NCBI GenBank assembly: GCA_004764695.1
Contig: SMSO01000034.1
Span: 4,348,501-4,412,500, forward strand
Source: Schizochytrium sp. TIO01
Taxonomy: Eukaryota; Sar; Bigyra; Thraustochytrida; Thraustochytriidae
Length of the DNA stretch: 64,000 bases
Direction: 5' to 3'
A model generated the notes under the pieces. It had not been told where the DNA came from. It saw only the letters and a program-made list of their open reading frames with translations, and did not search any database. Below, piece by piece: positions 1-64,000 of this stretch (position 1 is the first letter of the stretch; every line of letters begins with the position of its first letter). Both the position numbers and the translations under genes were made by a program.

Positions 1-1941
1 ACACGATGCAAAAGAGCTAATGAACGACTTCCCGATACATTAGAAGACTCGTTTTCATCGGGGAGAGTTTGCATGAGCCTTTCGATGCGGTCGGCAGTTA
101 CCTGTCGACAACAGGGGTCGAGCATTTTGATGGATCCATAATTCGCAAGGTAATCTGCAATATGTAGAATTGCGTGAATGTGTTGAGGGCTTATGCGATG
201 ACTGGAATCACGGAGGCCATGTAAAGCTTCTGTACACATTTGCTCAATGTTATGAACAAGTTCCCTGACATAGGCTAGTGATGCTTTGGTATGGTAGGAT
301 CGGGAGGTTTCAAAATCCAGGACTAACATGCTCGCTATTGCCGATACAATCAGACCAAGGCTGTTATCGGCAGAGAAGTTAGGATTATTCTTGTACAGCG
401 AGCTGTTTGTAGGAGTGTTGGCTGGGGTTGAGTTCCGTAGGTAGTATAGAACCACCCCCTGCATCAAATCTCGAAGGTTACGAGGATAAGTTTCCGATGA
501 TATCTGCGCTACTTCAGCAGCCAATCCGAGCTGAGTAAGAAAATATTGAAACGGCTTCACAGCCGTTGGAAGCTCCACTTTATCCAGATTCCCAGATCCA
601 CGGCTCTGGGGAAAGTGAGTTGCATCCGGTGACATTTCTTCCGTTAGAGAGTCTAGAAAGGTTTTCACTAGGCCGCAAGCCAGAGTATAAAAGCAGTTGT
701 TTACTGGTAGCAATTCTAGGACGTCGTTGGCCATCCAGTCAATCGATTGACTTGCTAGAGCATTAGGTACATTTTTCAAAACTCCGTTTGATGAATCACT
801 TCTGGACGTTGGGCTACTCTTGGATATTTGACGCCTAAGAAAGTCCCAGGGGTTAGCGCTGCTCACCGTGGAAGTTGGGGATGCACAGGCACGGCAAGTC
901 CCTGGAAGAATATCTGCCAGGGTGCCTATAAGCTCTTCACTACCCGTGATGCTCACTAATACTGGAACGACTCGTAGAACCTCGATTTCTTTTTGTTCAG
1001 TCCCGCACCGTTGTTGCTTCTTGAAAAACTCGTTGCTGTGTCTTTCATCTTCCTGATGATTTGCATGCTGACCTCGGTTCTCATTTTGACATTGCTTTCC
1101 TTGATGCTGTGCCTCAGAGCATGTTTCCTCGCTAACTCCAATATTCATTGGAATGCTGAGCCCGCTCTGGCCCCAAGCCACTTGCTGCCAAGCCGCCACA
1201 GCCTCCACGATGTCATGCAATGCCGCTTCTATTAGCTCCGAAAGTAATAGTCCTCCTGCCCTGCTCTCCAAGAACCCCAATGCTACCGGCGGTGCAGGTG
1301 CAGCGCCACGTGGTCCATGCACGAACAGTAGAAGCGTCGCCCTATTCATCAGTCCCCTTACATCTCCATCATCCCCAGAATCTTGTCGGAATTCTTGCTT
1401 TTGTTTTTGTCTTCGACACTGTTGTTCTTGACATTGCTGTTCGACTTTGTTATTGATATCATCATTTCTACAATTCACTTGTCCAGCTTGTGGTCCTTCC
1501 CGTAGTGTTTTCACGCGTTTATCAGTGGGCCCATCCTCGTTGTCAATGTCCACGACGACCGATATAGGCAATGGAATAACCTCATGCTCCACACCAGTTC
1601 TGGCACATCGTCTCTTGATCACTTCTGCCGCTTGAGCAATACGCCCCGGAAGGCCAGCAGCTTGAGGAGACATCTTCGCTAAAGTCGGCGTAGCCCGCAG
1701 CAACGCCACGGCGGTTAGCACAGGATCTCTGAGAGACACTACATCACACCGAGGTCGGTTCGGGGAGGAGTTTAGCGATGATGGTGTAGAAGGTGTCCAA
1801 GTAGACGTTGGCGACGAAGATAAAGGCGAAGATGATAATGAGATAGCAAGACCAGAGAATGGAGTCGTATCATGATTAAGATGATGAAGGAAATGGTGGC
1901 ACTCTTGAGAATAATGTTGTTGTTGTTGTTGTTGTTGTTGT

Positions 1942-1972
<31 letters not shown>

Positions 1973-2987
1973 GGTGGAAGTCCCAGATGTGACCAAAGGA
2001 GGTTGAGGCCGCCGAAAGAGCGACAGAGGCAGAATTCCCTGCAACAAAGGATGCTGTGACGGAACCAGTGCGAGCAGAGAGCCTAGCGGCGGAAGAGGGA
2101 GCAGCAGAAACAGCAGAAGCGGCAGCAGCCAAGAGAGCGTGGGCATTGGTATCAGTCAGGCCCTGGTCAAGTCGAGCGAGCTGAAGAGAAGCAGCGAGAG
2201 GGTGGAGGTTTGAGAGACGTCGGTCAGACATGGCGAAGGCTTCAGGAAGTTTGGAGAGAGAAGAGGAGACCAAATACGATTGTAGTTCGGAGAGAGAGGC
2301 AACGTCTACCATCTGAAGGCAAGATGTCACGCCGGAGGCATGAACACGGACGGGTTCGCCACGGCTCAGGGGCGACGAGGCAGCTGGAGCAGGGAGTTGA
2401 AATGGAGAGGAGAATGAGACACATGGCGATGAGGGCAATGATGATGAGGAAGATACAGAGGAGGCGTGGGAGAGAGCGGAAAGTCTCGGGGTCGGATAGT
2501 TCCTAGAAAAGTTCGAATTCGGAAAGTTCGAAATCGAAAAATTTGAAAAATTTGAAAATCCAGAAGCATGATTTCCAGTGAAGCCCACGGAGGCTAGGCT
2601 TGATGCGCGGCTGGAGCGCGCGGAGCTACTTGCTGAAGACCATACATCACCTGTATCCACCTCTAGCAGCACCGATTTCCAGTTCTTCGCCGCCCAACCG
2701 CCGCTGTTCCACCGCGGGTCCTGTGAAGCATCCGTGGGCCTACTGAGGACTTCGGGTGGGCCTTGAGCTGCTGTAGACGAATTAACGTTGCTATTCTTGA
2801 CGCTCTCGACAGTTTTTGAGCTGTTCGGGCTATTACTTCCGCTGCAGCTATTGCTTGGGCTACTAGAGCTCTCGATATCGTCGCTGCCGAAGCGGACAAG
2901 ATCCTCTTCAAATTGCTGCTGGAGCTGCTGCCGGAGCTTATTGATCTTACGGCCTCCGCCGCGTGTACCGCGTCGCGTCTTGCCCAT
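1..2987 (-). CDS. Large low-complexity protein, N-terminal ~995 codons (runs off left edge)
   Basis: One reading frame stays open from an ATG at 2987 to the left edge, with no stop in about 995 codons; an in-frame stop lies upstream at 3066-3068, which supports this start. The N-terminus is basic (MGKTRRGTRGGGRK), then Gln-rich, followed by a long Ser/Asn/Ala-rich stretch. Residues 338-348 are 11 consecutive His and 349-357 are 9 Gln. A second Gln/Cys/Lys/Arg-rich stretch lies near residues 510-540. Two parts look folded: about 545-615, hydrophobic and alanine-rich, and about 690-995, with regular helical spacing. I do not recognise a family. Such an open frame in moderate-GC DNA is very unlikely by chance, so the gene is secure although its function is not. 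The C-terminus lies outside the window. Confidence 0.8.
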
Positions 2988-5004
2988 CTTCCAAGCGCTG
3001 CCCTGGTGGCCACAATTTTTCAGGGGAAAGCAGCGCGAACTCCGCAACGAAGACGGTTCAATAGATCAAGATCCAAGTACCGGCTATTCCCCAAGCTGTC
3101 TTGTAGATACGTAAATTAATTAGTCCACCGATAATCCAATCTCTTCTGCTTGGCAATTCCTGGCAGAGTTCACCACAAAGGGTTTGTTCTGGAGTTTCTC
3201 AAAGCCCTTCTTGATTGATCCCTTCCTTCCTAGAAGGTCAGTCTGAATTCGAATTCGAACAATGCCGAGCCCAAGTTCTTCGGTTGCCGTCAATGCTTTC
3301 TTCTTCTTCTTCTTCTTCTTCTTCTTCTTCTTCGTCTTCGTCTTTTCCTCTTCCCTTTCCCAGTGCCACTGTTCGTGATCTTGCTCGACTTCTTCAATAG
3401 ACAGATCTTTGCCTCTTGATTCCTAGCCAGCAATTGCTAACCGGTGATCGTTCCCAAAATCGAATTTGGTGCAGAAGTGATGATATTTGGGTGGCGATGG
3501 CGATGGCGATGGCGACGGCGAAGAAAGAGTTGGGATAGGATGGACGAAATTCCACGGCAGCTGTCAACCAAAAGTTCGAGAAAGCGAGAATTATTGATTT
3601 GGCCTCGAGGTCACGACGCTGCTGGAGGACTCCAAAGATGGAGCTAGAGCAGAGAGGGACCGTCTTAAGGGGGACGTTCCTTCGAGGAATGACGGACGAG
3701 GGTGAAAGTCAATGTAATGCAGTTCACAGAAAATCAGTGTGTGCGTGTGTGCGCGGCAAAGAGAATGAATCGAGGGCCGACGGGACAGCGATCGATTCGG
3801 GTCTGCTGCAGCTTGAGGTGCACTTCGGTGTGTAAAAATAGGTGCGCTACGGCTCAGATAATAGATTGAAGGATCACACGAGAAGATGAAAGGTGACTAC
3901 TAAGCTCTGTGGATGTATCCGTCCAATCAGAATTTGAAAATAAAATCCACATCGGAGAGTGAGGGAAAATTGTCAACCTGAGAGTGGGCGGCCATTGACC
4001 AGGCAAGAACCATAAATGAAAGTTACCTGGAGAAAAGAGAGCGCTTGCAGGGTCCTTCAAAAGAGCTCAGAAGAGCAGATTGGAGGCGGCAAACTGTAGA
4101 TAATGGATGTCTATGAAATGCAGTAGAGCAATCAGGGGAGCGAAGATAGATAAAGATTCCCTCAATTCATTGTTTCTCAATACCAAAGAGTGTAACGAGT
4201 GTAACGCATATTCCGGGCAGCAGAATTTACATCAGCTGATTATGAGAGCATCGTGAAAGAGGCGAAGTGGTAGGTCCCATGGTGTTCAAGAGCGAGCGAC
4301 CTAGTGATGTCGGGGAAACTATCGAAGAAAAAAAGTGGCCGGCATAAAATCGATGTGCTCCCTGGATTCCCAGCCCGGTTATTCTAGTCTTGGCTTGCAC
4401 CAAATCCATGCGAAAGGTAACTCAAAGCTCGCCAGAAAGCATATGGACACTCTGAATAGATACTAACCTTGGAAATTCTCAATCACATGCATAGATTGGT
4501 AGTGATGTAAATGAAAGTTGGGGAGACTGCTTGTACAACCCGAAAGGACGCCCCAAGAGTAGCATGGTGGTACCTAGAAGTAGGTTTATCCTTTGCGTTG
4601 ACCAAGGGATATAATGGGAGAGAAGAAGGAACAGCAGAAGAGAAGAAGAAGAAGCTTGAATGTATCCGACCGAACGAGCCACTGCGACACACTAAGCTCG
4701 AGAAAAGGGACCCAGCAAACAGGAAGGCCTGCACGCAGGAGCTGAGGCCGTTCCTTATAAAGCCGTAGAGATTCAAACAAACGCAAAAGAGCAAGAGCAA
4801 TTTCGAATCGTGATAAAGAGAGAAAGAGCCTTCGGAAACGAAACATAGGTAACAGAGAAACAGGACAAAGTGGGGAAACGAAGTGTATAGATTATCTGCC
4901 AAGTGCGAGGACAAGGGTTCGACTTGAGCGAAGTAGAACGAGTACGCCGCTCTGGCTGGGATATTGGCACATTTTCGTTGCTTTGTATCAGACTTTTCTT
5001 TTAT
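2988..5004. other. Spacer with short microsatellites, no gene seen
   Basis: The 5' flank of the left-edge gene. It contains a TTC-rich microsatellite near 3299-3340 and a GGCGAT-type run near 3490-3525. Around 4480-4970 several overlapping minus-strand frames are open together, but they are Ser/Leu/Phe-rich and have no domain. I see no supported gene. Confidence 0.5.
3299..3340. repeat. (TTC)n microsatellite
   Basis: A run of TTC triplets, ending in TCG/TCT variants, upstream of the left-edge gene. Confidence 0.9.
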
Positions 5005-6808
5005 TTACAGCGGAACGCTCTGCAACGTCAACGCAAGGTCCTCGAGTAGGGGCTGCAGCGTGAGATCAAGGCGCGTAGTGTCGTATGAGGCCACATCACC
5101 ACCAATTGGAGTACTATACATAGCAAGAACCTGTACATAAAAGGTGAAAAGGAAGAGCAAAAAAATTAAAGCATAGCCCGGCAAGCAGCGCCAGAGCAAT
5201 AATTGTGATGCGTCAGTGAGATGAACTTCAGAGACCCCTTCAAAGTTCAGACAAGAAAGCGCTACAACAGAGAGGGGGAGAAAAATGAAAAGAGGTGGGA
5301 GAAGGTGACCCTTCAGGCGCTTCATTTTGCAGAAAAGATCTGCGCAATAAACAAAGCGCGGGAATCCCCAAAGCAACATAGTGTCCTCTATGAGTGTCCG
5401 TAACTACTAGTGAACTCAAAGTAGTTAAGTACACTACCATGCAGTGCTACCACGCAAAAGTAGCAAGAGCCAAGAACTTACTTTATTGCCCACAGCGTAG
5501 CACGAGAACACTAAGCGGTCGCCCTTTACATGCATGATGGGGCATTCCGAGACCTGGAGCGTATTGGCTAAACAGACAACCAAGTTGTGACCGAGCCGCC
5601 GAATTCAGGCAAGTCCAAACCAAACCGACGTTTGAACAGCGGTAACAATAATTTTACTTTGTCAGTCATTTACTTCATACTCGAAGTTATTATTAGACTT
5701 GGATGCTCACCCTCCCCCCCCACACACATACATAATTGTGTTAGCAAACACGGAGCTTCAGTCAATATATCATGAAAATAGAAATTCTGATGTACACCAG
5801 AGATCTCATGTTGAATAACGAAATCAATGGTTCCATGCATCAGCTCTTTATCATATGAAGACCAATCAAACTGCATTGCGTAGCATTGCATATGTGCATT
5901 TATGTATTCTAAATAACCAAGATTCACAAACGCAGACTTATCTGCCAAAGTTCGATATTTGCTTTCAAATTTGTACGCAAAGGCAGTACGGTCACCAATA
6001 TCGTTCCATTCTTGGAATGGCAAGCTCTAAAATAACCCAGAGCTCGGGAGCCATGAGAAGATGTCTGCATTTCCCTTTGCCACATTCTCTCCCCGCATCA
6101 CCTCTGCCCCAAACGATATGCGCCTGCTCTCCCTGCGTCCCCTCTGGCAAATATCTTGCCGGAGAGAGGCCAGGCGAGTATATAATGGTTCGAAAAAGTT
6201 CACAAAAAATAAGAGGACTGTAACAAACCAGTGCCCGTAGGAACAGAGCCCAGTTCTCCACTTCAAAACAATTGACTTGCATGTTTTGTTGGCCTCAGTC
6301 CTCAGAACTTTAGTTGGCCTAACTGAGCGAATCTGTGACAGTAACCTCTTCCAAACCAATACCGTAAACCCAAAGACTGAAGGGATCAACAATTCGAAAT
6401 GATATCATCCAAATATCAATCTAGGATCAAAGATCACTTACCAAAGCGGTTTGAGGCAATTTGCAGTGCGCCCAAGACGTGCAGCATGGACTGATCTGCC
6501 GCATCTTTCGCAGCGTCAAGCGCCGACCTAGCCTTCTTACCCTTGGGCTGCCTCTTTACACGGGTTTGGGCCTTGGATTCTCCAGATCCCATTGCTCCAG
6601 AAACGTTACCTGCGTTACGCCCGTTCACGTCTAAGTTCTCATCACCGTTCTCCCAGTGCGCCAGGAGACGACCTTCCGCAGAGACCAGACTCACGGAGGC
6701 AGCGCGCGCCTCAGGTAGCCTCTGTGCTGCTGTGGCGAGTTTATCATCAAGCAGGGCCCGAGCCGCCGGTGACAACAGCCCGCGCCGCTGGCAGCAAGAG
6801 GTGCTCAT
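5005..6808 (-). CDS. Roadblock/LC7-fold protein, LAMTOR2-like, three exons
   Basis: I assembled this from three exons. Exon 1 is 6808-6442 and ends before GTAAGT; exon 2 is 5567-5482, preceded by TTTAG and followed by GTAAGT; exon 3 is 5130-5005, preceded by TACAG. The phases agree (1, then 0) and give about 192 residues. The order of elements fits a Roadblock fold: a strand-turn-strand (SLVSAEGRLLAHW), a helix (LHVLGALQIASNRF), then strands (CPIMHVKGDRLVFSCYAVG, KVLAMYSTP) and a final helix. Spacing resembles LAMTOR2, a Ragulator subunit that recruits Rag GTPases to lysosome-type membranes. A polar insert (residues ~57-95) is extra. The start is the ATG at 6808; one 13 codons upstream is also in frame. 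The exon structure is well supported; the family name is inference, and a dynein Roadblock or MGLB-like protein is the alternative. Confidence 0.62.
5131..5481 (-). other. Intron 2 of the Roadblock-like gene
   Basis: It starts with GTAAGT at 5481-5476 and ends in ACAG at 5134-5131. Both flanking codons are complete (phase 0). It is 351 nt long. Confidence 0.65.
5568..6441 (-). other. Intron 1 of the Roadblock-like gene
   Basis: It starts with GTAAGT at 6441-6436 and ends in TTTAG at 5568. The split codon (G+CC) restores an Ala. At 874 nt it is much longer than the SHQ1 intron in this window. I see no nested gene in it. Confidence 0.6.
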
Positions 6809-9225
6809 GCCTACGCAGGCTCCGTAGACGCAGCTTCGGAGCACCACGCGGCAGTCAAAAAAGGACTGCCGGAAAGGAGCGAGGGCGGATCAATATGGAA
6901 ATAGCAGTTAAAAAAAGAGCTCACATATTAAACATATTATTCTACCTACGTCAATCTATGCGCACTTCGACCCGGATCCTCTCAACACAACCAAAGCTAT
7001 ACATAACGGGGTGGCTAAGTGCATTTGCTGGATTTGGAGTGAGAAGTCAATGTAAATCAAGGAAACAGGAGATCACAGAATGCATGATACAATCTTGTAA
7101 CTACAAAGATATAGAATGCAGAGCAAAATGTTGTAAAGAGAAGCTTGTTGATGGGCGCTCGGAAAGGTGGAGCGCTGGGAAGCAGATCTGATAAGCTGAG
7201 ATGATTTATTTGCAGCCTTCTTTCGGTAGAGGTGATGTTAGCTTGGTGTTCGGATGCATCTTGGGTTTTGATGGTTTTTTTACAAAGGCAGAAGGGAAAT
7301 GCAGATTATGGGGAATGAATCGCAATTCGTCCTAGATACCTGTGCCTAAGAGTGAGTCGATGATGTATTGTAGATGAAGCTCCGGGAAGTATTACCTTTT
7401 CGTAACCTGCGCTATCTCAATGGTGAAATTTCGTTTCGAAAGCAGAATGACGACATACAAGCTGTGAAGAATAGACTATATACAGAACAATCTTTCGCCC
7501 CATCATCTTCGGAATAATGAAGCAAGAAATAACATAAGTGTATTTACGTATTTACACATTTACACTTGAAGAATTCCTTTTGCCTACGCAATAAAGGGAG
7601 GTGTGGCATTTTAGAGTGGTTCTTTGTGCCATTCTTTATTTGTCTCTAACAAATTTGATCTTTAGAAAAATAGAATTGTAGTCGCTTTAATGACTAGTAA
7701 ACTTTGGAAATAACGCATCCATCATGTAATGTTTCCTAGGTTCTAAGTGACAGGCTCAGGTGCCTCCTCTTATGGACTTTTGTCGCCAGATTGTCCCAAT
7801 CTTAGAAGTGCATTGTTAAAGAAGACAACTCACATTTTCTGTTTGCTCGAAGTAGGACAAGCCTCGCATGGTGTGTACTTTCATTTGTACTATCATCAGA
7901 ATGCGATACGAAGAACTGAGAAGAGGCTTCAAATTGTCGTATCGTTTTATTTTTGCGCGTTGAGTCCTGAGAAAGCCGATCCGCTGCTCGGGCCAGTTGC
8001 AGGTAGCCACACAAGATCTCGACGTATTGATCCCAAACAATCTCTACATAATACCTTGGATTTTCTTATACACCAAAAGAATATTTAGTTTTGACTCTCG
8101 TTTTTGTGCGCAGCACGAGGAAATCCATGCTTCACCAATACAATACAATGCAAAGTACTGTGATTTTCGACAGAGTCAAAAGCAAAGACCAAGATGCAAG
8201 AAAGATGTTGTGTAGCCAAAGGTGCCACTCAATCACCATTTTGGTCCTAATTCTAACCGTTTGATCATCTGCTTGACTAAAACAGAATCAACTCAAACAT
8301 CTTGAAAAATCCAGCTCATACAAAGAAGGTTTATGCAGCTGGTTCCCACGTTGCCACAGTCATAAGAAAGATGATGTAACAGAAAAGCAAGCACGTGGAA
8401 AACGGCACCTCTGCGCATTATTTCCTTTCTTTCAAACCATTCCTCCACCTCCGATTACCATGAAGAATTTTGCCAAAAAGCTGCTATGGCAGGTACAACC
8501 TTGTGCACATGAGTTTCTATCCAAGCGTCTGTTTGCTCCATACCTTGGAAACTCGTCCTGGCAAAGTCGCGATAATCTACCAAAGTGAAATCAAGACAGG
8601 CGGCAAACTCCGTGTGGGCGAACTTTGGGGTCCCACGGCCACAATAGTCCCCTGGTGAAGCTGCTGCGTCGGTAGAGGAAGAAGTAGAGCACGCGCAGAA
8701 AAGAAAGAAAAGGCGCCGCGGTCTCTTCTACCATTGCTCTTGCTGAGCGGGACTAGGTATGCTGTAGCTGGCTTTGTAAGGCTTTCGCAGAAGAGAGCAA
8801 AGCTTTGCATTTTGAAACCTTAGCCTGAAGTGGGTGGAATGTATAGTGCTTGGAAAGAATTGACAATGCGGTGGAACAGAATGGACTGTATTGGAGAAGT
8901 TCATGCCTCGACATCGTGATCTCGTCTAGCGCCGGCGCAGAGATGGAGCTAAGGCAGGTAGAGGTGGAGGAGAACCCGGCCAACGCAACGGGTGCGCTCA
9001 AAGCGTCGCCGCGCTTTGGAATTTGTTTTCGCATGAGTAGGATTGCTTCCTAATGTTTAGAGTTGTTTTATCTGTGGTTTGAAGTACTACATTCTACCTA
9101 CCTCTTATTGGATTTGAGTTTTAAAATTCACCTTTTTGCAAAAAGCTTTCTTTGATGAATCTTTTCTTTTTTAGTCTTTTCTTTTCTTTTCTTTATCAAA
9201 AATAGAAATGCATTTTGAATATAAC

Positions 9226-9436
9226 ATTTTGAATTTGAATTTGAATTTGAATTTGAATTTGAATTTGAATTTGAATTTGAATTTGAATTTGAATTTGAAT
9301 TTGAATTTGGATTTGGATTTGGATTTGGATTTGAATTTGAATTTGGAGTTTGAATTTGAATCTGGATTTGATTTTGGAGTTTGAATTTAATTTGAATTTG
9401 GATTTGATTTTGGAGTTTGAATTTAAATTTGAATTT
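9226..9436. repeat. (TTGAAT)n hexanucleotide array with variants
   Basis: Uninterrupted TTGAAT units run to about 9308, then TTGGAT units and longer variants (TTGGAGTTTGAA, GATTTGATTT). The pure core and variant tail suggest ongoing slippage plus point decay. Confidence 0.93.
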
Positions 9437-10770
9437 TCATGGTTGGATTGTTATTAGATCTCTTCGTAGAATCCGATTCCAAAGAGCAGAGATGAGGATA
9501 GGTTTGCCTGCGCATTCCAGCATCGCACAAGACCCATCAAAACGCCTCAGAAACGATGGCAAGAACAGCATTCGCAAAGCAGAGCCTCCCACACAGCACG
9601 TACCGGCTGCGCTCTGCTTTCCTTTCCAGTTGTCATTGAGTCCACGCAAAGCTGCGAACAGGCTTCACGGTTCTGCTGTCTCTTCTATGAAATCATAGCC
9701 TTTACAAACTCAGTTTCATCAATTATGATGGTCTCCTCAACATAGGTTTGATACTACTTGTTACAAACGGGGCATTGACTGGGCCCACCTGTCCCAGCGT
9801 TCTTCACCAGATAAACTATTAAAAGAACGTATTAGCTATTAGGCCCCCACTATGAGGTTTCTTACTGTAGGAGACCTAGTACGTATAGTGTTAACTACAC
9901 GCTCCTGGAAAGTTAGTGTTTCTTGTTTGTTTTTAAAACTTCAACTAGTAAAAAAGAGTGCCTTTTAAATTAAGAATAGTTTAAAAGTATCAACTACCTG
10001 TCTACCGACTCAATAGCTACTCTTAACGCTATTGATTCTTCTTTTTTTCTTTTGGTTATTCTTGAGAGGATAGGGAAAAAGGTGCTTCTTCCCTTGCAGG
10101 GATCATGTTTTGGTGAAATTATATCACCTAATATCGCTTGGGATCCAAACTCCAGGCCGCTTTGTAAGTCCACTGTTCACTGCATAGGTGCATGCTTCTG
10201 CTTTTGGCCTATAGGCTCTTGGCGTCCATTTGCAGCGGCACAACGTAATCTATCTGATTTTAAAAGTAAAGTAAAGCTCGTTTGCTTTGGATTGCCCTGT
10301 TTCGATTTCTTTTCTTTTCTCAGATTTACCTTTCTACTCTCTCCTTTTCATGTCTATGAAATGCATGGGCGGATTTATCGATCGATCGATGGTGTCACAG
10401 CACAGTCTCGATTCTGCGATTCTGTGATTCTGCGACTCTGCAATTCTGCGGATGAGGAGCTAAGCCGAGCAAAGAACAAGGCACTGCGTCGCAGACAGTG
10501 GCGCCTACGTAGGTATCTGCCTGCCTGCGGAAAGGCGGCGCTTCAAACCTTCGCTCTGTCGGATTTTGATTGCAGCTAACTAGTTGACTTTCTTTTCTTT
10601 TTTTCGTTCTGCTTTAGTTTTTATCTGCGACTCGAAGATATATAAGGAACTAAAGCAACTAAGTAGCTAACTAACTCAAATATCTTTCTTCGTTTTGAAG
10701 GTGTTTGACGTGGTCTCTGCTGCACCTTCAAATCTTGGAATGCGATGAATACGAAGGCGGGGAAAACCAC

Positions 10771-10815
10771 CTATCTCTCTATCTCTCTATCTATCATATA
10801 TCTATCTATCTAATT
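10771..10815. repeat. CTAT/CTCT tetranucleotide tract
   Basis: Interspersed CTAT and CTCT units, with CATATAT interruptions. Confidence 0.85.
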
Positions 10816-11188
10816 ATCTCTCTTTTATGGCTACTGTGGCGGGTTTTGTTTACCTCCTTTCGATACGCCTCCTTTCTCTACAAGATTATGGTCGTCATTC
10901 TCCAAGTTTCTTTAATACATTCTCTTCTTCTTTTCTTTTCTTTTCTTTTCTCTTCTCTTCTTTCATTTCTGTTCAACAAGAAACACCACACTGCGACGCA
11001 CTATGGTATACATAGCCACAAGTGTAGGACCCTCCTTGAGCTTGCCACCGCCTTTTCTATCTTCTGGAGCCTCGTCTTTTCCGCTGTCTTTTTTCTTTCC
11101 TTTTTTCTTTTTTCTCGTGCGTGGATAGGAGTCGTATAGGAAGTCTTGCACCAGCGCACGCTGGCCAGCGAGAGAACATGAGAACTTG

Positions 11189-11260
11189 AAGAACAGAAAG
11201 AACAGAGAGAACAGAGAGAACAGAGAGAACAGGGAGAACAGAGAGAACAGGGAGAACAGC
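11189..11260. repeat. 9-nt tandem repeat, GAACAGAGA-type
   Basis: About eight units of GAACAGAGA or GAACAGGGA. They also encode a spurious Asn/Arg/Glu repeat frame. Confidence 0.9.
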
Positions 11261-11532
11261 GGCCCAGGGATCGATTTGGGGAAGGCTGGCGATCGATTGA
11301 TTGTTAAAATGAGGTCAGCACGCGTGAAGGCGCGGCTGAAGGCAGGAGAGTCGTTATGGACACGCTGAAGAGCTGCGCGAAGCCTGAGAGGCCCGGCTGG
11401 ATCAGACCTCGCTTTGGTCGATGTTTTCAGGCTTCGGTTCATGATTCGCGAGGATGATCTCCAAAATTTACATTTGGAAGATTGGCGCCTGAAAGGAGAG
11501 AAAAGCAATGAAAGAAAGAAGAATTAATCACG

Positions 11533-11619
<87 letters not shown>

Positions 11620-11622
11620 AAA
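11533..11622. repeat. (GAAA)n microsatellite
   Basis: About 22 perfect GAAA units. The long Lys/Glu/Arg frames on one strand and Phe/Leu/Ser frames on the other are artefacts of this repeat. Confidence 0.95.
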
Positions 11623-12782
11623 CACAAGAAAGCAAAAAAAAGAAAAGAATCAGGATGAGGACTTGTAAGAAGTTAGAGTACTCGTTGAGGGAAGAGTCGA
11701 ATTTAATAAGATGGATCGACCCAATACTCACCCAAATAGATGTGCCTGGTGCTTATCTGTTATTTCTTACCCTATTTTGTCTGTGTGTTGCGGGCGGCTC
11801 CAGAAGAGGAAATGGAACGCACGCAGGTAGGCAGGCAGGCAGGCACAACGTACGTATCTTGGGCGAGGGTCGCCAAAGAACAGAACGATAGGAACGAAAG
11901 AACAGAACGATACTGGTGGGGAAAAGAAAAGAAGTAAAGAGAAAAGAAAAGAAAAGAAAAGCTACTACTTCTTCTCTTTTTCTTTTCTTTCTTAAAAGTT
12001 TTCAAACAGCCATTTAGGAGATGGAACAGTGACTAGCCCCACACTAATGCTGGCTAACCATCCATAGCTAAGTTACTACACGAAGGAAAAGGAAAGAAAA
12101 GGAAAGAAAAGCAAAGCAAAGCGTGGGAATAAGGTGGAGTTTGAAATTGCGTTGCGCAGACAACTCCAGCGGCGGCTTAAAGTTTATATGATTAGTTTGT
12201 TTGATCTTGATGTTTGATGTTTGATATTGCTTTCTTTTCTTCTGCTTTGTGGTTTTTGGCTTTTAATCGTTTTCTTCTCTCTGCGCTTTCTTTCTTTCTT
12301 TTTTTTCTTTCTTTCTTTCTTCAAAGCAAACAGCGATGATCGCTCATGAGCACCAAAAGCTGCGAATCTGCGTTGAGATCTGCGCCGATAAGCGTGGCAG
12401 TTCTCGCAAGTGGAAACCTGCAAGAATAGGCAGCACTTGCGTAGCATGCCTTCTTGAAGGCCGTGCTCTCTGCGTCTGCAGAGGAATGGATGGATGGATA
12501 CTCAACTGGTTTTCATTTGCGTCGCTGCGATGGAGTAGTAGCTAGGAAGAAGACGCTAGCAGTTGGTTAGGTAGAAACTCTAGCAGGACGATAATGTGTG
12601 TGATTCATGCGCCGTTTGCTTTTGCTTTTGTTGCGGATGATGGATGTTGCTGTGCGATTGATACTGATCCGCATCTGTAAGGAAAGCCGTCGGTGCCTGC
12701 TGTTGAAGAGCGCAGAAAGACTGGCACTGCGTGGCGTGGCATTCATTTGCGATCACATTTGCTCTGCTTTTGATGCCCTTCG

Positions 12783-12845
12783 CTGCATTGCATTGCCTTG
12801 CATTGCGTTGCGTTGCATTACATTTACTGCATTGCATTGTATTTA
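12783..12845. repeat. GCATT/GCGTT pentanucleotide tract
   Basis: Imperfect tandem GCATT, GCCTT and GCGTT units. Confidence 0.8.
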
Positions 12846-12926
12846 TGGCGGCGCGGCATTTCACTTTTTCATTAACTTTGAAACGTATTGTAAGAAAGAA
12901 GCATATTTAAAAAAGAAAAGAAAAAC

Positions 12927-12994
12927 TGAATGAATGAATGAATGAATGAATGAATGAATGAATGAATGAATGAATGAATGAATGAATGAATGAA
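12927..12994. repeat. (TGAA)n microsatellite
   Basis: Seventeen perfect TGAA units. Confidence 0.95.
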
Positions 12995-13476
12995 GGAGAT
13001 GGAAATCATGAATTGATTGAAGAAAGGCAGCTAGCGCACAAAGGGAAGAGCGAAGGAGAGCGAAGGAGAAGAAGATCAAAATAGGTCTAGGCAGCAAATC
13101 AACAGTGGGAGGGGATAGATGGCACTGGACGGGCGATAAGTGAGCGATCCACGCGAGCAAAGACGAGCAAAGAAGCACTTGGAAAACCATGTTCATAAAA
13201 GGCACTTTCTTTCTTTCTTTGTTGATTTAAAAAAGAAAAGAAAAGAAGAAAAAAAAGCGATTCAACCCTCCAAAAAAAGGCAATTCCAAAAAGGCGATTT
13301 AAAAAAGCAATAAAGACACAGATTTAAAAAGCAAGCAAGTTGGCAGAAGAGCGAGCAAGACACGAAAAAGGCTTAGCAGCAAGCAGATCCCTAACTCGCG
13401 TTGTTAGTCTGCTCTTGGACAGCTTGCAGGCACAGTCAGCAGTCCCGTCAGTCAGTCAGACAGGCAGTCAGGAACG

Positions 13477-14851
13477 ATGGCGCTCCGGTTCTGTGTGGTG
13501 GGCTCTGGCCCCGGTGGCATGTACACTGCCAAGTACTTGCTGAAGGCACTTGGAGACAAGGCCCGCATCGATGTTGTGGACAAGCTGCCCGTGATGTACG
13601 GCCTCGTGCGCTACGGTGTGGCCCCGGATCACCCCGAAGTTAAGAGCGTAAGCAATGACTTTGATGAGGTGATGAACGACCCGCGCGTACGCTTCTTTGG
13701 CAACGTGGAGATTGGCAAGGATGTCGAAGTGGCAGACCTCCGCAGCGCGTACGATGGCGTGGTGTTTTCGTACGGCGCAACGAGCGACAAGCCTCTCGGC
13801 GTGGCAAACGAGGCTGGCACCAAGAACGTATGGGGTGCCAGAGCCTTCGTCAACTGGTACAATGGCCACCCCGAGATGTCCGTGCTCGAGCCCCCCAAGC
13901 TCGACCAAGAGACCGCTGTTATCATCGGTCAGGGTAATGTTGCTCTTGACTGCGCTCGCGTTCTTACCAAGAGCGTCGACGAGCTTGCCAAGACTGACAT
14001 CTCCAGGGCAGCGCTCGAGGTTCTCGCTGAGAGTAAGGTTCGTCGCGTGGCTGTCGTCGGCCGCCGTGGTACTGCTCAGGCCGCTTTCACCATCAAGGAG
14101 CTCCGTGAGTTGACCAAGCTCGACGGTGTTGGCTGTGTTATCCAGAAGGATGAGCTCGCCCGTAGTCTCACTGAGGCATCTCTCCAGGAGATTGCTGACG
14201 CTCGTGCTGTCAAGCGCATCAACGAGCTTATCCAGAAGATCGCAGCTGGCTCTGCCAAGGCCGCCAAGCAGGACCGCGTTATCGACCTCCGCTTCCTCCT
14301 CTCCCCGACCGAGATCCTCAAGGCTGAGGATGGACGCGTATCCGGCATTGTGCTTCAGCACAACGAGCTTGTTGGTGAGGCTGGCAACCAGAAGGCTCGC
14401 ACCATTACCGATATGGACAAGGAGATTATCGATTGTGGTCTCCTTATCCGATCCATCGGATACCGCTCGGAGCCCATCCCCGGTCTTCCCTTCGACGAGA
14501 GGCGTGCTACCGTTGACAACACTGGAGGCCGTGTGAACGGTGTCACTGGTGTATACACTGCTGGCTGGGTGAAGCGTGGACCTTCTGGTATCATTGGCAC
14601 CAACATCACGTGTGCTCGTGAGACCGTTGATGCTATTGTAAACGATGTCGAAAGCGGTGTTGTCAAGGCCGGTGAGGGTAAAGGGCATCGACGCCCTTCT
14701 TTCCTCGTCCATCAGGCCCGTGTCCTGGCCTGAGTACCAGTCCCTTGACAACCTCGAGCGCCACCGTGGAGAGACCCAGCAGCCCCCTGCCGTGCGCCAG
14801 AAGCTTCTCACCATCTCCGACATGCTCTCATCCATTGGCCTCTCCAAATAA
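13477..14851 (+). CDS. FDXR: NADPH:ferredoxin/adrenodoxin oxidoreductase, with a one-base frame change near 14680
   Basis: This flavoenzyme passes electrons from NADPH through FAD to a mitochondrial-type ferredoxin, serving Fe-S cluster, haem or sterol chemistry. FAD site GSGPGGMYTAKYL is at residues ~9-21, followed by the family hallmark YGLVRYGVAPDHPEVK. The NADP site is GQGNVALDCARVL (~152-164), then VGRRGTAQAAFTIKELREL, and near the end GVYTAGWVKRGPSGIIGTN. The first frame stops at 14733; the family C-terminus (WPEY, then the tail to the stop at 14851) continues in the +1 frame. The crossover lies in GGTAAAGGGC near 14680 and fits one extra A. Skipping one base gives 457 residues, the usual length. 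The ATG at 13477 gives no transit peptide, and an in-frame stop lies upstream at 13405, so a targeting exon may be missing. Codons are unusually rich in G/C at the third position. Confidence 0.92.
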
Positions 14852-16222
14852 GTGCTTCGCATTTCACGAGCATGGGTTGAGCATTTAGAATTATGCTCTC
14901 ACACCCGCTTGCTTGCTCGCTTACTTGCTCACGTAATGGTATCTTGTTCCCTATGCTGAGCTAGCATTCGAGCAATAATTCCCGAGCATTATAACCGTAC
15001 GATTGTGAGAGTCTGAGTGCTACACAAGAATATTAAGGCTTCTTACCACTGACCTGCCTCTCAATACGAAGACAAGAAGAAAGTTGTCCTTGCAATACGT
15101 CGCCCGGGAGGACCCTGCAAATAGTTGTCTCTTTGTGTGCCCTTCAGTGAAGGCATGCCCGCGCTGGAGATCCTGGGCATCTATTTTTCCAACCCCATCC
15201 TTCATCTTACCCTACTTACCCAGCCTTGAGTACCCTTTTTGTATGCGGTGATGATACGTCCATTTACACACACACGAGTCGATCGTCACCGGCAACAAAC
15301 TCAATTTACCTTTAAAACAATACACATAACAAAACTAAACTGTGTTCAGTTAAAAGTTAAAATCATAATTGATTGATGATGATTTTTTATGTGAACCCCG
15401 CCCATTTGGTCTTGTGCTTATTAAATTTAAATTTTACTCATTAATGATGACCAGAAATTCCACCTTCAGAAGAGTTGTCGTAGTCACAATCTCTCGCACA
15501 GTATCATAAACATGTAGGTGCCTAGCGTAGTTACTCGTACCAGAACTCCTTGACATTCTATTTGCAGTGTTTGTTTGGCAAAACTTTCTGATGTTTATCT
15601 ATCGTGAAAGCAACGAAGGATTCGATTTATAATCTTATTTTTGTTATATTTTTATCACCTAGATCATATCAATTTTACAAGTTTGTATTTTTTTTTCTTG
15701 TTTCTTGTTTTACGTTTTTGTTTCTTATTTTTTTGTTTCTGAATAAAGTTATATGTCAACCTAGCGCAAAGTATTGTAACCCTGCTGTTGCTGCTGTTGC
15801 TGCTGAAGGTAGAGTCCTTCACTTTATGGTCATTTTAACATTCTACGGGAGGATGAAATCTGGGGATAAAGTATACAAAGAATCTGCCTCTCGATGAACT
15901 CTTGCCTACAGCAGGAAATCGTTACAAATCATACTTTAATAAATTTTGGACAGGCACCAAAGAAGGGAGTCTAGCTATCAGTATTGTGATCCTAAACAAT
16001 CAAAGAAAAAATGGGATTGTTACATGAGTTTTACTTCTTGTTTTCTTATTTAAATGTCTGGACGATGCACTCCAAAGAGGGAGGAATATATCTAGCTTGT
16101 CTCTCTGCACTTAGTATCAACAAGCTACATCAAAAACTATTTCTTTGTCTTCAGTTACTGCTAATGAAAGGAATTAATTTAGACAAATTTATTTCTTCTC
16201 TTATTTTATAAGCGCACAAAAC
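14852..16222. other. Spacer, no gene seen
   Basis: AT-rich 3' flank between convergent genes: FDXR on plus, ARL2BP on minus. Only short frames of Phe/Leu-rich AT-derived sequence are present. Confidence 0.5.
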
Positions 16223-16780
16223 TCAATTGGAAAGCATAGGAACTGACGAAAAAATAGTAGGATCTGATGACAAATCATGAGCCGGATGATGGTTTGACGT
16301 TTTGTGAGAAATCATCAACTCCTTGAATTCATCATAATCCCCCAAACTCAGCAAAATATCAAAGACATCGCCACAAATTTCATGCCGACGCTGCTCGCAG
16401 GTATACGCAAAGTCATCCAAGCGGAATCCGGGAATACGGCGCCTAAGACAAGCTTCAAGGTAGCTCTCAATCAGATCAGTATACTCATTGAAGAGTGTGG
16501 TATATTCTAATTTGTTTTCTTCGCCTTCTTCGTCAAAGAGAGCGCAGTGTTTCTTGCAGAATGTAGTTTGCATATCGACAAAGTCTGGGTCCATGATAAC
16601 CTCCTCTAGTACGCCCACTGCCAAATCAAAAGCGTTATCCTCGACAGTGCCCCCATGGCCTTCGCAAATCAAATCTTCATCTTCTTGCGAAAAGTCACGG
16701 CCAACTTTACCTTCGTAGAGGCGGTCGTCCTCTACTCGGTCGTCTAAGCTTACTCCCTTGAACTCTGAGCAAAGGTCCAT
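16223..16780 (-). CDS. ARL2BP: ADP-ribosylation factor-like 2-binding protein (BART domain)
   Basis: 185 residues; the human protein has 163. The BART domain covers residues ~52-165. Signature stretches are FDLAVGVLEEVIMDPDF, ENKLEYTTLFNEYTDLIESY, RRIPGF and a late GDVFDILLSLGDYDEFKELM, all close to animal ARL2BP. The N-terminus is acidic, and the short C-terminal tail is polar. In other eukaryotes the family binds GTP-loaded ARL2/ARL3, working in mitochondria and at cilia and centrosomes. The ciliary role fits the radial spoke gene elsewhere in this window. The start is the ATG at 16780; no in-frame alternative looks better. The frame is intact and intronless. A longer CFAP36-type BART protein is the alternative, but length and motif favour ARL2BP. 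Confidence 0.9.
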   Translation of the reverse strand: MDLCSEFKGVSLDDRVEDDRLYEGKVGRDFSQEDEDLICEGHGGTVEDNAFDLAVGVLEEVIMDPDFVDMQTTFCKKHCALFDEEGEENKLEYTTLFNEYTDLIESYLEACLRRRIPGFRLDDFAYTCEQRRHEICGDVFDILLSLGDYDEFKELMISHKTSNHHPAHDLSSDPTIFSSVPMLSN

Positions 16781-17402
16781 GATCTGAGATTAGCGTTTCT
16801 TCGGTTGTCTCTGTTCGTTCGCTACCCTGTCTTGGCTGCCAAAGTCCGCTGGATAAAGCCCTCAACTCCCGTTGGACTTTGCAAGTGCTCTTGCCGCCTT
16901 GACTTTGAACGACTCCTGGTTGTTTTGATTTGCGTTTGCTTCACCGCGCTCAGATTTGTTGCTATTGTTGTTGTTTTCAGTTCTTGTGCCCGAAATTGTC
17001 TAACTTAACCTTGTATAATATTCTTAATATATGACAGTTTCATGGGCTCTAACTCTGCTCGAATCACCTATTCTAATCTAGTAACAGGCTGTCTTCAGTG
17101 GGCTCCTCTTGTTTTTCATGTTCTTGATGCTGCTCAAATAGATGCAGTATATAGCCGTTGGCATGAGTTAAAAAAAATAATATATATATACATAGTTGTG
17201 TCTTAATTAATTAATTTTTATCTTTTATTTATTTAATATTAATCAATATGGACTGGCCTACACATAGTGAGTGGTACACGTATATCTCATATAATTTAAC
17301 CTATGAAATTTGTAAACCTTGCATTTCATATGGTGCCAAAGTGGGGCTAAGGCCCAATCGCGGGTTAAAAGATTGGCCCATGACTCGAAGAGATTGCTTA
17401 AA
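16781..17402. other. Spacer, no gene seen
   Basis: The 5' flank of ARL2BP, then AT-rich DNA with ATATAT and TTAATTAATTAA tracts near 17170-17240, next to the nuclease relic. Confidence 0.5.
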
Positions 17403-17980
17403 TCATGTCCTTGGATAGATATCGCAAAAGGATGCCTCTGGTGGAGTGGAGTGGATACCACGATCAGCTATGCTTTTGCATTTGAGACATTTGAAAACCC
17501 TGGATGTTCTGAGCTTGTCCTGGATGGTCCTACAGTCATTGCATGTTTGTGAAGTGTAGTCCGCTCGGCAAATAAGCAGTTTACACCACTGGCAGGAAGA
17601 CAAGCTCGGCTTTGTGAATGAGCGCTTGGCAGAAGCTAACGAACGACATATCGTTCGAGCTGTCTTGATTTTGATTCGCCTCTTTGATTTGATGAGGTTT
17701 CGAATTGAGGCAAAGGGATAACACGGTAGTGTTCACAGAGCCACAAACCCGGCCTGTAGAAGTTGACAACTCTACCGATGTCTTTGTAGACGGTGGGCGT
17801 GGGTCTGGATAGACACGAATCTGGCATTTGAAATCCTCTTTTTGCTTGGCGGAGGACACACTATGTCGTGCATAATGGCACGGTCAGTGCTGCGTTGTTG
17901 CTCCAGCCATCAGAACAAACCACAGCAATTAGCGAACTCGACGTCGTCACTTGCGTAAGTGCGATTGCCTCCGGGGGAGC
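17403..17980 (-). pseudogene. Decayed Fanzor/TnpB-family RNA-guided nuclease, C-terminal half
   Basis: Pieces of one protein lie in order over three frames. About 17760-17640 holds LWLCEHYRVIPLPQFETS, matching the TnpB/Fanzor stretch ending in the RuvC-II glutamate. About 17670-17590 holds SFVSFCQALIHKAEL, like the next helix (YKFRQRLLHKAE). At 17561-17445 lies DYTSQTCNDCRTIQDKL plus FKCLKC, the zinc ribbon with all four Cys, then ADRGIHS. The family has DRD at that last site; here the catalytic Asp is Gly (GGT at 17459-17457), one base from GAT. A weak RuvC-I-like SPGGNRTYAS lies near 17950-17980. At least two frame changes separate the pieces, so this copy cannot encode an active enzyme. 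Fanzors are eukaryotic relatives of transposon TnpB. Family assignment rests on motif recall; the N-terminal half is not visible. Confidence 0.72.
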
Positions 17981-18653
17981 ACTCGAAGGGCTTACGTTGA
18001 GACACCAAACTTCTGGATGAAGCACTTTGATAATCTGAATTGAAGGTTTGCTTCCCTTGTACTTAATGATTCCTTTGCCATTCCATTTTCTTACCTAACC
18101 TCTGCTCCTTGAATAATTATAGTATATTATTTTTATATGGAATGATCACCACCATTTGAGATATTTTCACAGCTACTGTATTCTAAACAAAGTTTATTTA
18201 AAAAATTAATTGAAAAAGGTTTCTTTTTTAATCAATAGGGAAGTGCTTCCTTTGCTTCTGTGCTTCTGTGCTTTGTTTTATTGGCTTGAATCTCTTACCT
18301 CACCTGCAATCATGTGAGGTAATGGAATCATAACCAATGCCGTATATGTTGTTTTCAAAGAGAACCTTGATTCATTATAAATGACTGATTTGAAGTCTTG
18401 GGACAATGTTTAGGAATGCCGTCTCACAGTAAGAGTTGAACAAATTGACACAGCGTCTTGCCACAGCTCTGGAAAGAATAAAGAAAACATAGAAACAAAA
18501 TCAAAAAATGGTATTATAATTCGCTGAAGTGGAGAGAGCATTGTGCAGCATTAATGACAAATAAGGTTACATTTCATTCCAGAACACAAACACGGCAAAA
18601 TGATATATGTGATATAATTCTAAAGCCTAATAATCTGAAGCTGCGCAAGCTAG
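17981..18653. other. Spacer, no gene seen
   Basis: AT-rich DNA between the nuclease relic and the stop of the SAM-repeat gene. It may hold the decayed 5' part of the relic, but I cannot trace it. Confidence 0.4.
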
Positions 18654-21600
18654 TCAAAAGAGCCCAAGGAACTTCTTTTTCTTCTTGGGCTTCTCGTAGG
18701 AGACAGCCAGATCTATTTCTTTGCAGACAACCTCACGGATTTGGCGACCAGCGCCAAATCGCACAAGGTACTTGCTATCTGGAAGCTTGTTTGCAACCTG
18801 TCCAATTTCACCCATGTGCACACGAGCGTTTGTTCCCTTATAACGAACATAACTCCCGATTGCAAACTTAGGTCGCATGTTAGGTCGAGCATCTTCACCA
18901 TAGCGCGATGGAGTAACGGCACCCTTAACAGCATTGAGGATCTTCTCACGGTCTCCAAACATAGTAATCCCCATGTTACGAAGCTGGGGGTGTCCAAGTT
19001 TCGAGCACTTACTCACTGTATCAAAGCCAGCATTACACATCGCCTTGTAGTATCTCTGTACGCCAGCATCAGTAAGCAAGTCCAAAAGTTCTTCGTCCTC
19101 AGAGGAACTGCCACCCCGACGTCGTGAACTAGATCGTGACCGAGACCGGCTGCCACTGCGAGAAGACACAGCTTGAAAGGCCTTGATGATCTGATCGCGC
19201 TCAGCATATGTAGGTATATTCATAGTACGAAGGGTTGTGTGATTCAGTTCTTTGCATTGCTTCAAGGTAGGATATCGACGGGAGATGATCGCATAATAGC
19301 GATCTGCGCCAGCACTTTTCAGGGCTTTACGAATGGCAGCTGAATCATCGGCATCAGACGAACTTCCGCTCGAGCTACTGGAGCCCCGACGCCGAGAGCG
19401 AGAACGTGATCCTGAGCGAGAGCGAGATTTTGGTTTCTTCTCTGCATTGGCCTTAATGTACTTAATAATCTCAAAGCGTTGGGTCATAGGAATATCAACC
19501 GCCTTTAACTCAACGTGTGAACCTTTCAAAGCTTTCTCTACTGTGAAACCCTGCTTCAGCAGTGGACTTAGCTTTGAATAACATCTTACACTCTTAAGCG
19601 CATCTTTGATGATTTCTTCATCATCACTACTTCCCTCCGAGCTCTCAGAAGAAGACGAACTTCCTCGGGAGCGACCCCGACTGCGACTTTTGCTTCGCGA
19701 TTTGCTACTTGACTTCAAGTCTTTCATGGCTTTCATTAACTTATCACGATCTGAGAACAAGGATATACCGGCCGACCGGAGGTCAGCATGGTTCATAGCT
19801 TGACACTTCTTAACCGTATTAAAGCCTTGTTCGAACAGCTTCTTCCTGTAGATGCTCATACCTGCACTCTTCAAAGCATCCTTAATAAGTGCTTCGTCAT
19901 CACCCGAGCTCGAGGAAGACGAAGATGATGACGACCTCTTGCTACCTCGAGATCGGCCGCGAGATCGACTCCGACTACGTGACTTGCTCTTGCTCTTGCT
20001 CTTGCTCTTTCGTGAAGGCTTATAGGCTTTAAAGGCCTTGATGAGACGTTCCCGTTCGCTGTATGTCACTATGAAAGATCGCAAATCAGCGTGGGTGAGG
20101 GACTGGCAAGTCTCAATCGAGTCAAAGCCCTTCTTGAATAGGTCTTTACGATATTGATCAAGCTTATTCTCCTTTAAGATCTCTTTGATCGTAGCTTCAT
20201 CCTCAGAACTACCCCCACTTCCTGACGAGCTTGATCCAGAGGAACTGCTTTTGCTACTGTCGCTCCCACTCGATGAAGATGAGGAGCTACGCTTCTTTTT
20301 AGACTTACTACGGCTACGACTTCGGCTCTTGCTACGACTCTTGCTTCTCTTTGAGGGTTTGAGGTCGCGGAAGGCTGTAATCATCTTATCACGATCTGAG
20401 AAGAGTGACACACCAGCGACACGTAGATTAGCATGAGTGAGATCCTTAGTCTTCTTGAAGGAGGTTAGGCCAGCTTTCTTAAATTCCTTCGCATACTTCT
20501 CCTTATCCAGCTTCTTTAAAACCTTCTTAATTTCATCCCACTCATCTGCACTTGAGCCAGAACTACTCCCAGAAGACCCGGAACTAGAACCTGATGAGGA
20601 GCTTGAGCTACGTTTGCTATGTTTGCTGCTCTTGCTACTCTTGCTACTCTTGCTTTTGCTGCGTTTTCGGCTCCGGCTCCGGGACTTGCTTACAGATACG
20701 TTCTTAAAGGCGCTTATGATCTTGTCGCGCTTCGCAAACATGGTTATCCCAGCATTGCGCAGGTCAGTATGGTTAACCTCTTTGAGTTTCTTCAGAGACA
20801 TTAAGTCAGCTTTTTGGAGATTTTTGCGGAAATCGTCGAGTCCTTCTTTCTTGAGAATCTTCTTGATCGCTGCTTCATCATCTCCACTATCGGAGCCGCT
20901 AGATCCGCTTGAAGAACTGTTGCTGCTTGATGATGAGGATCCACGCGAACGTCCCCTGCTACGGCTACGACTTTTTTTTTTTTTTGATGATTTGCTGCTG
21001 CTGCGGCTGCGGCTCTTACTTCTTGACTTTGAAGCTTTCATTTCGGCAAAAGCGTTGATCACTTTCTCACGCTGAGTATACATCACCATTCCAGCCTCCC
21101 GCAGGTCGCTGTGTTGCATATCTTTACACTTCTTGATAGTAGTGAAGCCCTTCTTATGAAGGTACTTCCGAACTTTATCGTCAACTTCCAGCTTTTGGAG
21201 CGTCTTTTTGATTTTTTTCTCATCGTCGCCACCACCATCTGAGTCCGAGCTGCTAGAAGAACTGCTTGAACTACCACCGCGGGAACGGCTGCGACTCTTG
21301 TGCTTAGATTTGCTGCGGCTGCGGCTGCGGCTTTTGCTTGTCTTCATTTTCCCTTCGGCTTCCTTAAAGGCGTTGAGAACTTTCTCACGATCAGAGTAAG
21401 ACCACATTCCAGCTTGTTTTAGATCAGAGTGGCTCATTTCGGCGCATTTTTTAACACTTTTGAACCCTTTCTTTTCTAAATCCTTCCTTATTGTATCATT
21501 AACGTTGCATTCCTTCAGAACTTTTTTAATAACCGATTCGTCATCGCTCCCCTCCGAACCGCTACTGCTTGATGATGAACCACCTTTGCTCTTGCTGCGA

Positions 21601-24600
21601 CTGCGACTGCGGCTTTTACCCTCTTTCGAATCACGGAGGCATTGGATCAATTTGTCGCGATCCGAAAACAAAGTTAAGCCCATTGCCCGAAGCTCGCCGT
21701 GTGATAGATCCTTGCATTTTTTGAATGTTGTGTAACCTTTACTGAATAGAAGTTTTGCGTGCTTGTCAAGACCCTCCTTTTTCAAGATCTTCTTGATCTC
21801 CTCCGAGTCGCCGCCCGCGTCACTCCCGCTGCTGCTACTGCTGGTCGAGGATGACCTCTTCTTACTTTTGCTTCTACTGCGGCTCCGGCTGGCGGATTTT
21901 CTACCGCCAGAAGACTTGCCATCAAATGCCTGACATGCTTTGATAATTGCAAAACGCTTTGTCATAGGGATCTCAATACCCTTGAGCTCGATATGAGACG
22001 CACTCTTACCAGCTTTCATGGTAAACCCGGCCTTTTTGGCATCCTTGAACTTGTCCTTCAATCCATTATCATCAAATATCTTCTTCAAAGCTTCCTCCTC
22101 TGCTGCAGAGTCTAGCCCGCTGTCACTGCCAGAATCCTTTGACTTGGATTTGGACCTCGATTTGGACCTCGATTTAGATCTTGACTTAGAGCGGCTCTTC
22201 TTTTTTTTGCTGGAGTCGCTATCACTGCTGCTACTGCTGCTTCCTGAGGATGAATCACTTGAGCCTCCGCCTGCTGAACCACTGTATTTTTTCGGATCTG
22301 CCCTCTTAAAAGCAAGCAAAATATTTGTACGCTGGGCCATGGTTTGAATGCCAGCCTTTTCGAGGTCATCTCCAGTCATATTTTGACCCTTCTTAATCGT
22401 GGTAATCTTCGCCTTTTTCACGATAGCATTGTAGTGCTCCTCAAGGTTGTTGTCTTTAAAAAGGGCCTTGATAGGATCTTTTCCGTCGCTTTTACTACCG
22501 CTTTTCTTCTTCTTCTTCTTGGATTTGTTTCCTTTCTTGGACTTCTTCCTTGAGGTCGAAGAATCACTGTCGTCGCTATCGCTGCTGCTATCAGAAGATC
22601 CAGTATCGCTATCACTATCGCTTTCGCTGTCACTCGTTTTCTCCGAGTCACTATCACTCTCACTGTCGCTTTCACTGCTGTCACTTGAAGAATCGTTCTT
22701 TCTCTTCTTTCCCTTTCGACCCTTCTTCTTAGACTTGGACTTTGACTTTGACGAGCGTTTCTTGGCCTTTTTCTTGGCGGCTGCCTTCTTGAGCTGGCGA
22801 AGCCTCTTCTTTTCCTCTTCCTCCTTTTTCTTTTCTTCTTTTTCAATTCGAGCCTTCTCACGTTCAATGCGTGCCGCAAGACGTCCTGAATTGGCGAGCT
22901 TTTGCAAGTGCTTTTTACGCTTAGCAATGTGCTCCGCAACGTCCGAAGGCTTGTGGTCCTTGAATGCAGCTATAAGCCTCTTCTGCTGTTCTGCGGTGGC
23001 TCCGATCTGATGCCAATCAGATTCGACCTTGTCTTTGAGGATTACAGGGTTACAGTCTCCATTTTTCTTAATTGCAGGAAAGAATGCATCCATACCACAT
23101 GTGCTAAGCACAGTTGCAACTTCTTTCTCAACTAGCTCAATGTCTGATTCTTTTACCTTGAGAAGCTTTGCAGACATTAAAGCAACCGGTTCCTCTGCAG
23201 GGGGGTCTTCCGGAGGTGGTGCTGGAGCAGCAGGAGTTTCTCCAAGAAGCTCTTTAGTCTTGTTCAAAATAATATCGATTCGACCCAAATCATCGATACC
23301 AATTCGCTTAAGATGCGAGTGATTCACACCCTCAAAATCTCGCAAGGCACGGTAACCACCGCGTTCGAGAACACCAATGTAATTGTCCATGGCAAGGTCA
23401 CTGAGCACCTTTCGCAGTTCGGGCTCCATATCAACACCATCTTCATTGCCGCCACCTGAACCGTCGGCCGGAGCTGCCGCTACTGCGTCAGGCTCTTTTA
23501 CCACTGTAGCAGACTTAACGCGGTCAAGTAGCTTTCGACGCGAAACATAGCTGTCAATACCAATATCTTCAAGATCAGGCATAGTCATGTCTCGAACAGC
23601 TTCAAGAGTGGTCTTGCCACAAACTTGGAAGTTGGGGATGTACTGGTCAAGTTTAGTTGCCCGCAGCAAGGTCTCCAAGCCTACCTCGAGCCGCTTCAGT
23701 TGCACACGAGCGTTGGGATCTACATTGGGCGGTAAAGAAGGCTCCCTAATTGGTCCAGAACGAGGAAGTGCAAGTGAGGTACCGCGCAAGCTGACGGGGC
23801 CCACTCTGACTAAAGAGGATTCACGCTGATGTGCTCGCTCTTGAGATCGCGCACGCCGGCGAAGGAGAGACTCAAGAGGGTCAGCTGACTTATCTTCAGT
23901 AGACTCGACTTTGCGAATAATAAGATCACCATGCGTAAGATTCTCTACTCCGGCCTTCTCAAGATCATGAACAGTGACGTTAGTAAAGTCCCGCAGAGTG
24001 CGGTATCCATGCCGGAGTAGACGATCTTTGTAACGTGTAAGCCCCAAGTCTGAAAGAATCTTGTTAAGGCTAGCGTCCATCTCTCCCTCAGAACCATCCG
24101 ATTCTGCATCACTCACGTCTTGCGATGGGCTAATGTTAGGATTGACAATAGTCGCATTCATAATCATATCCATAATAAGGCGGCGGTCATTGTATGCGTT
24201 GACACCGATCTCCATAAGCTGTGGCATACTCATGTCATGTACAGACTCCAAGGTGCATTTCCCTGCGCCCCTAAAGTTACCAAGATAGGCCTGCATACCA
24301 ATTGCACAAAGAAGAGACTCAAGTTCTGGGTCAAGTTCCCTCGGGCGCATGCGAGAATTTGACTCTGAACCAGATCTTGAGCGCATTCGAGAAGTAGAAA
24401 ATCCTCGGTCAGGTCGAGAAAATGCAACTGATTTGCCACGAACGCGTGACGAGTCAGCATGACGAGAGTGATGTCTTTCTAAGGATCGTGCGCGGCGATG
24501 GGTGCCTGATGACCTGCTCGGAAGACCTTGGTACATCTGCGGTGTATATCCACTACGCTGAAGAGATGGTCCACGAGTACGATTTGCTTGTTGTTCAATC

Positions 24601-25898
24601 ATGGCAGCTCTTGATGCCACGGTAGTTTCGATAAGCATCCGGCGTTTTGCGTCCTTCAACGCAGCTGCTTGAAATGCGCTCATCAGCCTCTCGCGCTGAC
24701 TAGCCACATTGATGCCTTTCTCACGAAGCACCTGGTGTGAAAGTGCTTTTGCGCGTGCCAAGGTGTAGTTCTCAAAAAGAGGTTTCATGTGTCCATAGCC
24801 AAGCTCATCTAGTACTGCATGTACCGGGTTTCCTTCGACATCGCTACCATCGCTGGCATCCATGCCGAGCGCACCAGTCTTCAAGTTGCTGCGTCTACGG
24901 TTTCGAAGGCGATCATCATCTTCATCTGAGGATGAGGAAGAGGAAGAAGACGAAGACAAGGAGCTTTCACTATCAGAAGAGGCCGCATCAGGGGGTGTTT
25001 CGTAATTCATGAAGGCATGGAGAATCGCAGCACGGTCCTTGAAGACGGAAATACCCCAAGCTTTCATGTCCTCATGTGTGAGCGCCTGTGCATCTTCAAT
25101 AGTCACGCAATTGTTTTCATCAAACAAGCCCATGTACTTCTGCAATTGAAGGTCACGCAGAACCTTACGTACATCACGGTACTCATCGCGGCCAACCTCA
25201 GTATTTGTCTCCTCTTTCAGGTCCGAAGAATAGCGTCTTTGGCGGCCACTATGGCTTCGCTGCTGCGATGGTTTTTTAGAGGATGAGCGCTTAGAGTGTT
25301 TTGAACTTTGCGATGAAGACCTCACGCGCCCTTTTCCTGAATTTCTCGAAGATGATCTTTTGGAGGATTTGTGCACTGACGGTGACCTTGAGATAGATGT
25401 GGATGACGCTGATACGGATGGTCGACGCGAGGAAGAACGGACCTTGCTCTTAGAGCGGCGTGATCCGCGCGAGTTTGATCGCACTCGAGCAGCCCTCCGC
25501 TCGAACAGCTCCTCGCTTCCGGATGAGGATTCTGAGTCCACATCAGAGTCCAGTTCCGACACGAATAGAAGGTCGTCCATGCGCTCCTTAAAGTTGAAGC
25601 CCGCGTCCTTGTGCAAGTGGCCCTCCACGGCATTCGAAAGCACAGCCGTGCGTAGCGGCAGTACACTGTTGCCACCCATGTTCAGTGCCATTGATTCCTC
25701 AGGCTTTCGTGACACGGAATTGCTTGCACTTCGCCGTGAGACTGAAGTTGTTCGCGCCGCCTTACCCGGCACGATGGGCAAGGCTTTTGACCGCGACGAG
25801 CTCGAAGCAGAGCTACGGCTTCGCGGAGGTTGCGAAGACGATGACGCGTGATGCGTATGCCGGTGGCTCCGAGAGCTGCTCGCAGCGCGGGCGCTCAT
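18654..25898 (-). CDS. Giant scaffold with ~19 tandem SAM-like domains and Ser/Arg/Lys linkers
   Basis: A single uninterrupted frame of 2414 residues. Residues 1-235 are Ser/Arg-rich and disordered. I count about 19 SAM-like units of ~65 residues. Seven lie between ~239 and ~990, a Lys/Glu helical stretch and Ser/Asp tract follow (~1000-1140), then twelve more lie between ~1144 and ~2332. A typical unit has an I(K)(K)-L helix, a mid-domain KxGFxSxKKCxxLxHxDLRxAG and a final MFSDRDKxIxAFK. In the C-terminal half the linkers are SRSRSKSK and SSSSSGSD blocks. The last ~75 residues hold an SH3-like module (IGSYVRYKG, YLVRF) and a Lys-rich end. SAM domains often polymerise and SR tracts bind RNA or splicing factors, so a polymerising scaffold is plausible; function is inferred. 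I know of no named protein with this architecture. The ATG at 25898 starts the open frame. Confidence 0.88.
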   Translation of the reverse strand: MSARAASSSRSHRHTHHASSSSQPPRSRSSASSSSRSKALPIVPGKAARTTSVSRRSASNSVSRKPEESMALNMGGNSVLPLRTAVLSNAVEGHLHKDAGFNFKERMDDLLFVSELDSDVDSESSSGSEELFERRAARVRSNSRGSRRSKSKVRSSSRRPSVSASSTSISRSPSVHKSSKRSSSRNSGKGRVRSSSQSSKHSKRSSSKKPSQQRSHSGRQRRYSSDLKEETNTEVGRDEYRDVRKVLRDLQLQKYMGLFDENNCVTIEDAQALTHEDMKAWGISVFKDRAAILHAFMNYETPPDAASSDSESSLSSSSSSSSSSDEDDDRLRNRRRSNLKTGALGMDASDGSDVEGNPVHAVLDELGYGHMKPLFENYTLARAKALSHQVLREKGINVASQRERLMSAFQAAALKDAKRRMLIETTVASRAAMIEQQANRTRGPSLQRSGYTPQMYQGLPSRSSGTHRRARSLERHHSRHADSSRVRGKSVAFSRPDRGFSTSRMRSRSGSESNSRMRPRELDPELESLLCAIGMQAYLGNFRGAGKCTLESVHDMSMPQLMEIGVNAYNDRRLIMDMIMNATIVNPNISPSQDVSDAESDGSEGEMDASLNKILSDLGLTRYKDRLLRHGYRTLRDFTNVTVHDLEKAGVENLTHGDLIIRKVESTEDKSADPLESLLRRRARSQERAHQRESSLVRVGPVSLRGTSLALPRSGPIREPSLPPNVDPNARVQLKRLEVGLETLLRATKLDQYIPNFQVCGKTTLEAVRDMTMPDLEDIGIDSYVSRRKLLDRVKSATVVKEPDAVAAAPADGSGGGNEDGVDMEPELRKVLSDLAMDNYIGVLERGGYRALRDFEGVNHSHLKRIGIDDLGRIDIILNKTKELLGETPAAPAPPPEDPPAEEPVALMSAKLLKVKESDIELVEKEVATVLSTCGMDAFFPAIKKNGDCNPVILKDKVESDWHQIGATAEQQKRLIAAFKDHKPSDVAEHIAKRKKHLQKLANSGRLAARIEREKARIEKEEKKKEEEEKKRLRQLKKAAAKKKAKKRSSKSKSKSKKKGRKGKKRKNDSSSDSSESDSESDSDSEKTSDSESDSDSDTGSSDSSSDSDDSDSSTSRKKSKKGNKSKKKKKKSGSKSDGKDPIKALFKDNNLEEHYNAIVKKAKITTIKKGQNMTGDDLEKAGIQTMAQRTNILLAFKRADPKKYSGSAGGGSSDSSSGSSSSSSDSDSSKKKKSRSKSRSKSRSKSRSKSKSKDSGSDSGLDSAAEEEALKKIFDDNGLKDKFKDAKKAGFTMKAGKSASHIELKGIEIPMTKRFAIIKACQAFDGKSSGGRKSASRSRSRSKSKKRSSSTSSSSSGSDAGGDSEEIKKILKKEGLDKHAKLLFSKGYTTFKKCKDLSHGELRAMGLTLFSDRDKLIQCLRDSKEGKSRSRSRSKSKGGSSSSSSGSEGSDDESVIKKVLKECNVNDTIRKDLEKKGFKSVKKCAEMSHSDLKQAGMWSYSDREKVLNAFKEAEGKMKTSKSRSRSRSKSKHKSRSRSRGGSSSSSSSSSDSDGGGDDEKKIKKTLQKLEVDDKVRKYLHKKGFTTIKKCKDMQHSDLREAGMVMYTQREKVINAFAEMKASKSRSKSRSRSSSKSSKKKKSRSRSRGRSRGSSSSSSNSSSSGSSGSDSGDDEAAIKKILKKEGLDDFRKNLQKADLMSLKKLKEVNHTDLRNAGITMFAKRDKIISAFKNVSVSKSRSRSRKRSKSKSSKSSKSSKHSKRSSSSSSGSSSGSSGSSSGSSADEWDEIKKVLKKLDKEKYAKEFKKAGLTSFKKTKDLTHANLRVAGVSLFSDRDKMITAFRDLKPSKRSKSRSKSRSRSRSKSKKKRSSSSSSSGSDSSKSSSSGSSSSGSGGSSEDEATIKEILKENKLDQYRKDLFKKGFDSIETCQSLTHADLRSFIVTYSERERLIKAFKAYKPSRKSKSKSKSKSRSRSRSRGRSRGSKRSSSSSSSSSSGDDEALIKDALKSAGMSIYRKKLFEQGFNTVKKCQAMNHADLRSAGISLFSDRDKLMKAMKDLKSSSKSRSKSRSRGRSRGSSSSSESSEGSSDDEEIIKDALKSVRCYSKLSPLLKQGFTVEKALKGSHVELKAVDIPMTQRFEIIKYIKANAEKKPKSRSRSGSRSRSRRRGSSSSSGSSSDADDSAAIRKALKSAGADRYYAIISRRYPTLKQCKELNHTTLRTMNIPTYAERDQIIKAFQAVSSRSGSRSRSRSSSRRRGGSSSEDEELLDLLTDAGVQRYYKAMCNAGFDTVSKCSKLGHPQLRNMGITMFGDREKILNAVKGAVTPSRYGEDARPNMRPKFAIGSYVRYKGTNARVHMGEIGQVANKLPDSKYLVRFGAGRQIREVVCKEIDLAVSYEKPKKKKKFLGLF

Positions 25899-28800
25899 AC
25901 TTGCCCAAATTGATCGTTGCTTTGGGATCTAGTTTAGAATGAATAAATCTTGACAACAAGATATCGACGAAAGGTCCACAAAGTGCAAGGACAGTATTTA
26001 AAAACGCTCGCTAGGAATTACACAGAACCTTGGAAGGATAAATCCACACCAGACGATACCTTGCCAATTCGGTACCTGAAGCCTATGAAAGGCGCCCAAG
26101 ATGGGTGGGTATCTTGAGTTCCTTCGAGATGCCACGTAGTGGAATTCTAGGAGTCCAAATACAACTTTGGCGGCGATCTCAAGAGTGTAATATTCAATGC
26201 AGCAAGCTGATTCTTGCTGGCAGGAATACCTTCGCGGACAGAGTCTCCCCAAGTCGAGAAACTGTGCGAGGGTCTGCGCAGAGCACAGGGATGAACGAAC
26301 GTCCGTGTATACTGTCAATCACAATTATACACCTATGTGACCGGCTGACTCTCGCTCGCGGCACGAAGCGGTGACCTCAGAGGGGCGGCAGCAGAGAGGC
26401 CCTCGCGGCAGAAGGGATGTTACAGGATCGGCAGGCGATTGGCCTGTACAAGAGTGGTACCCCGCGTCGAGAGCAAGCGGAGCGTGCACAGGCCTCCGTC
26501 GCGTGCGAGGGGAGTGTTTTTGTAATGCATCATCAAACAACACCAAAAAGGACTTTTTTAATTCCATTTCTTTTATAACTCCTTTAACTCCTTCATTTAT
26601 AAATAACTTTTGCAAACCATTTCTATACTCGGAGTGATAAATAGTGTATATTAATGAATGAATGAATTAATTAATTAATTAATTAATATACGCAGATTAA
26701 TGTTTTTACTAGTTTTTTCTTTTTCTTTTTTCATTCTTTATTATTTTTCGCAGAGGAAATAGACCAAAGTAAGACTCTTCAAGCGCCTCCTTGGCTTCAT
26801 TCAGTCTGTACTAGGTGGAGGCAGTCAGGCGCAGCAGCAGAGGCGTGGCTGGGAAAAAGAAGAATGCAGTCTGCATACAGTGCGGCGGCTACCTTGAATT
26901 TGAGCGAGCGAGCGAATGAGGGAAGCGATCGCTGCGATGGGCGGAAACGTGTGCATTACGTTCGCCTGCTTTTCCCTTTTCTATTTAATCGGAAACAAAC
27001 ATTATTTTTCTTTTTTCCCTAAGAATCAATTTGGACGAAACAACTTTCTTTGGGGCGCTTGTGAATAGGTAGAGTAAAGCATAGGAGGCGACCATTGGAG
27101 AATCATTTGTGAACAGAACTGCTCTATTTACCAAGATAGGTACTAATGGTAAGAAAAACAGCCAATAACAAAAGAAACACAATAACAAAAGAAACACTTG
27201 TGCAAATGGAAAAATTGGCAAATGATAATATGCTACGGTAAAGAATAGGGACATCCTATTTAAACGAAAGACCTGCCAAAAGAGGAAGTAGAAGGAAGTG
27301 AAGTATTTATACATATATACATGTATATACTTTTTTCTTTTTTTCTTTTTTTTTAACTATCCACCATGATAACTCGTGAATGCTAACAAGAAAGCGATGC
27401 TTATCAGAGTCGAGATTGAGATTCTTCTCTACTTCGAGATACCTAGGTAGGTACCTGGAGAACTTGAGAAAGACATCACCCACGATAGCAACCAGCAGGC
27501 AGGGCTTCACTTGTACGTATCATCTGCGTCAAAGTATTTGAAGTTGCTGAATGATTTGCAATTGATGAGTCGGAAGGCATCGCTAAAAAGTCCTCGTTGT
27601 ATCAGCGTTGATTGCTCATGTGCAGCAACCGTGTTGATTGCTCATGTGTAACAAAGTTGAGACAAGACCAAAGACGCCTGGGAGTTCCTCGCAAAGAACT
27701 TGTAAAACTGGCTAAAGCTGGCCAAAGCTGGCTTCGGTAACCTTTGTAGTTGTGTTGTGTGCACTGCTCATTACTCCGAGGTCAACCACGAAGTTTAAGG
27801 GCGTGGACTGCCACGTGCTCCAATGAGGCGAGGAAGGACATAGCTCTGGAATGATCGATGGGTGAGTGACTTTTTGGTCTATTGATTCTTGTTCTTGAGC
27901 ATGAGAGACGTTGTATCACAAATGTTGATTTTCGTCTCCAGGAATTACGATGATCATCAACACGCAGATAGATCAACACCGGCGTGTTCCGAGACCATCG
28001 CGGGTAGCAAAAAATGGTTGGCAGTCTGTGACTGCATTTGGGCTTCGCAAAGCCTAGATGATCTCATGCTAGCAGGTTTTGTGGATATTTGGCACCGCAA
28101 GTGCACTGCACCTGCTTAGACGAAGCGATGTTACCAAACTGTCGCAGATTTTACTTTATGGAAACATCAGAAGAACAACTCCGCCAAAGTGTCTTGCAAG
28201 GAAGCGTGCGGCCTCCGCCAACTTGAAGGCTGAAAATGAACGAGGTGGTGGAGTGGCCACTGCCCGTGATAACTTTGTTGTTCGCTAATATGAGCATATT
28301 GATGTCATAGATCTCTCAAAAGGCAAACCAGAGGTATCAAGCAAGCAAGCAAATATTTTGCAAATTTTCCAACGAATGGACACAGCTTACAGGGGTGAAG
28401 ATATTTGAGGAGTCTCATCGACTTAACAGCGGTATTTTTGATCGTGCGGAGAAAGGCTGAAAGTGTTATGAACTAAGCACGAAGCTGGACTTTCGAAGCA
28501 TCGTGTACGAGCCTAAGTGCTTATATGATGTCTTTGTGCAGGAAGAAACGACACTCTGCACGTGCGATAAGAGCATCGGCAGGATTGGGAGACACAGGAG
28601 GTCCCGGAGACAAGTGAGGCGCAAAACATCGAACGAATGCGAAAAGAGGCCACATCAGCCCCACAGATCAACAAGTAGAAACAGGTTGTCTTTGCAGCGA
28701 GTGAAAAGACTGCATTGATTGCTCTCGGCACATAAAATTTCGCAGGATCACTGTAAGTGAAATTGAAGTTGTCTCTTGAAATTGATGCCATCTAGAAGGC

Positions 28801-30109
28801 TTCGGACGCAAGCAGGATTTATATGACCATCCACTACAAAGCCGGTCTCATGGATAAGTCCCGAAGGAGCCATGATTTAATTAAAGATAAACCAAATAAA
28901 AAGTAGACCTCAGCCCCTCAGTGCGTGTGGGATATCGAGAACAACCCGAGCTCGTGCGCAGTCCCCAAGAGAACATTGTTTTGACAAAACTAAAGGAGTC
29001 AAGCCAAGGTATTCTGTGAGAAGCAAGATCATAAACCAACTCTCATTCTCCATAAATCAAGGTGCCCATTTGACAAAAGCTCCAACTTTATCATGGTAAC
29101 TATTATAAAGCTCATCGCCAAGCTCGACATCTTATTACCATGAAAAGCTCAATATATGATTAGAAATCAATTTTTATGGAAAGAAGAGAGTTTACCCCTG
29201 TTTTGTTTTGTCTTTTACTTTTTTCAAGTTTTTATCATCATGATAGAAAATACTCAGCATCAACAAAAACTTTTTAATATGTTTTTTTTAATATGTTTAT
29301 TTTTTGATTTTAGAAAAGTCAAAAATATTGTTGTATTATGGTATTATTGATAACTCTGCTCAATCGTCATCTCATCAAAATGAGGATCTTCCGGGGCAGC
29401 ATTACGTGATCGGCCACTCAGCGCCGTTACTTAAGGACCCTCTCCACAGATCAAGCGGGGAGCTCGGTTGTGGCCGTTTCTCATCTTGGACTCAGAGTTG
29501 TGCACGCCTTGAAATTCTTCCTTTTTAGCTCTTTTTTGATGCGCCAAGTAAAAAGCAACTCAAAGGAGGCAGCCTCCGGTTTCATATTGTGGGGGTCCTC
29601 GCAGACTCTGTGGAACAATAGGTGTGCACTGGCGCGGATGTGGCTTGGAACTGGTGCTGGGTAAGGCGCGTGTGGAGTAAGGAGTGACCAGGACTGCAGA
29701 TTAGTTCGTTCAAGCACGTGAATATGAGGATGGACTCGAAGATCACATGGTGTTAAGCGGGAAAATCATGGATCTGACGACGGATAGCTTAGGATGCGAA
29801 GGAAGTACCAAAGACCGGGAGAATATTGCAGTATCGAAAGGACGTTTGGGAAACAAGGCCTGAATAGAATTGTTTGGTCATCACACGGAGATTCTGGGTT
29901 CAAGTGCAACAGCCAACAGCAATAAGTCGTGAATCAGGTCAAATATCTAGGCTGTGGTCTTTTTAATCGAACAATACTCGCTCACTAAATTGTGTTGGCC
30001 TAATCGAGGTTTTATTTCAATTTGAGGGTCGGTTGGTAATTTATTTCGGTTGCTTGACTATTTGACTGTATTTGCTTCATCAAAGCGTTAGTATAAATCG
30101 AAAACTAGA
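25899..30109. other. 4.2-kb spacer, possibly with decayed coding sequence
   Basis: The 5' flanks of the SAM gene (minus) and the TPR gene (plus). 26380-26520 is GC-rich and unexplained. 26655-26692 is a TTAA-type AT tract. Near 27604-27660 GTTGATTGCTCATGTG occurs twice. Around 28080-28720 plus-strand frames of moderate quality are separated by scattered stops, as in an old pseudogene, but I recognise no family. The rest is AT-rich and shows nothing. Confidence 0.4.
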
Positions 30110-30994
30110 ATGGGTAAAAAAAAGTCTGCTGGAAAAGACAATGGTCTGGATTCTGATCAACTTGAGGGGAAAGGCAGTGGTAGCTCTCTAGAGGTCGAGG
30201 ACGAAGATGGAGAACAAGTCTTAAGCAAGCCTATTGAACTTGACTTAATAAATGATGTCCCTCCCCCTGAGTGCAAGTGTGCTGGAAGGGTCTTACGAAG
30301 AGAAAGGTATCGCCCGCACCTCTGTCCAATGGAGATTCGCAATAAATACTCTGTTTATGAAGGCCTTGAAGGTATTCAGCCAGGACAGCTTATTGAGAAT
30401 CAGCTTTTCAGACGCGTTGAAAGCCATCTTCCTCCAGACAACCAATTCAGAGATCAGCTCATCAGCGTTGAACCGAAAGAGAAAACTCGAAAGTGGTGCG
30501 AGCACCAGCTTGCGGAATACGATGCTCTTCTACTTCATCACAATCAAATTCGTGCGAAAGAACAACAAAAGGCTTTACTAGCTGTGCAGACGTCAACCAT
30601 GAGTTTAGATCAGGAAGGGACGAGATCTCTCCCTTCAGAAGCAAGGAATGTAAAGACAAATACTACAGAGCCTCATTGTGACAAAGATGCGGAAGATAGA
30701 GAATCTGAATTTTTAATTGAAGATCCGTGCAAGGGGGAGAACCTTGCCCTTCCATATACGCGTCGCGCAGCACTTTTGCTTGCTCTAGGACGATACAATG
30801 AAGCCCTTGACAGTGCCGAAAAGGCAACAACTCTCAATGTCCACCTTGCTAGTGCATTTTACCAGAAAGGTCTAGCTCACTATTATCTTGGGGACTACGC
30901 AGCCGCCATGGATGTGATGCTGCAAGGACTTAGATATAACCCCCACAATCCACGCCTTGATCGTGCTGCAGCCAGATTACGAGTGCTACTGTAA
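30110..30994 (+). CDS. TPR-containing protein of unknown function
   Basis: 294 residues, intact and intronless. Residues 1-45 are charged and Ser/Gly-rich. Residues ~50-110 hold a compact segment with Cys at CKC and HLCPMEIRNKYSVYEGL. A Glu/Lys/Gln helical stretch covers ~115-160, and an acidic linker follows. The C-terminal ~80 residues form about two tetratricopeptide repeats: ALLLALGRYNEALDSAEKA, then AFYQKGLAHYYLGDYAAAM and LRYNPHNPRL. TPR pairs usually bind peptides or chaperones, and the protein could be an adaptor. The N-terminal part matches no family I know. The gene sits between two giant SAM-domain genes on the opposite strand, and its stop lies 300 bp from the stop of the myosin fusion. 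Confidence 0.8.
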   Translation: MGKKKSAGKDNGLDSDQLEGKGSGSSLEVEDEDGEQVLSKPIELDLINDVPPPECKCAGRVLRRERYRPHLCPMEIRNKYSVYEGLEGIQPGQLIENQLFRRVESHLPPDNQFRDQLISVEPKEKTRKWCEHQLAEYDALLLHHNQIRAKEQQKALLAVQTSTMSLDQEGTRSLPSEARNVKTNTTEPHCDKDAEDRESEFLIEDPCKGENLALPYTRRAALLLALGRYNEALDSAEKATTLNVHLASAFYQKGLAHYYLGDYAAAMDVMLQGLRYNPHNPRLDRAAARLRVLL

Positions 30995-31292
30995 TGAAAA
31001 GTCACGCTGCTCGATGTCAGCATGAAATACTAAAGCCTGAGTTAGATCAAGCCGACTGCTGAAGATAAATTAGAAATTGTATAAAAGATAAAAATCATAT
31101 GTTCATTTTGAATTCAGGGTAAATAATCAGCCAAAGGTTTACGGAGCCAAGTAATTATTACTATGCACAATCAAAGTTAGATACAATTGATAGGCCCATC
31201 TTTGGCGAATTTGTTCATGTAGGTATTGTAACATTTGTCTTCAGGAAATAGTCACTAGTTAGCAGCTGCACGCTATTTCCAGAAGAGGTTTA

Positions 31293-34200
31293 TCAAGGAT
31301 CAGCGGGGCCCTCTTTGGAACGCTTCAGCTTAATTTCTGACAAACGACGTTTTCCAAATCGAGAGCTCCAAGATCCTTTTCCTCTCCGCTCCGTGCCCGT
31401 CGAAGGTGGACTTTCCGATGGCTGCGAAGATAGAGGAGCAGGAGGAGGGGGCAGAGAAGCAGAATCAGGATAAGATTGTACAGCATTCGCCAAGCTTGCA
31501 GGTGACGCTGTTGCACCTGTTCCATCCCCTTCTGAAACATGAGAAATATGTGCTGATTCAATCCCTGATGTGGTGTTAAAGCTCTGATCAGATGCATGAG
31601 TTCCCGACTCGCCTTGCTCACCTGTACTCAACGATAGCCTACCAGCGGTGGCATTCCTTTTTTGCATCTCTTTGTAGCGAACGTGAGCTGCGTTGGTTAT
31701 GCCATCTAGTGGTGATGAGAAAACTGGAGATGTTGCCGAAGATGTCATACCGTGGGGAGAAGAGAATGGTGAGAAGCGACGACTCGAGCTGTGTGGCACA
31801 AGTTTTGAGAAGAAAGTATTTAGGCGTCCGAGCGTTCCTTGTCTTGGAGGGATTTTCTTTAAATGGTCAACAGAAACTTTTGCGCATAGCCCTTCGTCAA
31901 ATTGGACTTGGCAATGTGGAGAGGTTAAAAAGGCCTCAATTACCATTCCAGTTGCATTACGCTCAATATCATATACATTATTCACCGTAAGCTTCACGCG
32001 GTCCCCCATCTCAAATTTAAGAGGTGGAAAAGCCTCGCTCACCGGTAGATATGCATCGCCTTGAAATGTTTGACAGTTCTCACATACAATTTGTTCACTT
32101 GTATTGACACGTCGACAGACGCCGCAAACCCAAGGTTCAGCATCCTCCATACCTCGGGAACTTTCATGTCTTGCGTACTGCGCATTATGAGCAGATCGCT
32201 TGCCGCACTGTTCGCATCTAGTCTGTTCTGGGTCATTTCCGTCAAATTGACAAATTCGGCATTTCCAAGTAGAGTTTTCAATGCTATTGTCGTCATCATC
32301 TCCACCTTCCACAAGGCTACTACTACCGCCTGAAAGGCCACCCCGTAGCTTGTTTCGAAAAGGTCCAAGAAAATTGTCATCCTTCGTCTCCATAGTTCGC
32401 GACCGAGATCGTGTTCGGAGCCGCGTAGCACTTCCAGCGTTAACTTGATCAAGACTGCGATGTCGCCGATGGTGCCTCGGCGGAAGCTCTTGGTTTAACA
32501 ACTCTCTATCATCAACGGAGGCAGATTTGGTCTCACTTCTGTTATTGGAGAGCTCGTCGAAACGATCTGCACCAGCCATTGCATTTGCCACACTCGGTCG
32601 CGGGTAACGGTTTCGCCGAAGAAACATCCTCTTATCTTCATCAGCCACGTCATCGTCCTCTGATGTTAGGGGCTTTATATTAGCTTTAATTGAATCAGCG
32701 TCATTCTCACTGTCATCTTCATCGTGTTCATCGAGCGCATCCAGTTTGAGGTCTTTCTTACTATTACGATCTTTACTTGATGACTTCTTATGCCCATCCC
32801 TCGAAGCCCCTGGGCGCAAGAACTTCTTTAAGAGTGGGCCGCCAGCTTTGATTTTCTCTAGAATCTGTTTCCGGTCATGATGGCTTCCCACACCTAATTT
32901 TGAAAGCTTTTGCTTGTTGAGTGATCCGAGCTCTTCTACACTAAAGATCCCGCGCTCTACAAGTTTACTGCGCCAGTCTTCTAAACCAAGCTCTATGATA
33001 GCATCTTCAAACCGAGGTCCTGATTCGTACAAATCTTCAAGTCTTTGACTGGGCCGTCGGGGTTGTGAAAGTGCAGATCCAACCCGTCCATAGTTGTGAA
33101 AAGCACGGATTAGTTTATCCTGGTGCGCAAAGAGTTTTACACCGAACTCTGGAAGCTCATCATGAGTCAACTGTTTTACTGACCGAATGTTGATAAAACC
33201 CATGGAACGAAAGCCATCCATGTACTGGCTGAGACCTAATTTGTCAAGCAGTTCACTCAGTAAACGACCATCCTCCTCATCATCGTCAAAGGCTTCAGCA
33301 TCGAAACCATCAAGCTCGGAGCCGCTGCTGACGATCGCAGATGCCCCATTACGGAATCGGCGTCGACGTCGAGGTGCTTCAAGGTTTGTAAACAAAAGTA
33401 GACCATCTAAGCGATCCCCTGTAGAAGGCAGTGGCAACTGGAAACTCTCTACAATTCTCTCTTTCAAAGGTGCGTTTTCGACAAAGCTTGCCCAAGCTTC
33501 TTCCTCGTCACCCATTTGAAGCTGCACTGATGCAGATACCCGATACCAGTCAGACCAAGATTTACTAACTTTCACAGTGTTGGAACAGAATTGTTCTGCG
33601 TAGGGTTCGCTGGTTATGATATGATAGAGGCTCACAGTTTGACGGGAGGAAAGCGCACGTGCTTTGGCTTCAAGAAGTTTTCTGTGTTTAGCTACTGCAA
33701 GGATGCGCTGTTGGCGCTGTTGATTCAATCCTCCCTCAGCCTTTGGCCTAGTATTGTCACCCTTGCTGTCATCAAACTCTATTTTTGCGGTTGGTGATAA
33801 TGGATTAGACGTCGCTGCGGGGACGCTGAGGATCTTAGAGAGCCTTCGACCGGTTGTCTCGTAACGCCGAGAGTGATCGAGCGAGTAGCTACTAGACAGT
33901 GCTGCTGCAGATATCAAGTCCGGTGTTGGAAACTCGCCAGAAGTCCTGATATGATTCACGGCAAGTGCATGGTCAACGAAGGAAATACTTCGTAGTTTCT
34001 TTGACTGGGATTCTTGTCGCAGTTGGGATAAGCGAGTACTTCCACGTTTCAAGTGTATCATCCAGGCCAAGGCTTGAGCCCAACGCTCACGCAAGGCAGC
34101 ATCTGACATTCGAAACATATGAACTTGGCCGGGACCAACAGTAATTTCTAGGTAATTGTGCCCAAGTTGATCTACAACATTTAGTGCTTTCACTTGTGTT

Positions 34201-37200
34201 TCCGCATCGATTTCAATTTGCTCTGTGATTTCCTCTCGAATGTATAAGAAAAGAATGTTTTGATGTAAAATAGCAAAACGATCCTTCCATGCAGAACGAC
34301 TACCGTCTTTGTCAATGCGTAACTGCATCTGACCATTTGTAAGAAAACTCGATGAGAATCGACCGGCCAGCTCATCCAAGGGAGAAAGTACAAAATCTAT
34401 GAAAGTTGGCGGATTTGTGATATCTGACGCCCAACCATTGTGATCCTCAGGTCGAAGGACATCACAGAAACTTAGGGTGCGCAATACTCCCCCAATCTGA
34501 GTGTTCACCTGAACGGACGTAATCTCCTTTGAGTCTCCACCTTGCACAATTGAAGCAGTTGTTATGTCCGGAACCAGGATCTCTTCCCAAGACCTTTTCC
34601 CAGTGACAGGGTCAAGTAAGATTAATTGAGCGCCAGGATTGTTTGTAAGAACGAGAATCTGCCGTTTGCGCTTAGCAGCTTTGGGCAAACCTGGGACAGA
34701 ATTTGTTATGAGAACCATCGAGGATCGAATAGGGCTCTGGATCGAAGTGAGTCTGGCGCAACTCTGATTACGACAAATTGTAGCCATTTTCATCCGCTGA
34801 CGAACCAGATGGCCTCGCCAATACTTTTGGATCGGTAGTACCATGGTTGAAGCACGAACATCCGAGGAACGACACAGAAAACGTCTTGCTAAAGCCTGGA
34901 TGCGAATCGCAGCACCACGTACAATGAGGAAGTCATTCCGAATTCGAAAAAGACGAAAGGCATTTAAAATTCGAAGCGCAGCACTTCGATAGAACGCTGG
35001 ATCAAGAATTCTCTCATACACAAATCGCTGAATCTTGACGACTGCTTCAATTTTCTCAACCAGTTTCATGAATTCATGCTGCAGTTTGGTAGCTGCTTTG
35101 TCTCTCACTCGCCAGCGGCAGCATTCTAATATGCGCTGCGCCTTGAGAGATAGATAAAAGACTGCATCATCAGCATGAGGATCGTCGCTGGTACTCAGCC
35201 AACGAGTACGCTCAGGGCCAAGAATCACCTCAAGAATGTCTGGCGCATGTTTGCCGATCTCTGGTTCAAACCTTCGCGCAATTGGCCAAAATCTTACCAC
35301 AACATCATCACCACAAACTCGAGTTGGGAAAAGCTGGTTGCGTACATCGCATAGCTGTCGAAACCCTGCATAGTCAAATTGCCGCACCATGGCAGCATCG
35401 TCCCAGACCATTGGATGAAAACTCAGATTTGGCATAAAACAACGAACAAACCATTGGTTGGTGCTTTCGAGTATCTCTGAGAGAGCACTTATTTCTTCAC
35501 GTCGGTTTTGAGCTGTGGTTCTTGTTTCTGCTCGCTGGTTCAAGATTTCAGTCTCGCTCTGCTCCTTATGTGCACGAAATTGAGCCTCTTTGTATAAAAG
35601 AGATAATACAGAAGAAACCCCTTGATGAAATAACTCCAGAAATTGCACACTTGAGACTTGGCATGGTCTTGCGTTTGCTGACACAAGGCCACGGGCGTCA
35701 TATTCGAGAAAAGAGCCGCCATAGTGCCGGACACGGAAAGATTCATAACCAAACATTGCGCGTTGCAGATATCGCTTGCTTTCATGGACAACAAGTAGAA
35801 CTTGAACAAGATCAGCATCCTCCTGACTTTGTCGACCACGGATAAGTGATTGTTCATCAAGAAGGCAAAAGACGCCTTCTGGATGGCCAACAAACATACT
35901 CAAAAGTTGCTGGCTAGCTCGAAGAGGCTTGCTTCGGGCAACCTCCTGGCAGAGGTCTGGAAGTCTTGCCTGCTCGCTGCGGTGTAACGCATCTTCATAC
36001 AGGTGCTCAAGAACCTCGTTAGCAAAGTTTTGAAAAAGAGCCTCGCTTGAAAGAAGTGGTGATGTGGCAAATGTGGCAGGGCTGTCCGCAGAGGTCCCTC
36101 GCATACCACAACTTGGTGCCATGAAGTCTTGATCAATATCCTCCCCGGCGATACCATATACAAAGGAGGCGTATTCTACGACGTTCAAGCATAGGTCTTC
36201 TACTCCTGGAGACCTTCGGCCCATGTTATGCCCAAGTTTTGCATTAATAGCACCTAACAGAAAGTCAAACAAGTTGCTGTATACATGCTCGATAAAGCGA
36301 TTACGCATCTCTGCTGCGCCTTCAGGATTGAAAGGACTAGCCAAATCATCAGAATCATGGTAGTCGCGGAAAAGAAACGCGCGACTTAAACGAGCGTGTC
36401 CTACACCGAGCAAGTGGCATGCCCGCTCAAGAGAAGATGCACTATTCCCGACTGTGCTAACGACGGCCTTTGCAACCGCAGATTTGGTTTCTGTGTCAGA
36501 ATTCGCATCCTCCTGATATTCAGGGTTTTCCTCAAATTGAACGTTACTGAGGAGCAAGAGAGCTGTGAGGATACGCATAAGGTCCTCCTGCACATTAGTA
36601 TCCAGGCCTATATCTGAGAGCGCACTTAACGTCGCTCTGAACGCGGATGCCCGAGTATAACGAAACTTGGATGAATGTTTATCTTTAGGCTTCAGGTGCC
36701 TCCGAAAGGTTACATCATCTGACCCAAGCATCTGATATCGTGATGGTTTATCGAGATCCAGATTCTGTGATACTGGAGCTTCGGACCAACCATTGCAGAG
36801 TTGGTAAAATATATGAAAATTACGCTCAAGGGGGGGCTTTTGAACAAGGCGATTCACATCAAACATATGTGCTTCATACCAAACACTTGAGATGGCATAT
36901 TGCGGCTCGACGGAGGAACTCCCACTGCTGGAATTTCCACTTGACGGTCTCATAATAAGACGTACATTTTTGGTGTAGCAAGTTGTATCTGCACACCGTA
37001 CTGAGCTTGCATTACCAAAAGCCTGGAGGATAATCTCTGCTGCAGTGATTTGCTTTTCAAAAGCAACTTTATCAAACAAAGCTGATTTTGATGTCGTCAG
37101 ATAATGGACAAGTTCTGACCCCAGTCGTGATTTTCCAGAACCAGACATTCCAGTAAGTACAACTGATTGAGATACAGCAGCATCTCCATTCACAGTAGCA

Positions 37201-40200
37201 TCAAACGCTTGATCAGCGAGAGAAAAAATATGTGCCGAAGGAGACATTAAGTATGATGAAACAGGGAGTGCTTTGGGGGTAAAAAGGTCGCTAACTTCGT
37301 GACAGGGATTGACTGCCGCAAGAACATTTGTAGAGATCCAGGTGAATACTTGCTTGCGTCGAACAAAGCGGTCACGCAAGCGAAAGGCTATAACTGCTTC
37401 GTTGAGGTCATCGAATTCAGAAAGTTGGTCATCACCGACATACTCTACGTCGATGTGGCCAGGGTGTACAGGTAAAGCTCGGTCTAGAGGAACAACTATA
37501 CTTTCCGTGGCACCATCACAGCGAACACGCATGGAGGTCTTATAACATTCATCCAAGGTTGCAAGACACCATCCAGCCGAATCTTGAGGACGTACCCATG
37601 CGCGATGTGCAATCTCTGCAACAGGATAGTCTTTGATGCGCATTAACCAGTCCCACCCTGGTGTGAAGGGTCCCGGTGGAGGTCTGTAGGTTCCTTCGGG
37701 TTCAAGTTTGCTTCGACGGCGAGCTACCCATTTTGAATCGACAACTCCAAGCTCTCGGGGAGGTGCCAAAAGACTTGGGCGCCCAGACGATATTTGAAGA
37801 TTACTGGGAACAGGCACAAATCGCTCAATGCCAACACGTAGAGGACGCTCCTGAGTATTGATCCACTCCATAATTGCATCTTTCTCACGAATATCATCGT
37901 CGTCGATAATCCTGTCTTCTGTTAATGGAAAGAAACTTCTTTCTCCCATATAGATAATACGGTTTCCTTTACTGATTGCAGATTCAATATCTGGAACAGC
38001 TTCCTTAAACAGATCATAGTCAAGGCCTGATAGCTCCAGTGTTCCATCATCCATAATGTTAAATCCAAATCCGACATCTTGCTGTTCCACACTTAATTCT
38101 GTGATAACACTAACGAGATTGGTTGGTTGTGGCGGTTGCTCAATATAGGCTGAAGCAGGCACCTCATGTTTTTCTTTAAGCTGCCTCTCTTCATCTGAGC
38201 CAACAGTGAATTCCCGCTCCGACTGTTTGGAGTGTCTGCGCCGACGGCGACGAGAACTTCGATCCCTCCTTGTTGTAAGCCCTCCATTGTTATATTCATC
38301 TATCGAGCCGTCGGCCTCGTCTTCATCATCCTCATCCTCTCCCTGATACTCGATATCCTTATCTTGTAAATCAAAGTTAGATTCATCTATTTTTCTGCGA
38401 CTGCTTTCTGATGCGGGCGAAACATCAGCTCCATTAATCCTATCTTCTTCTGCAATGATCTCTACTTTATGTTGAGCATGAGGACTCAACACTTCATCCA
38501 GAGCTCCTGCATCGTTGCAAGAGGCTGGATGTGAGCGTGGTTGTAAATGGTCCAGTTTAAGGATGTCATTGTGTTGGTCTGATTCATCGTAGTCAACATG
38601 ATTTCTTGTCTCAATCTCATGACGGTGAGGTGACCTGCGCCTCTCACTGCGACGCCGAGGGCGGTGCTCTTCATCCTCACGCGAGTGTGCAACTGAACCA
38701 TTGGGCACAAGCCTATGCCCCTCTTCAGGTACCGGTTCTAAAGAGGGCGACGACATTGGAGAGCTGGGAGAGCTAGGAGAAGCCTTAGAAACAATTTCAT
38801 TCGATTGAAGGGATAAAGCTACCAATGAGGAGCTTGGAGTGCCTTTACTACTGCTTGACCTTCGTTTTGAAGATCTCCTTTTAACCTTGTTACTGCTGGT
38901 AGAAGAAGAATCACGCATGCTGTTTGGCCCCTCAAGACGGCTCTGTTGGTAATCAGACTCAGATACAGTTGCATCAGAAACATCTTGACTATCCATATCT
39001 TCATCTTCTGCAGACCCCATGCGCAAGACGACAGGTTGGTCTGCTCGTATCACATGTGACTCTTCTATAGATCCTGCTGGTGACGTTGCTTCTTTAAGGC
39101 TACTTATCGCCTTTGATGGCCATTCTGCAAATTCTTTACTCTGTCTGTCTTCGTCATTCGCTACGTTCTCTTCTTCTTGAATTGGTGCCTCAATGACACT
39201 TTCCAGGCGTTGGGATGAATTATTTTTGAGGTGATCGCGTCCCATATCCGACAGTTGAGGTGCTGACATTGAATGCGACATCCGTGCAGCTGCAGAGGAC
39301 GCACGCTGTCGGGGTTTAGGGTCACCCAGAAAATCGCTGTCGATAGCATCATCCTCAGCGCTGGCTAGTTTACCGTCAATCCGAGTAGAACCGTCTTGCT
39401 CACTGCCGACATCTTCCCCACTTTGAGATTCTGAAGCGCGAGATGTTTTCGATGCCCGTCTTCGTCGATGGCTATTAAGTTCATTTTTAAAAGAAATATT
39501 GATTTCGGCAGCTGGTGTACTCTGGCGGCGACGTTGACGTACTTCTGGCTGAGCTCCTTTGTCCAGTGACAGGGACCCACCCTGCTCAGTTTCAGACCAT
39601 GAGCTCCGTGCCAAAGACCCCCCTGTCGGCAAGGGTGTGGATAGGTCTGCAACAGTTACGGAAGCCCGTCTCCCTGTGACTAATGCAGCCTGAGATAGTT
39701 TGTCACTGCTGCTGTGACTTCGTTTAATAGTATTTAGACTGTCCCGCCCTAGATTTACATCATCCTTACTAATACTTCCATCTAGTGCTGAATCAGCTGT
39801 GGAAGCCCTACGCATTGGTTTTGAAGTGAGTTTCTTGTCACGTGAGAGTGGCACGGGCTCGCCCGAGTCAGACATAGATGCTGTGGCCGTATCTTTGGCC
39901 TTCGCAGATGACTTCCTTTTCCGATGGGATTTTCGTATTGACTTTGTGTCAGCCCCATGTTCTTCTGAGAGCGTTGAAGTGGATTTTCCACTCCTTGCTG
40001 TGCTTGACTGGTCCTCTCCCCTTTCCACAATCTGTATTTCTGAGAGTACCTCTGCAGTTGTTGGAAGTGAAGGTTTCCTACGACTGGCCACATGCTCCGA
40101 TTCACCGCCGACATTCACCTCCTTACGAGATTTCCGGGACTTTGTAGACCTGCGGCGTGACTCTTCATTAGACACAGATCCTGCATCTTCACCATTTTCT

Positions 40201-40247
40201 ATTGCGTGGGCTTTTTCCACACTCTCCTCGCCCCTCGATTTTGCCAT
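31293..40247 (-). CDS. Degenerate myosin motor fused to IQ, PH, two SAM, two RanBP2 zinc fingers and SH3-like domain
   Basis: About 2984 residues in one frame. I chose the ATG at 40247, since the open frame upstream begins with GTG. Order: Ser/Arg/Asp-rich N-terminus (1-~780); myosin-like motor (~1000-1690) with P-loop GMSGSGKS near 1033; IQ-type helices (~1690-1810, IQALARRFL and IQKYWRGHLVRQR); PH domain (~1970-2075, MQLRIDKDGSRSAWKDRF to WAQALAWMIHL); SAM 1 (~2322-2385) and SAM 2 (~2413-2470); zinc fingers WKCRICQF (~2656) and WVCGVCRR (~2702), each with CxxC pairs; SH3-like module (~2740-2795); and a disordered tail. The family switch I (NxNSSRFGK) and switch II (DISGFE) are absent; in their places are FGNASSVRCADTTCYTKNV and LNVVEYASFVYGI. 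Nucleotide binding may remain, but normal ATP hydrolysis is unlikely. It probably acts as an actin- or membrane-linked scaffold; this is inferred. Confidence 0.87.
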   Translation of the reverse strand: MAKSRGEESVEKAHAIENGEDAGSVSNEESRRRSTKSRKSRKEVNVGGESEHVASRRKPSLPTTAEVLSEIQIVERGEDQSSTARSGKSTSTLSEEHGADTKSIRKSHRKRKSSAKAKDTATASMSDSGEPVPLSRDKKLTSKPMRRASTADSALDGSISKDDVNLGRDSLNTIKRSHSSSDKLSQAALVTGRRASVTVADLSTPLPTGGSLARSSWSETEQGGSLSLDKGAQPEVRQRRRQSTPAAEINISFKNELNSHRRRRASKTSRASESQSGEDVGSEQDGSTRIDGKLASAEDDAIDSDFLGDPKPRQRASSAAARMSHSMSAPQLSDMGRDHLKNNSSQRLESVIEAPIQEEENVANDEDRQSKEFAEWPSKAISSLKEATSPAGSIEESHVIRADQPVVLRMGSAEDEDMDSQDVSDATVSESDYQQSRLEGPNSMRDSSSTSSNKVKRRSSKRRSSSSKGTPSSSLVALSLQSNEIVSKASPSSPSSPMSSPSLEPVPEEGHRLVPNGSVAHSREDEEHRPRRRSERRRSPHRHEIETRNHVDYDESDQHNDILKLDHLQPRSHPASCNDAGALDEVLSPHAQHKVEIIAEEDRINGADVSPASESSRRKIDESNFDLQDKDIEYQGEDEDDEDEADGSIDEYNNGGLTTRRDRSSRRRRRRHSKQSEREFTVGSDEERQLKEKHEVPASAYIEQPPQPTNLVSVITELSVEQQDVGFGFNIMDDGTLELSGLDYDLFKEAVPDIESAISKGNRIIYMGERSFFPLTEDRIIDDDDIREKDAIMEWINTQERPLRVGIERFVPVPSNLQISSGRPSLLAPPRELGVVDSKWVARRRSKLEPEGTYRPPPGPFTPGWDWLMRIKDYPVAEIAHRAWVRPQDSAGWCLATLDECYKTSMRVRCDGATESIVVPLDRALPVHPGHIDVEYVGDDQLSEFDDLNEAVIAFRLRDRFVRRKQVFTWISTNVLAAVNPCHEVSDLFTPKALPVSSYLMSPSAHIFSLADQAFDATVNGDAAVSQSVVLTGMSGSGKSRLGSELVHYLTTSKSALFDKVAFEKQITAAEIILQAFGNASSVRCADTTCYTKNVRLIMRPSSGNSSSGSSSVEPQYAISSVWYEAHMFDVNRLVQKPPLERNFHIFYQLCNGWSEAPVSQNLDLDKPSRYQMLGSDDVTFRRHLKPKDKHSSKFRYTRASAFRATLSALSDIGLDTNVQEDLMRILTALLLLSNVQFEENPEYQEDANSDTETKSAVAKAVVSTVGNSASSLERACHLLGVGHARLSRAFLFRDYHDSDDLASPFNPEGAAEMRNRFIEHVYSNLFDFLLGAINAKLGHNMGRRSPGVEDLCLNVVEYASFVYGIAGEDIDQDFMAPSCGMRGTSADSPATFATSPLLSSEALFQNFANEVLEHLYEDALHRSEQARLPDLCQEVARSKPLRASQQLLSMFVGHPEGVFCLLDEQSLIRGRQSQEDADLVQVLLVVHESKRYLQRAMFGYESFRVRHYGGSFLEYDARGLVSANARPCQVSSVQFLELFHQGVSSVLSLLYKEAQFRAHKEQSETEILNQRAETRTTAQNRREEISALSEILESTNQWFVRCFMPNLSFHPMVWDDAAMVRQFDYAGFRQLCDVRNQLFPTRVCGDDVVVRFWPIARRFEPEIGKHAPDILEVILGPERTRWLSTSDDPHADDAVFYLSLKAQRILECCRWRVRDKAATKLQHEFMKLVEKIEAVVKIQRFVYERILDPAFYRSAALRILNAFRLFRIRNDFLIVRGAAIRIQALARRFLCRSSDVRASTMVLPIQKYWRGHLVRQRMKMATICRNQSCARLTSIQSPIRSSMVLITNSVPGLPKAAKRKRQILVLTNNPGAQLILLDPVTGKRSWEEILVPDITTASIVQGGDSKEITSVQVNTQIGGVLRTLSFCDVLRPEDHNGWASDITNPPTFIDFVLSPLDELAGRFSSSFLTNGQMQLRIDKDGSRSAWKDRFAILHQNILFLYIREEITEQIEIDAETQVKALNVVDQLGHNYLEITVGPGQVHMFRMSDAALRERWAQALAWMIHLKRGSTRLSQLRQESQSKKLRSISFVDHALAVNHIRTSGEFPTPDLISAAALSSSYSLDHSRRYETTGRRLSKILSVPAATSNPLSPTAKIEFDDSKGDNTRPKAEGGLNQQRQQRILAVAKHRKLLEAKARALSSRQTVSLYHIITSEPYAEQFCSNTVKVSKSWSDWYRVSASVQLQMGDEEEAWASFVENAPLKERIVESFQLPLPSTGDRLDGLLLFTNLEAPRRRRRFRNGASAIVSSGSELDGFDAEAFDDDEEDGRLLSELLDKLGLSQYMDGFRSMGFINIRSVKQLTHDELPEFGVKLFAHQDKLIRAFHNYGRVGSALSQPRRPSQRLEDLYESGPRFEDAIIELGLEDWRSKLVERGIFSVEELGSLNKQKLSKLGVGSHHDRKQILEKIKAGGPLLKKFLRPGASRDGHKKSSSKDRNSKKDLKLDALDEHDEDDSENDADSIKANIKPLTSEDDDVADEDKRMFLRRNRYPRPSVANAMAGADRFDELSNNRSETKSASVDDRELLNQELPPRHHRRHRSLDQVNAGSATRLRTRSRSRTMETKDDNFLGPFRNKLRGGLSGGSSSLVEGGDDDDNSIENSTWKCRICQFDGNDPEQTRCEQCGKRSAHNAQYARHESSRGMEDAEPWVCGVCRRVNTSEQIVCENCQTFQGDAYLPVSEAFPPLKFEMGDRVKLTVNNVYDIERNATGMVIEAFLTSPHCQVQFDEGLCAKVSVDHLKKIPPRQGTLGRLNTFFSKLVPHSSSRRFSPFSSPHGMTSSATSPVFSSPLDGITNAAHVRYKEMQKRNATAGRLSLSTGEQGESGTHASDQSFNTTSGIESAHISHVSEGDGTGATASPASLANAVQSYPDSASLPPPPAPLSSQPSESPPSTGTERRGKGSWSSRFGKRRLSEIKLKRSKEGPADP

Positions 40248-42049
40248 GCTCGTCACGAATATAATAAATTTGTCACAGTGCTTTGCACAGCTCTTATTTT
40301 TTCAACTAGCTTTGGTCCTCTCGGGTTAAATACCACAAAGAATCTTTTCACAACACTATTTTTGAAGAAACAAATAATGCCTGGCTTTTAGAACTGACAC
40401 AACGTCTTCACTTGACACAGAATGTTATATTTGAAAAATGAAAACCCAACTCTGCACTAGAAAATATTGCCCAAGACGAAAAGTTCGGCCTTACGAAGCT
40501 AGACTTGGTAGCTTCCCTAGCTTAATCTTCAACCCAAATCCCAACGGACTCTAAGCGTTCGCTTTCACAGGTACCAACTACTAAAATCCTCGCGCGCGAC
40601 AATATATCTATGATATGGAATCGTTGATATATGTGCCTTTTCTCTCCCACGTTCGTAAATATATACGCGCTCACTCCAAGTGGGACTTAGATCAACCTAT
40701 CTGGAGCTGTTTTGACGGGCTAACAGGTTCCAATGCGAGACTACCTTTACGATTTGTCTCGTCTTCGCGTCTTGATCTTCTTCCTCAGCAGGCTAGGTCT
40801 AAAAGGAGGCGGTGCATGCACAACTAAGAAATTTTACCAAGCCGACGAACGAAGGAATTGGCAGAAAAAGTGAATGATTTCGACCCAGCTTTCTTTGAAC
40901 GTAGGCTGAAGAGATATTGCCAGGGCTTTGAAGGCAACGGAATTGGGGCCAGTCCTGCTCCTCCAGGTGCACTAAGCCGGAGTCTGTGGTTCTTGCCACA
41001 GATTTCTTCCGCCTTGCACAAGCCGTAGCAAAGGGATCGGTAAGCTCCCAAAGACCGACCTCGGCAGTGAGAGCGACTCTGGAGACTATGGGGTGAGACG
41101 AAGCAGCTTGAGGGACAGCTGGAAAAAGCTTGTTAGGCGATTCCCTCGCCTACGAGCTTCGAAAGGCGCCGCGCACGGGCCGGCGCGCGATACTTTGCAA
41201 GTGCCTCTTCCGTGTAAATGCTCGCTCGCAAGAGCACGGCCTGGACACCCTTCCGCAAATACATTATTCCTCTATACCCCTAATGGGGGCTTCCCGGGAA
41301 TACAAAACGCTAATACTCAATATATGTATCGGTAGATCCAAATGGAGAGTATATTAGAAGTTAATTTTAGCCGACTGGTCTAGACGTAAAAGCTTCATTG
41401 ACCCAAGGGAAAATGCGTTTTGTAAGGACCCCATAATTACAATATCCCAAATAAAGGTGGATTAGATGAATCCATATGTTGTAAATAGTGGAGAAAGCGG
41501 GAGTTAAGAAGATTGGGAAGTTAGAGAATATGAGGGAGTTTGTGCAGAACTGAATCCGTGGCGCGGAAAAGGTGTGCACCACAGGCGCGGGGCTCCATAT
41601 TTGCTGCACGTGTTGTGAAGAGTGATACGAAAAGACTCGAACTGAGTAGGAGGAGGTGATACACTACAGCGTTTACAGAAAGTGGAGAATGGATGAATAA
41701 AAATTTTGAGGTCTGCATGACGGCCTAGGAAAAGTTGGCATTGTTGGTTCTGAGAATCAATTTTTGGGCGCAAGGTGTAGCTTTTTGTTGAGGATCGATG
41801 CAGCAAGGCTCGCTTTGGAGCATCAGTTGAACCTAGAGCTCAAAGCGAGGCAGCTGGGACGAGGACGACCACCGAGCTGATTTCTCCTCATCGATTCGCT
41901 GAGTTGACTGATAGGCTGACTTGTTGATTAGTTGAGTGCCTGAGTGAGAAGCCAAAGCGGTGACAGTGGTCTGAAGACAGTAAGATATTGACTCTGAAGG
42001 TTGTAGGCATTCCTTTCAGTAGTGGAGAAGGGCAAACGTGAACGTAAAG
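40248..42049. other. Divergent promoter region, no gene seen
   Basis: 1.8 kb between the myosin fusion (minus) and the unknown gene at 42050 (plus). 41040-41260 is GC-richer and unexplained. No frame longer than about 100 codons with protein character. Confidence 0.5.
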
Positions 42050-42970
42050 ATGGAGGACAAGTACTTCAAGAGACGCGCAGAATTGCACCAACGTCGACTT
42101 GAGGAGAGACGTGATCGACTGATTGCACCAAGCGCCTTCAACAAAGACACCAAGATTCCGAGGCTGCGTCTGGGACCAGAGTTTGTTAGAACAGAGACGA
42201 ACAATATTCAAGGCCAAACAAACTTTGCTGGAGTAGGAGAAAGCTCCGCAGCCCAAGACCAAAGGGCGCTTTCCTGGAGATCACCACGACTTAAGATTAA
42301 AGAGTGGAATGGAACTAGTGATCTGAAGGGGTGGAAAGCTGAGTTGGACGCATACCAAGCGAATCATGAACGTGAGGTAACTGTATCTGCAAGGCCCCAC
42401 TATACACACCAAAGCAGTATCATGCGCTTGGAATTTGAACGCCATCGCAAGCACGGCCTAGATGGTGCCCCATATGAAGAGGACAGACTTTTACTGCACG
42501 CAACGGGACTCGACAAGACTGTCAATCCTTCATTTGGTCGAATCGCCATTGCTTCGCCGCGACCAGCAAACCACCATTTTCAAGAATCTGAGGACCCAAC
42601 GCTATTAGGAATGAAAGATCCCCTACCTGTGCGAGCTCGAGGTGGGCATGGGCGTCATTTGATCTCAAATGTGAACCCCTTTGGAGGCCCAGAATCAAGT
42701 ACCAACCCTCTTGCTCCCTCTAAACCAAGCCCGCCTCCTCCTCGATGCACATATGACCCTCTGAACCATAAATTTATCTCGGGTACAGCTGATACAAGTA
42801 CTTGCAAGGTAGCATCTACATGCCCTTTCAAAGACCCTATGCATGTCCATGCCCACGTTGATCGTGAAGATGAACGTTTGCCATCTGGACGTCTTCGTGG
42901 CCGATACAAGAGTCATGGATCAAATGTAGCTCGCGGGTCAAGCATTGGAGAAGTTCTTGCTCATAATTAG
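42050..42970 (+). CDS. Unknown basic protein, possibly axonemal
   Basis: 306 residues, intact. The start is the ATG in AAGATGGAG at 42050; the open frame upstream begins only with GTG. It opens with a basic helix (YFKRRAELHQRRLEERRDR). The middle is rich in His/Arg/Pro turns (RPHYTHQSSIMRLEFERHR). Residues ~215-240 are Pro/Ser-rich (SKPSPPPPRCTYDPL). The C-terminus holds two Cys and a His cluster (CPFKDPMHVHAHVDRED). No catalytic or membrane segment is visible. The composition, short motifs joined by turns with many Arg, Pro and aromatic residues, recalls small microtubule inner proteins of cilia. The next plus-strand gene is RSP3, but a ciliary role is only a guess. It converges with the pseudokinase gene, and an AATAAA lies near 43086. 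Confidence 0.75.
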   Translation: MEDKYFKRRAELHQRRLEERRDRLIAPSAFNKDTKIPRLRLGPEFVRTETNNIQGQTNFAGVGESSAAQDQRALSWRSPRLKIKEWNGTSDLKGWKAELDAYQANHEREVTVSARPHYTHQSSIMRLEFERHRKHGLDGAPYEEDRLLLHATGLDKTVNPSFGRIAIASPRPANHHFQESEDPTLLGMKDPLPVRARGGHGRHLISNVNPFGGPESSTNPLAPSKPSPPPPRCTYDPLNHKFISGTADTSTCKVASTCPFKDPMHVHAHVDREDERLPSGRLRGRYKSHGSNVARGSSIGEVLAHN

Positions 42971-43131
42971 CAATAATATAGCAATGATGTAGTTGACCTT
43001 TGCAAACTATTTTTATAAGGCTTGAAGAAAGGAAAGAGAGATTTAACAGATTCTGACCAGTGCTATTGCACTCTACCTTTCGAAGAATAAAATTTTGATT
43101 CCTCTTTTTGTTTTGCTATACATGTTACGTA

Positions 43132-44851
43132 CTAGTGTTTAGGTTTTGTCAAACTAGCGCGACGCCCTGAGTGGGGTTGTTTCAATTCGATTAATTGCAC
43201 ATCTTCCGATTGATCTTCCACCAGCATTCTATCTTCTAATTCCTTCTGCTCTTTCTGCTGTTTGTAGAGATTCTCTACATACTTGAGTTGCTCCTTTTGT
43301 TGCTTAAGTTCAAGATTGATTCGTTCTTGCTTCTTCACTTTAAAGTCAAGCTTAATCTTACGGCTCTTTGCACGTCGCTCTCTCTTTCGCTGCAGCGCTT
43401 CTTGTGCAGCGATCCACTCAGCGCTATCATTGTCAATTTTTGGAAGTAGAGACTCTGCTTTGAGCTGGGAGAACATTTGTTGCCGCCTCGCAACACGCGC
43501 ATCTTTCTTGTTGAGACCATGTTCTAGACGTTTGAACATTGCAGAGTACTCTAGACCTTCATCATGAAGAATTTCTTCGTTTGAAATTTGCCCCTCATTC
43601 CAGTGAGACCGTGCACGGATAGTACACGTTGATACAGCGTCTGCCATGACTTCCTTACAGGTATGGGTAAAGTAGCAGTACTCAACCTCTGTATCTTTCG
43701 GACGAACCTGCAGCTCCTCTGGTGTGGCACCAGGTTGCTTCATGACTCTGTGGTGTTTACGTTGTAACCGAGTATAACACGATGTATCGGCTGCAACCAA
43801 ATAGTCGCGTGGGTAACATGGTGCTTCGATATGATGAAGCAGAGCCCAATCTCCGATCATGGCGAAAAGTTTGCTTTCCTTCAATCGGTCAAATTTCCAT
43901 CGATCAAGAGGGTCAAATGTAAGAAGGCCATTAATGACTTGAAGTACTCCGCTTCCCCGATGACGTTGCTCAATTGCGTCCGCCCACAGAGGCCATCTTA
44001 CTCGTCTATTTGTCAAAATCCGTTTGCAAACAACTTCCTTCATCTTCCGAGACCTCTGTGCCGAAAGGATCGTATCCGTAGACAAGCTGAAACATGAGAA
44101 TGCCAAGAGCCCACCAATCAACCTCATAAGAATGAAGAGACTCGAAATCAACTGAGCCAAATATTTTGTTTCGATATGAGGGAGGTAAAAACTCAGGAGC
44201 ACCACTGCTCAAGTTCAAAGCGCATACCTTGTCTGTTGTTTCGATGGTGTCTTCTCCAAATTTGAATTCCGTTGCATGCCCAAATCCTAAAAGCTTGACA
44301 TGACCGTTCCATGCCAGCCCAACATTTTCAGGAAGCAGGTTGCGGTATATAATGCGTCGGTCATGCATGTGTTGGATTGCAGATGCAATCTCCGCAACAT
44401 AGAAGCGAACACTGTCGGGTCCGAAGATTTTGGGTGGTATTAAACGAGGTATGCTTCGTTGTCGTAGAATACCCAATGTACCTCCGATACAGAATTCCTG
44501 GACAAAATAAACAAAGGAGTGGTGATCAAATACCCTGAAAAGATTTACGATAAATTTGCTTTGAAGATGGAGATGGATGCTAGCTTCTCTGCGAACCTCT
44601 TCAGCAGCTTGATACTTGAACATCCACTTCTTTTTTACTCCACGAAGGACATAGTATCGACCACTCGCTTTAAGTCTCGCAAGGACTACCTGTGATCTTC
44701 GACCTTCGCAAAGGTATTTAATAGAGTCAAAGCTATCAATATTGATAAATCTCGTGGTGAGGACTTTTCCATCACGAACAGGGTTACCTAGCCATGGCGG
44801 AAACTTTCGATCAGGGCTGTCGCGCAGACAATAATTATGCGCCCTCTTCAT
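43132..44851 (-). CDS. AGC-type pseudokinase with coiled-coil tail, one-base frame change near 44035
   Basis: The N-terminal frame (44851 to 44006) and the C-terminal frame (to 43132) overlap and join within GATGAAGGAAGTTG near 44035 if one G is skipped. The result has the kinase order of PKA-like enzymes: glycine loop EGRRSQVVLA, helix-C Glu (RREAS), YRNLLPEN, VKLLGFGHA, GAPEFLPPSY, DWWALGILMFQLVYGYDPFG, and after the junction LLTFDPLDRW. All three catalytic positions are changed: VAIK Lys is Arg (residue ~70), HRD Asp is Asn (~171) with the following Lys also lost, and DFG Asp is Gly (~189). It should be inactive as a kinase. The tail (~300 residues) ends in a Lys/Glu/Gln coiled coil. Likely role: regulated scaffold. 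The frame change could be an assembly error; no usable intron fits, since the only GT-AG choice is 10 nt. Confidence 0.82.
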
Positions 44852-45566
44852 CCGCCAATCTTGAGTTCAGGCATAGAGAAAGCTTGATGAAGAATTCTAG
44901 TTCTAACCAGTCTTCCTGAGAAAATGTTTCTTGCAATGCTTTTTCATCGTTCACATTCTCCCATTTAACCACCATCAATGTCCTACATTCCAAGTACTTG
45001 CTAACAATTAATATGTAATGTGTGTGCAGTACCTCGTGCTCTTCATTTTATTATTATTATTATTATTTTATTCTTTCTAATTAAAGAAATCTATACTATA
45101 TAGTAGCAAAACTTTTTCTAAATATGTATCTGGTACGCATATGTTTCTTTCTATCCTTCTATAATTCTATCATTTCATTCATTCTTCTCTCTGTATCTTG
45201 CCATCCCCCACTATTGCAATGCTCGATCGCTTGTTATGTCGCTCTTGCCAGTGGCGATAAATTAAATTTTACTCCACAGGTCTTATTTCATTCATTCATT
45301 CTCACATTATAAGAGGACATAGACCCATGTATCCGTTGAAGGTACTTATTCTTTCACTATTAAAATTATATAGCTTTAACAATAGCCGGTCAATTACAAG
45401 CTTAGAAAGTAACTTGGCAAGACTTAAGTCTTGCAATGGAAACGTGCGCTAATTGGCGCTGTAGCTCAACCATTGTGTGAGTGAAAGAGGCCCTGGCGCT
45501 CGAGCAGCGGCCAGAGTCTCGAGTTTGTTCGCTTTGGGAGGGCGTAGCACGGACTCGTCTAGCACC
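44852..45566. other. Divergent promoter of pseudokinase and RSP3
   Basis: 0.7 kb of AT-rich DNA with an ATT repeat near 45050-45066. No gene seen. Confidence 0.5.
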
Positions 45567-46907
45567 ATGGATTCCAGTCCCATGTACAAGTTTGCGGCAA
45601 GTCCTCAGGCCGTGGATGCCAAGCGGAGGTCACTGTACCGAAAATCGAAGGATGCCGCTGCCTCCGTGAGAATGGCCAAAGATGGTCGTGTGTCAGCTTC
45701 GGCGAGGCTTTCAAATTCGGACTCCAGCGAAGAGCAGCGCATTGCTCATTCAAGAATTCCATGGAGCGATATCGCAAGGCAAAAGCAAGATGAGGAAACT
45801 CGACAAGTTTTAAAGCAAGCAGGCCGAGGTCCTATTGACATCACTGGAAATCTTGTGGAACAGGTGGACCCCATACAGACTATGGCCATGGAAACTCAAA
45901 CTGACGATTTTGTGAAGCGTCCAGAATCACCACCATATGTACCCCGAAAAACTGGTGTCGATGTGGGTACGCAGATCGAGGATCAAACTGAGCTGTTCGA
46001 CTTTGATCGCGAAGTAGAACCAATTCTGAGCATTATCGTCACGAAAACCCTCGAGCAAAGCCTCTTGGAGGTTCGCCAGGAAGAGGAAATTGCCCAGCTG
46101 GCCCAGGCCAAGGAATACCACAACACAGAGCGTGCGCGACTGCGTTCAGAGCAAATTGAGCGTGAGAGGCTCGAAATGAAACGATGGGCCGAGAAAGAGG
46201 CCTTGAAAAGAAGAGAAGCAGATCGCCTTGCCAGGGAACTCGTCCTTTGCGAGAAAGCTGCTGCTTGCAGATTTATCCAGACAGCCGTCACAGAAAACCT
46301 TGAAAAGACTGCATTTAGACACCTTGAACTATCTGGCCACTTTCGAGACGAACTTCGCGATGAAATTGATTCGATCTTCCTGCCTTTTCTTGAGGAGGCT
46401 GTTGCGACACTCACGGACAAGCGCGTCATGTGCGCGGAGCTTACTGCTGGAATTGTGCAGCGTGCAATACGCATTCGGCGCGAGCGTGCTCTGGCTTATC
46501 GTCAGGCAATTCAAGAGCGTAAACAGGCTGAAGAACAAGCAAGGGTTGAGGCACGTGAAAGGGCAAAATCACAGCGCATTCGGATTTTTCTGCGTGGAGA
46601 AGACGTTCTGGGCGAGGAAGGTATGTTGGGTCCCATCGAGCTTTGTTTGGGAGACACTATTGCAGCCGCTGAGCGTGCAATTCAAACATGGATTGATGAG
46701 AATGTACAAAGTGAGGTCACGCCACCAGACGGTGGTTACCTCCAGCTTGCACTTGAGCTTTCCAACTGTACATTTGATCCGACTGACGAAGAAAACACCC
46801 TGGAGTTCCTTACATTCCTCGATGATTGTATGCTTGCCAATGAAGATGAGGAAAATGATGCCACGTCTAGCAATAACGTCGAACCTAATAATGAGGACGA
46901 TGAGTAA
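45567..46907 (+). CDS. RSPH3: Radial spoke protein 3
   Basis: 446 residues from the ATG in CACCATGG at 45567; upstream in-frame codons lack an ATG. RSP3 is the dimeric backbone of axonemal radial spokes, which link the central pair to the doublets and relay PKA signals. Its N-terminus begins MDSSPMYKFAASPQAV, like other RSP3s. METQTDDF and DVGTQIEDQ resemble the TQT sites that bind dynein light chain LC8. The conserved core follows (EVEPILSIIVTKTLEQSLLEV), with the Arg/Glu/Lys-rich helix typical of the RSP3 domain, then LELSGHFRDELRDEIDSIFLP and LTAGIVQRAIRI. The tail is acidic (EDEENDATSS). The frame is intact. This is the clearest evidence that the organism makes motile 9+2 cilia at some stage. 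Confidence 0.95.
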   Translation: MDSSPMYKFAASPQAVDAKRRSLYRKSKDAAASVRMAKDGRVSASARLSNSDSSEEQRIAHSRIPWSDIARQKQDEETRQVLKQAGRGPIDITGNLVEQVDPIQTMAMETQTDDFVKRPESPPYVPRKTGVDVGTQIEDQTELFDFDREVEPILSIIVTKTLEQSLLEVRQEEEIAQLAQAKEYHNTERARLRSEQIERERLEMKRWAEKEALKRREADRLARELVLCEKAAACRFIQTAVTENLEKTAFRHLELSGHFRDELRDEIDSIFLPFLEEAVATLTDKRVMCAELTAGIVQRAIRIRRERALAYRQAIQERKQAEEQARVEARERAKSQRIRIFLRGEDVLGEEGMLGPIELCLGDTIAAAERAIQTWIDENVQSEVTPPDGGYLQLALELSNCTFDPTDEENTLEFLTFLDDCMLANEDEENDATSSNNVEPNNEDDE

Positions 46908-47304
46908 AGTATTTTGTTCTTTTTTAGTTTATGATGTTTGACTAGTTTATTGTCGACTAGCTTGGGATTCTACATGGAATTCTTGAGAACTCTTTATAGC
47001 TTGCCCATAAATTCAATTGCTATGGATTTTCTATTCAAAGCTGGCCATCAATAGAAGAAAAGAAATAAGTATATTGTAATCACATACTGCGCAGGTCATT
47101 ATCAAAATAGGTAATCAAAACAAAAGGAAGTAAAGTTCTTGAAGTTCTTGTTGATCTCAGGTTCTTGGTTTACTTTCGAAATTATAAAGACTGAGCGGCA
47201 TACAATCGACAGTAAGGTCCTATTGTTGCTCACTAGCTGTATTATGTTTGAGATGTATGAAGCATTTTAAATGTGCACCTTCATGATTTGAGAACACCAA
47301 CAAT
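46908..47304. other. Spacer between convergent genes
   Basis: AT-rich 3' flank of RSP3 (plus) and the coiled-coil gene (minus). Nothing else seen. Confidence 0.5.
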
Positions 47305-49634
47305 CTAGAGATCAACTTCGGTATCGGAATGGGCTGCTGCTCCATTCGCGATCTGGGCTTCTAGGGAGCGGATATGCTTTCTAAGGTCCTCAACTTCTGC
47401 AGCATACGATTGAGCACCCGACTCAAGGAGAGACTTCATTTCCTTCAAGGCTACGTTCTCTTGTAAGAGTGCTTCGAGGCGTTGAGCGAGCTGCAACTTG
47501 ACACCATCATCTGGCTTTGAAGTTGCGGCAGCAGGTGCATGTTGATCGTTAGTCCCTTGGCGTTTGCGCATTAGGCCACTAATAGAAGGTCCCTTTCGCG
47601 ATTGAGCCTGCAAGAGGTCTTGCTCAAGTTGAGCTATTCTTTCCTCAAATTCCCTACGAGTGTTTTCAGCATCAACGCGAGCCTGCTCGGCAGAGTCTGT
47701 AATGTCTTCGAGACGGCGTTTCAAATCAGCACTTATTGCCGTTTCACGAGACAATTGGCCTTTGAGTTCCTTCACAAGAGTAATGGCTCTTTTAGAAGCA
47801 ATTTTATGCTCTACAGTTTGCTCCTCAAGCTGCTTCTCGAGGTTCTCTACGTTCTCTAAAGCTCTTTCCTTGTGTTCTCTTTCTGCGTTGAGCGAAGCTC
47901 GTACAGACAAAAGAGCTTCCTCGGCTTCCGCAGCCCTTTCCTCAGCAGCTTGCCGAGCTTCTTCTGCGGACTTGAGGGAAGCCTCGGCTTGTAAAGCTCG
48001 TTCGGCATCCCGTTCGGCTGTTTCACGAATATTTTTGAGATTTTCCTCCGCCTCTGAAGCACGTGGTCTCAAGGAATCTAGCTCTTCTTCTGCCTTTTGG
48101 AGTGCCTCAGTTTTGATTGCCAAGTCTGCTTGTGAAGAAGCGAGTTGAGATTGGGCTTGTGCTTTACGGCGAGCTGCTGCTTTGAGCTTCTCAGAAACCT
48201 TTTCAAGCTCAGAAGATTGTTCCTTAAGTTTGTTCTCTAAACCAGAATCTTGGTTTGCAGATGTTTGTAGTTTCGTTTCGAGTTCCTTTTTCTGAATCTC
48301 AAGTTCATTCTTTTGAGCTGCAAGATCCTTGGCTTGTTTCTCGAGAGATAAAATTCGAGCTTTGGCGCCTTCGAGCTCTTTAGCTGTAGCTGCTGGCACA
48401 GATGAGGGTACACTTGTGATCTCAAGGGCATCTTTCAGAGTCTTGACTTGCTGCTTGAGGCTAGAATTCTCATCGTTTAAGCGTTGAATTTCATTAGGTG
48501 CTTGTTCATTTGCCTTGAGAGCTTGTGAGACCTTGCGTAGATCTGCATCCTTTTGTGCAATATCTGCACGTGCATCTTTGAGATCGTCTTCAGCTTTGAA
48601 TCGAATCTCCTTCTCTGCCATCATCTGTTGGCTCAATTTGGCCAAATCTTCCCTTAGGGCTGCAAGCTCCACACGTAGTTGCTCCTGGTCATCATCCTCA
48701 TCAACCTCTTCATCAATGTTTCCCACATTTTCTTGGTCTTGGTGAGATTCTTGGTTCTCTGCGCTTCCTTCGAGCACGGTGTCTGAGACTCGCTCCTGCG
48801 AAGTCAGATTATCTACAGGGTCTTTCCCTTGATGGTCTTCGCCTGCGTTGCATTGTGCGTTTGGGGTTTCTTCGAGCTGGTTCTCCTCACCCTGTTTGAG
48901 GTTTCCCATCAGAGTCTCTTCTTGACTTTCCTTTTCATCTTCTACTTGGTCTTCCTTTGCAGCTTCCTGTTGAACCTCCTTTTCAACTTCAATTTGATCA
49001 CCTTTTACACTCTGCTTTGTTTTTTTTCTTGATCATCCTCTTGATCATCCTCTTGATCATCCTCTTGATCATCCTCTTGATCATCCTCTTGATCATCCTC
49101 TTGATCATCCTCTTGATCATCTACTTGATCATCCACTTGATCATTCCCTTGATCATCTACTTGATCATCTTCTTGATCATCCTCTTGATCATCTCTTAGA
49201 TCGTCTTCTTGATCATCTCTTAGATCGTCTTCTTGATCATCTCTTAGATCGTCTTCTTGATCATCTCTTAGATCGTCTTCTTGATCATCTCTTAGATCGC
49301 CTTCTTGATCTGGGTGTTTGTCCTCACCTTCCTGTGCATCTGCATCTTGATCCTGGTCCTGGTCAGAGTCATTTACCTTGTCTCCATTCTCAGTTTCAAT
49401 ATCTGACGCATTTCCACTTCCTTCTTCATATTTATCGCTCTTTATATCCTCATTTTCTCCTTCGCTTTCCTCGTTGTCGTTTGATTTGTCCGTATCATCG
49501 CCAGCACCTTCAGGCGCAAGAGCTGTAGCAGCGGTCTCGTCGGTCGTTGCCTTGAGAGGGACATCATCTCCAGCGACATCTGCATCGACAGCTGTCTTCT
49601 GGTCTTCACCAGCGTTCTCCTTCCCCGCAGACAT
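47305..49634 (-). CDS. Acidic-repeat coiled-coil protein, frame change in an A8 run near 49020
   Basis: Two frames join at GAAAAAAAAC: the upper frame (ATG at 49634) reads through acidic repeats, then stops at 49005. The lower frame continues without a stop into a long coiled coil ending at 47305, and its first in-frame ATG (48909) already lies inside acidic sequence. A -1 shift on the A run, or one missing A, makes one protein of about 775 residues. Residues 1-~105 are acidic and Ser/Thr-rich; ~105-205 are DDQE and DDLRDDQE repeats; ~240-750 are heptad-rich coiled coil (for example LKAAARRKAQAQSQLASSQ). No catalytic domain is seen. The architecture suggests a structural or tethering rod, but coiled coils of this type cannot be assigned from sequence alone. 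The alternative is two separate genes. Confidence 0.75.
49022..49310 (-). repeat. In-frame 12/24-nt tandem repeat encoding DDQE and DDLRDDQE
   Basis: On the plus strand the unit is a GATCATCCTCTT-type 12-mer, followed by five units of a 24-mer containing CTTAGATCGTCT. Unit length is a multiple of three, so copy number can change without breaking the frame. Confidence 0.92.
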
Positions 49635-50309
49635 CGTGGCAGTCGAACCTCGCACGAAATATCAATCGCTCGGAGCTGCGCAGGAGCAGCTTTCTGCGAG
49701 AACAGGTCTGCTGTGCATTCATTCATTTTGAGCGCTTCGCAAATCTTCAACAAATCCAGCCCTTTCTTTCTCTCCCCTTATTCCACAGTGAGAATCAATC
49801 CTCTACTATAGGTTTTACCGCATAACTCACTTACAGCTGTCACTTACACAAGTTTATAGCAGGATATGAGCAGCATTGTAATATTCTGCACGCATTAGTT
49901 CGATACAAGTCATTGCATAGTAGCCCTGATTAGACAGAGGGAACCGAAGCGCTAGACGGGAAGAGAGTCCACTGTGAGAGGCGATTCTTTTGGCTGCCAG
50001 TTTGTTTCACTTTGTGCGATATGTTTCACTTTCGGGTTTGTAGTTATAGTAGACTATAGGTTTAGTTGTGTTTTGTAAAGTGCGGTCAATAGGCGCAAAG
50101 AAGAGAATGGCTCATACATTGCTTGTGAGTATGTAATACGGGGTTTATGGACAGACTCGTAAAACATAAGGGGAACTGTGGCACTTGTAGGAAAATGGCA
50201 TGGAGAAAAGGAGCAGGTCTGAGGAGGTCGAAAATCGCTGGAGCCCAGAACGGGAATTGAGGACTAAACAGCAAACCACCGTCGAAGCTGTCCACATTGG
50301 CAGGCCAGG
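49635..50309. other. Divergent promoter of coiled-coil gene and SHQ1
   Basis: 0.7 kb; no gene or clear motif seen. Confidence 0.5.
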
Positions 50310-52324
50310 ATGCCGGTAACTCCGAGATTTGTGCTGCACCAGGACGACGACTTTGTATACGTCGACATCCGCACGCCGTACGTTCGCGTGGCGGACTTAG
50401 AGTACACGATTGACGGACCTGCAGTCTCGTTCTACGTCAAGCCATACCTGCTCAAACTTAACCTCCCGGGCGCTGTTGAGGACAATGATCGCACGAAAGC
50501 GGAGTATGATCCAATCAAAGATAACGGCACTGTGACCTTGCATTTGCCCAAACGTGAAAAGGGCAAGCATTTCGAGGACCTCGACCTTCTCACTAAATTG
50601 CGTCAACCAGCAAAGGCTCGCGCAGTCAAACTCGACTCTGCAGCGACGCCTAAATCCGAGACAGCTCGAGCGCCACAGCAGCCTCTCCAGCGTGATGCCC
50701 CTGGAGCTACAGGCCCTTTAATTCAGGTTCTCAGCTCACTCAACTTCGACGATACTCCTTCAGCCGAAGAAAACGGAGACGACCAGCAAACCACTTCTGA
50801 AGACGCTAAACAAAAGATCCCGACAAACAGTTCTACTAATGAAGAGGCGCAACAGGGTCAATCTTCTGCATCGGAGGAGTACCTTGCCAGTCTTTTGGAG
50901 AAGGCAACCCTTGAGGAGAGCAATGGTGGTGGTAAACAAACAAGCCAAGCCCCGAGTTATGAGGAAGATGCAGCGCACGATATTGAGGTTGACTTTGAAA
51001 AGCCAAAGTACGGGTTTAACCATGGGTTTGATGGATTCTTTAATGACATTCTGACAGAGTTTCCCGAGCTTGTTGACCTGCCAGATCCTGATAACGCTCT
51101 TGAACCTGTTCGTCGTGAAAAGCGAGTTGAGGCAGAAAACGAAGCCTTTCATGTAGAACGCTACCTTGCCGATCTTGAAGGAGCGTCTGAGGATCACATC
51201 TTTGAGGCTGCTCTAAACTACAAGCTCCCTGAAGATTTTGGAACATCTGAGTTCACAGTCGAGGAGCAAGAGCAAATGTTGAAGCTCCGTAACCGAGAGT
51301 TTCTTCCATTTTCAAAATTTGAGCAAGAACGTGCTCTTTGCTCAATTCTCGACATTACACTTGGTTATTTGTATGACATGCGCACAACTCAGGGAGAGCA
51401 CAATGTGGAGTCAGCGTGGACTATTCGTATATTGAGCCCTACTTTGTCATGGCTTGAAGGGTCAGCGGTAAGTACACGGAGGAATATAATTCTGGAATCC
51501 TGGGAAGTTCTTCAAACATCGTTGCGAGGTCGTGCGATTGATTGAAGTTACGAACTGTGGTGCTAATAAAGTTGCACACTGGACAAACGATTTGTATGAC
51601 TAATATTTTGGAATTTGTTTAAATGTCACGTCAACTACTACAGGACCTTGGTGAAACTGTTCGCAGCAACGTCCTTCGGAGCATTATCTACCCATACCTT
51701 CGTCATTTGTCTCTGGCACGCAAGGTGCTCCTTGATGCTGTAGAGGTATTAAAACAAGGAAAACGCGGTCTCGTGCGCTGTATCTTAGATGTTCATCGTA
51801 TTTTTGCCCGCTCTGACATCTTTTATCTTCATAACCGCCTGTACATTACTGATATGGCGGTTTGGATTCAGCAAGTTGAGACCAGCGTAATGGAGGAATT
51901 TTGCCAGCGCGCTATCGCATGCGCATCCTTTTATGCACGTGATCCATACGAGGCCTTGCGTTGGGATTTGCGTCAGCTTGAGGCTGATTTTGGTGTAAAC
52001 CAGGAAAGCAGTGATGATGACGACAGTGATAGTGACGACAGCGACAGTAGCAGTGATGATACAGAATCGTCCTCCGAAGAGGAACGAGACGGCAGTGAAA
52101 GCGAGAGTGATACAGAAGAGGAAGATGAAAAAGATGCTGTGGCAAAAAAATCTACCGAGGAGGTTCTTGAAGTTCTCGCCGAAAAGAGTAATGAGGAGGA
52201 GATTATCACTGTAGAGCCAAAGGCGAGCGATACCACGCCTCCTCCAGCTCCTAAACCGAAACTCATTGAGGTCTTAGAAGAGACAACGATTGAGGAAAGC
52301 GACGACCTTGAAAAGGAACAATAA
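50310..52324 (+). CDS. SHQ1: SHQ1, H/ACA snoRNP assembly factor, two exons
   Basis: SHQ1 chaperones dyskerin/Cbf5 before H/ACA ribonucleoproteins are built. Exon 1 is 50310-51467 and exon 2 is 51644-52324, giving 612 residues. The N-terminal CS/p23-like domain (~1-90) starts MPVTPRFVLHQDDDFVYVDI. An acidic linker is followed by the SHQ1-specific helical domain: KYGFNHGFDGFF, LNYKLPEDF, then ILSPTLSWLEGS running across the splice site into LGETVRSNVLRSIIYPYLRH, and LDVHRIFARSDIFYLHNRLYITDMAVWIQ. Both exons match the human protein in order at this junction. The C-terminus (~465-612) is a Ser/Asp/Glu tract, probably a CK2-type phosphorylated tail. The splice phase is 0 on both sides. The second exon opens with an in-frame ATG but is not a separate gene. 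Confidence 0.95.
51468..51643 (+). other. SHQ1 intron, 176 nt
   Basis: Donor GTAAGT follows GCG at 51467; acceptor CAG ends at 51643. Splicing joins two halves of one conserved helical domain in phase. Reading through gives an unrelated tail and a stop. Confidence 0.92.
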
Positions 52325-53148
52325 AGTAAATAAGCAATACTCCTTATGCTTGGTTTACTATGATAATTAAACGTTCCTAAACCCTTAACTACTTAAATAT
52401 CTAAACATCTAGAGAAGAAGAGAAAACACACAACTAGGTTGCTTCCTTTCTCTGCTTGAGTAATGTTGTGTTCCTACTTTACTATTGTAGCTATATGGAT
52501 GTTCGGTTATCCTTTCTGAAGCATTGATTCTTCAAAGTCCTGGTTTATAGATGTGACTTTCCAATAACAATATACCAATTCAAAAATTCTCATTTGCATT
52601 TTCCAAACAGCAGGTTTGATAGACCTTCACAGAGAGAAGCTAAACTGGTGTACAAATTCCAGCTTTTGACTTCGGAATTCTTGTCATTGTCATACTTTTC
52701 TGTTCGCCTCGGTTGCATGAAACTAGTAAACATACATGGAATCCTCAGCCGTGCACCTCGGTTCCGTGGCACTCTCTTTACTTACCGAAACAGCAAGCGA
52801 AGAATTGAAGCAACTAGGTGATCGAGCGCGTACGCCGACAAGAATACTGTCAAAGGCAGCTATATAGAAGCAAACAAAAAGGAAGAGCACAAGTAAAAGA
52901 CAAATGGAAAAGCTAGCTTTTCTTGAGTATGTATGTGTGATCTAGTGACACGAAAATATTAATGCTGCGCGAGAGGTACTGTGTATGTGTCGCTGCACAA
53001 GCGAGCGACAGAGCGGAAAAGCGATCTCAAAGGGTCGCTTAGGAGGTGTTTGTATATGAAGAGTCAAATGGTCAATCATAATCGCCGAGAGTGGATGAAT
53101 TGAAAATGAATGAGTAAATGGCTTGGTAAGATGCAGGTCGCACGGAGA
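52325..53148. other. Spacer between convergent genes
   Basis: 3' flanks of SHQ1 (plus) and the 81-residue gene (minus). The short frames at 52590-52821 are shadows of each other with no domain. Confidence 0.5.
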
Positions 53149-53394
53149 CTACTTCTTCCCCGTGACCTCTTTCGCAAGTTCTTTGCGAACATCAGAAAGA
53201 AAGCCAAGGAAGTTGGTGCCGCCCTCCTTGAAGTTCTCGCCGGCCTTCACGCCGTTCTCAGCGACAAACTTCTGCGACTTGGTCACGTTTTGGTGGGTCT
53301 TGTGTGCAGCGCGCATGAAAGTCTCAGACTGCGCAAGGCGCTTAGTCACGATCTCGTTCGCGAGCATCTGGGCAATACGCTGGAAGAAAGACAT
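53149..53394 (-). CDS. 81-residue conserved-looking helical protein of unknown function
   Basis: The start is the ATG at 53394; the open frame extends upstream but is unlike protein. The sequence begins MSFFQRIAQMLANEIVTKRL, then AQSETFMRAAHKT, and ends in a Lys-rich helix (FLSDVRKELAKEVTGKK). It is amphipathic with no transmembrane segment. It resembles, from memory, short plant and algal proteins with an F-x-R-I-A-x-x-L-A-N-E start, but I cannot name a family. An N-terminal amphipathic helix with basic residues could direct it to mitochondria. It is divergent from the UXT-like gene and shares a 477-bp promoter region with it. Confidence 0.68.
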   Translation of the reverse strand: MSFFQRIAQMLANEIVTKRLAQSETFMRAAHKTHQNVTKSQKFVAENGVKAGENFKEGGTNFLGFLSDVRKELAKEVTGKK

Positions 53395-53871
53395 CTTGAA
53401 AGAACTTGAGCTTTTGTGCTGCTGCGGTCTTAACCTGGTCGTCAACCTTTCGTTTCGTGTCTGCAAACAACCTTGATTCGCGGAATGCCGACCTAAAGCA
53501 CGCGATCGCCAGCCGCCATCTTTTCCCGTATTTCCGCATAAATATGCTTCCGATGCCGGAATTCCGTATTTATTTTGATGAAGTCGCTTTTCCTCTTTCA
53601 CTTTTCTTTCTTACTTCCTTCTGGAAGGGAGAACTGCCCAGAAACTCCGTCTTCCCCATCCGACAGCAGTCACGGATATCCGGGGATTGTACGAGATTTG
53701 ATCGGATTTCCGGGAGATAAAGACTGTAGGATTTCCGGGTAAGCAGGAGGAATTTCGGGACAATAAAACTACGAGGTTGAGGGCTTTGTGAGTGAATGTG
53801 AGGCGAGGATAGATCAGGAATTGCGATTGGTTTGCGGGTCTGCGCAGAGGAACTGCGGCCCTGCTGCGAGG
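53395..53871. promoter_or_regulatory. Bidirectional promoter region with repeated TTTCCGG motif
   Basis: Between two divergent starts. GGATTTCCGGG occurs exactly at 53704-53714 and 53729-53739. Related forms are TTTCCG (53531), CCGGAATTCCG (53556), GATATCCGGGG (53675) and GGAATTTCGGG (53749). Such a cluster suggests a transcription-factor site, by sequence only. Confidence 0.5.
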
Positions 53872-54402
53872 ATGGACGAAATTGAAGGCGCCGAGGGCGT
53901 TCGGAAGGCGATTGTTGATGCTCACAAACAAGCTGCATGGCTGGACGAGGAACAGTCCAAGGTCGAAGGTGCCATTGAGGCATATGAAGACCTTATTTTG
54001 CATGCGAAGGCGTTGAAGGAACGTGTGCAAGCTCAAAAACGTGCCAGAGATGAGATGAAGAAGCAGGAAAATGCTCAAGGTCCATCAAGTGTGAATAAGC
54101 GCAACTTGGACGACCGCCCTGAAGCCCTTGTGGATCTTGGCTGCGGCGTATTTTCCAAAGCCCGCATCGATGAACCAGAGCTCCTCAGTGTATGCATCGG
54201 CGCTGGAGTCTATGTAGATTTGACTCTCGAGGAGGTTGAAAAGGTTGTCAACCGTCGGATTTCACTGCTGAGAGAGGAGTGTGCCATGTGGATGCGTAAA
54301 CGTGGAGAGGTCTATGGGCATGAGCGGATCTTGCAGGAGGCGCAGCAGATTCTTAATTATGTTTCTGGTCTGAGCGATGAGGAGAGGCAAGCGCTGATGT
54401 GA
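53872..54402 (+). CDS. UXT: UXT-type prefoldin-alpha-like protein
   Basis: 176 residues from the ATG at 53872 (AGGATGGACG); an ATG-less extension lies upstream in frame. The order is a first helix (HKQAAWLDEEQSKVEGAIEAY), a hairpin centre with VDLGCGVFSKARI, then CIGAGVYVDLTLEEVEKVV, and a second helix to the end. VDLGC and a later 'G-G-hydrophobic-L-T-hydrophobic-E-E' stretch are typical of UXT and archaeal prefoldin alpha. UXT is a subunit of the prefoldin-like module that works with R2TP. Length matches human UXT (157). A polar insert (~67-85) lies between helix 1 and the hairpin. Prefoldin subunit 5 is the alternative. Confidence 0.8.
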   Translation: MDEIEGAEGVRKAIVDAHKQAAWLDEEQSKVEGAIEAYEDLILHAKALKERVQAQKRARDEMKKQENAQGPSSVNKRNLDDRPEALVDLGCGVFSKARIDEPELLSVCIGAGVYVDLTLEEVEKVVNRRISLLREECAMWMRKRGEVYGHERILQEAQQILNYVSGLSDEERQALM

Positions 54403-55609
54403 TGGTTTTTAGGATATATATTCAGATTTATTCCGGATATGGAAATCCCTGTGCCCGTGATTATTGAGTAAATGTTGCCTTTTACAAGGAGGAAGACAAA
54501 AATAGTTTTTCTACAAGCATTGTTGCTGTTGATTTCATATTCGAAATGCAGCATACCTTAGTTTTAAGGTCAAAGACTAAATACGGTGGCTTTCTTGATG
54601 CAAAGATTTATTGTCATCTTGAGTGATCTTGCGACCTCCTTACGTTTCTTCACTAGATTTTTAAAAAACATGTATTTGTAACTTTTTTCTTTGTTTCCAT
54701 CTGAATTTGTCAATTACATCAGGAGCAGCTGTTATTGCCAAGACGTGAGACGTTGAAGAATTTATTGATAGTTGCTCTGTGGGGGTGTTGGACAGATGGC
54801 CGGTTTGAGCTATGTCAATTGTTTGACGAGGAAGAGAAAGTCTAGTATGAAAAAGAACGCTCGCGACTCCTAAAATTTGACTGGGTTAAAAAAAAATAAA
54901 ACACGTACTCATTGTTTGTTTGTTTGACTGTGTGAGCCAGTGAGTTCTTCAATCCAAAACAGAAGAAAGAGAGAAATCAAGAGAAAACATGATAATGAGA
55001 ATCAAAATTGATGATTTGCAATGATATCTATATGATGGTATGCACATATCTAGGGTGTGTAGTCAGTGAACGAATCGACAGCAACAATTCGAAACACATG
55101 TAGTATATCTGGTGATCTGGAAATCAGTGTAATTCCCGGATAAACGCTAAAGAGTGCCTTTCGTTGGAAAAGACTTGTGAATATGTTTGCTGTGTTGCAC
55201 AGATGAGGGCCAATCATTCAATCGCTGTAGCGCCAAAAGGTAACGGAGCAGACAATATCTTTGCTTGCATGTATCTCCTAGTCCCTGCTTCATTTAAAAA
55301 GTATGATAAACCGTCTGTGACTAGGCGTTACGAATTTAGCAGAACCTTTCTCTTGAAAAACCAAAACAAAACGACAAATTGGTATGTGCAGAAATTAGCA
55401 CCTGTACTGCAAGAGTGCATTTTTTATTTCTGTCCAGATTAAGGTGATGATTCCTCGCATAATTATCTCCTAGCCTTTATTAATGTGACGACTCCAGGCA
55501 AAGTGAAATGATAATCCAAAATCCAAAATAACAACAAAACGTAAGGTTATTGCAACACAGTGGTATTGAAGACCAGGTAGTCTTTGTTGTTGCTTGAAGA
55601 CATCCTACT
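54403..55609. other. Spacer between convergent genes, no gene seen
   Basis: AT-rich. A 92-codon plus frame (55164-55442) has no domain or start context, so I leave it out. Confidence 0.5.
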
Positions 55610-56086
55610 TTAGGCCATGGAAAGGCCAGCGATGCATTTGTTGACGGTCTGCAGAAGGTTGGGATTTTCAAGGGCTGCTGCGACGCGCTCCTTGTCATTA
55701 AGCTGCTTGTTGACCTGATGCTCCTGCATATGAGTGCCGGGCATAACGTAGATATCAACCTTGAAGCGACGCGGGAGAGACCTCAAAAGCTTGACGCGAA
55801 GGCTAAGCCCGATGAGTGTAGACATTGAGCAGTGAGGCACCGTGGGCGTGAAATGGATGACGACGCGGTTTTTCTCATTATCCACGACGACGTTCTTGAC
55901 CTCGGTCACGTTGAGCTGTTCGAGCGAAAGCGGGTGTTCAGGGTCCTGGATATCCCTGATGAGGTCAAAAACTTCACTGGCGTCAAACTGCTCGTAAGAG
56001 TCCTCATCCTCAATATCGTCCACAGACTCCGCTCGCTCTGCGCGAGTCACCGCATACACCGTGGGATTCTCATTCAGCTTCGCCAT
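55610..56086 (-). CDS. CIAO2: CIAO2 (MIP18/FAM96) cytosolic Fe-S assembly factor
   Basis: 158 residues from the ATG at 56086; about 25 upstream in-frame codons have lower protein character. The CIAO2-CIAO1-MMS19 complex hands Fe-S clusters to cytosolic and nuclear enzymes such as DNA polymerases and helicases. The MIP18 (DUF59) domain covers ~35-120, with [21 protein letters not shown], then the hallmark [20 protein letters not shown] carrying the reactive Cys, then [20 protein letters not shown] and [15 protein letters not shown]. These are close to CIAO2B rather than CIAO2A. The frame is intact and intronless. Confidence 0.95.
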
Positions 56087-58002
56087 CTTGCCTTGCTCTG
56101 TCTCGTTTCCAGAACTCTTTTCGAGAAACAGTCCAAGCTGCCAGTCTACCCGAACTCCCAAAAGCTCGCCAAACCACGCTCAAAAGCTGCAAGCGTAGCG
56201 TTCTGGCGCCCTTCCGAGGCGACGAATCGTGTGCTCATTCGCCCCTTTCATCGCGCTCTCCCGGCTTTTACCCGACTTACGTAGGCGCCGCAAGTAGACT
56301 ATCATCTTATATTTCACTTTTAAGCTGACCGATAAAGTGGACAATAGTATCCACAAGTGCTCTATAGAACTCCGCAAGTAGACAATGCGCAGCCTTAGTT
56401 TTCAGCCAGCGAAGCCCGAACCCTTGCGATTCGCCAGCCCCACGCGTTCGAAGAAAGTCAATTGTTGTCGTGATCATGGCTGCGATAGTTTTGATTAGAT
56501 TCGCAGACCCTTTGAGTTTTTCTGAAAGCTTGATGTGACTCGTGTCGCGGGTTGCATCGTTGTCGTGGCTGGATGCTTGGAGTTCTTGGTGGTTGTGGCA
56601 TACTTCAGGTTTGTTTCTAAAGGATGCTGTTGTGACCGAGAAAAGAGGGCTCCAAGTGCCAGAAATGGAGATAAAGATCTTGGTTGAAGTGCCGAATGCA
56701 TCGGGAAGATCCCGGGTAGATGCAAGTAAGCATGTTCATTTGCAGCAATCATTACTCATTTCGACAGTGACAACATTTCTATGAAGTAATCGTTGTATTC
56801 TTCCGCTGCTTATGAGGGTATCAAGAAACCCTTTTAATGCATCTTGTCATCGTTCTTGGCGCGATGGACAGCGTAGTCTTAGTTTTAAGCAAGTTGACGA
56901 CCTTGATATCCAGCGAGGCAAACTTTAACAAGATCTGCGCTCGGGCATTACTTGCACAAGAGCGCAATGAGCCGGTTCTTCAAGATGATTAATTCTTTAC
57001 CACCCTCAGGACGACTTTCAGACGAATGAAAACGCAGCCTTCAAGATCACAAAATGTGCATCTGCACGGGACCCTCGAGTAGCTCTTTGAGTGGTGAAGA
57101 TCTCCTGAGCGATAGCATATAGTTGATCAATTCCGACACTAACGGGGCCATCTCGAATTCAGACGCGTCTAATGATTGATTACTTTCTCCTCTAAAGTTT
57201 GCTGCTTTTCTAAGGAAAATAAGATGACTTTATACAGGTAAACACTAACCTGTAAAGTACTCAAACGCGTGTTCTGAGATCATGGAGGTGTCAAATATAG
57301 TAATTACTAGCATTTAATCCTCCTCCGTATTACCAGTAACATATTGGTATTGTGTATAGATCAATGTTGAAGCGGATCCTAAAACATCTTCACGCGCATT
57401 TGTGCCATGGCTGAATTCCTGAGCTCTTTCCTTCCTTTGGTTATTATTAGTTTCAAAAATTATTCTGCTTCTTTTTTTTTTTTCCCCATTTTTTTAAAAG
57501 TATTTTTATACACTAGACTACTAAGTTGAACATCCTTTTTTTTTTTAATGTTATGTTCTATGACTTGATGAAGATGTAGGCGTCGATACCAAGAAACTCC
57601 GCACGTGATATCTGCTCTCCACCCTATTCTCTTTGAAATAATAACTCCACTCAAAGGCACTACTAGCCAGAGAAACTTCACTTTGTGTACCCATATCAGC
57701 GGCTGTCGCAATGTCTCATCAGTTTTATTCACCATTATTCACCAAACCAAACAAAAAATCTTTCCCAACTTGAAAGAATAATTCAGCCTTGGAGTAAACA
57801 AATGATTGAAAATGGATAAATAATTAAAAATATGCGTAGAAAGTTTCGGCCAAAGCTGCGATAGATGCGAGGCAGAGAGCAAATCCAAATCGCAAACTTA
57901 GGATAGCTCGTACAGAAAGGAGGGTTGGCCAGCCTTCCTCGTGTGGTGGCTTAAAGAGTTCGTTTTTTGGTTTGTTTGCCTTTAGTAGACTGGGTAGCCA
58001 AG
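56087..58002. other. Spacer, no gene seen
   Basis: 5' flanks of CIAO2 (minus) and the ATP-grasp gene (plus). GCAAGTAGAC occurs at about 56290 and 56380. Long T runs lie near 57470-57545. CTTTAG before the ATP-grasp ATG could be an acceptor of a 5' UTR intron. Confidence 0.45.
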
Positions 58003-59277
58003 ATGTTAAACTTGGTGGCAGTGCTGGTGCTGGCGGCGCTCGGTGCGACGACCGTAGCTGGATTCAAGTATCAGTCACTCTCTGAGCAGGGTAAACGTGC
58101 TGTCCATGAAATTTTTCGCACAACTGTGCAATTCTACCGGGCAGTGGTTTATTTCCTGCGTGGAGGTAAATACTCAGAATGCAAGGAGTTTGGCGAGAAC
58201 AAAAGAGCTCTCATTCACATTTTTAGCCTTTGCTTGAACTTTAAAATCTGGAGCAATGAATCATACCGTGAAGGCACTTACCAAGATGATTTGCGACGCA
58301 ACCTTCGCAACGTTGCCATTCCGGGAACTGGTATTCCCCTCAGTGTCTTCATGTACACAAAGGTCACCGCTTATATGATGCTCTTCATCGTGTACCCGAT
58401 CGCCTGCTTCGTTTCTGCCGTGCGCATTGGCGAGAAGGATATGGTACGCATCTGTGATGCATATAAGGGCGAGCTTTTGATGCCCTCTAACTGGTTCTTT
58501 TATTGGCGCCTTAACTCAGTTCTCGCTGCCTGGCACGCTATGGTCACCAAGGAAGAGGATTACAAGCTTGAGGATAAACTTACTTTCTTACAGGTCGCCC
58601 AAGACAAGGATATCGGTGTTACCCCGTTCATGGATATTCCTGCTATCATCTGCAAGCACCGCAATGAGGAAGGTGGCCTTGGCTACCAATTTTTTTCCAA
58701 CGCTGTTTGCGGAGGTGACTGGATTATTCAGGAGGTGCTCAGTAACGAGTCGCCCATCAAGGAACTTTTGCCGAGTAATGCTCCTCTTTCTACCTTCCGT
58801 GTCATCACAGTGTCCAATCCTGAGACCCAGGAGGTTACTCCTCTCACCTGTGTGTGGCGTGCGGGTATGGCTGGCGCAAAAACAGACCACACCGCAATCT
58901 TCTTTGATGTCGATGCTGAGAAGGGTGTATTCCGCGATGGTGCCCGCAACCCTAACTGGTACAAGATCGGTCTTCCTAACAAGCTTCTTGATACAGAGCA
59001 TGGCATCACTCACCACCCGGATAGCAAGATCAAGATCGAAGGCGCCGAGATTGACGGAAAAGCTATCACTGAGTTTGCTAAACGTGCTCATGAACGGATG
59101 ATGCCAAAGATCCCAATTTCGGGATGGGATGTAGCACTTACCAACAAGGGCATGGTAATGCTCGAGTGCAACCTTTCTTGCAACTTCTTTCTCGGCAAGT
59201 TTGACCTTGACAAGTACAACGAGTTTGCTGATTCATACTTTAAGCTCTTGGAGAAACGCGAGGCAGAAAGCAAATAA
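58003..59277 (+). CDS. Membrane-anchored ATP-grasp protein, alpha-L-glutamate ligase-related
   Basis: 424 residues from the ATG at 58003; the frame upstream has only a TTG start. Residues 2-20 (LNLVAVLVLAALGATTVAG) form a signal anchor, and a second hydrophobic stretch lies at ~120-145 (AYMMLFIVYPIACFVSAVRI). Residues ~180-400 resemble the ATP-grasp family called alpha-L-glutamate ligase-related or sugar-transfer-associated. They include FLQVAQDKDIGVTPF, WIIQEVLSNESPI, FRVITVSNPETQEVTPL, a segment with FFDVDAEKGVF, and near the C-terminus ISGWDVALTNKGMVMLECN, the metal-binding ExN of ATP-grasps. The product is unknown; the family joins a carboxylate to a nucleophile using ATP. Codons are third-position C-rich like FDXR, suggesting strong expression. 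It converges with the GAF-kinase gene. Confidence 0.82.
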   Translation: MLNLVAVLVLAALGATTVAGFKYQSLSEQGKRAVHEIFRTTVQFYRAVVYFLRGGKYSECKEFGENKRALIHIFSLCLNFKIWSNESYREGTYQDDLRRNLRNVAIPGTGIPLSVFMYTKVTAYMMLFIVYPIACFVSAVRIGEKDMVRICDAYKGELLMPSNWFFYWRLNSVLAAWHAMVTKEEDYKLEDKLTFLQVAQDKDIGVTPFMDIPAIICKHRNEEGGLGYQFFSNAVCGGDWIIQEVLSNESPIKELLPSNAPLSTFRVITVSNPETQEVTPLTCVWRAGMAGAKTDHTAIFFDVDAEKGVFRDGARNPNWYKIGLPNKLLDTEHGITHHPDSKIKIEGAEIDGKAITEFAKRAHERMMPKIPISGWDVALTNKGMVMLECNLSCNFFLGKFDLDKYNEFADSYFKLLEKREAESK

Positions 59278-60010
59278 AACGCTACCCAGCAGTAATTTAC
59301 ATGCAAACCTGCCACGCACGGTCATGTACTGTTGGAAGCTTTGCCTGTGATTTGATTGATTTCTCAATTCAGCGTTCACCCTGGCAGCTACTTTGTAGTT
59401 GAGAGCTGAGCCTGTAAGATAAATCCTCGATTTGGAGTATGAATGACCCTTTCTTAAGGCGATACGCATATTAGAAGCTAACCAATAACAGAAAATAACT
59501 GAAAGTAAAAGTTGAAGAAAGTTCAATCATCTTTCATTTCAAATAATGTTCTTGCGGAAGCATTGCATCATTGTAATGATTTCTCATTTGAAAGACAGTT
59601 CGCGACGGTGATTTGTATTACTTTATTACTTTATATCATTATATATACATAAATATGCAATCTTACAATATAGCAAAACAAAAAAGTAGTTTCTCAAAGA
59701 TCGTATGATTTTAATCCCTTAGAAAATTCGTCAGACGATATATAAGGAAACAATACATGTTTCCTTATATATATAATTTTTTTAAAGAAGACATTTGCAG
59801 TAACCTAATTTTAAAAGTGTACGCCCTTGCAACCCAAAGAACAGACTTGATTTATAGAGCAGTACTATCCGGTAAAGCTAGTCTAAGCCCGGAAAAAACT
59901 AAAAACTCATAAATGGAAAAGACAAAAGACATTTTTATTTCATATTATAACAGGAGAAGCTCAAGGAGAATGCAGGTGCATAAACTAAATAATATTTTCC
60001 AAGCGCGAAT
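59278..60010. other. Spacer between convergent genes
   Basis: AT-rich; contains the hairpin listed separately. No gene seen. Confidence 0.5.
59738..59772. repeat. Perfect 15-bp inverted repeat with 5-nt loop
   Basis: Left arm ATATATAAGGAAACA (59738-59752), loop ATACA, right arm its exact complement (59758-59772). It sits between two convergent 3' ends. Confidence 0.9.
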
Positions 60011-61926
60011 TTAAGGCCGAGCGATATCAGTAACGTTGGTCAAACTTCTGCAGATATCGTTACTGTCAAAAGGTTTGCGAATCACCATGTCAAAACCAAT
60101 TTCTAGCAAACGCTTTTCTTCGAGAACGTTGCCCGTCACAGCAATGATTGGGCAAGTCCAGCCATTTTCACGCATACGTTCGCACAATTCATCTCCATTC
60201 ATAGAGTGCATAATGATATCCACAAAACAAATGTCAGGCTGGGCCTTTTTGCCGCATGTAAGATTGATCGGCACTTGGTTTCCATCTGCAAATGAAATGA
60301 TATTATGTTTTTGGAACCCGAGGTTTGCAAGCATGCGGGTGAGAATCATCCTGTTCACTGCCTCGTCGTCCACAACATAAACTGTGGTATCGTGAGCACG
60401 TTTCCGTTTGCATCCTGCATGTGAAGCTTCGGCTGCCAATTCAGACATCGATGTCACAGATGTCGAGGATGATGAACACTTTGTATCATCCATACTTACG
60501 TCTATGTCACTTGAATAATCTTCTGCAAGTCTCCGCATTGCTGGCACAAAATCAACTGGGTCCAAGCTAGGCGAACTTACCAACGAATTTGGTAAGTGCA
60601 ATGACATAGTCATATTCTTATGATCTTGAATCGAGGACCGTGACACCGGAGATTTGAGCTCAGCATCCCCCCCATGAACAATGTCCTGTGCCAATGGGGT
60701 CTCTAGTTTGCCTCCTAACTGCTCAGCTATTTTGCTTGCCATGAACAAGTGACCGTCCACGAATGAGAAACCTTGTGTAGACAAGCGAACATGCGGCACA
60801 GCGCCAGTATTAAAGTGACACTTACGACAATTTCATCTGTTGATTTGTCAATCGAAAGCAATACCTCTACTTTAAGCTTTTTGGGGATGTCAAACTTGCT
60901 AACCTTTTCTTCAGATTCAGATAGACCTGAAGTCGCAACAGTTGGATCCGGTAAGCCGGCCATTCCTCGCAAAGCAATACTGCATAAATGTTCTATGCAC
61001 TTTGTGAATTTAGCCCGCTGTAATTTTACTCTGTGTATTTGTGTACTAGAGTCCAAGCCATTGATAAATGACAACTGCACCGCAGGGACAAGCGGGCCAA
61101 AGAAGTTAACTACGTCGCGCAGAGCATCTGCGGGGCTAAACAATGTCGGCGTGAATTGTAGCTGAAGTTCATTCACAGCATCCAAAGACGAAGAAGCTGA
61201 TTCAATCGCGGCAGTGAGTTGATCAACTGAGTTTTGTAGCATCTCCATAAGATTTGGTTTGACCTGATTACTTTCTTGAATCATGGAGGTTACGTCGCGA
61301 AGCGCATGCAACGGGTTAAGCATCTGGTGGCCCATATGCAACAGAGTTTGTTTCTGTAATCGCCGCATTATCATAGTCCGTTGTTGCTGCGCATGAAGAA
61401 TGTCCACAACGACATCAGCCATACCTCTTAGCTTTTCCTCATCTGCAGCATTAAATGAGTTCGGGTTGCGTGGTGAGCGATCGAGCAAACAAAGGGTTCC
61501 CACTGACAAATTGCGGTCCTTATCCATAACTAATGGTACTCCGGCATAAAAGCGAATGTCAGGAAAACCGGTCACTAAAGCGTTTGATGCGAAACGCTCG
61601 TCCTCTTCGGCATTCCAGACGATGAATGGCCACTTCTTTCGGCCTGAAGCGGCAGCTGCTACAGGATAATTACAAAAGGCGAGCTCACGAGGAGTTTCTT
61701 TAACAGGCAAGCCTGTATGGCTAAGGAACCATTGGCGCTTCTCGTCCAAAAGACTGACTAACGCTATAGGGCAGTCAAACATTAGGCAGGCTAGCTGAGT
61801 AACCTGGTTAAAGACGCGGTCGCCATCGGAATCCAGGATTTCAAGGTTTTGCAAGAGCTCCAAGCGCTCCTTTTCCAAATCTGCTACAGGATATTCTCTT
61901 TCGTGGCCATCTGAAGGTGAGCTCAT
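60011..61926 (-). CDS. GAF domain, degenerate histidine kinase and receiver hybrid, frame change near 60810
   Basis: About 638 residues if one base is gained at TTTAATACTGG near 60810 (TTAAT to TTAAAT), which turns the broken frame into VTL-NTGAVP and joins both halves. The start is the ATG at 61926. The GAF domain covers ~20-165 (LACLMFDCPIALVSLLDEKR; AGVPLVMDKDRNLSVGTLCL). The phospho-acceptor helix LLHMGHQMLNPLHALRDV keeps His but has Gln at the usual next acidic site. The ATP lid is degenerate: no N-box Asn, and the G1 DxG is NTG. The receiver (~525-630) looks intact: VYVVDDEAVNRM, phospho-Asp in ICFVDIIM, Thr in PIIAVTGN, Lys in IRKPF. So it may be a poor kinase or a phosphatase-type receiver partner. 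The gap is not a good intron: the best AG acceptor needs phase 1 and a GTGTCA donor. Confidence 0.82.
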
Positions 61927-64000
61927 TGTCAACTACTTTCCGCACGAGTATGTTGCAATATCAGCAGCAGCGACTGGCCTGAGCTAAGCGAAAGCCTAAC
62001 TAGAAAGAAGGGAAGAGTTGAAGATGTTTGCTTATGAGCACACAATAAGTTTCGCAAACCCCCTCACGTAAACTTTGATAAGTATAATCTCAATTAGAAT
62101 TGGCAATTGAGTTCGCGATAGTTAAACCTTCTCTCCCCGCGATACAGCACCAAGCGCTGCAAATCTGTGTAGTTGTAGCTGACAAGTTGAGCTCCGTTTC
62201 TCAAGGGTTCGTCCTCCTGATGTACAAGTTTCTCCGCAACTGTTGAAGCCACCACCTCAACACCAACCAAAATGGTTCTCGTGTGCGGCGCCTTGCGCGT
62301 CCCCTTCGAGTTAGATCTTATCCGTTTGCCTGGTCCCAAGCTGTGTATGATTCGTTTGTTTTGTTTCTGTCGCTTTACGCTTTTTTGTTTTGAAGTCGAT
62401 TTGCTGTACCAATGGTAGGCAGGTGACGACGATTAAACCTCAAAGAACAGACGACCCAAGGAAAGGGTTGGGGCCAGCCAGTTCTTCAAGCAGGGCCGGT
62501 CCTGCCGTTTTCCGCCAGGTAGCGGCGCGAGCCTCGAGCAAAAGCGCACGACCGCTGCCGAGTTTACCTTTTGCTGTGCTGCAATACTGAGCTCACTCAA
62601 TTGAGTGATCGATTTCTTCTTTCTTTTTCTATCAAATCTTTCTTTTCCATCTCAATTTCTTTTTAATTCTCTTTCTCTCTTCCCTGAAGAAGAGGCGGTT
62701 AAAACTTTGAAAATCTTTCTTTTTTCTCTTTCCCTTCGAGTTCTTCCACCTTACAGCGTTCTTTGCAGGGCTCGCGGACCCACAAGAGACCCCGCAGTCG
62801 GTTTGTCCCAGAGAACGGAACTTAAATCCAAATTATTCATACTAATTTATTATAGGAATCACTGCTGCGGGGTAAATTGAGGTTTTTAGCTTCCAACAGT
62901 ACGTGAGTTCCTCACATAGGAAAGCAAACAAAGAAAGACACTGGCGGAGCCTTTGCCTTTAATAAGGAGAATATACTAAACTAGTATCAGGTTTTATATG
63001 ATTTAAATAGAGTGCTACTTATGATTTGAATTTTGATCCAAGTAATTATACAGAACAAAGAAGGCTTGTAGTTGTAAATGACAATTTTAGGAGCATGTTT
63101 AGATGATGCCTTTCGGCAACGGCTGTGACAAGAATCAATCGCGATGCTGCGCCAGAGTTCGTTGTTGACCAAAACTTCAACAGGTAGTTCACTGCCACAG
63201 ACTTCGAAGAGAATGCAATTGTGATGAACATCGCAGCCTTTGACACCTCTCGTAAACTATCTCGATCTTCAAGGCAGCGTCTTATCCCTCACGACAACAT
63301 ATTTTATTTCTTTTTACGAATGAAACCTTGTAGGACGATTCATTCTACACGGACTTTGAGGAGAGCTGCCCCCCCAGTGATGAAGAGAGTTTCGTAGATG
63401 TGAATTGAGAATTAATAATTGGGAGTCATGCTCAAGCCGGTGTCTATGCGTCTGTTTACAGGTACGCCGGTGATCCATTTCCAAGCAAGCAATTTCCAAC
63501 TCTACTTGGAATGATGCTTATAGACCTCTCGCAGAAGCATGGGCACTAATACAACCACCAACACAAGTGCAACACAACTTGTATAGAACGCAACACCGGC
63601 CTGGCGAGCGTATTTCAATCGAAAGGACAGCTAGAATGTATCGTTGCAAATGTGAATAAATCTCGGCGATCTTGCTCGACGATCAATACGTACGGAGTTA
63701 AACTCGATCCTTGTGAATCCTTAAGATCCGTTCAAGTCTTGTAATTTCCAAAGTTTCCTGAGCATTACCGTGAAACTGTTTAACTGAGTCGTTCCCAGCA
63801 ATTCCAATGGTGAACATCAGTACATCTACATGTAGCTCAAGCAGAGTACCTACAAGGTTTCTGGCAGAGTGCTTGACTGTTTGTGCCAGCTCTCGCCCTC
63901 CTAACTATCAGTCCTCGACTCTGTCATGCGAGCTGGCACAATTTCAAAGAGAGCTTAATTTTGGAGCATATTGTACAAAAACACATGACGTGACCCTAGA
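61927..64000. other. Right-edge spacer, no convincing gene
   Basis: 5' flank of the GAF-kinase gene. A minus frame of 81 codons (62094-62339) overlaps a plus ATG frame at 62274; neither has a domain. 62600-62760 is a TTTCT-rich tract. From 62.9 kb on, stops are frequent in all frames, and no truncated gene reaches the right edge as far as I can see. Confidence 0.45.

Follow-up and report, generated by a model that had tools for sequence, protein, structure and literature searches.

A probable myosin-derived pseudoenzyme with replaced switch motifs and a modular tail in Schizochytrium sp. TIO01

Myosins with defective catalytic switches have already been published, and they test how far the motor fold stays useful without its engine. 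The class-18 myosins (Myo18) are reported to have negligible ATPase activity, a changed P-loop glutamate, and many deviations in switch I, and to have lost the switch II glutamate and with it the salt bridge; their switch II retains the sequence DTxGFQ and their switch I arginine is conserved, and the motor carries a loop extension after switch 2 as well as an N-terminal extension (PMC11112018). Among protists, MyHd from T. cruzi is presented (PMC7300353) as a MyoH-derived "pseudomyosin" whose pocket suggests that it is likely inactive and which is located at the cytopharynx, an endocytic structure. Stramenopiles have lineage-specific myosins as well, namely classes XXI, XXX, XXXI, and XXXIII. 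Some of these myosins have a PH domain, and the tails described for them contain PX, WW, Tub, ankyrin, or Aida_C2 modules; SAM domains, RanBP2 fingers, or degenerate switches are not mentioned in the sections on these classes (PMC3942036, PMC2375034). Also, an orphan myosin with a SAM domain was reported by Odronitz and Kollmar 2007 for Monosiga, a choanoflagellate, from gene models that these authors call preliminary, and RanBP2 fingers are not mentioned in the corresponding section (PMC2375034). The protein analyzed here shares with it the presence of SAM in a myosin.

In the window, that is, the whole stretch of 64,000 nucleotides that was analyzed, a minus-strand frame at 31293-40256 runs for 2987 codons without a stop, the chance of such a run being about 1e-68 when computed at this GC content. 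Its first ATG is at 40247 on the minus strand. The GC content by codon position is 0.58/0.45/0.39, and when codon usage is scored in blocks of at most 200 codons, taking as reference the 44 myosin heads of this genome that are intact (see below), the true frame is above both other frames of the same strand in 15 of 15 blocks. The head scores inside the range spanned by these 44, seven of which are lower, and the N-terminal and tail parts score under every one of them, which may reflect a different kind of sequence. The 2987 open codons and the coding signal throughout speak against a decaying gene. The features of the protein are as follows.

31296..40247, minus strand: reading frame starting at the first ATG and ending with the last sense codon, about 2984 residues, no intron needed.
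38187..40247, minus strand: N-terminal extension, residues 4-690, long, rich in Ser, Arg, Glu, and Asp and of low hydrophobicity (composition along the protein).
37767..38159, minus strand: pre-head stretch, residues 700-830, globular-looking, PDZ-like by eye only.
35076..37448, minus strand: divergent myosin motor head, residues 937-1727 (Pfam Myosin_head and PDB matches).
37128..37151, minus strand: P-loop GMSGSGKS, residues 1036-1043, Walker A kept, the E of GESGAGKT changed to M.
36969..36995, minus strand: switch I position, CADTTCYTK replacing NxNSSRFGK (ungapped alignment).
36153..36188, minus strand: switch II position, LNVVEYASFVYG replacing IGVLDIFGFEVF (ungapped hand alignment).
36051..36152, minus strand: 34 residues separate switch II from the relay helix, versus 3 in the sister head L001, about 31 of them inserted.
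34800..34901, minus strand: two IQ motifs, IQALARRFLCR and IQKYWRGHLVR (Pfam on a cut-out piece, and patterns).
34377..34709, minus strand: possible first PH-like stretch, residues 1850-1960 (by eye, no matching search).
34047..34334, minus strand: PH domain (weak), residues 1975-2070 (Pfam).
33087..33281, minus strand: SAM domain 1 (Pfam SAM_1).
32847..33035, minus strand: SAM domain 2 (Pfam SAM_1).
32205..32267, minus strand: RanBP2-pattern zinc finger 1, WKCRICQFDGNDPEQTRCEQC (spacing pattern and weak Pfam match).
32073..32132, minus strand: RanBP2-pattern zinc finger 2, WVCGVCRRVNTSEQIVCENC (spacing pattern and weak Pfam match).
31851..32027, minus strand: SH3-like stretch, residues 2744-2802 (by eye).

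The initial annotation had described a myosin-derived head with a surviving P-loop and no switch I or switch II signatures, and these claims hold on closer inspection. Pfam identifies Myosin_head in two stretches of the whole protein (E = 2.8e-65), and a PDB search with the head retrieved 172 sequences with E up to 1, starting at 5.5e-32, all of the best 60 of the 172 being myosins. Both printed PDB alignments break at the place where switch II is expected. The motor sequence is traceable through the converter to a lever with two IQ motifs, and FGNA, ERxxHxFYxL, LLDEQS, and FVRCxxPN are retained along the head. At the nucleotide pocket, Walker A is kept, as are the purine-binding NP and a number of residues following switch I; the P-loop has Met at a position that holds Glu in 43 and Asp in one of the 44 intact sister heads. 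At the aligned places, the switch signatures prove to be replaced, not missing: switch I reads CADTTCYTK, and the LDIFGFE core of switch II has become VEYASFV. A scan of the whole protein and of all six frames of the region retrieved neither N-x-[NH]-SSR nor D-x-x-GFE, and hence the recovery of these motifs at another place, which the initial annotation had named as its refutation, did not occur. In Dictyostelium numbering, the changes are N233C, S236T, S237T, R238C, F239Y, and G240T with K241 kept in switch I, and D454E, G457S, and E459V with F458 kept in switch II. Since R238 and E459 are both replaced, both ends of the switch salt bridge are lost. After the insertion that follows switch II, the relay helix picks up again at SSEALFQNFANEVL.

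Myo18 would be the best analogue for how this protein works: like Myo18A and Myo18B, it has a changed P-loop Glu, many deviations in switch I, a lost switch II Glu and salt bridge, an extension after switch II, and an N-terminal extension, the latter being probably disordered here. In contrast to Myo18, the head has other residues at the two ends of the salt bridge and through most of either switch motif. The protein also resembles MyHd in being a myosin-derived protein of a protist that is likely inactive by its pocket, although MyHd is without a P-loop and belongs to another lineage, whereas the present head keeps the P-loop and loses the switches.

The genome itself (G000 in the coordinates below; 64.06 Mb, 37 contigs) offers a comparison, with at least 67 myosin-head matches. 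Grouped by hand, these 67 matches correspond to 47 head loci including the one in the window; the other 46 were fetched and all 47 were aligned. In 44 of the other 46 heads, the P-loop G[ED]SG[AS]GK[TS], N-x-[NH]-SSRF, and D-x-x-GFE are all present, switch I being N-x-NSSRF in 43 and NxHSSR in one, and 42 of these intact heads each lie within one open frame. SSRF and D..GFE are unchanged in 44 of 44. The remaining two heads, L031 and L032, are degenerate, with GLDHTTTTS and GIMEAGKR, respectively, at the P-loop. Having 44 intact and three degenerate heads in one genome provides an internal control for which residues are dispensable once catalysis is dropped.

Conservation across 40 or more of the 44 intact heads defines a set of 84 alignment columns. 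In the automatic alignment, the head of the window keeps 48 of them, L031 25, and L032 30, and the intact heads keep a fraction of 0.80 to 1.00 when each is left out in turn. Because the automatic alignment spread switch II across a gap, this motif was realigned by hand for the count by element, which leaves out one of the 84 columns, lying outside the listed elements. In this count, switch I keeps one of eight and switch II one of six conserved positions, together two of 14, versus 44 of 69 for the rest (Fisher p 0.0009, switch II hand-aligned); the automatic alignment gives two of six for switch II and three of 14 for both switches together (p 0.006). Erosion also reached the relay helix, where 7 of 13 conserved positions are kept, and the SH/converter region, with 6 of 10 kept, and conserved positions away from the pocket are lost as well, for example K610M, G644L, and G699I (L001 numbering). 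The losses are concentrated at the catalytic site, which uniform decay would not predict, yet this distribution is not proof of selection.

The head is highly divergent, its identity to the intact heads being 25-26% at best with a median of about 22%, and its end branch has 3.2-3.9 changes per site versus a median of 0.7. Only quick trees were computed, one with all 47 heads and one with 45 (L031 and L032 left out), and the head is placed differently in the two; with such long branches its placement is unsafe, and we provisionally treat it as an orphan. In the 45-head tree, 11 other heads (L024-L027, L029, L030, L033-L035, L043, and L046) form one group with a support of 100. As for the degenerate heads, L031 (G000:C4:521800-525600, plus-strand frame 1065-3470) has 802 codons and a Pfam myosin head at 2.2e-13; its P-loop is lost and its alignment shows no switch motifs. 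L032 (G000:C30:6340300-6344600, minus strand) matches the Pfam head at 1.5e-25 and seems, by eye, to run on into a further open frame that is converter- and lever-like and ends in an acidic tail rich in Ser, Arg, and Lys.

For the tail, the initial annotation had proposed IQ, PH, two SAM, two RanBP2 fingers, and an SH3-like module, and the Pfam searches support part of this order. The two SAM_1 domains are found at E 3.1e-15 on the whole protein and 2.5e-18 on cut-out pieces; the closest PDB match of the pair is a Caskin-1/EphA6 construct (3.3e-9), whose best stretch covers the first SAM. The two IQ motifs also pass on cut-out pieces (E 9.1e-5, 22.4 bits against a cut-off of 20.3). In the same scan, the PH domain (E 1.4e-4, 22.8 bits) is under the 25.1 cut-off, and the two Zn_ribbon_RanBP matches (E 0.0015, 18.2 bits) are under the 27-bit cut-off, although both fingers fit W-x-C-x2-C-x(10-11)-C-x2-C. 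In the PDB, the finger region has weak matches that are diverse in kind (best 0.012), and we therefore propose no ligand for the zinc fingers. The SH3-like stretch gave no Pfam match in the scan of cut-out pieces, and no alignment was obtained between it and a similar C-terminal module suspected in the neighboring SAM-repeat protein. A first PDK1-like PH domain, suggested by eye at residues 1850-1960, was backed by no search; a MACPF match in that stretch (17.8 bits, under the 21.5 cut-off) was taken as due to chance.

A PDZ domain before the head, as in the alpha isoform, would have matched Myo18A. By eye, residues 725-830 (GFGF ... KGNRIIYMGERS) suggested such a domain, but Pfam, the PDB, and a PDZ search of the same genome did not support it: no family was recognized in the stretch by Pfam or the PDB, it is missing from the 35 PDZ matches of the genome, and a profile built from 15 of these 35 scored it at 0.1 bits. 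This put it 48th among 389 reported rows, and its own shuffles make up 41 of the 47 that rank higher. With no search in its favor, a PDZ domain is not claimed.

Myo18 tails are coiled coils. The present tail appears to differ, with PH, SAM, SAM, and two zinc fingers, and a crude heptad scan placed its five best stretches in the lever and PH region, with none further down the tail. The layout also differs from class XXXI, in which PH is flanked by ankyrin repeats with a C-terminal Aida_C2; no Pfam match to ankyrin or C2 was obtained in the whole protein or in the tail pieces. A full-text search of literature that includes few subscription journals showed, among the best-ranked papers (20 of 42 and 15 of 25), no title on a myosin with PH, a SAM pair, and RanBP2 fingers, and this tail combination is apparently unreported within the literature searched.

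Regarding the relatives of the other modules, the genome contains no further good match to the PH region, the zinc-finger region, or the pre-head stretch: the best remaining E values are 0.018 and 0.028 for the first two, and the third has no further match. The best genome matches of the SAM pair are SAM-repeat proteins, one on contig C7 (5.3e-11) and one encoded about 5 kb from the myosin-head gene (5.1e-9):

18654-25898, minus strand: giant SAM-repeat protein, 2414 residues, 13 SAM_2 stretches counted, with Ser/Arg/Lys-rich linkers.

SAM-rich relatives of this giant protein are seen on contigs C7 and C13.

Taken together, these data suggest, with a probability of roughly 0.68, that the protein is a myosin-derived pseudoenzyme serving as a scaffold and not as a motor. 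Because neither switch is kept, nor the salt bridge between them or the junction from switch II to the relay helix, the head most likely cannot run an ATPase and power-stroke cycle. Since Walker A is kept, nucleotide may still bind weakly. The head would then serve for docking in a static or slowly regulated manner, with actin perhaps among its partners, although actin binding may be gone too, because conserved positions outside the pocket are also lost. The IQ motifs could dock calmodulin-like light chains, with possible control by calcium or by the light chains. The presence of PH, a SAM pair, and RanBP2-pattern fingers points to scaffolding: the tail would anchor the head, with the PH domain directed to the membrane and the zinc fingers to some partner, while the SAM pair would bind further SAM proteins, for example the neighboring SAM-repeat protein. 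From this anatomy we infer a cortical scaffold rather than a transporter. If related protists share the protein, it would define a pseudomyosin class. A bolder version, which we regard as a long shot, is that at least three heads of the genome belong to a lineage-specific group of myosins that lack switches and were remodeled into ATP-independent cortical scaffolds, and that this one would use its SAM pair to join the giant SAM-repeat protein in an actin- and membrane-bound SAM lattice, for example at the bothrosome or ectoplasmic net of a thraustochytrid-like protist.

The retained parts of the pocket could also be read as those of an unorthodox yet active myosin, with Thr in place of the switch I Ser and Glu in place of the switch II Asp, which would hydrolyze ATP slowly and work as a strain sensor or slow motor. 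Both changes are conservative and, with GxxGxGKS intact, make slow hydrolysis conceivable; the purine-binding NP and the residues kept after switch I go in the same direction. Nonetheless, both salt-bridge partners, the first Asn of switch I, and the Gly of switch II are all replaced, about 31 residues are inserted where switch II meets the relay, and none of the 44 intact sister heads changes SSRF or D..GFE, so this reading is unlikely.

The very long branch and the median identity of about 22% would instead fit a former motor under relaxed selection, in which the head is functionless and the tail maybe functional. The erosion of relay and converter positions and the codon usage, with the head low in the sister range and the N-terminal and tail parts under it, agree with such decay. 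However, 2987 codons with no stop or frameshift, a coding signal in every one of the 15 blocks, losses concentrated in the switches, and the presence of the converter region, the IQ motifs, and the tail make it rather improbable. A chimera or misassembly joining an unrelated tail to a myosin fragment could be suspected from the PH, zinc-finger, and pre-head stretches that lack good matches elsewhere in the genome, but the single continuous frame, coding in every block, and the order of head, converter, IQ, and tail, which is normal for a myosin, leave it hardly credible.

Among viral contigs, no relatives were found with the whole protein as query, and an alignment of 13 of the 44 intact heads gave 37 pattern matches, none of them confirmed. 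Apart from myosins, the genome encodes a PfaA-type PUFA synthase (1157 bits, over the curated cut-off, with neighboring matches within the frame), a cut-off passed by none of 14 control genomes. This enzyme and the 42 intact heads that each occupy a single open frame suggest a labyrinthulomycete (thraustochytrid-like) protist. Within the window, 13468-14862 holds long frames on opposite strands, of 464 residues on the minus and 418 on the plus strand; the latter resembles by eye a ferredoxin/adrenodoxin reductase, and hence the minus-strand frame is probably its mirror. Finally, a minus-strand frame at 49005-49655 ends in many acidic repeats of the DDQEDDQE type.
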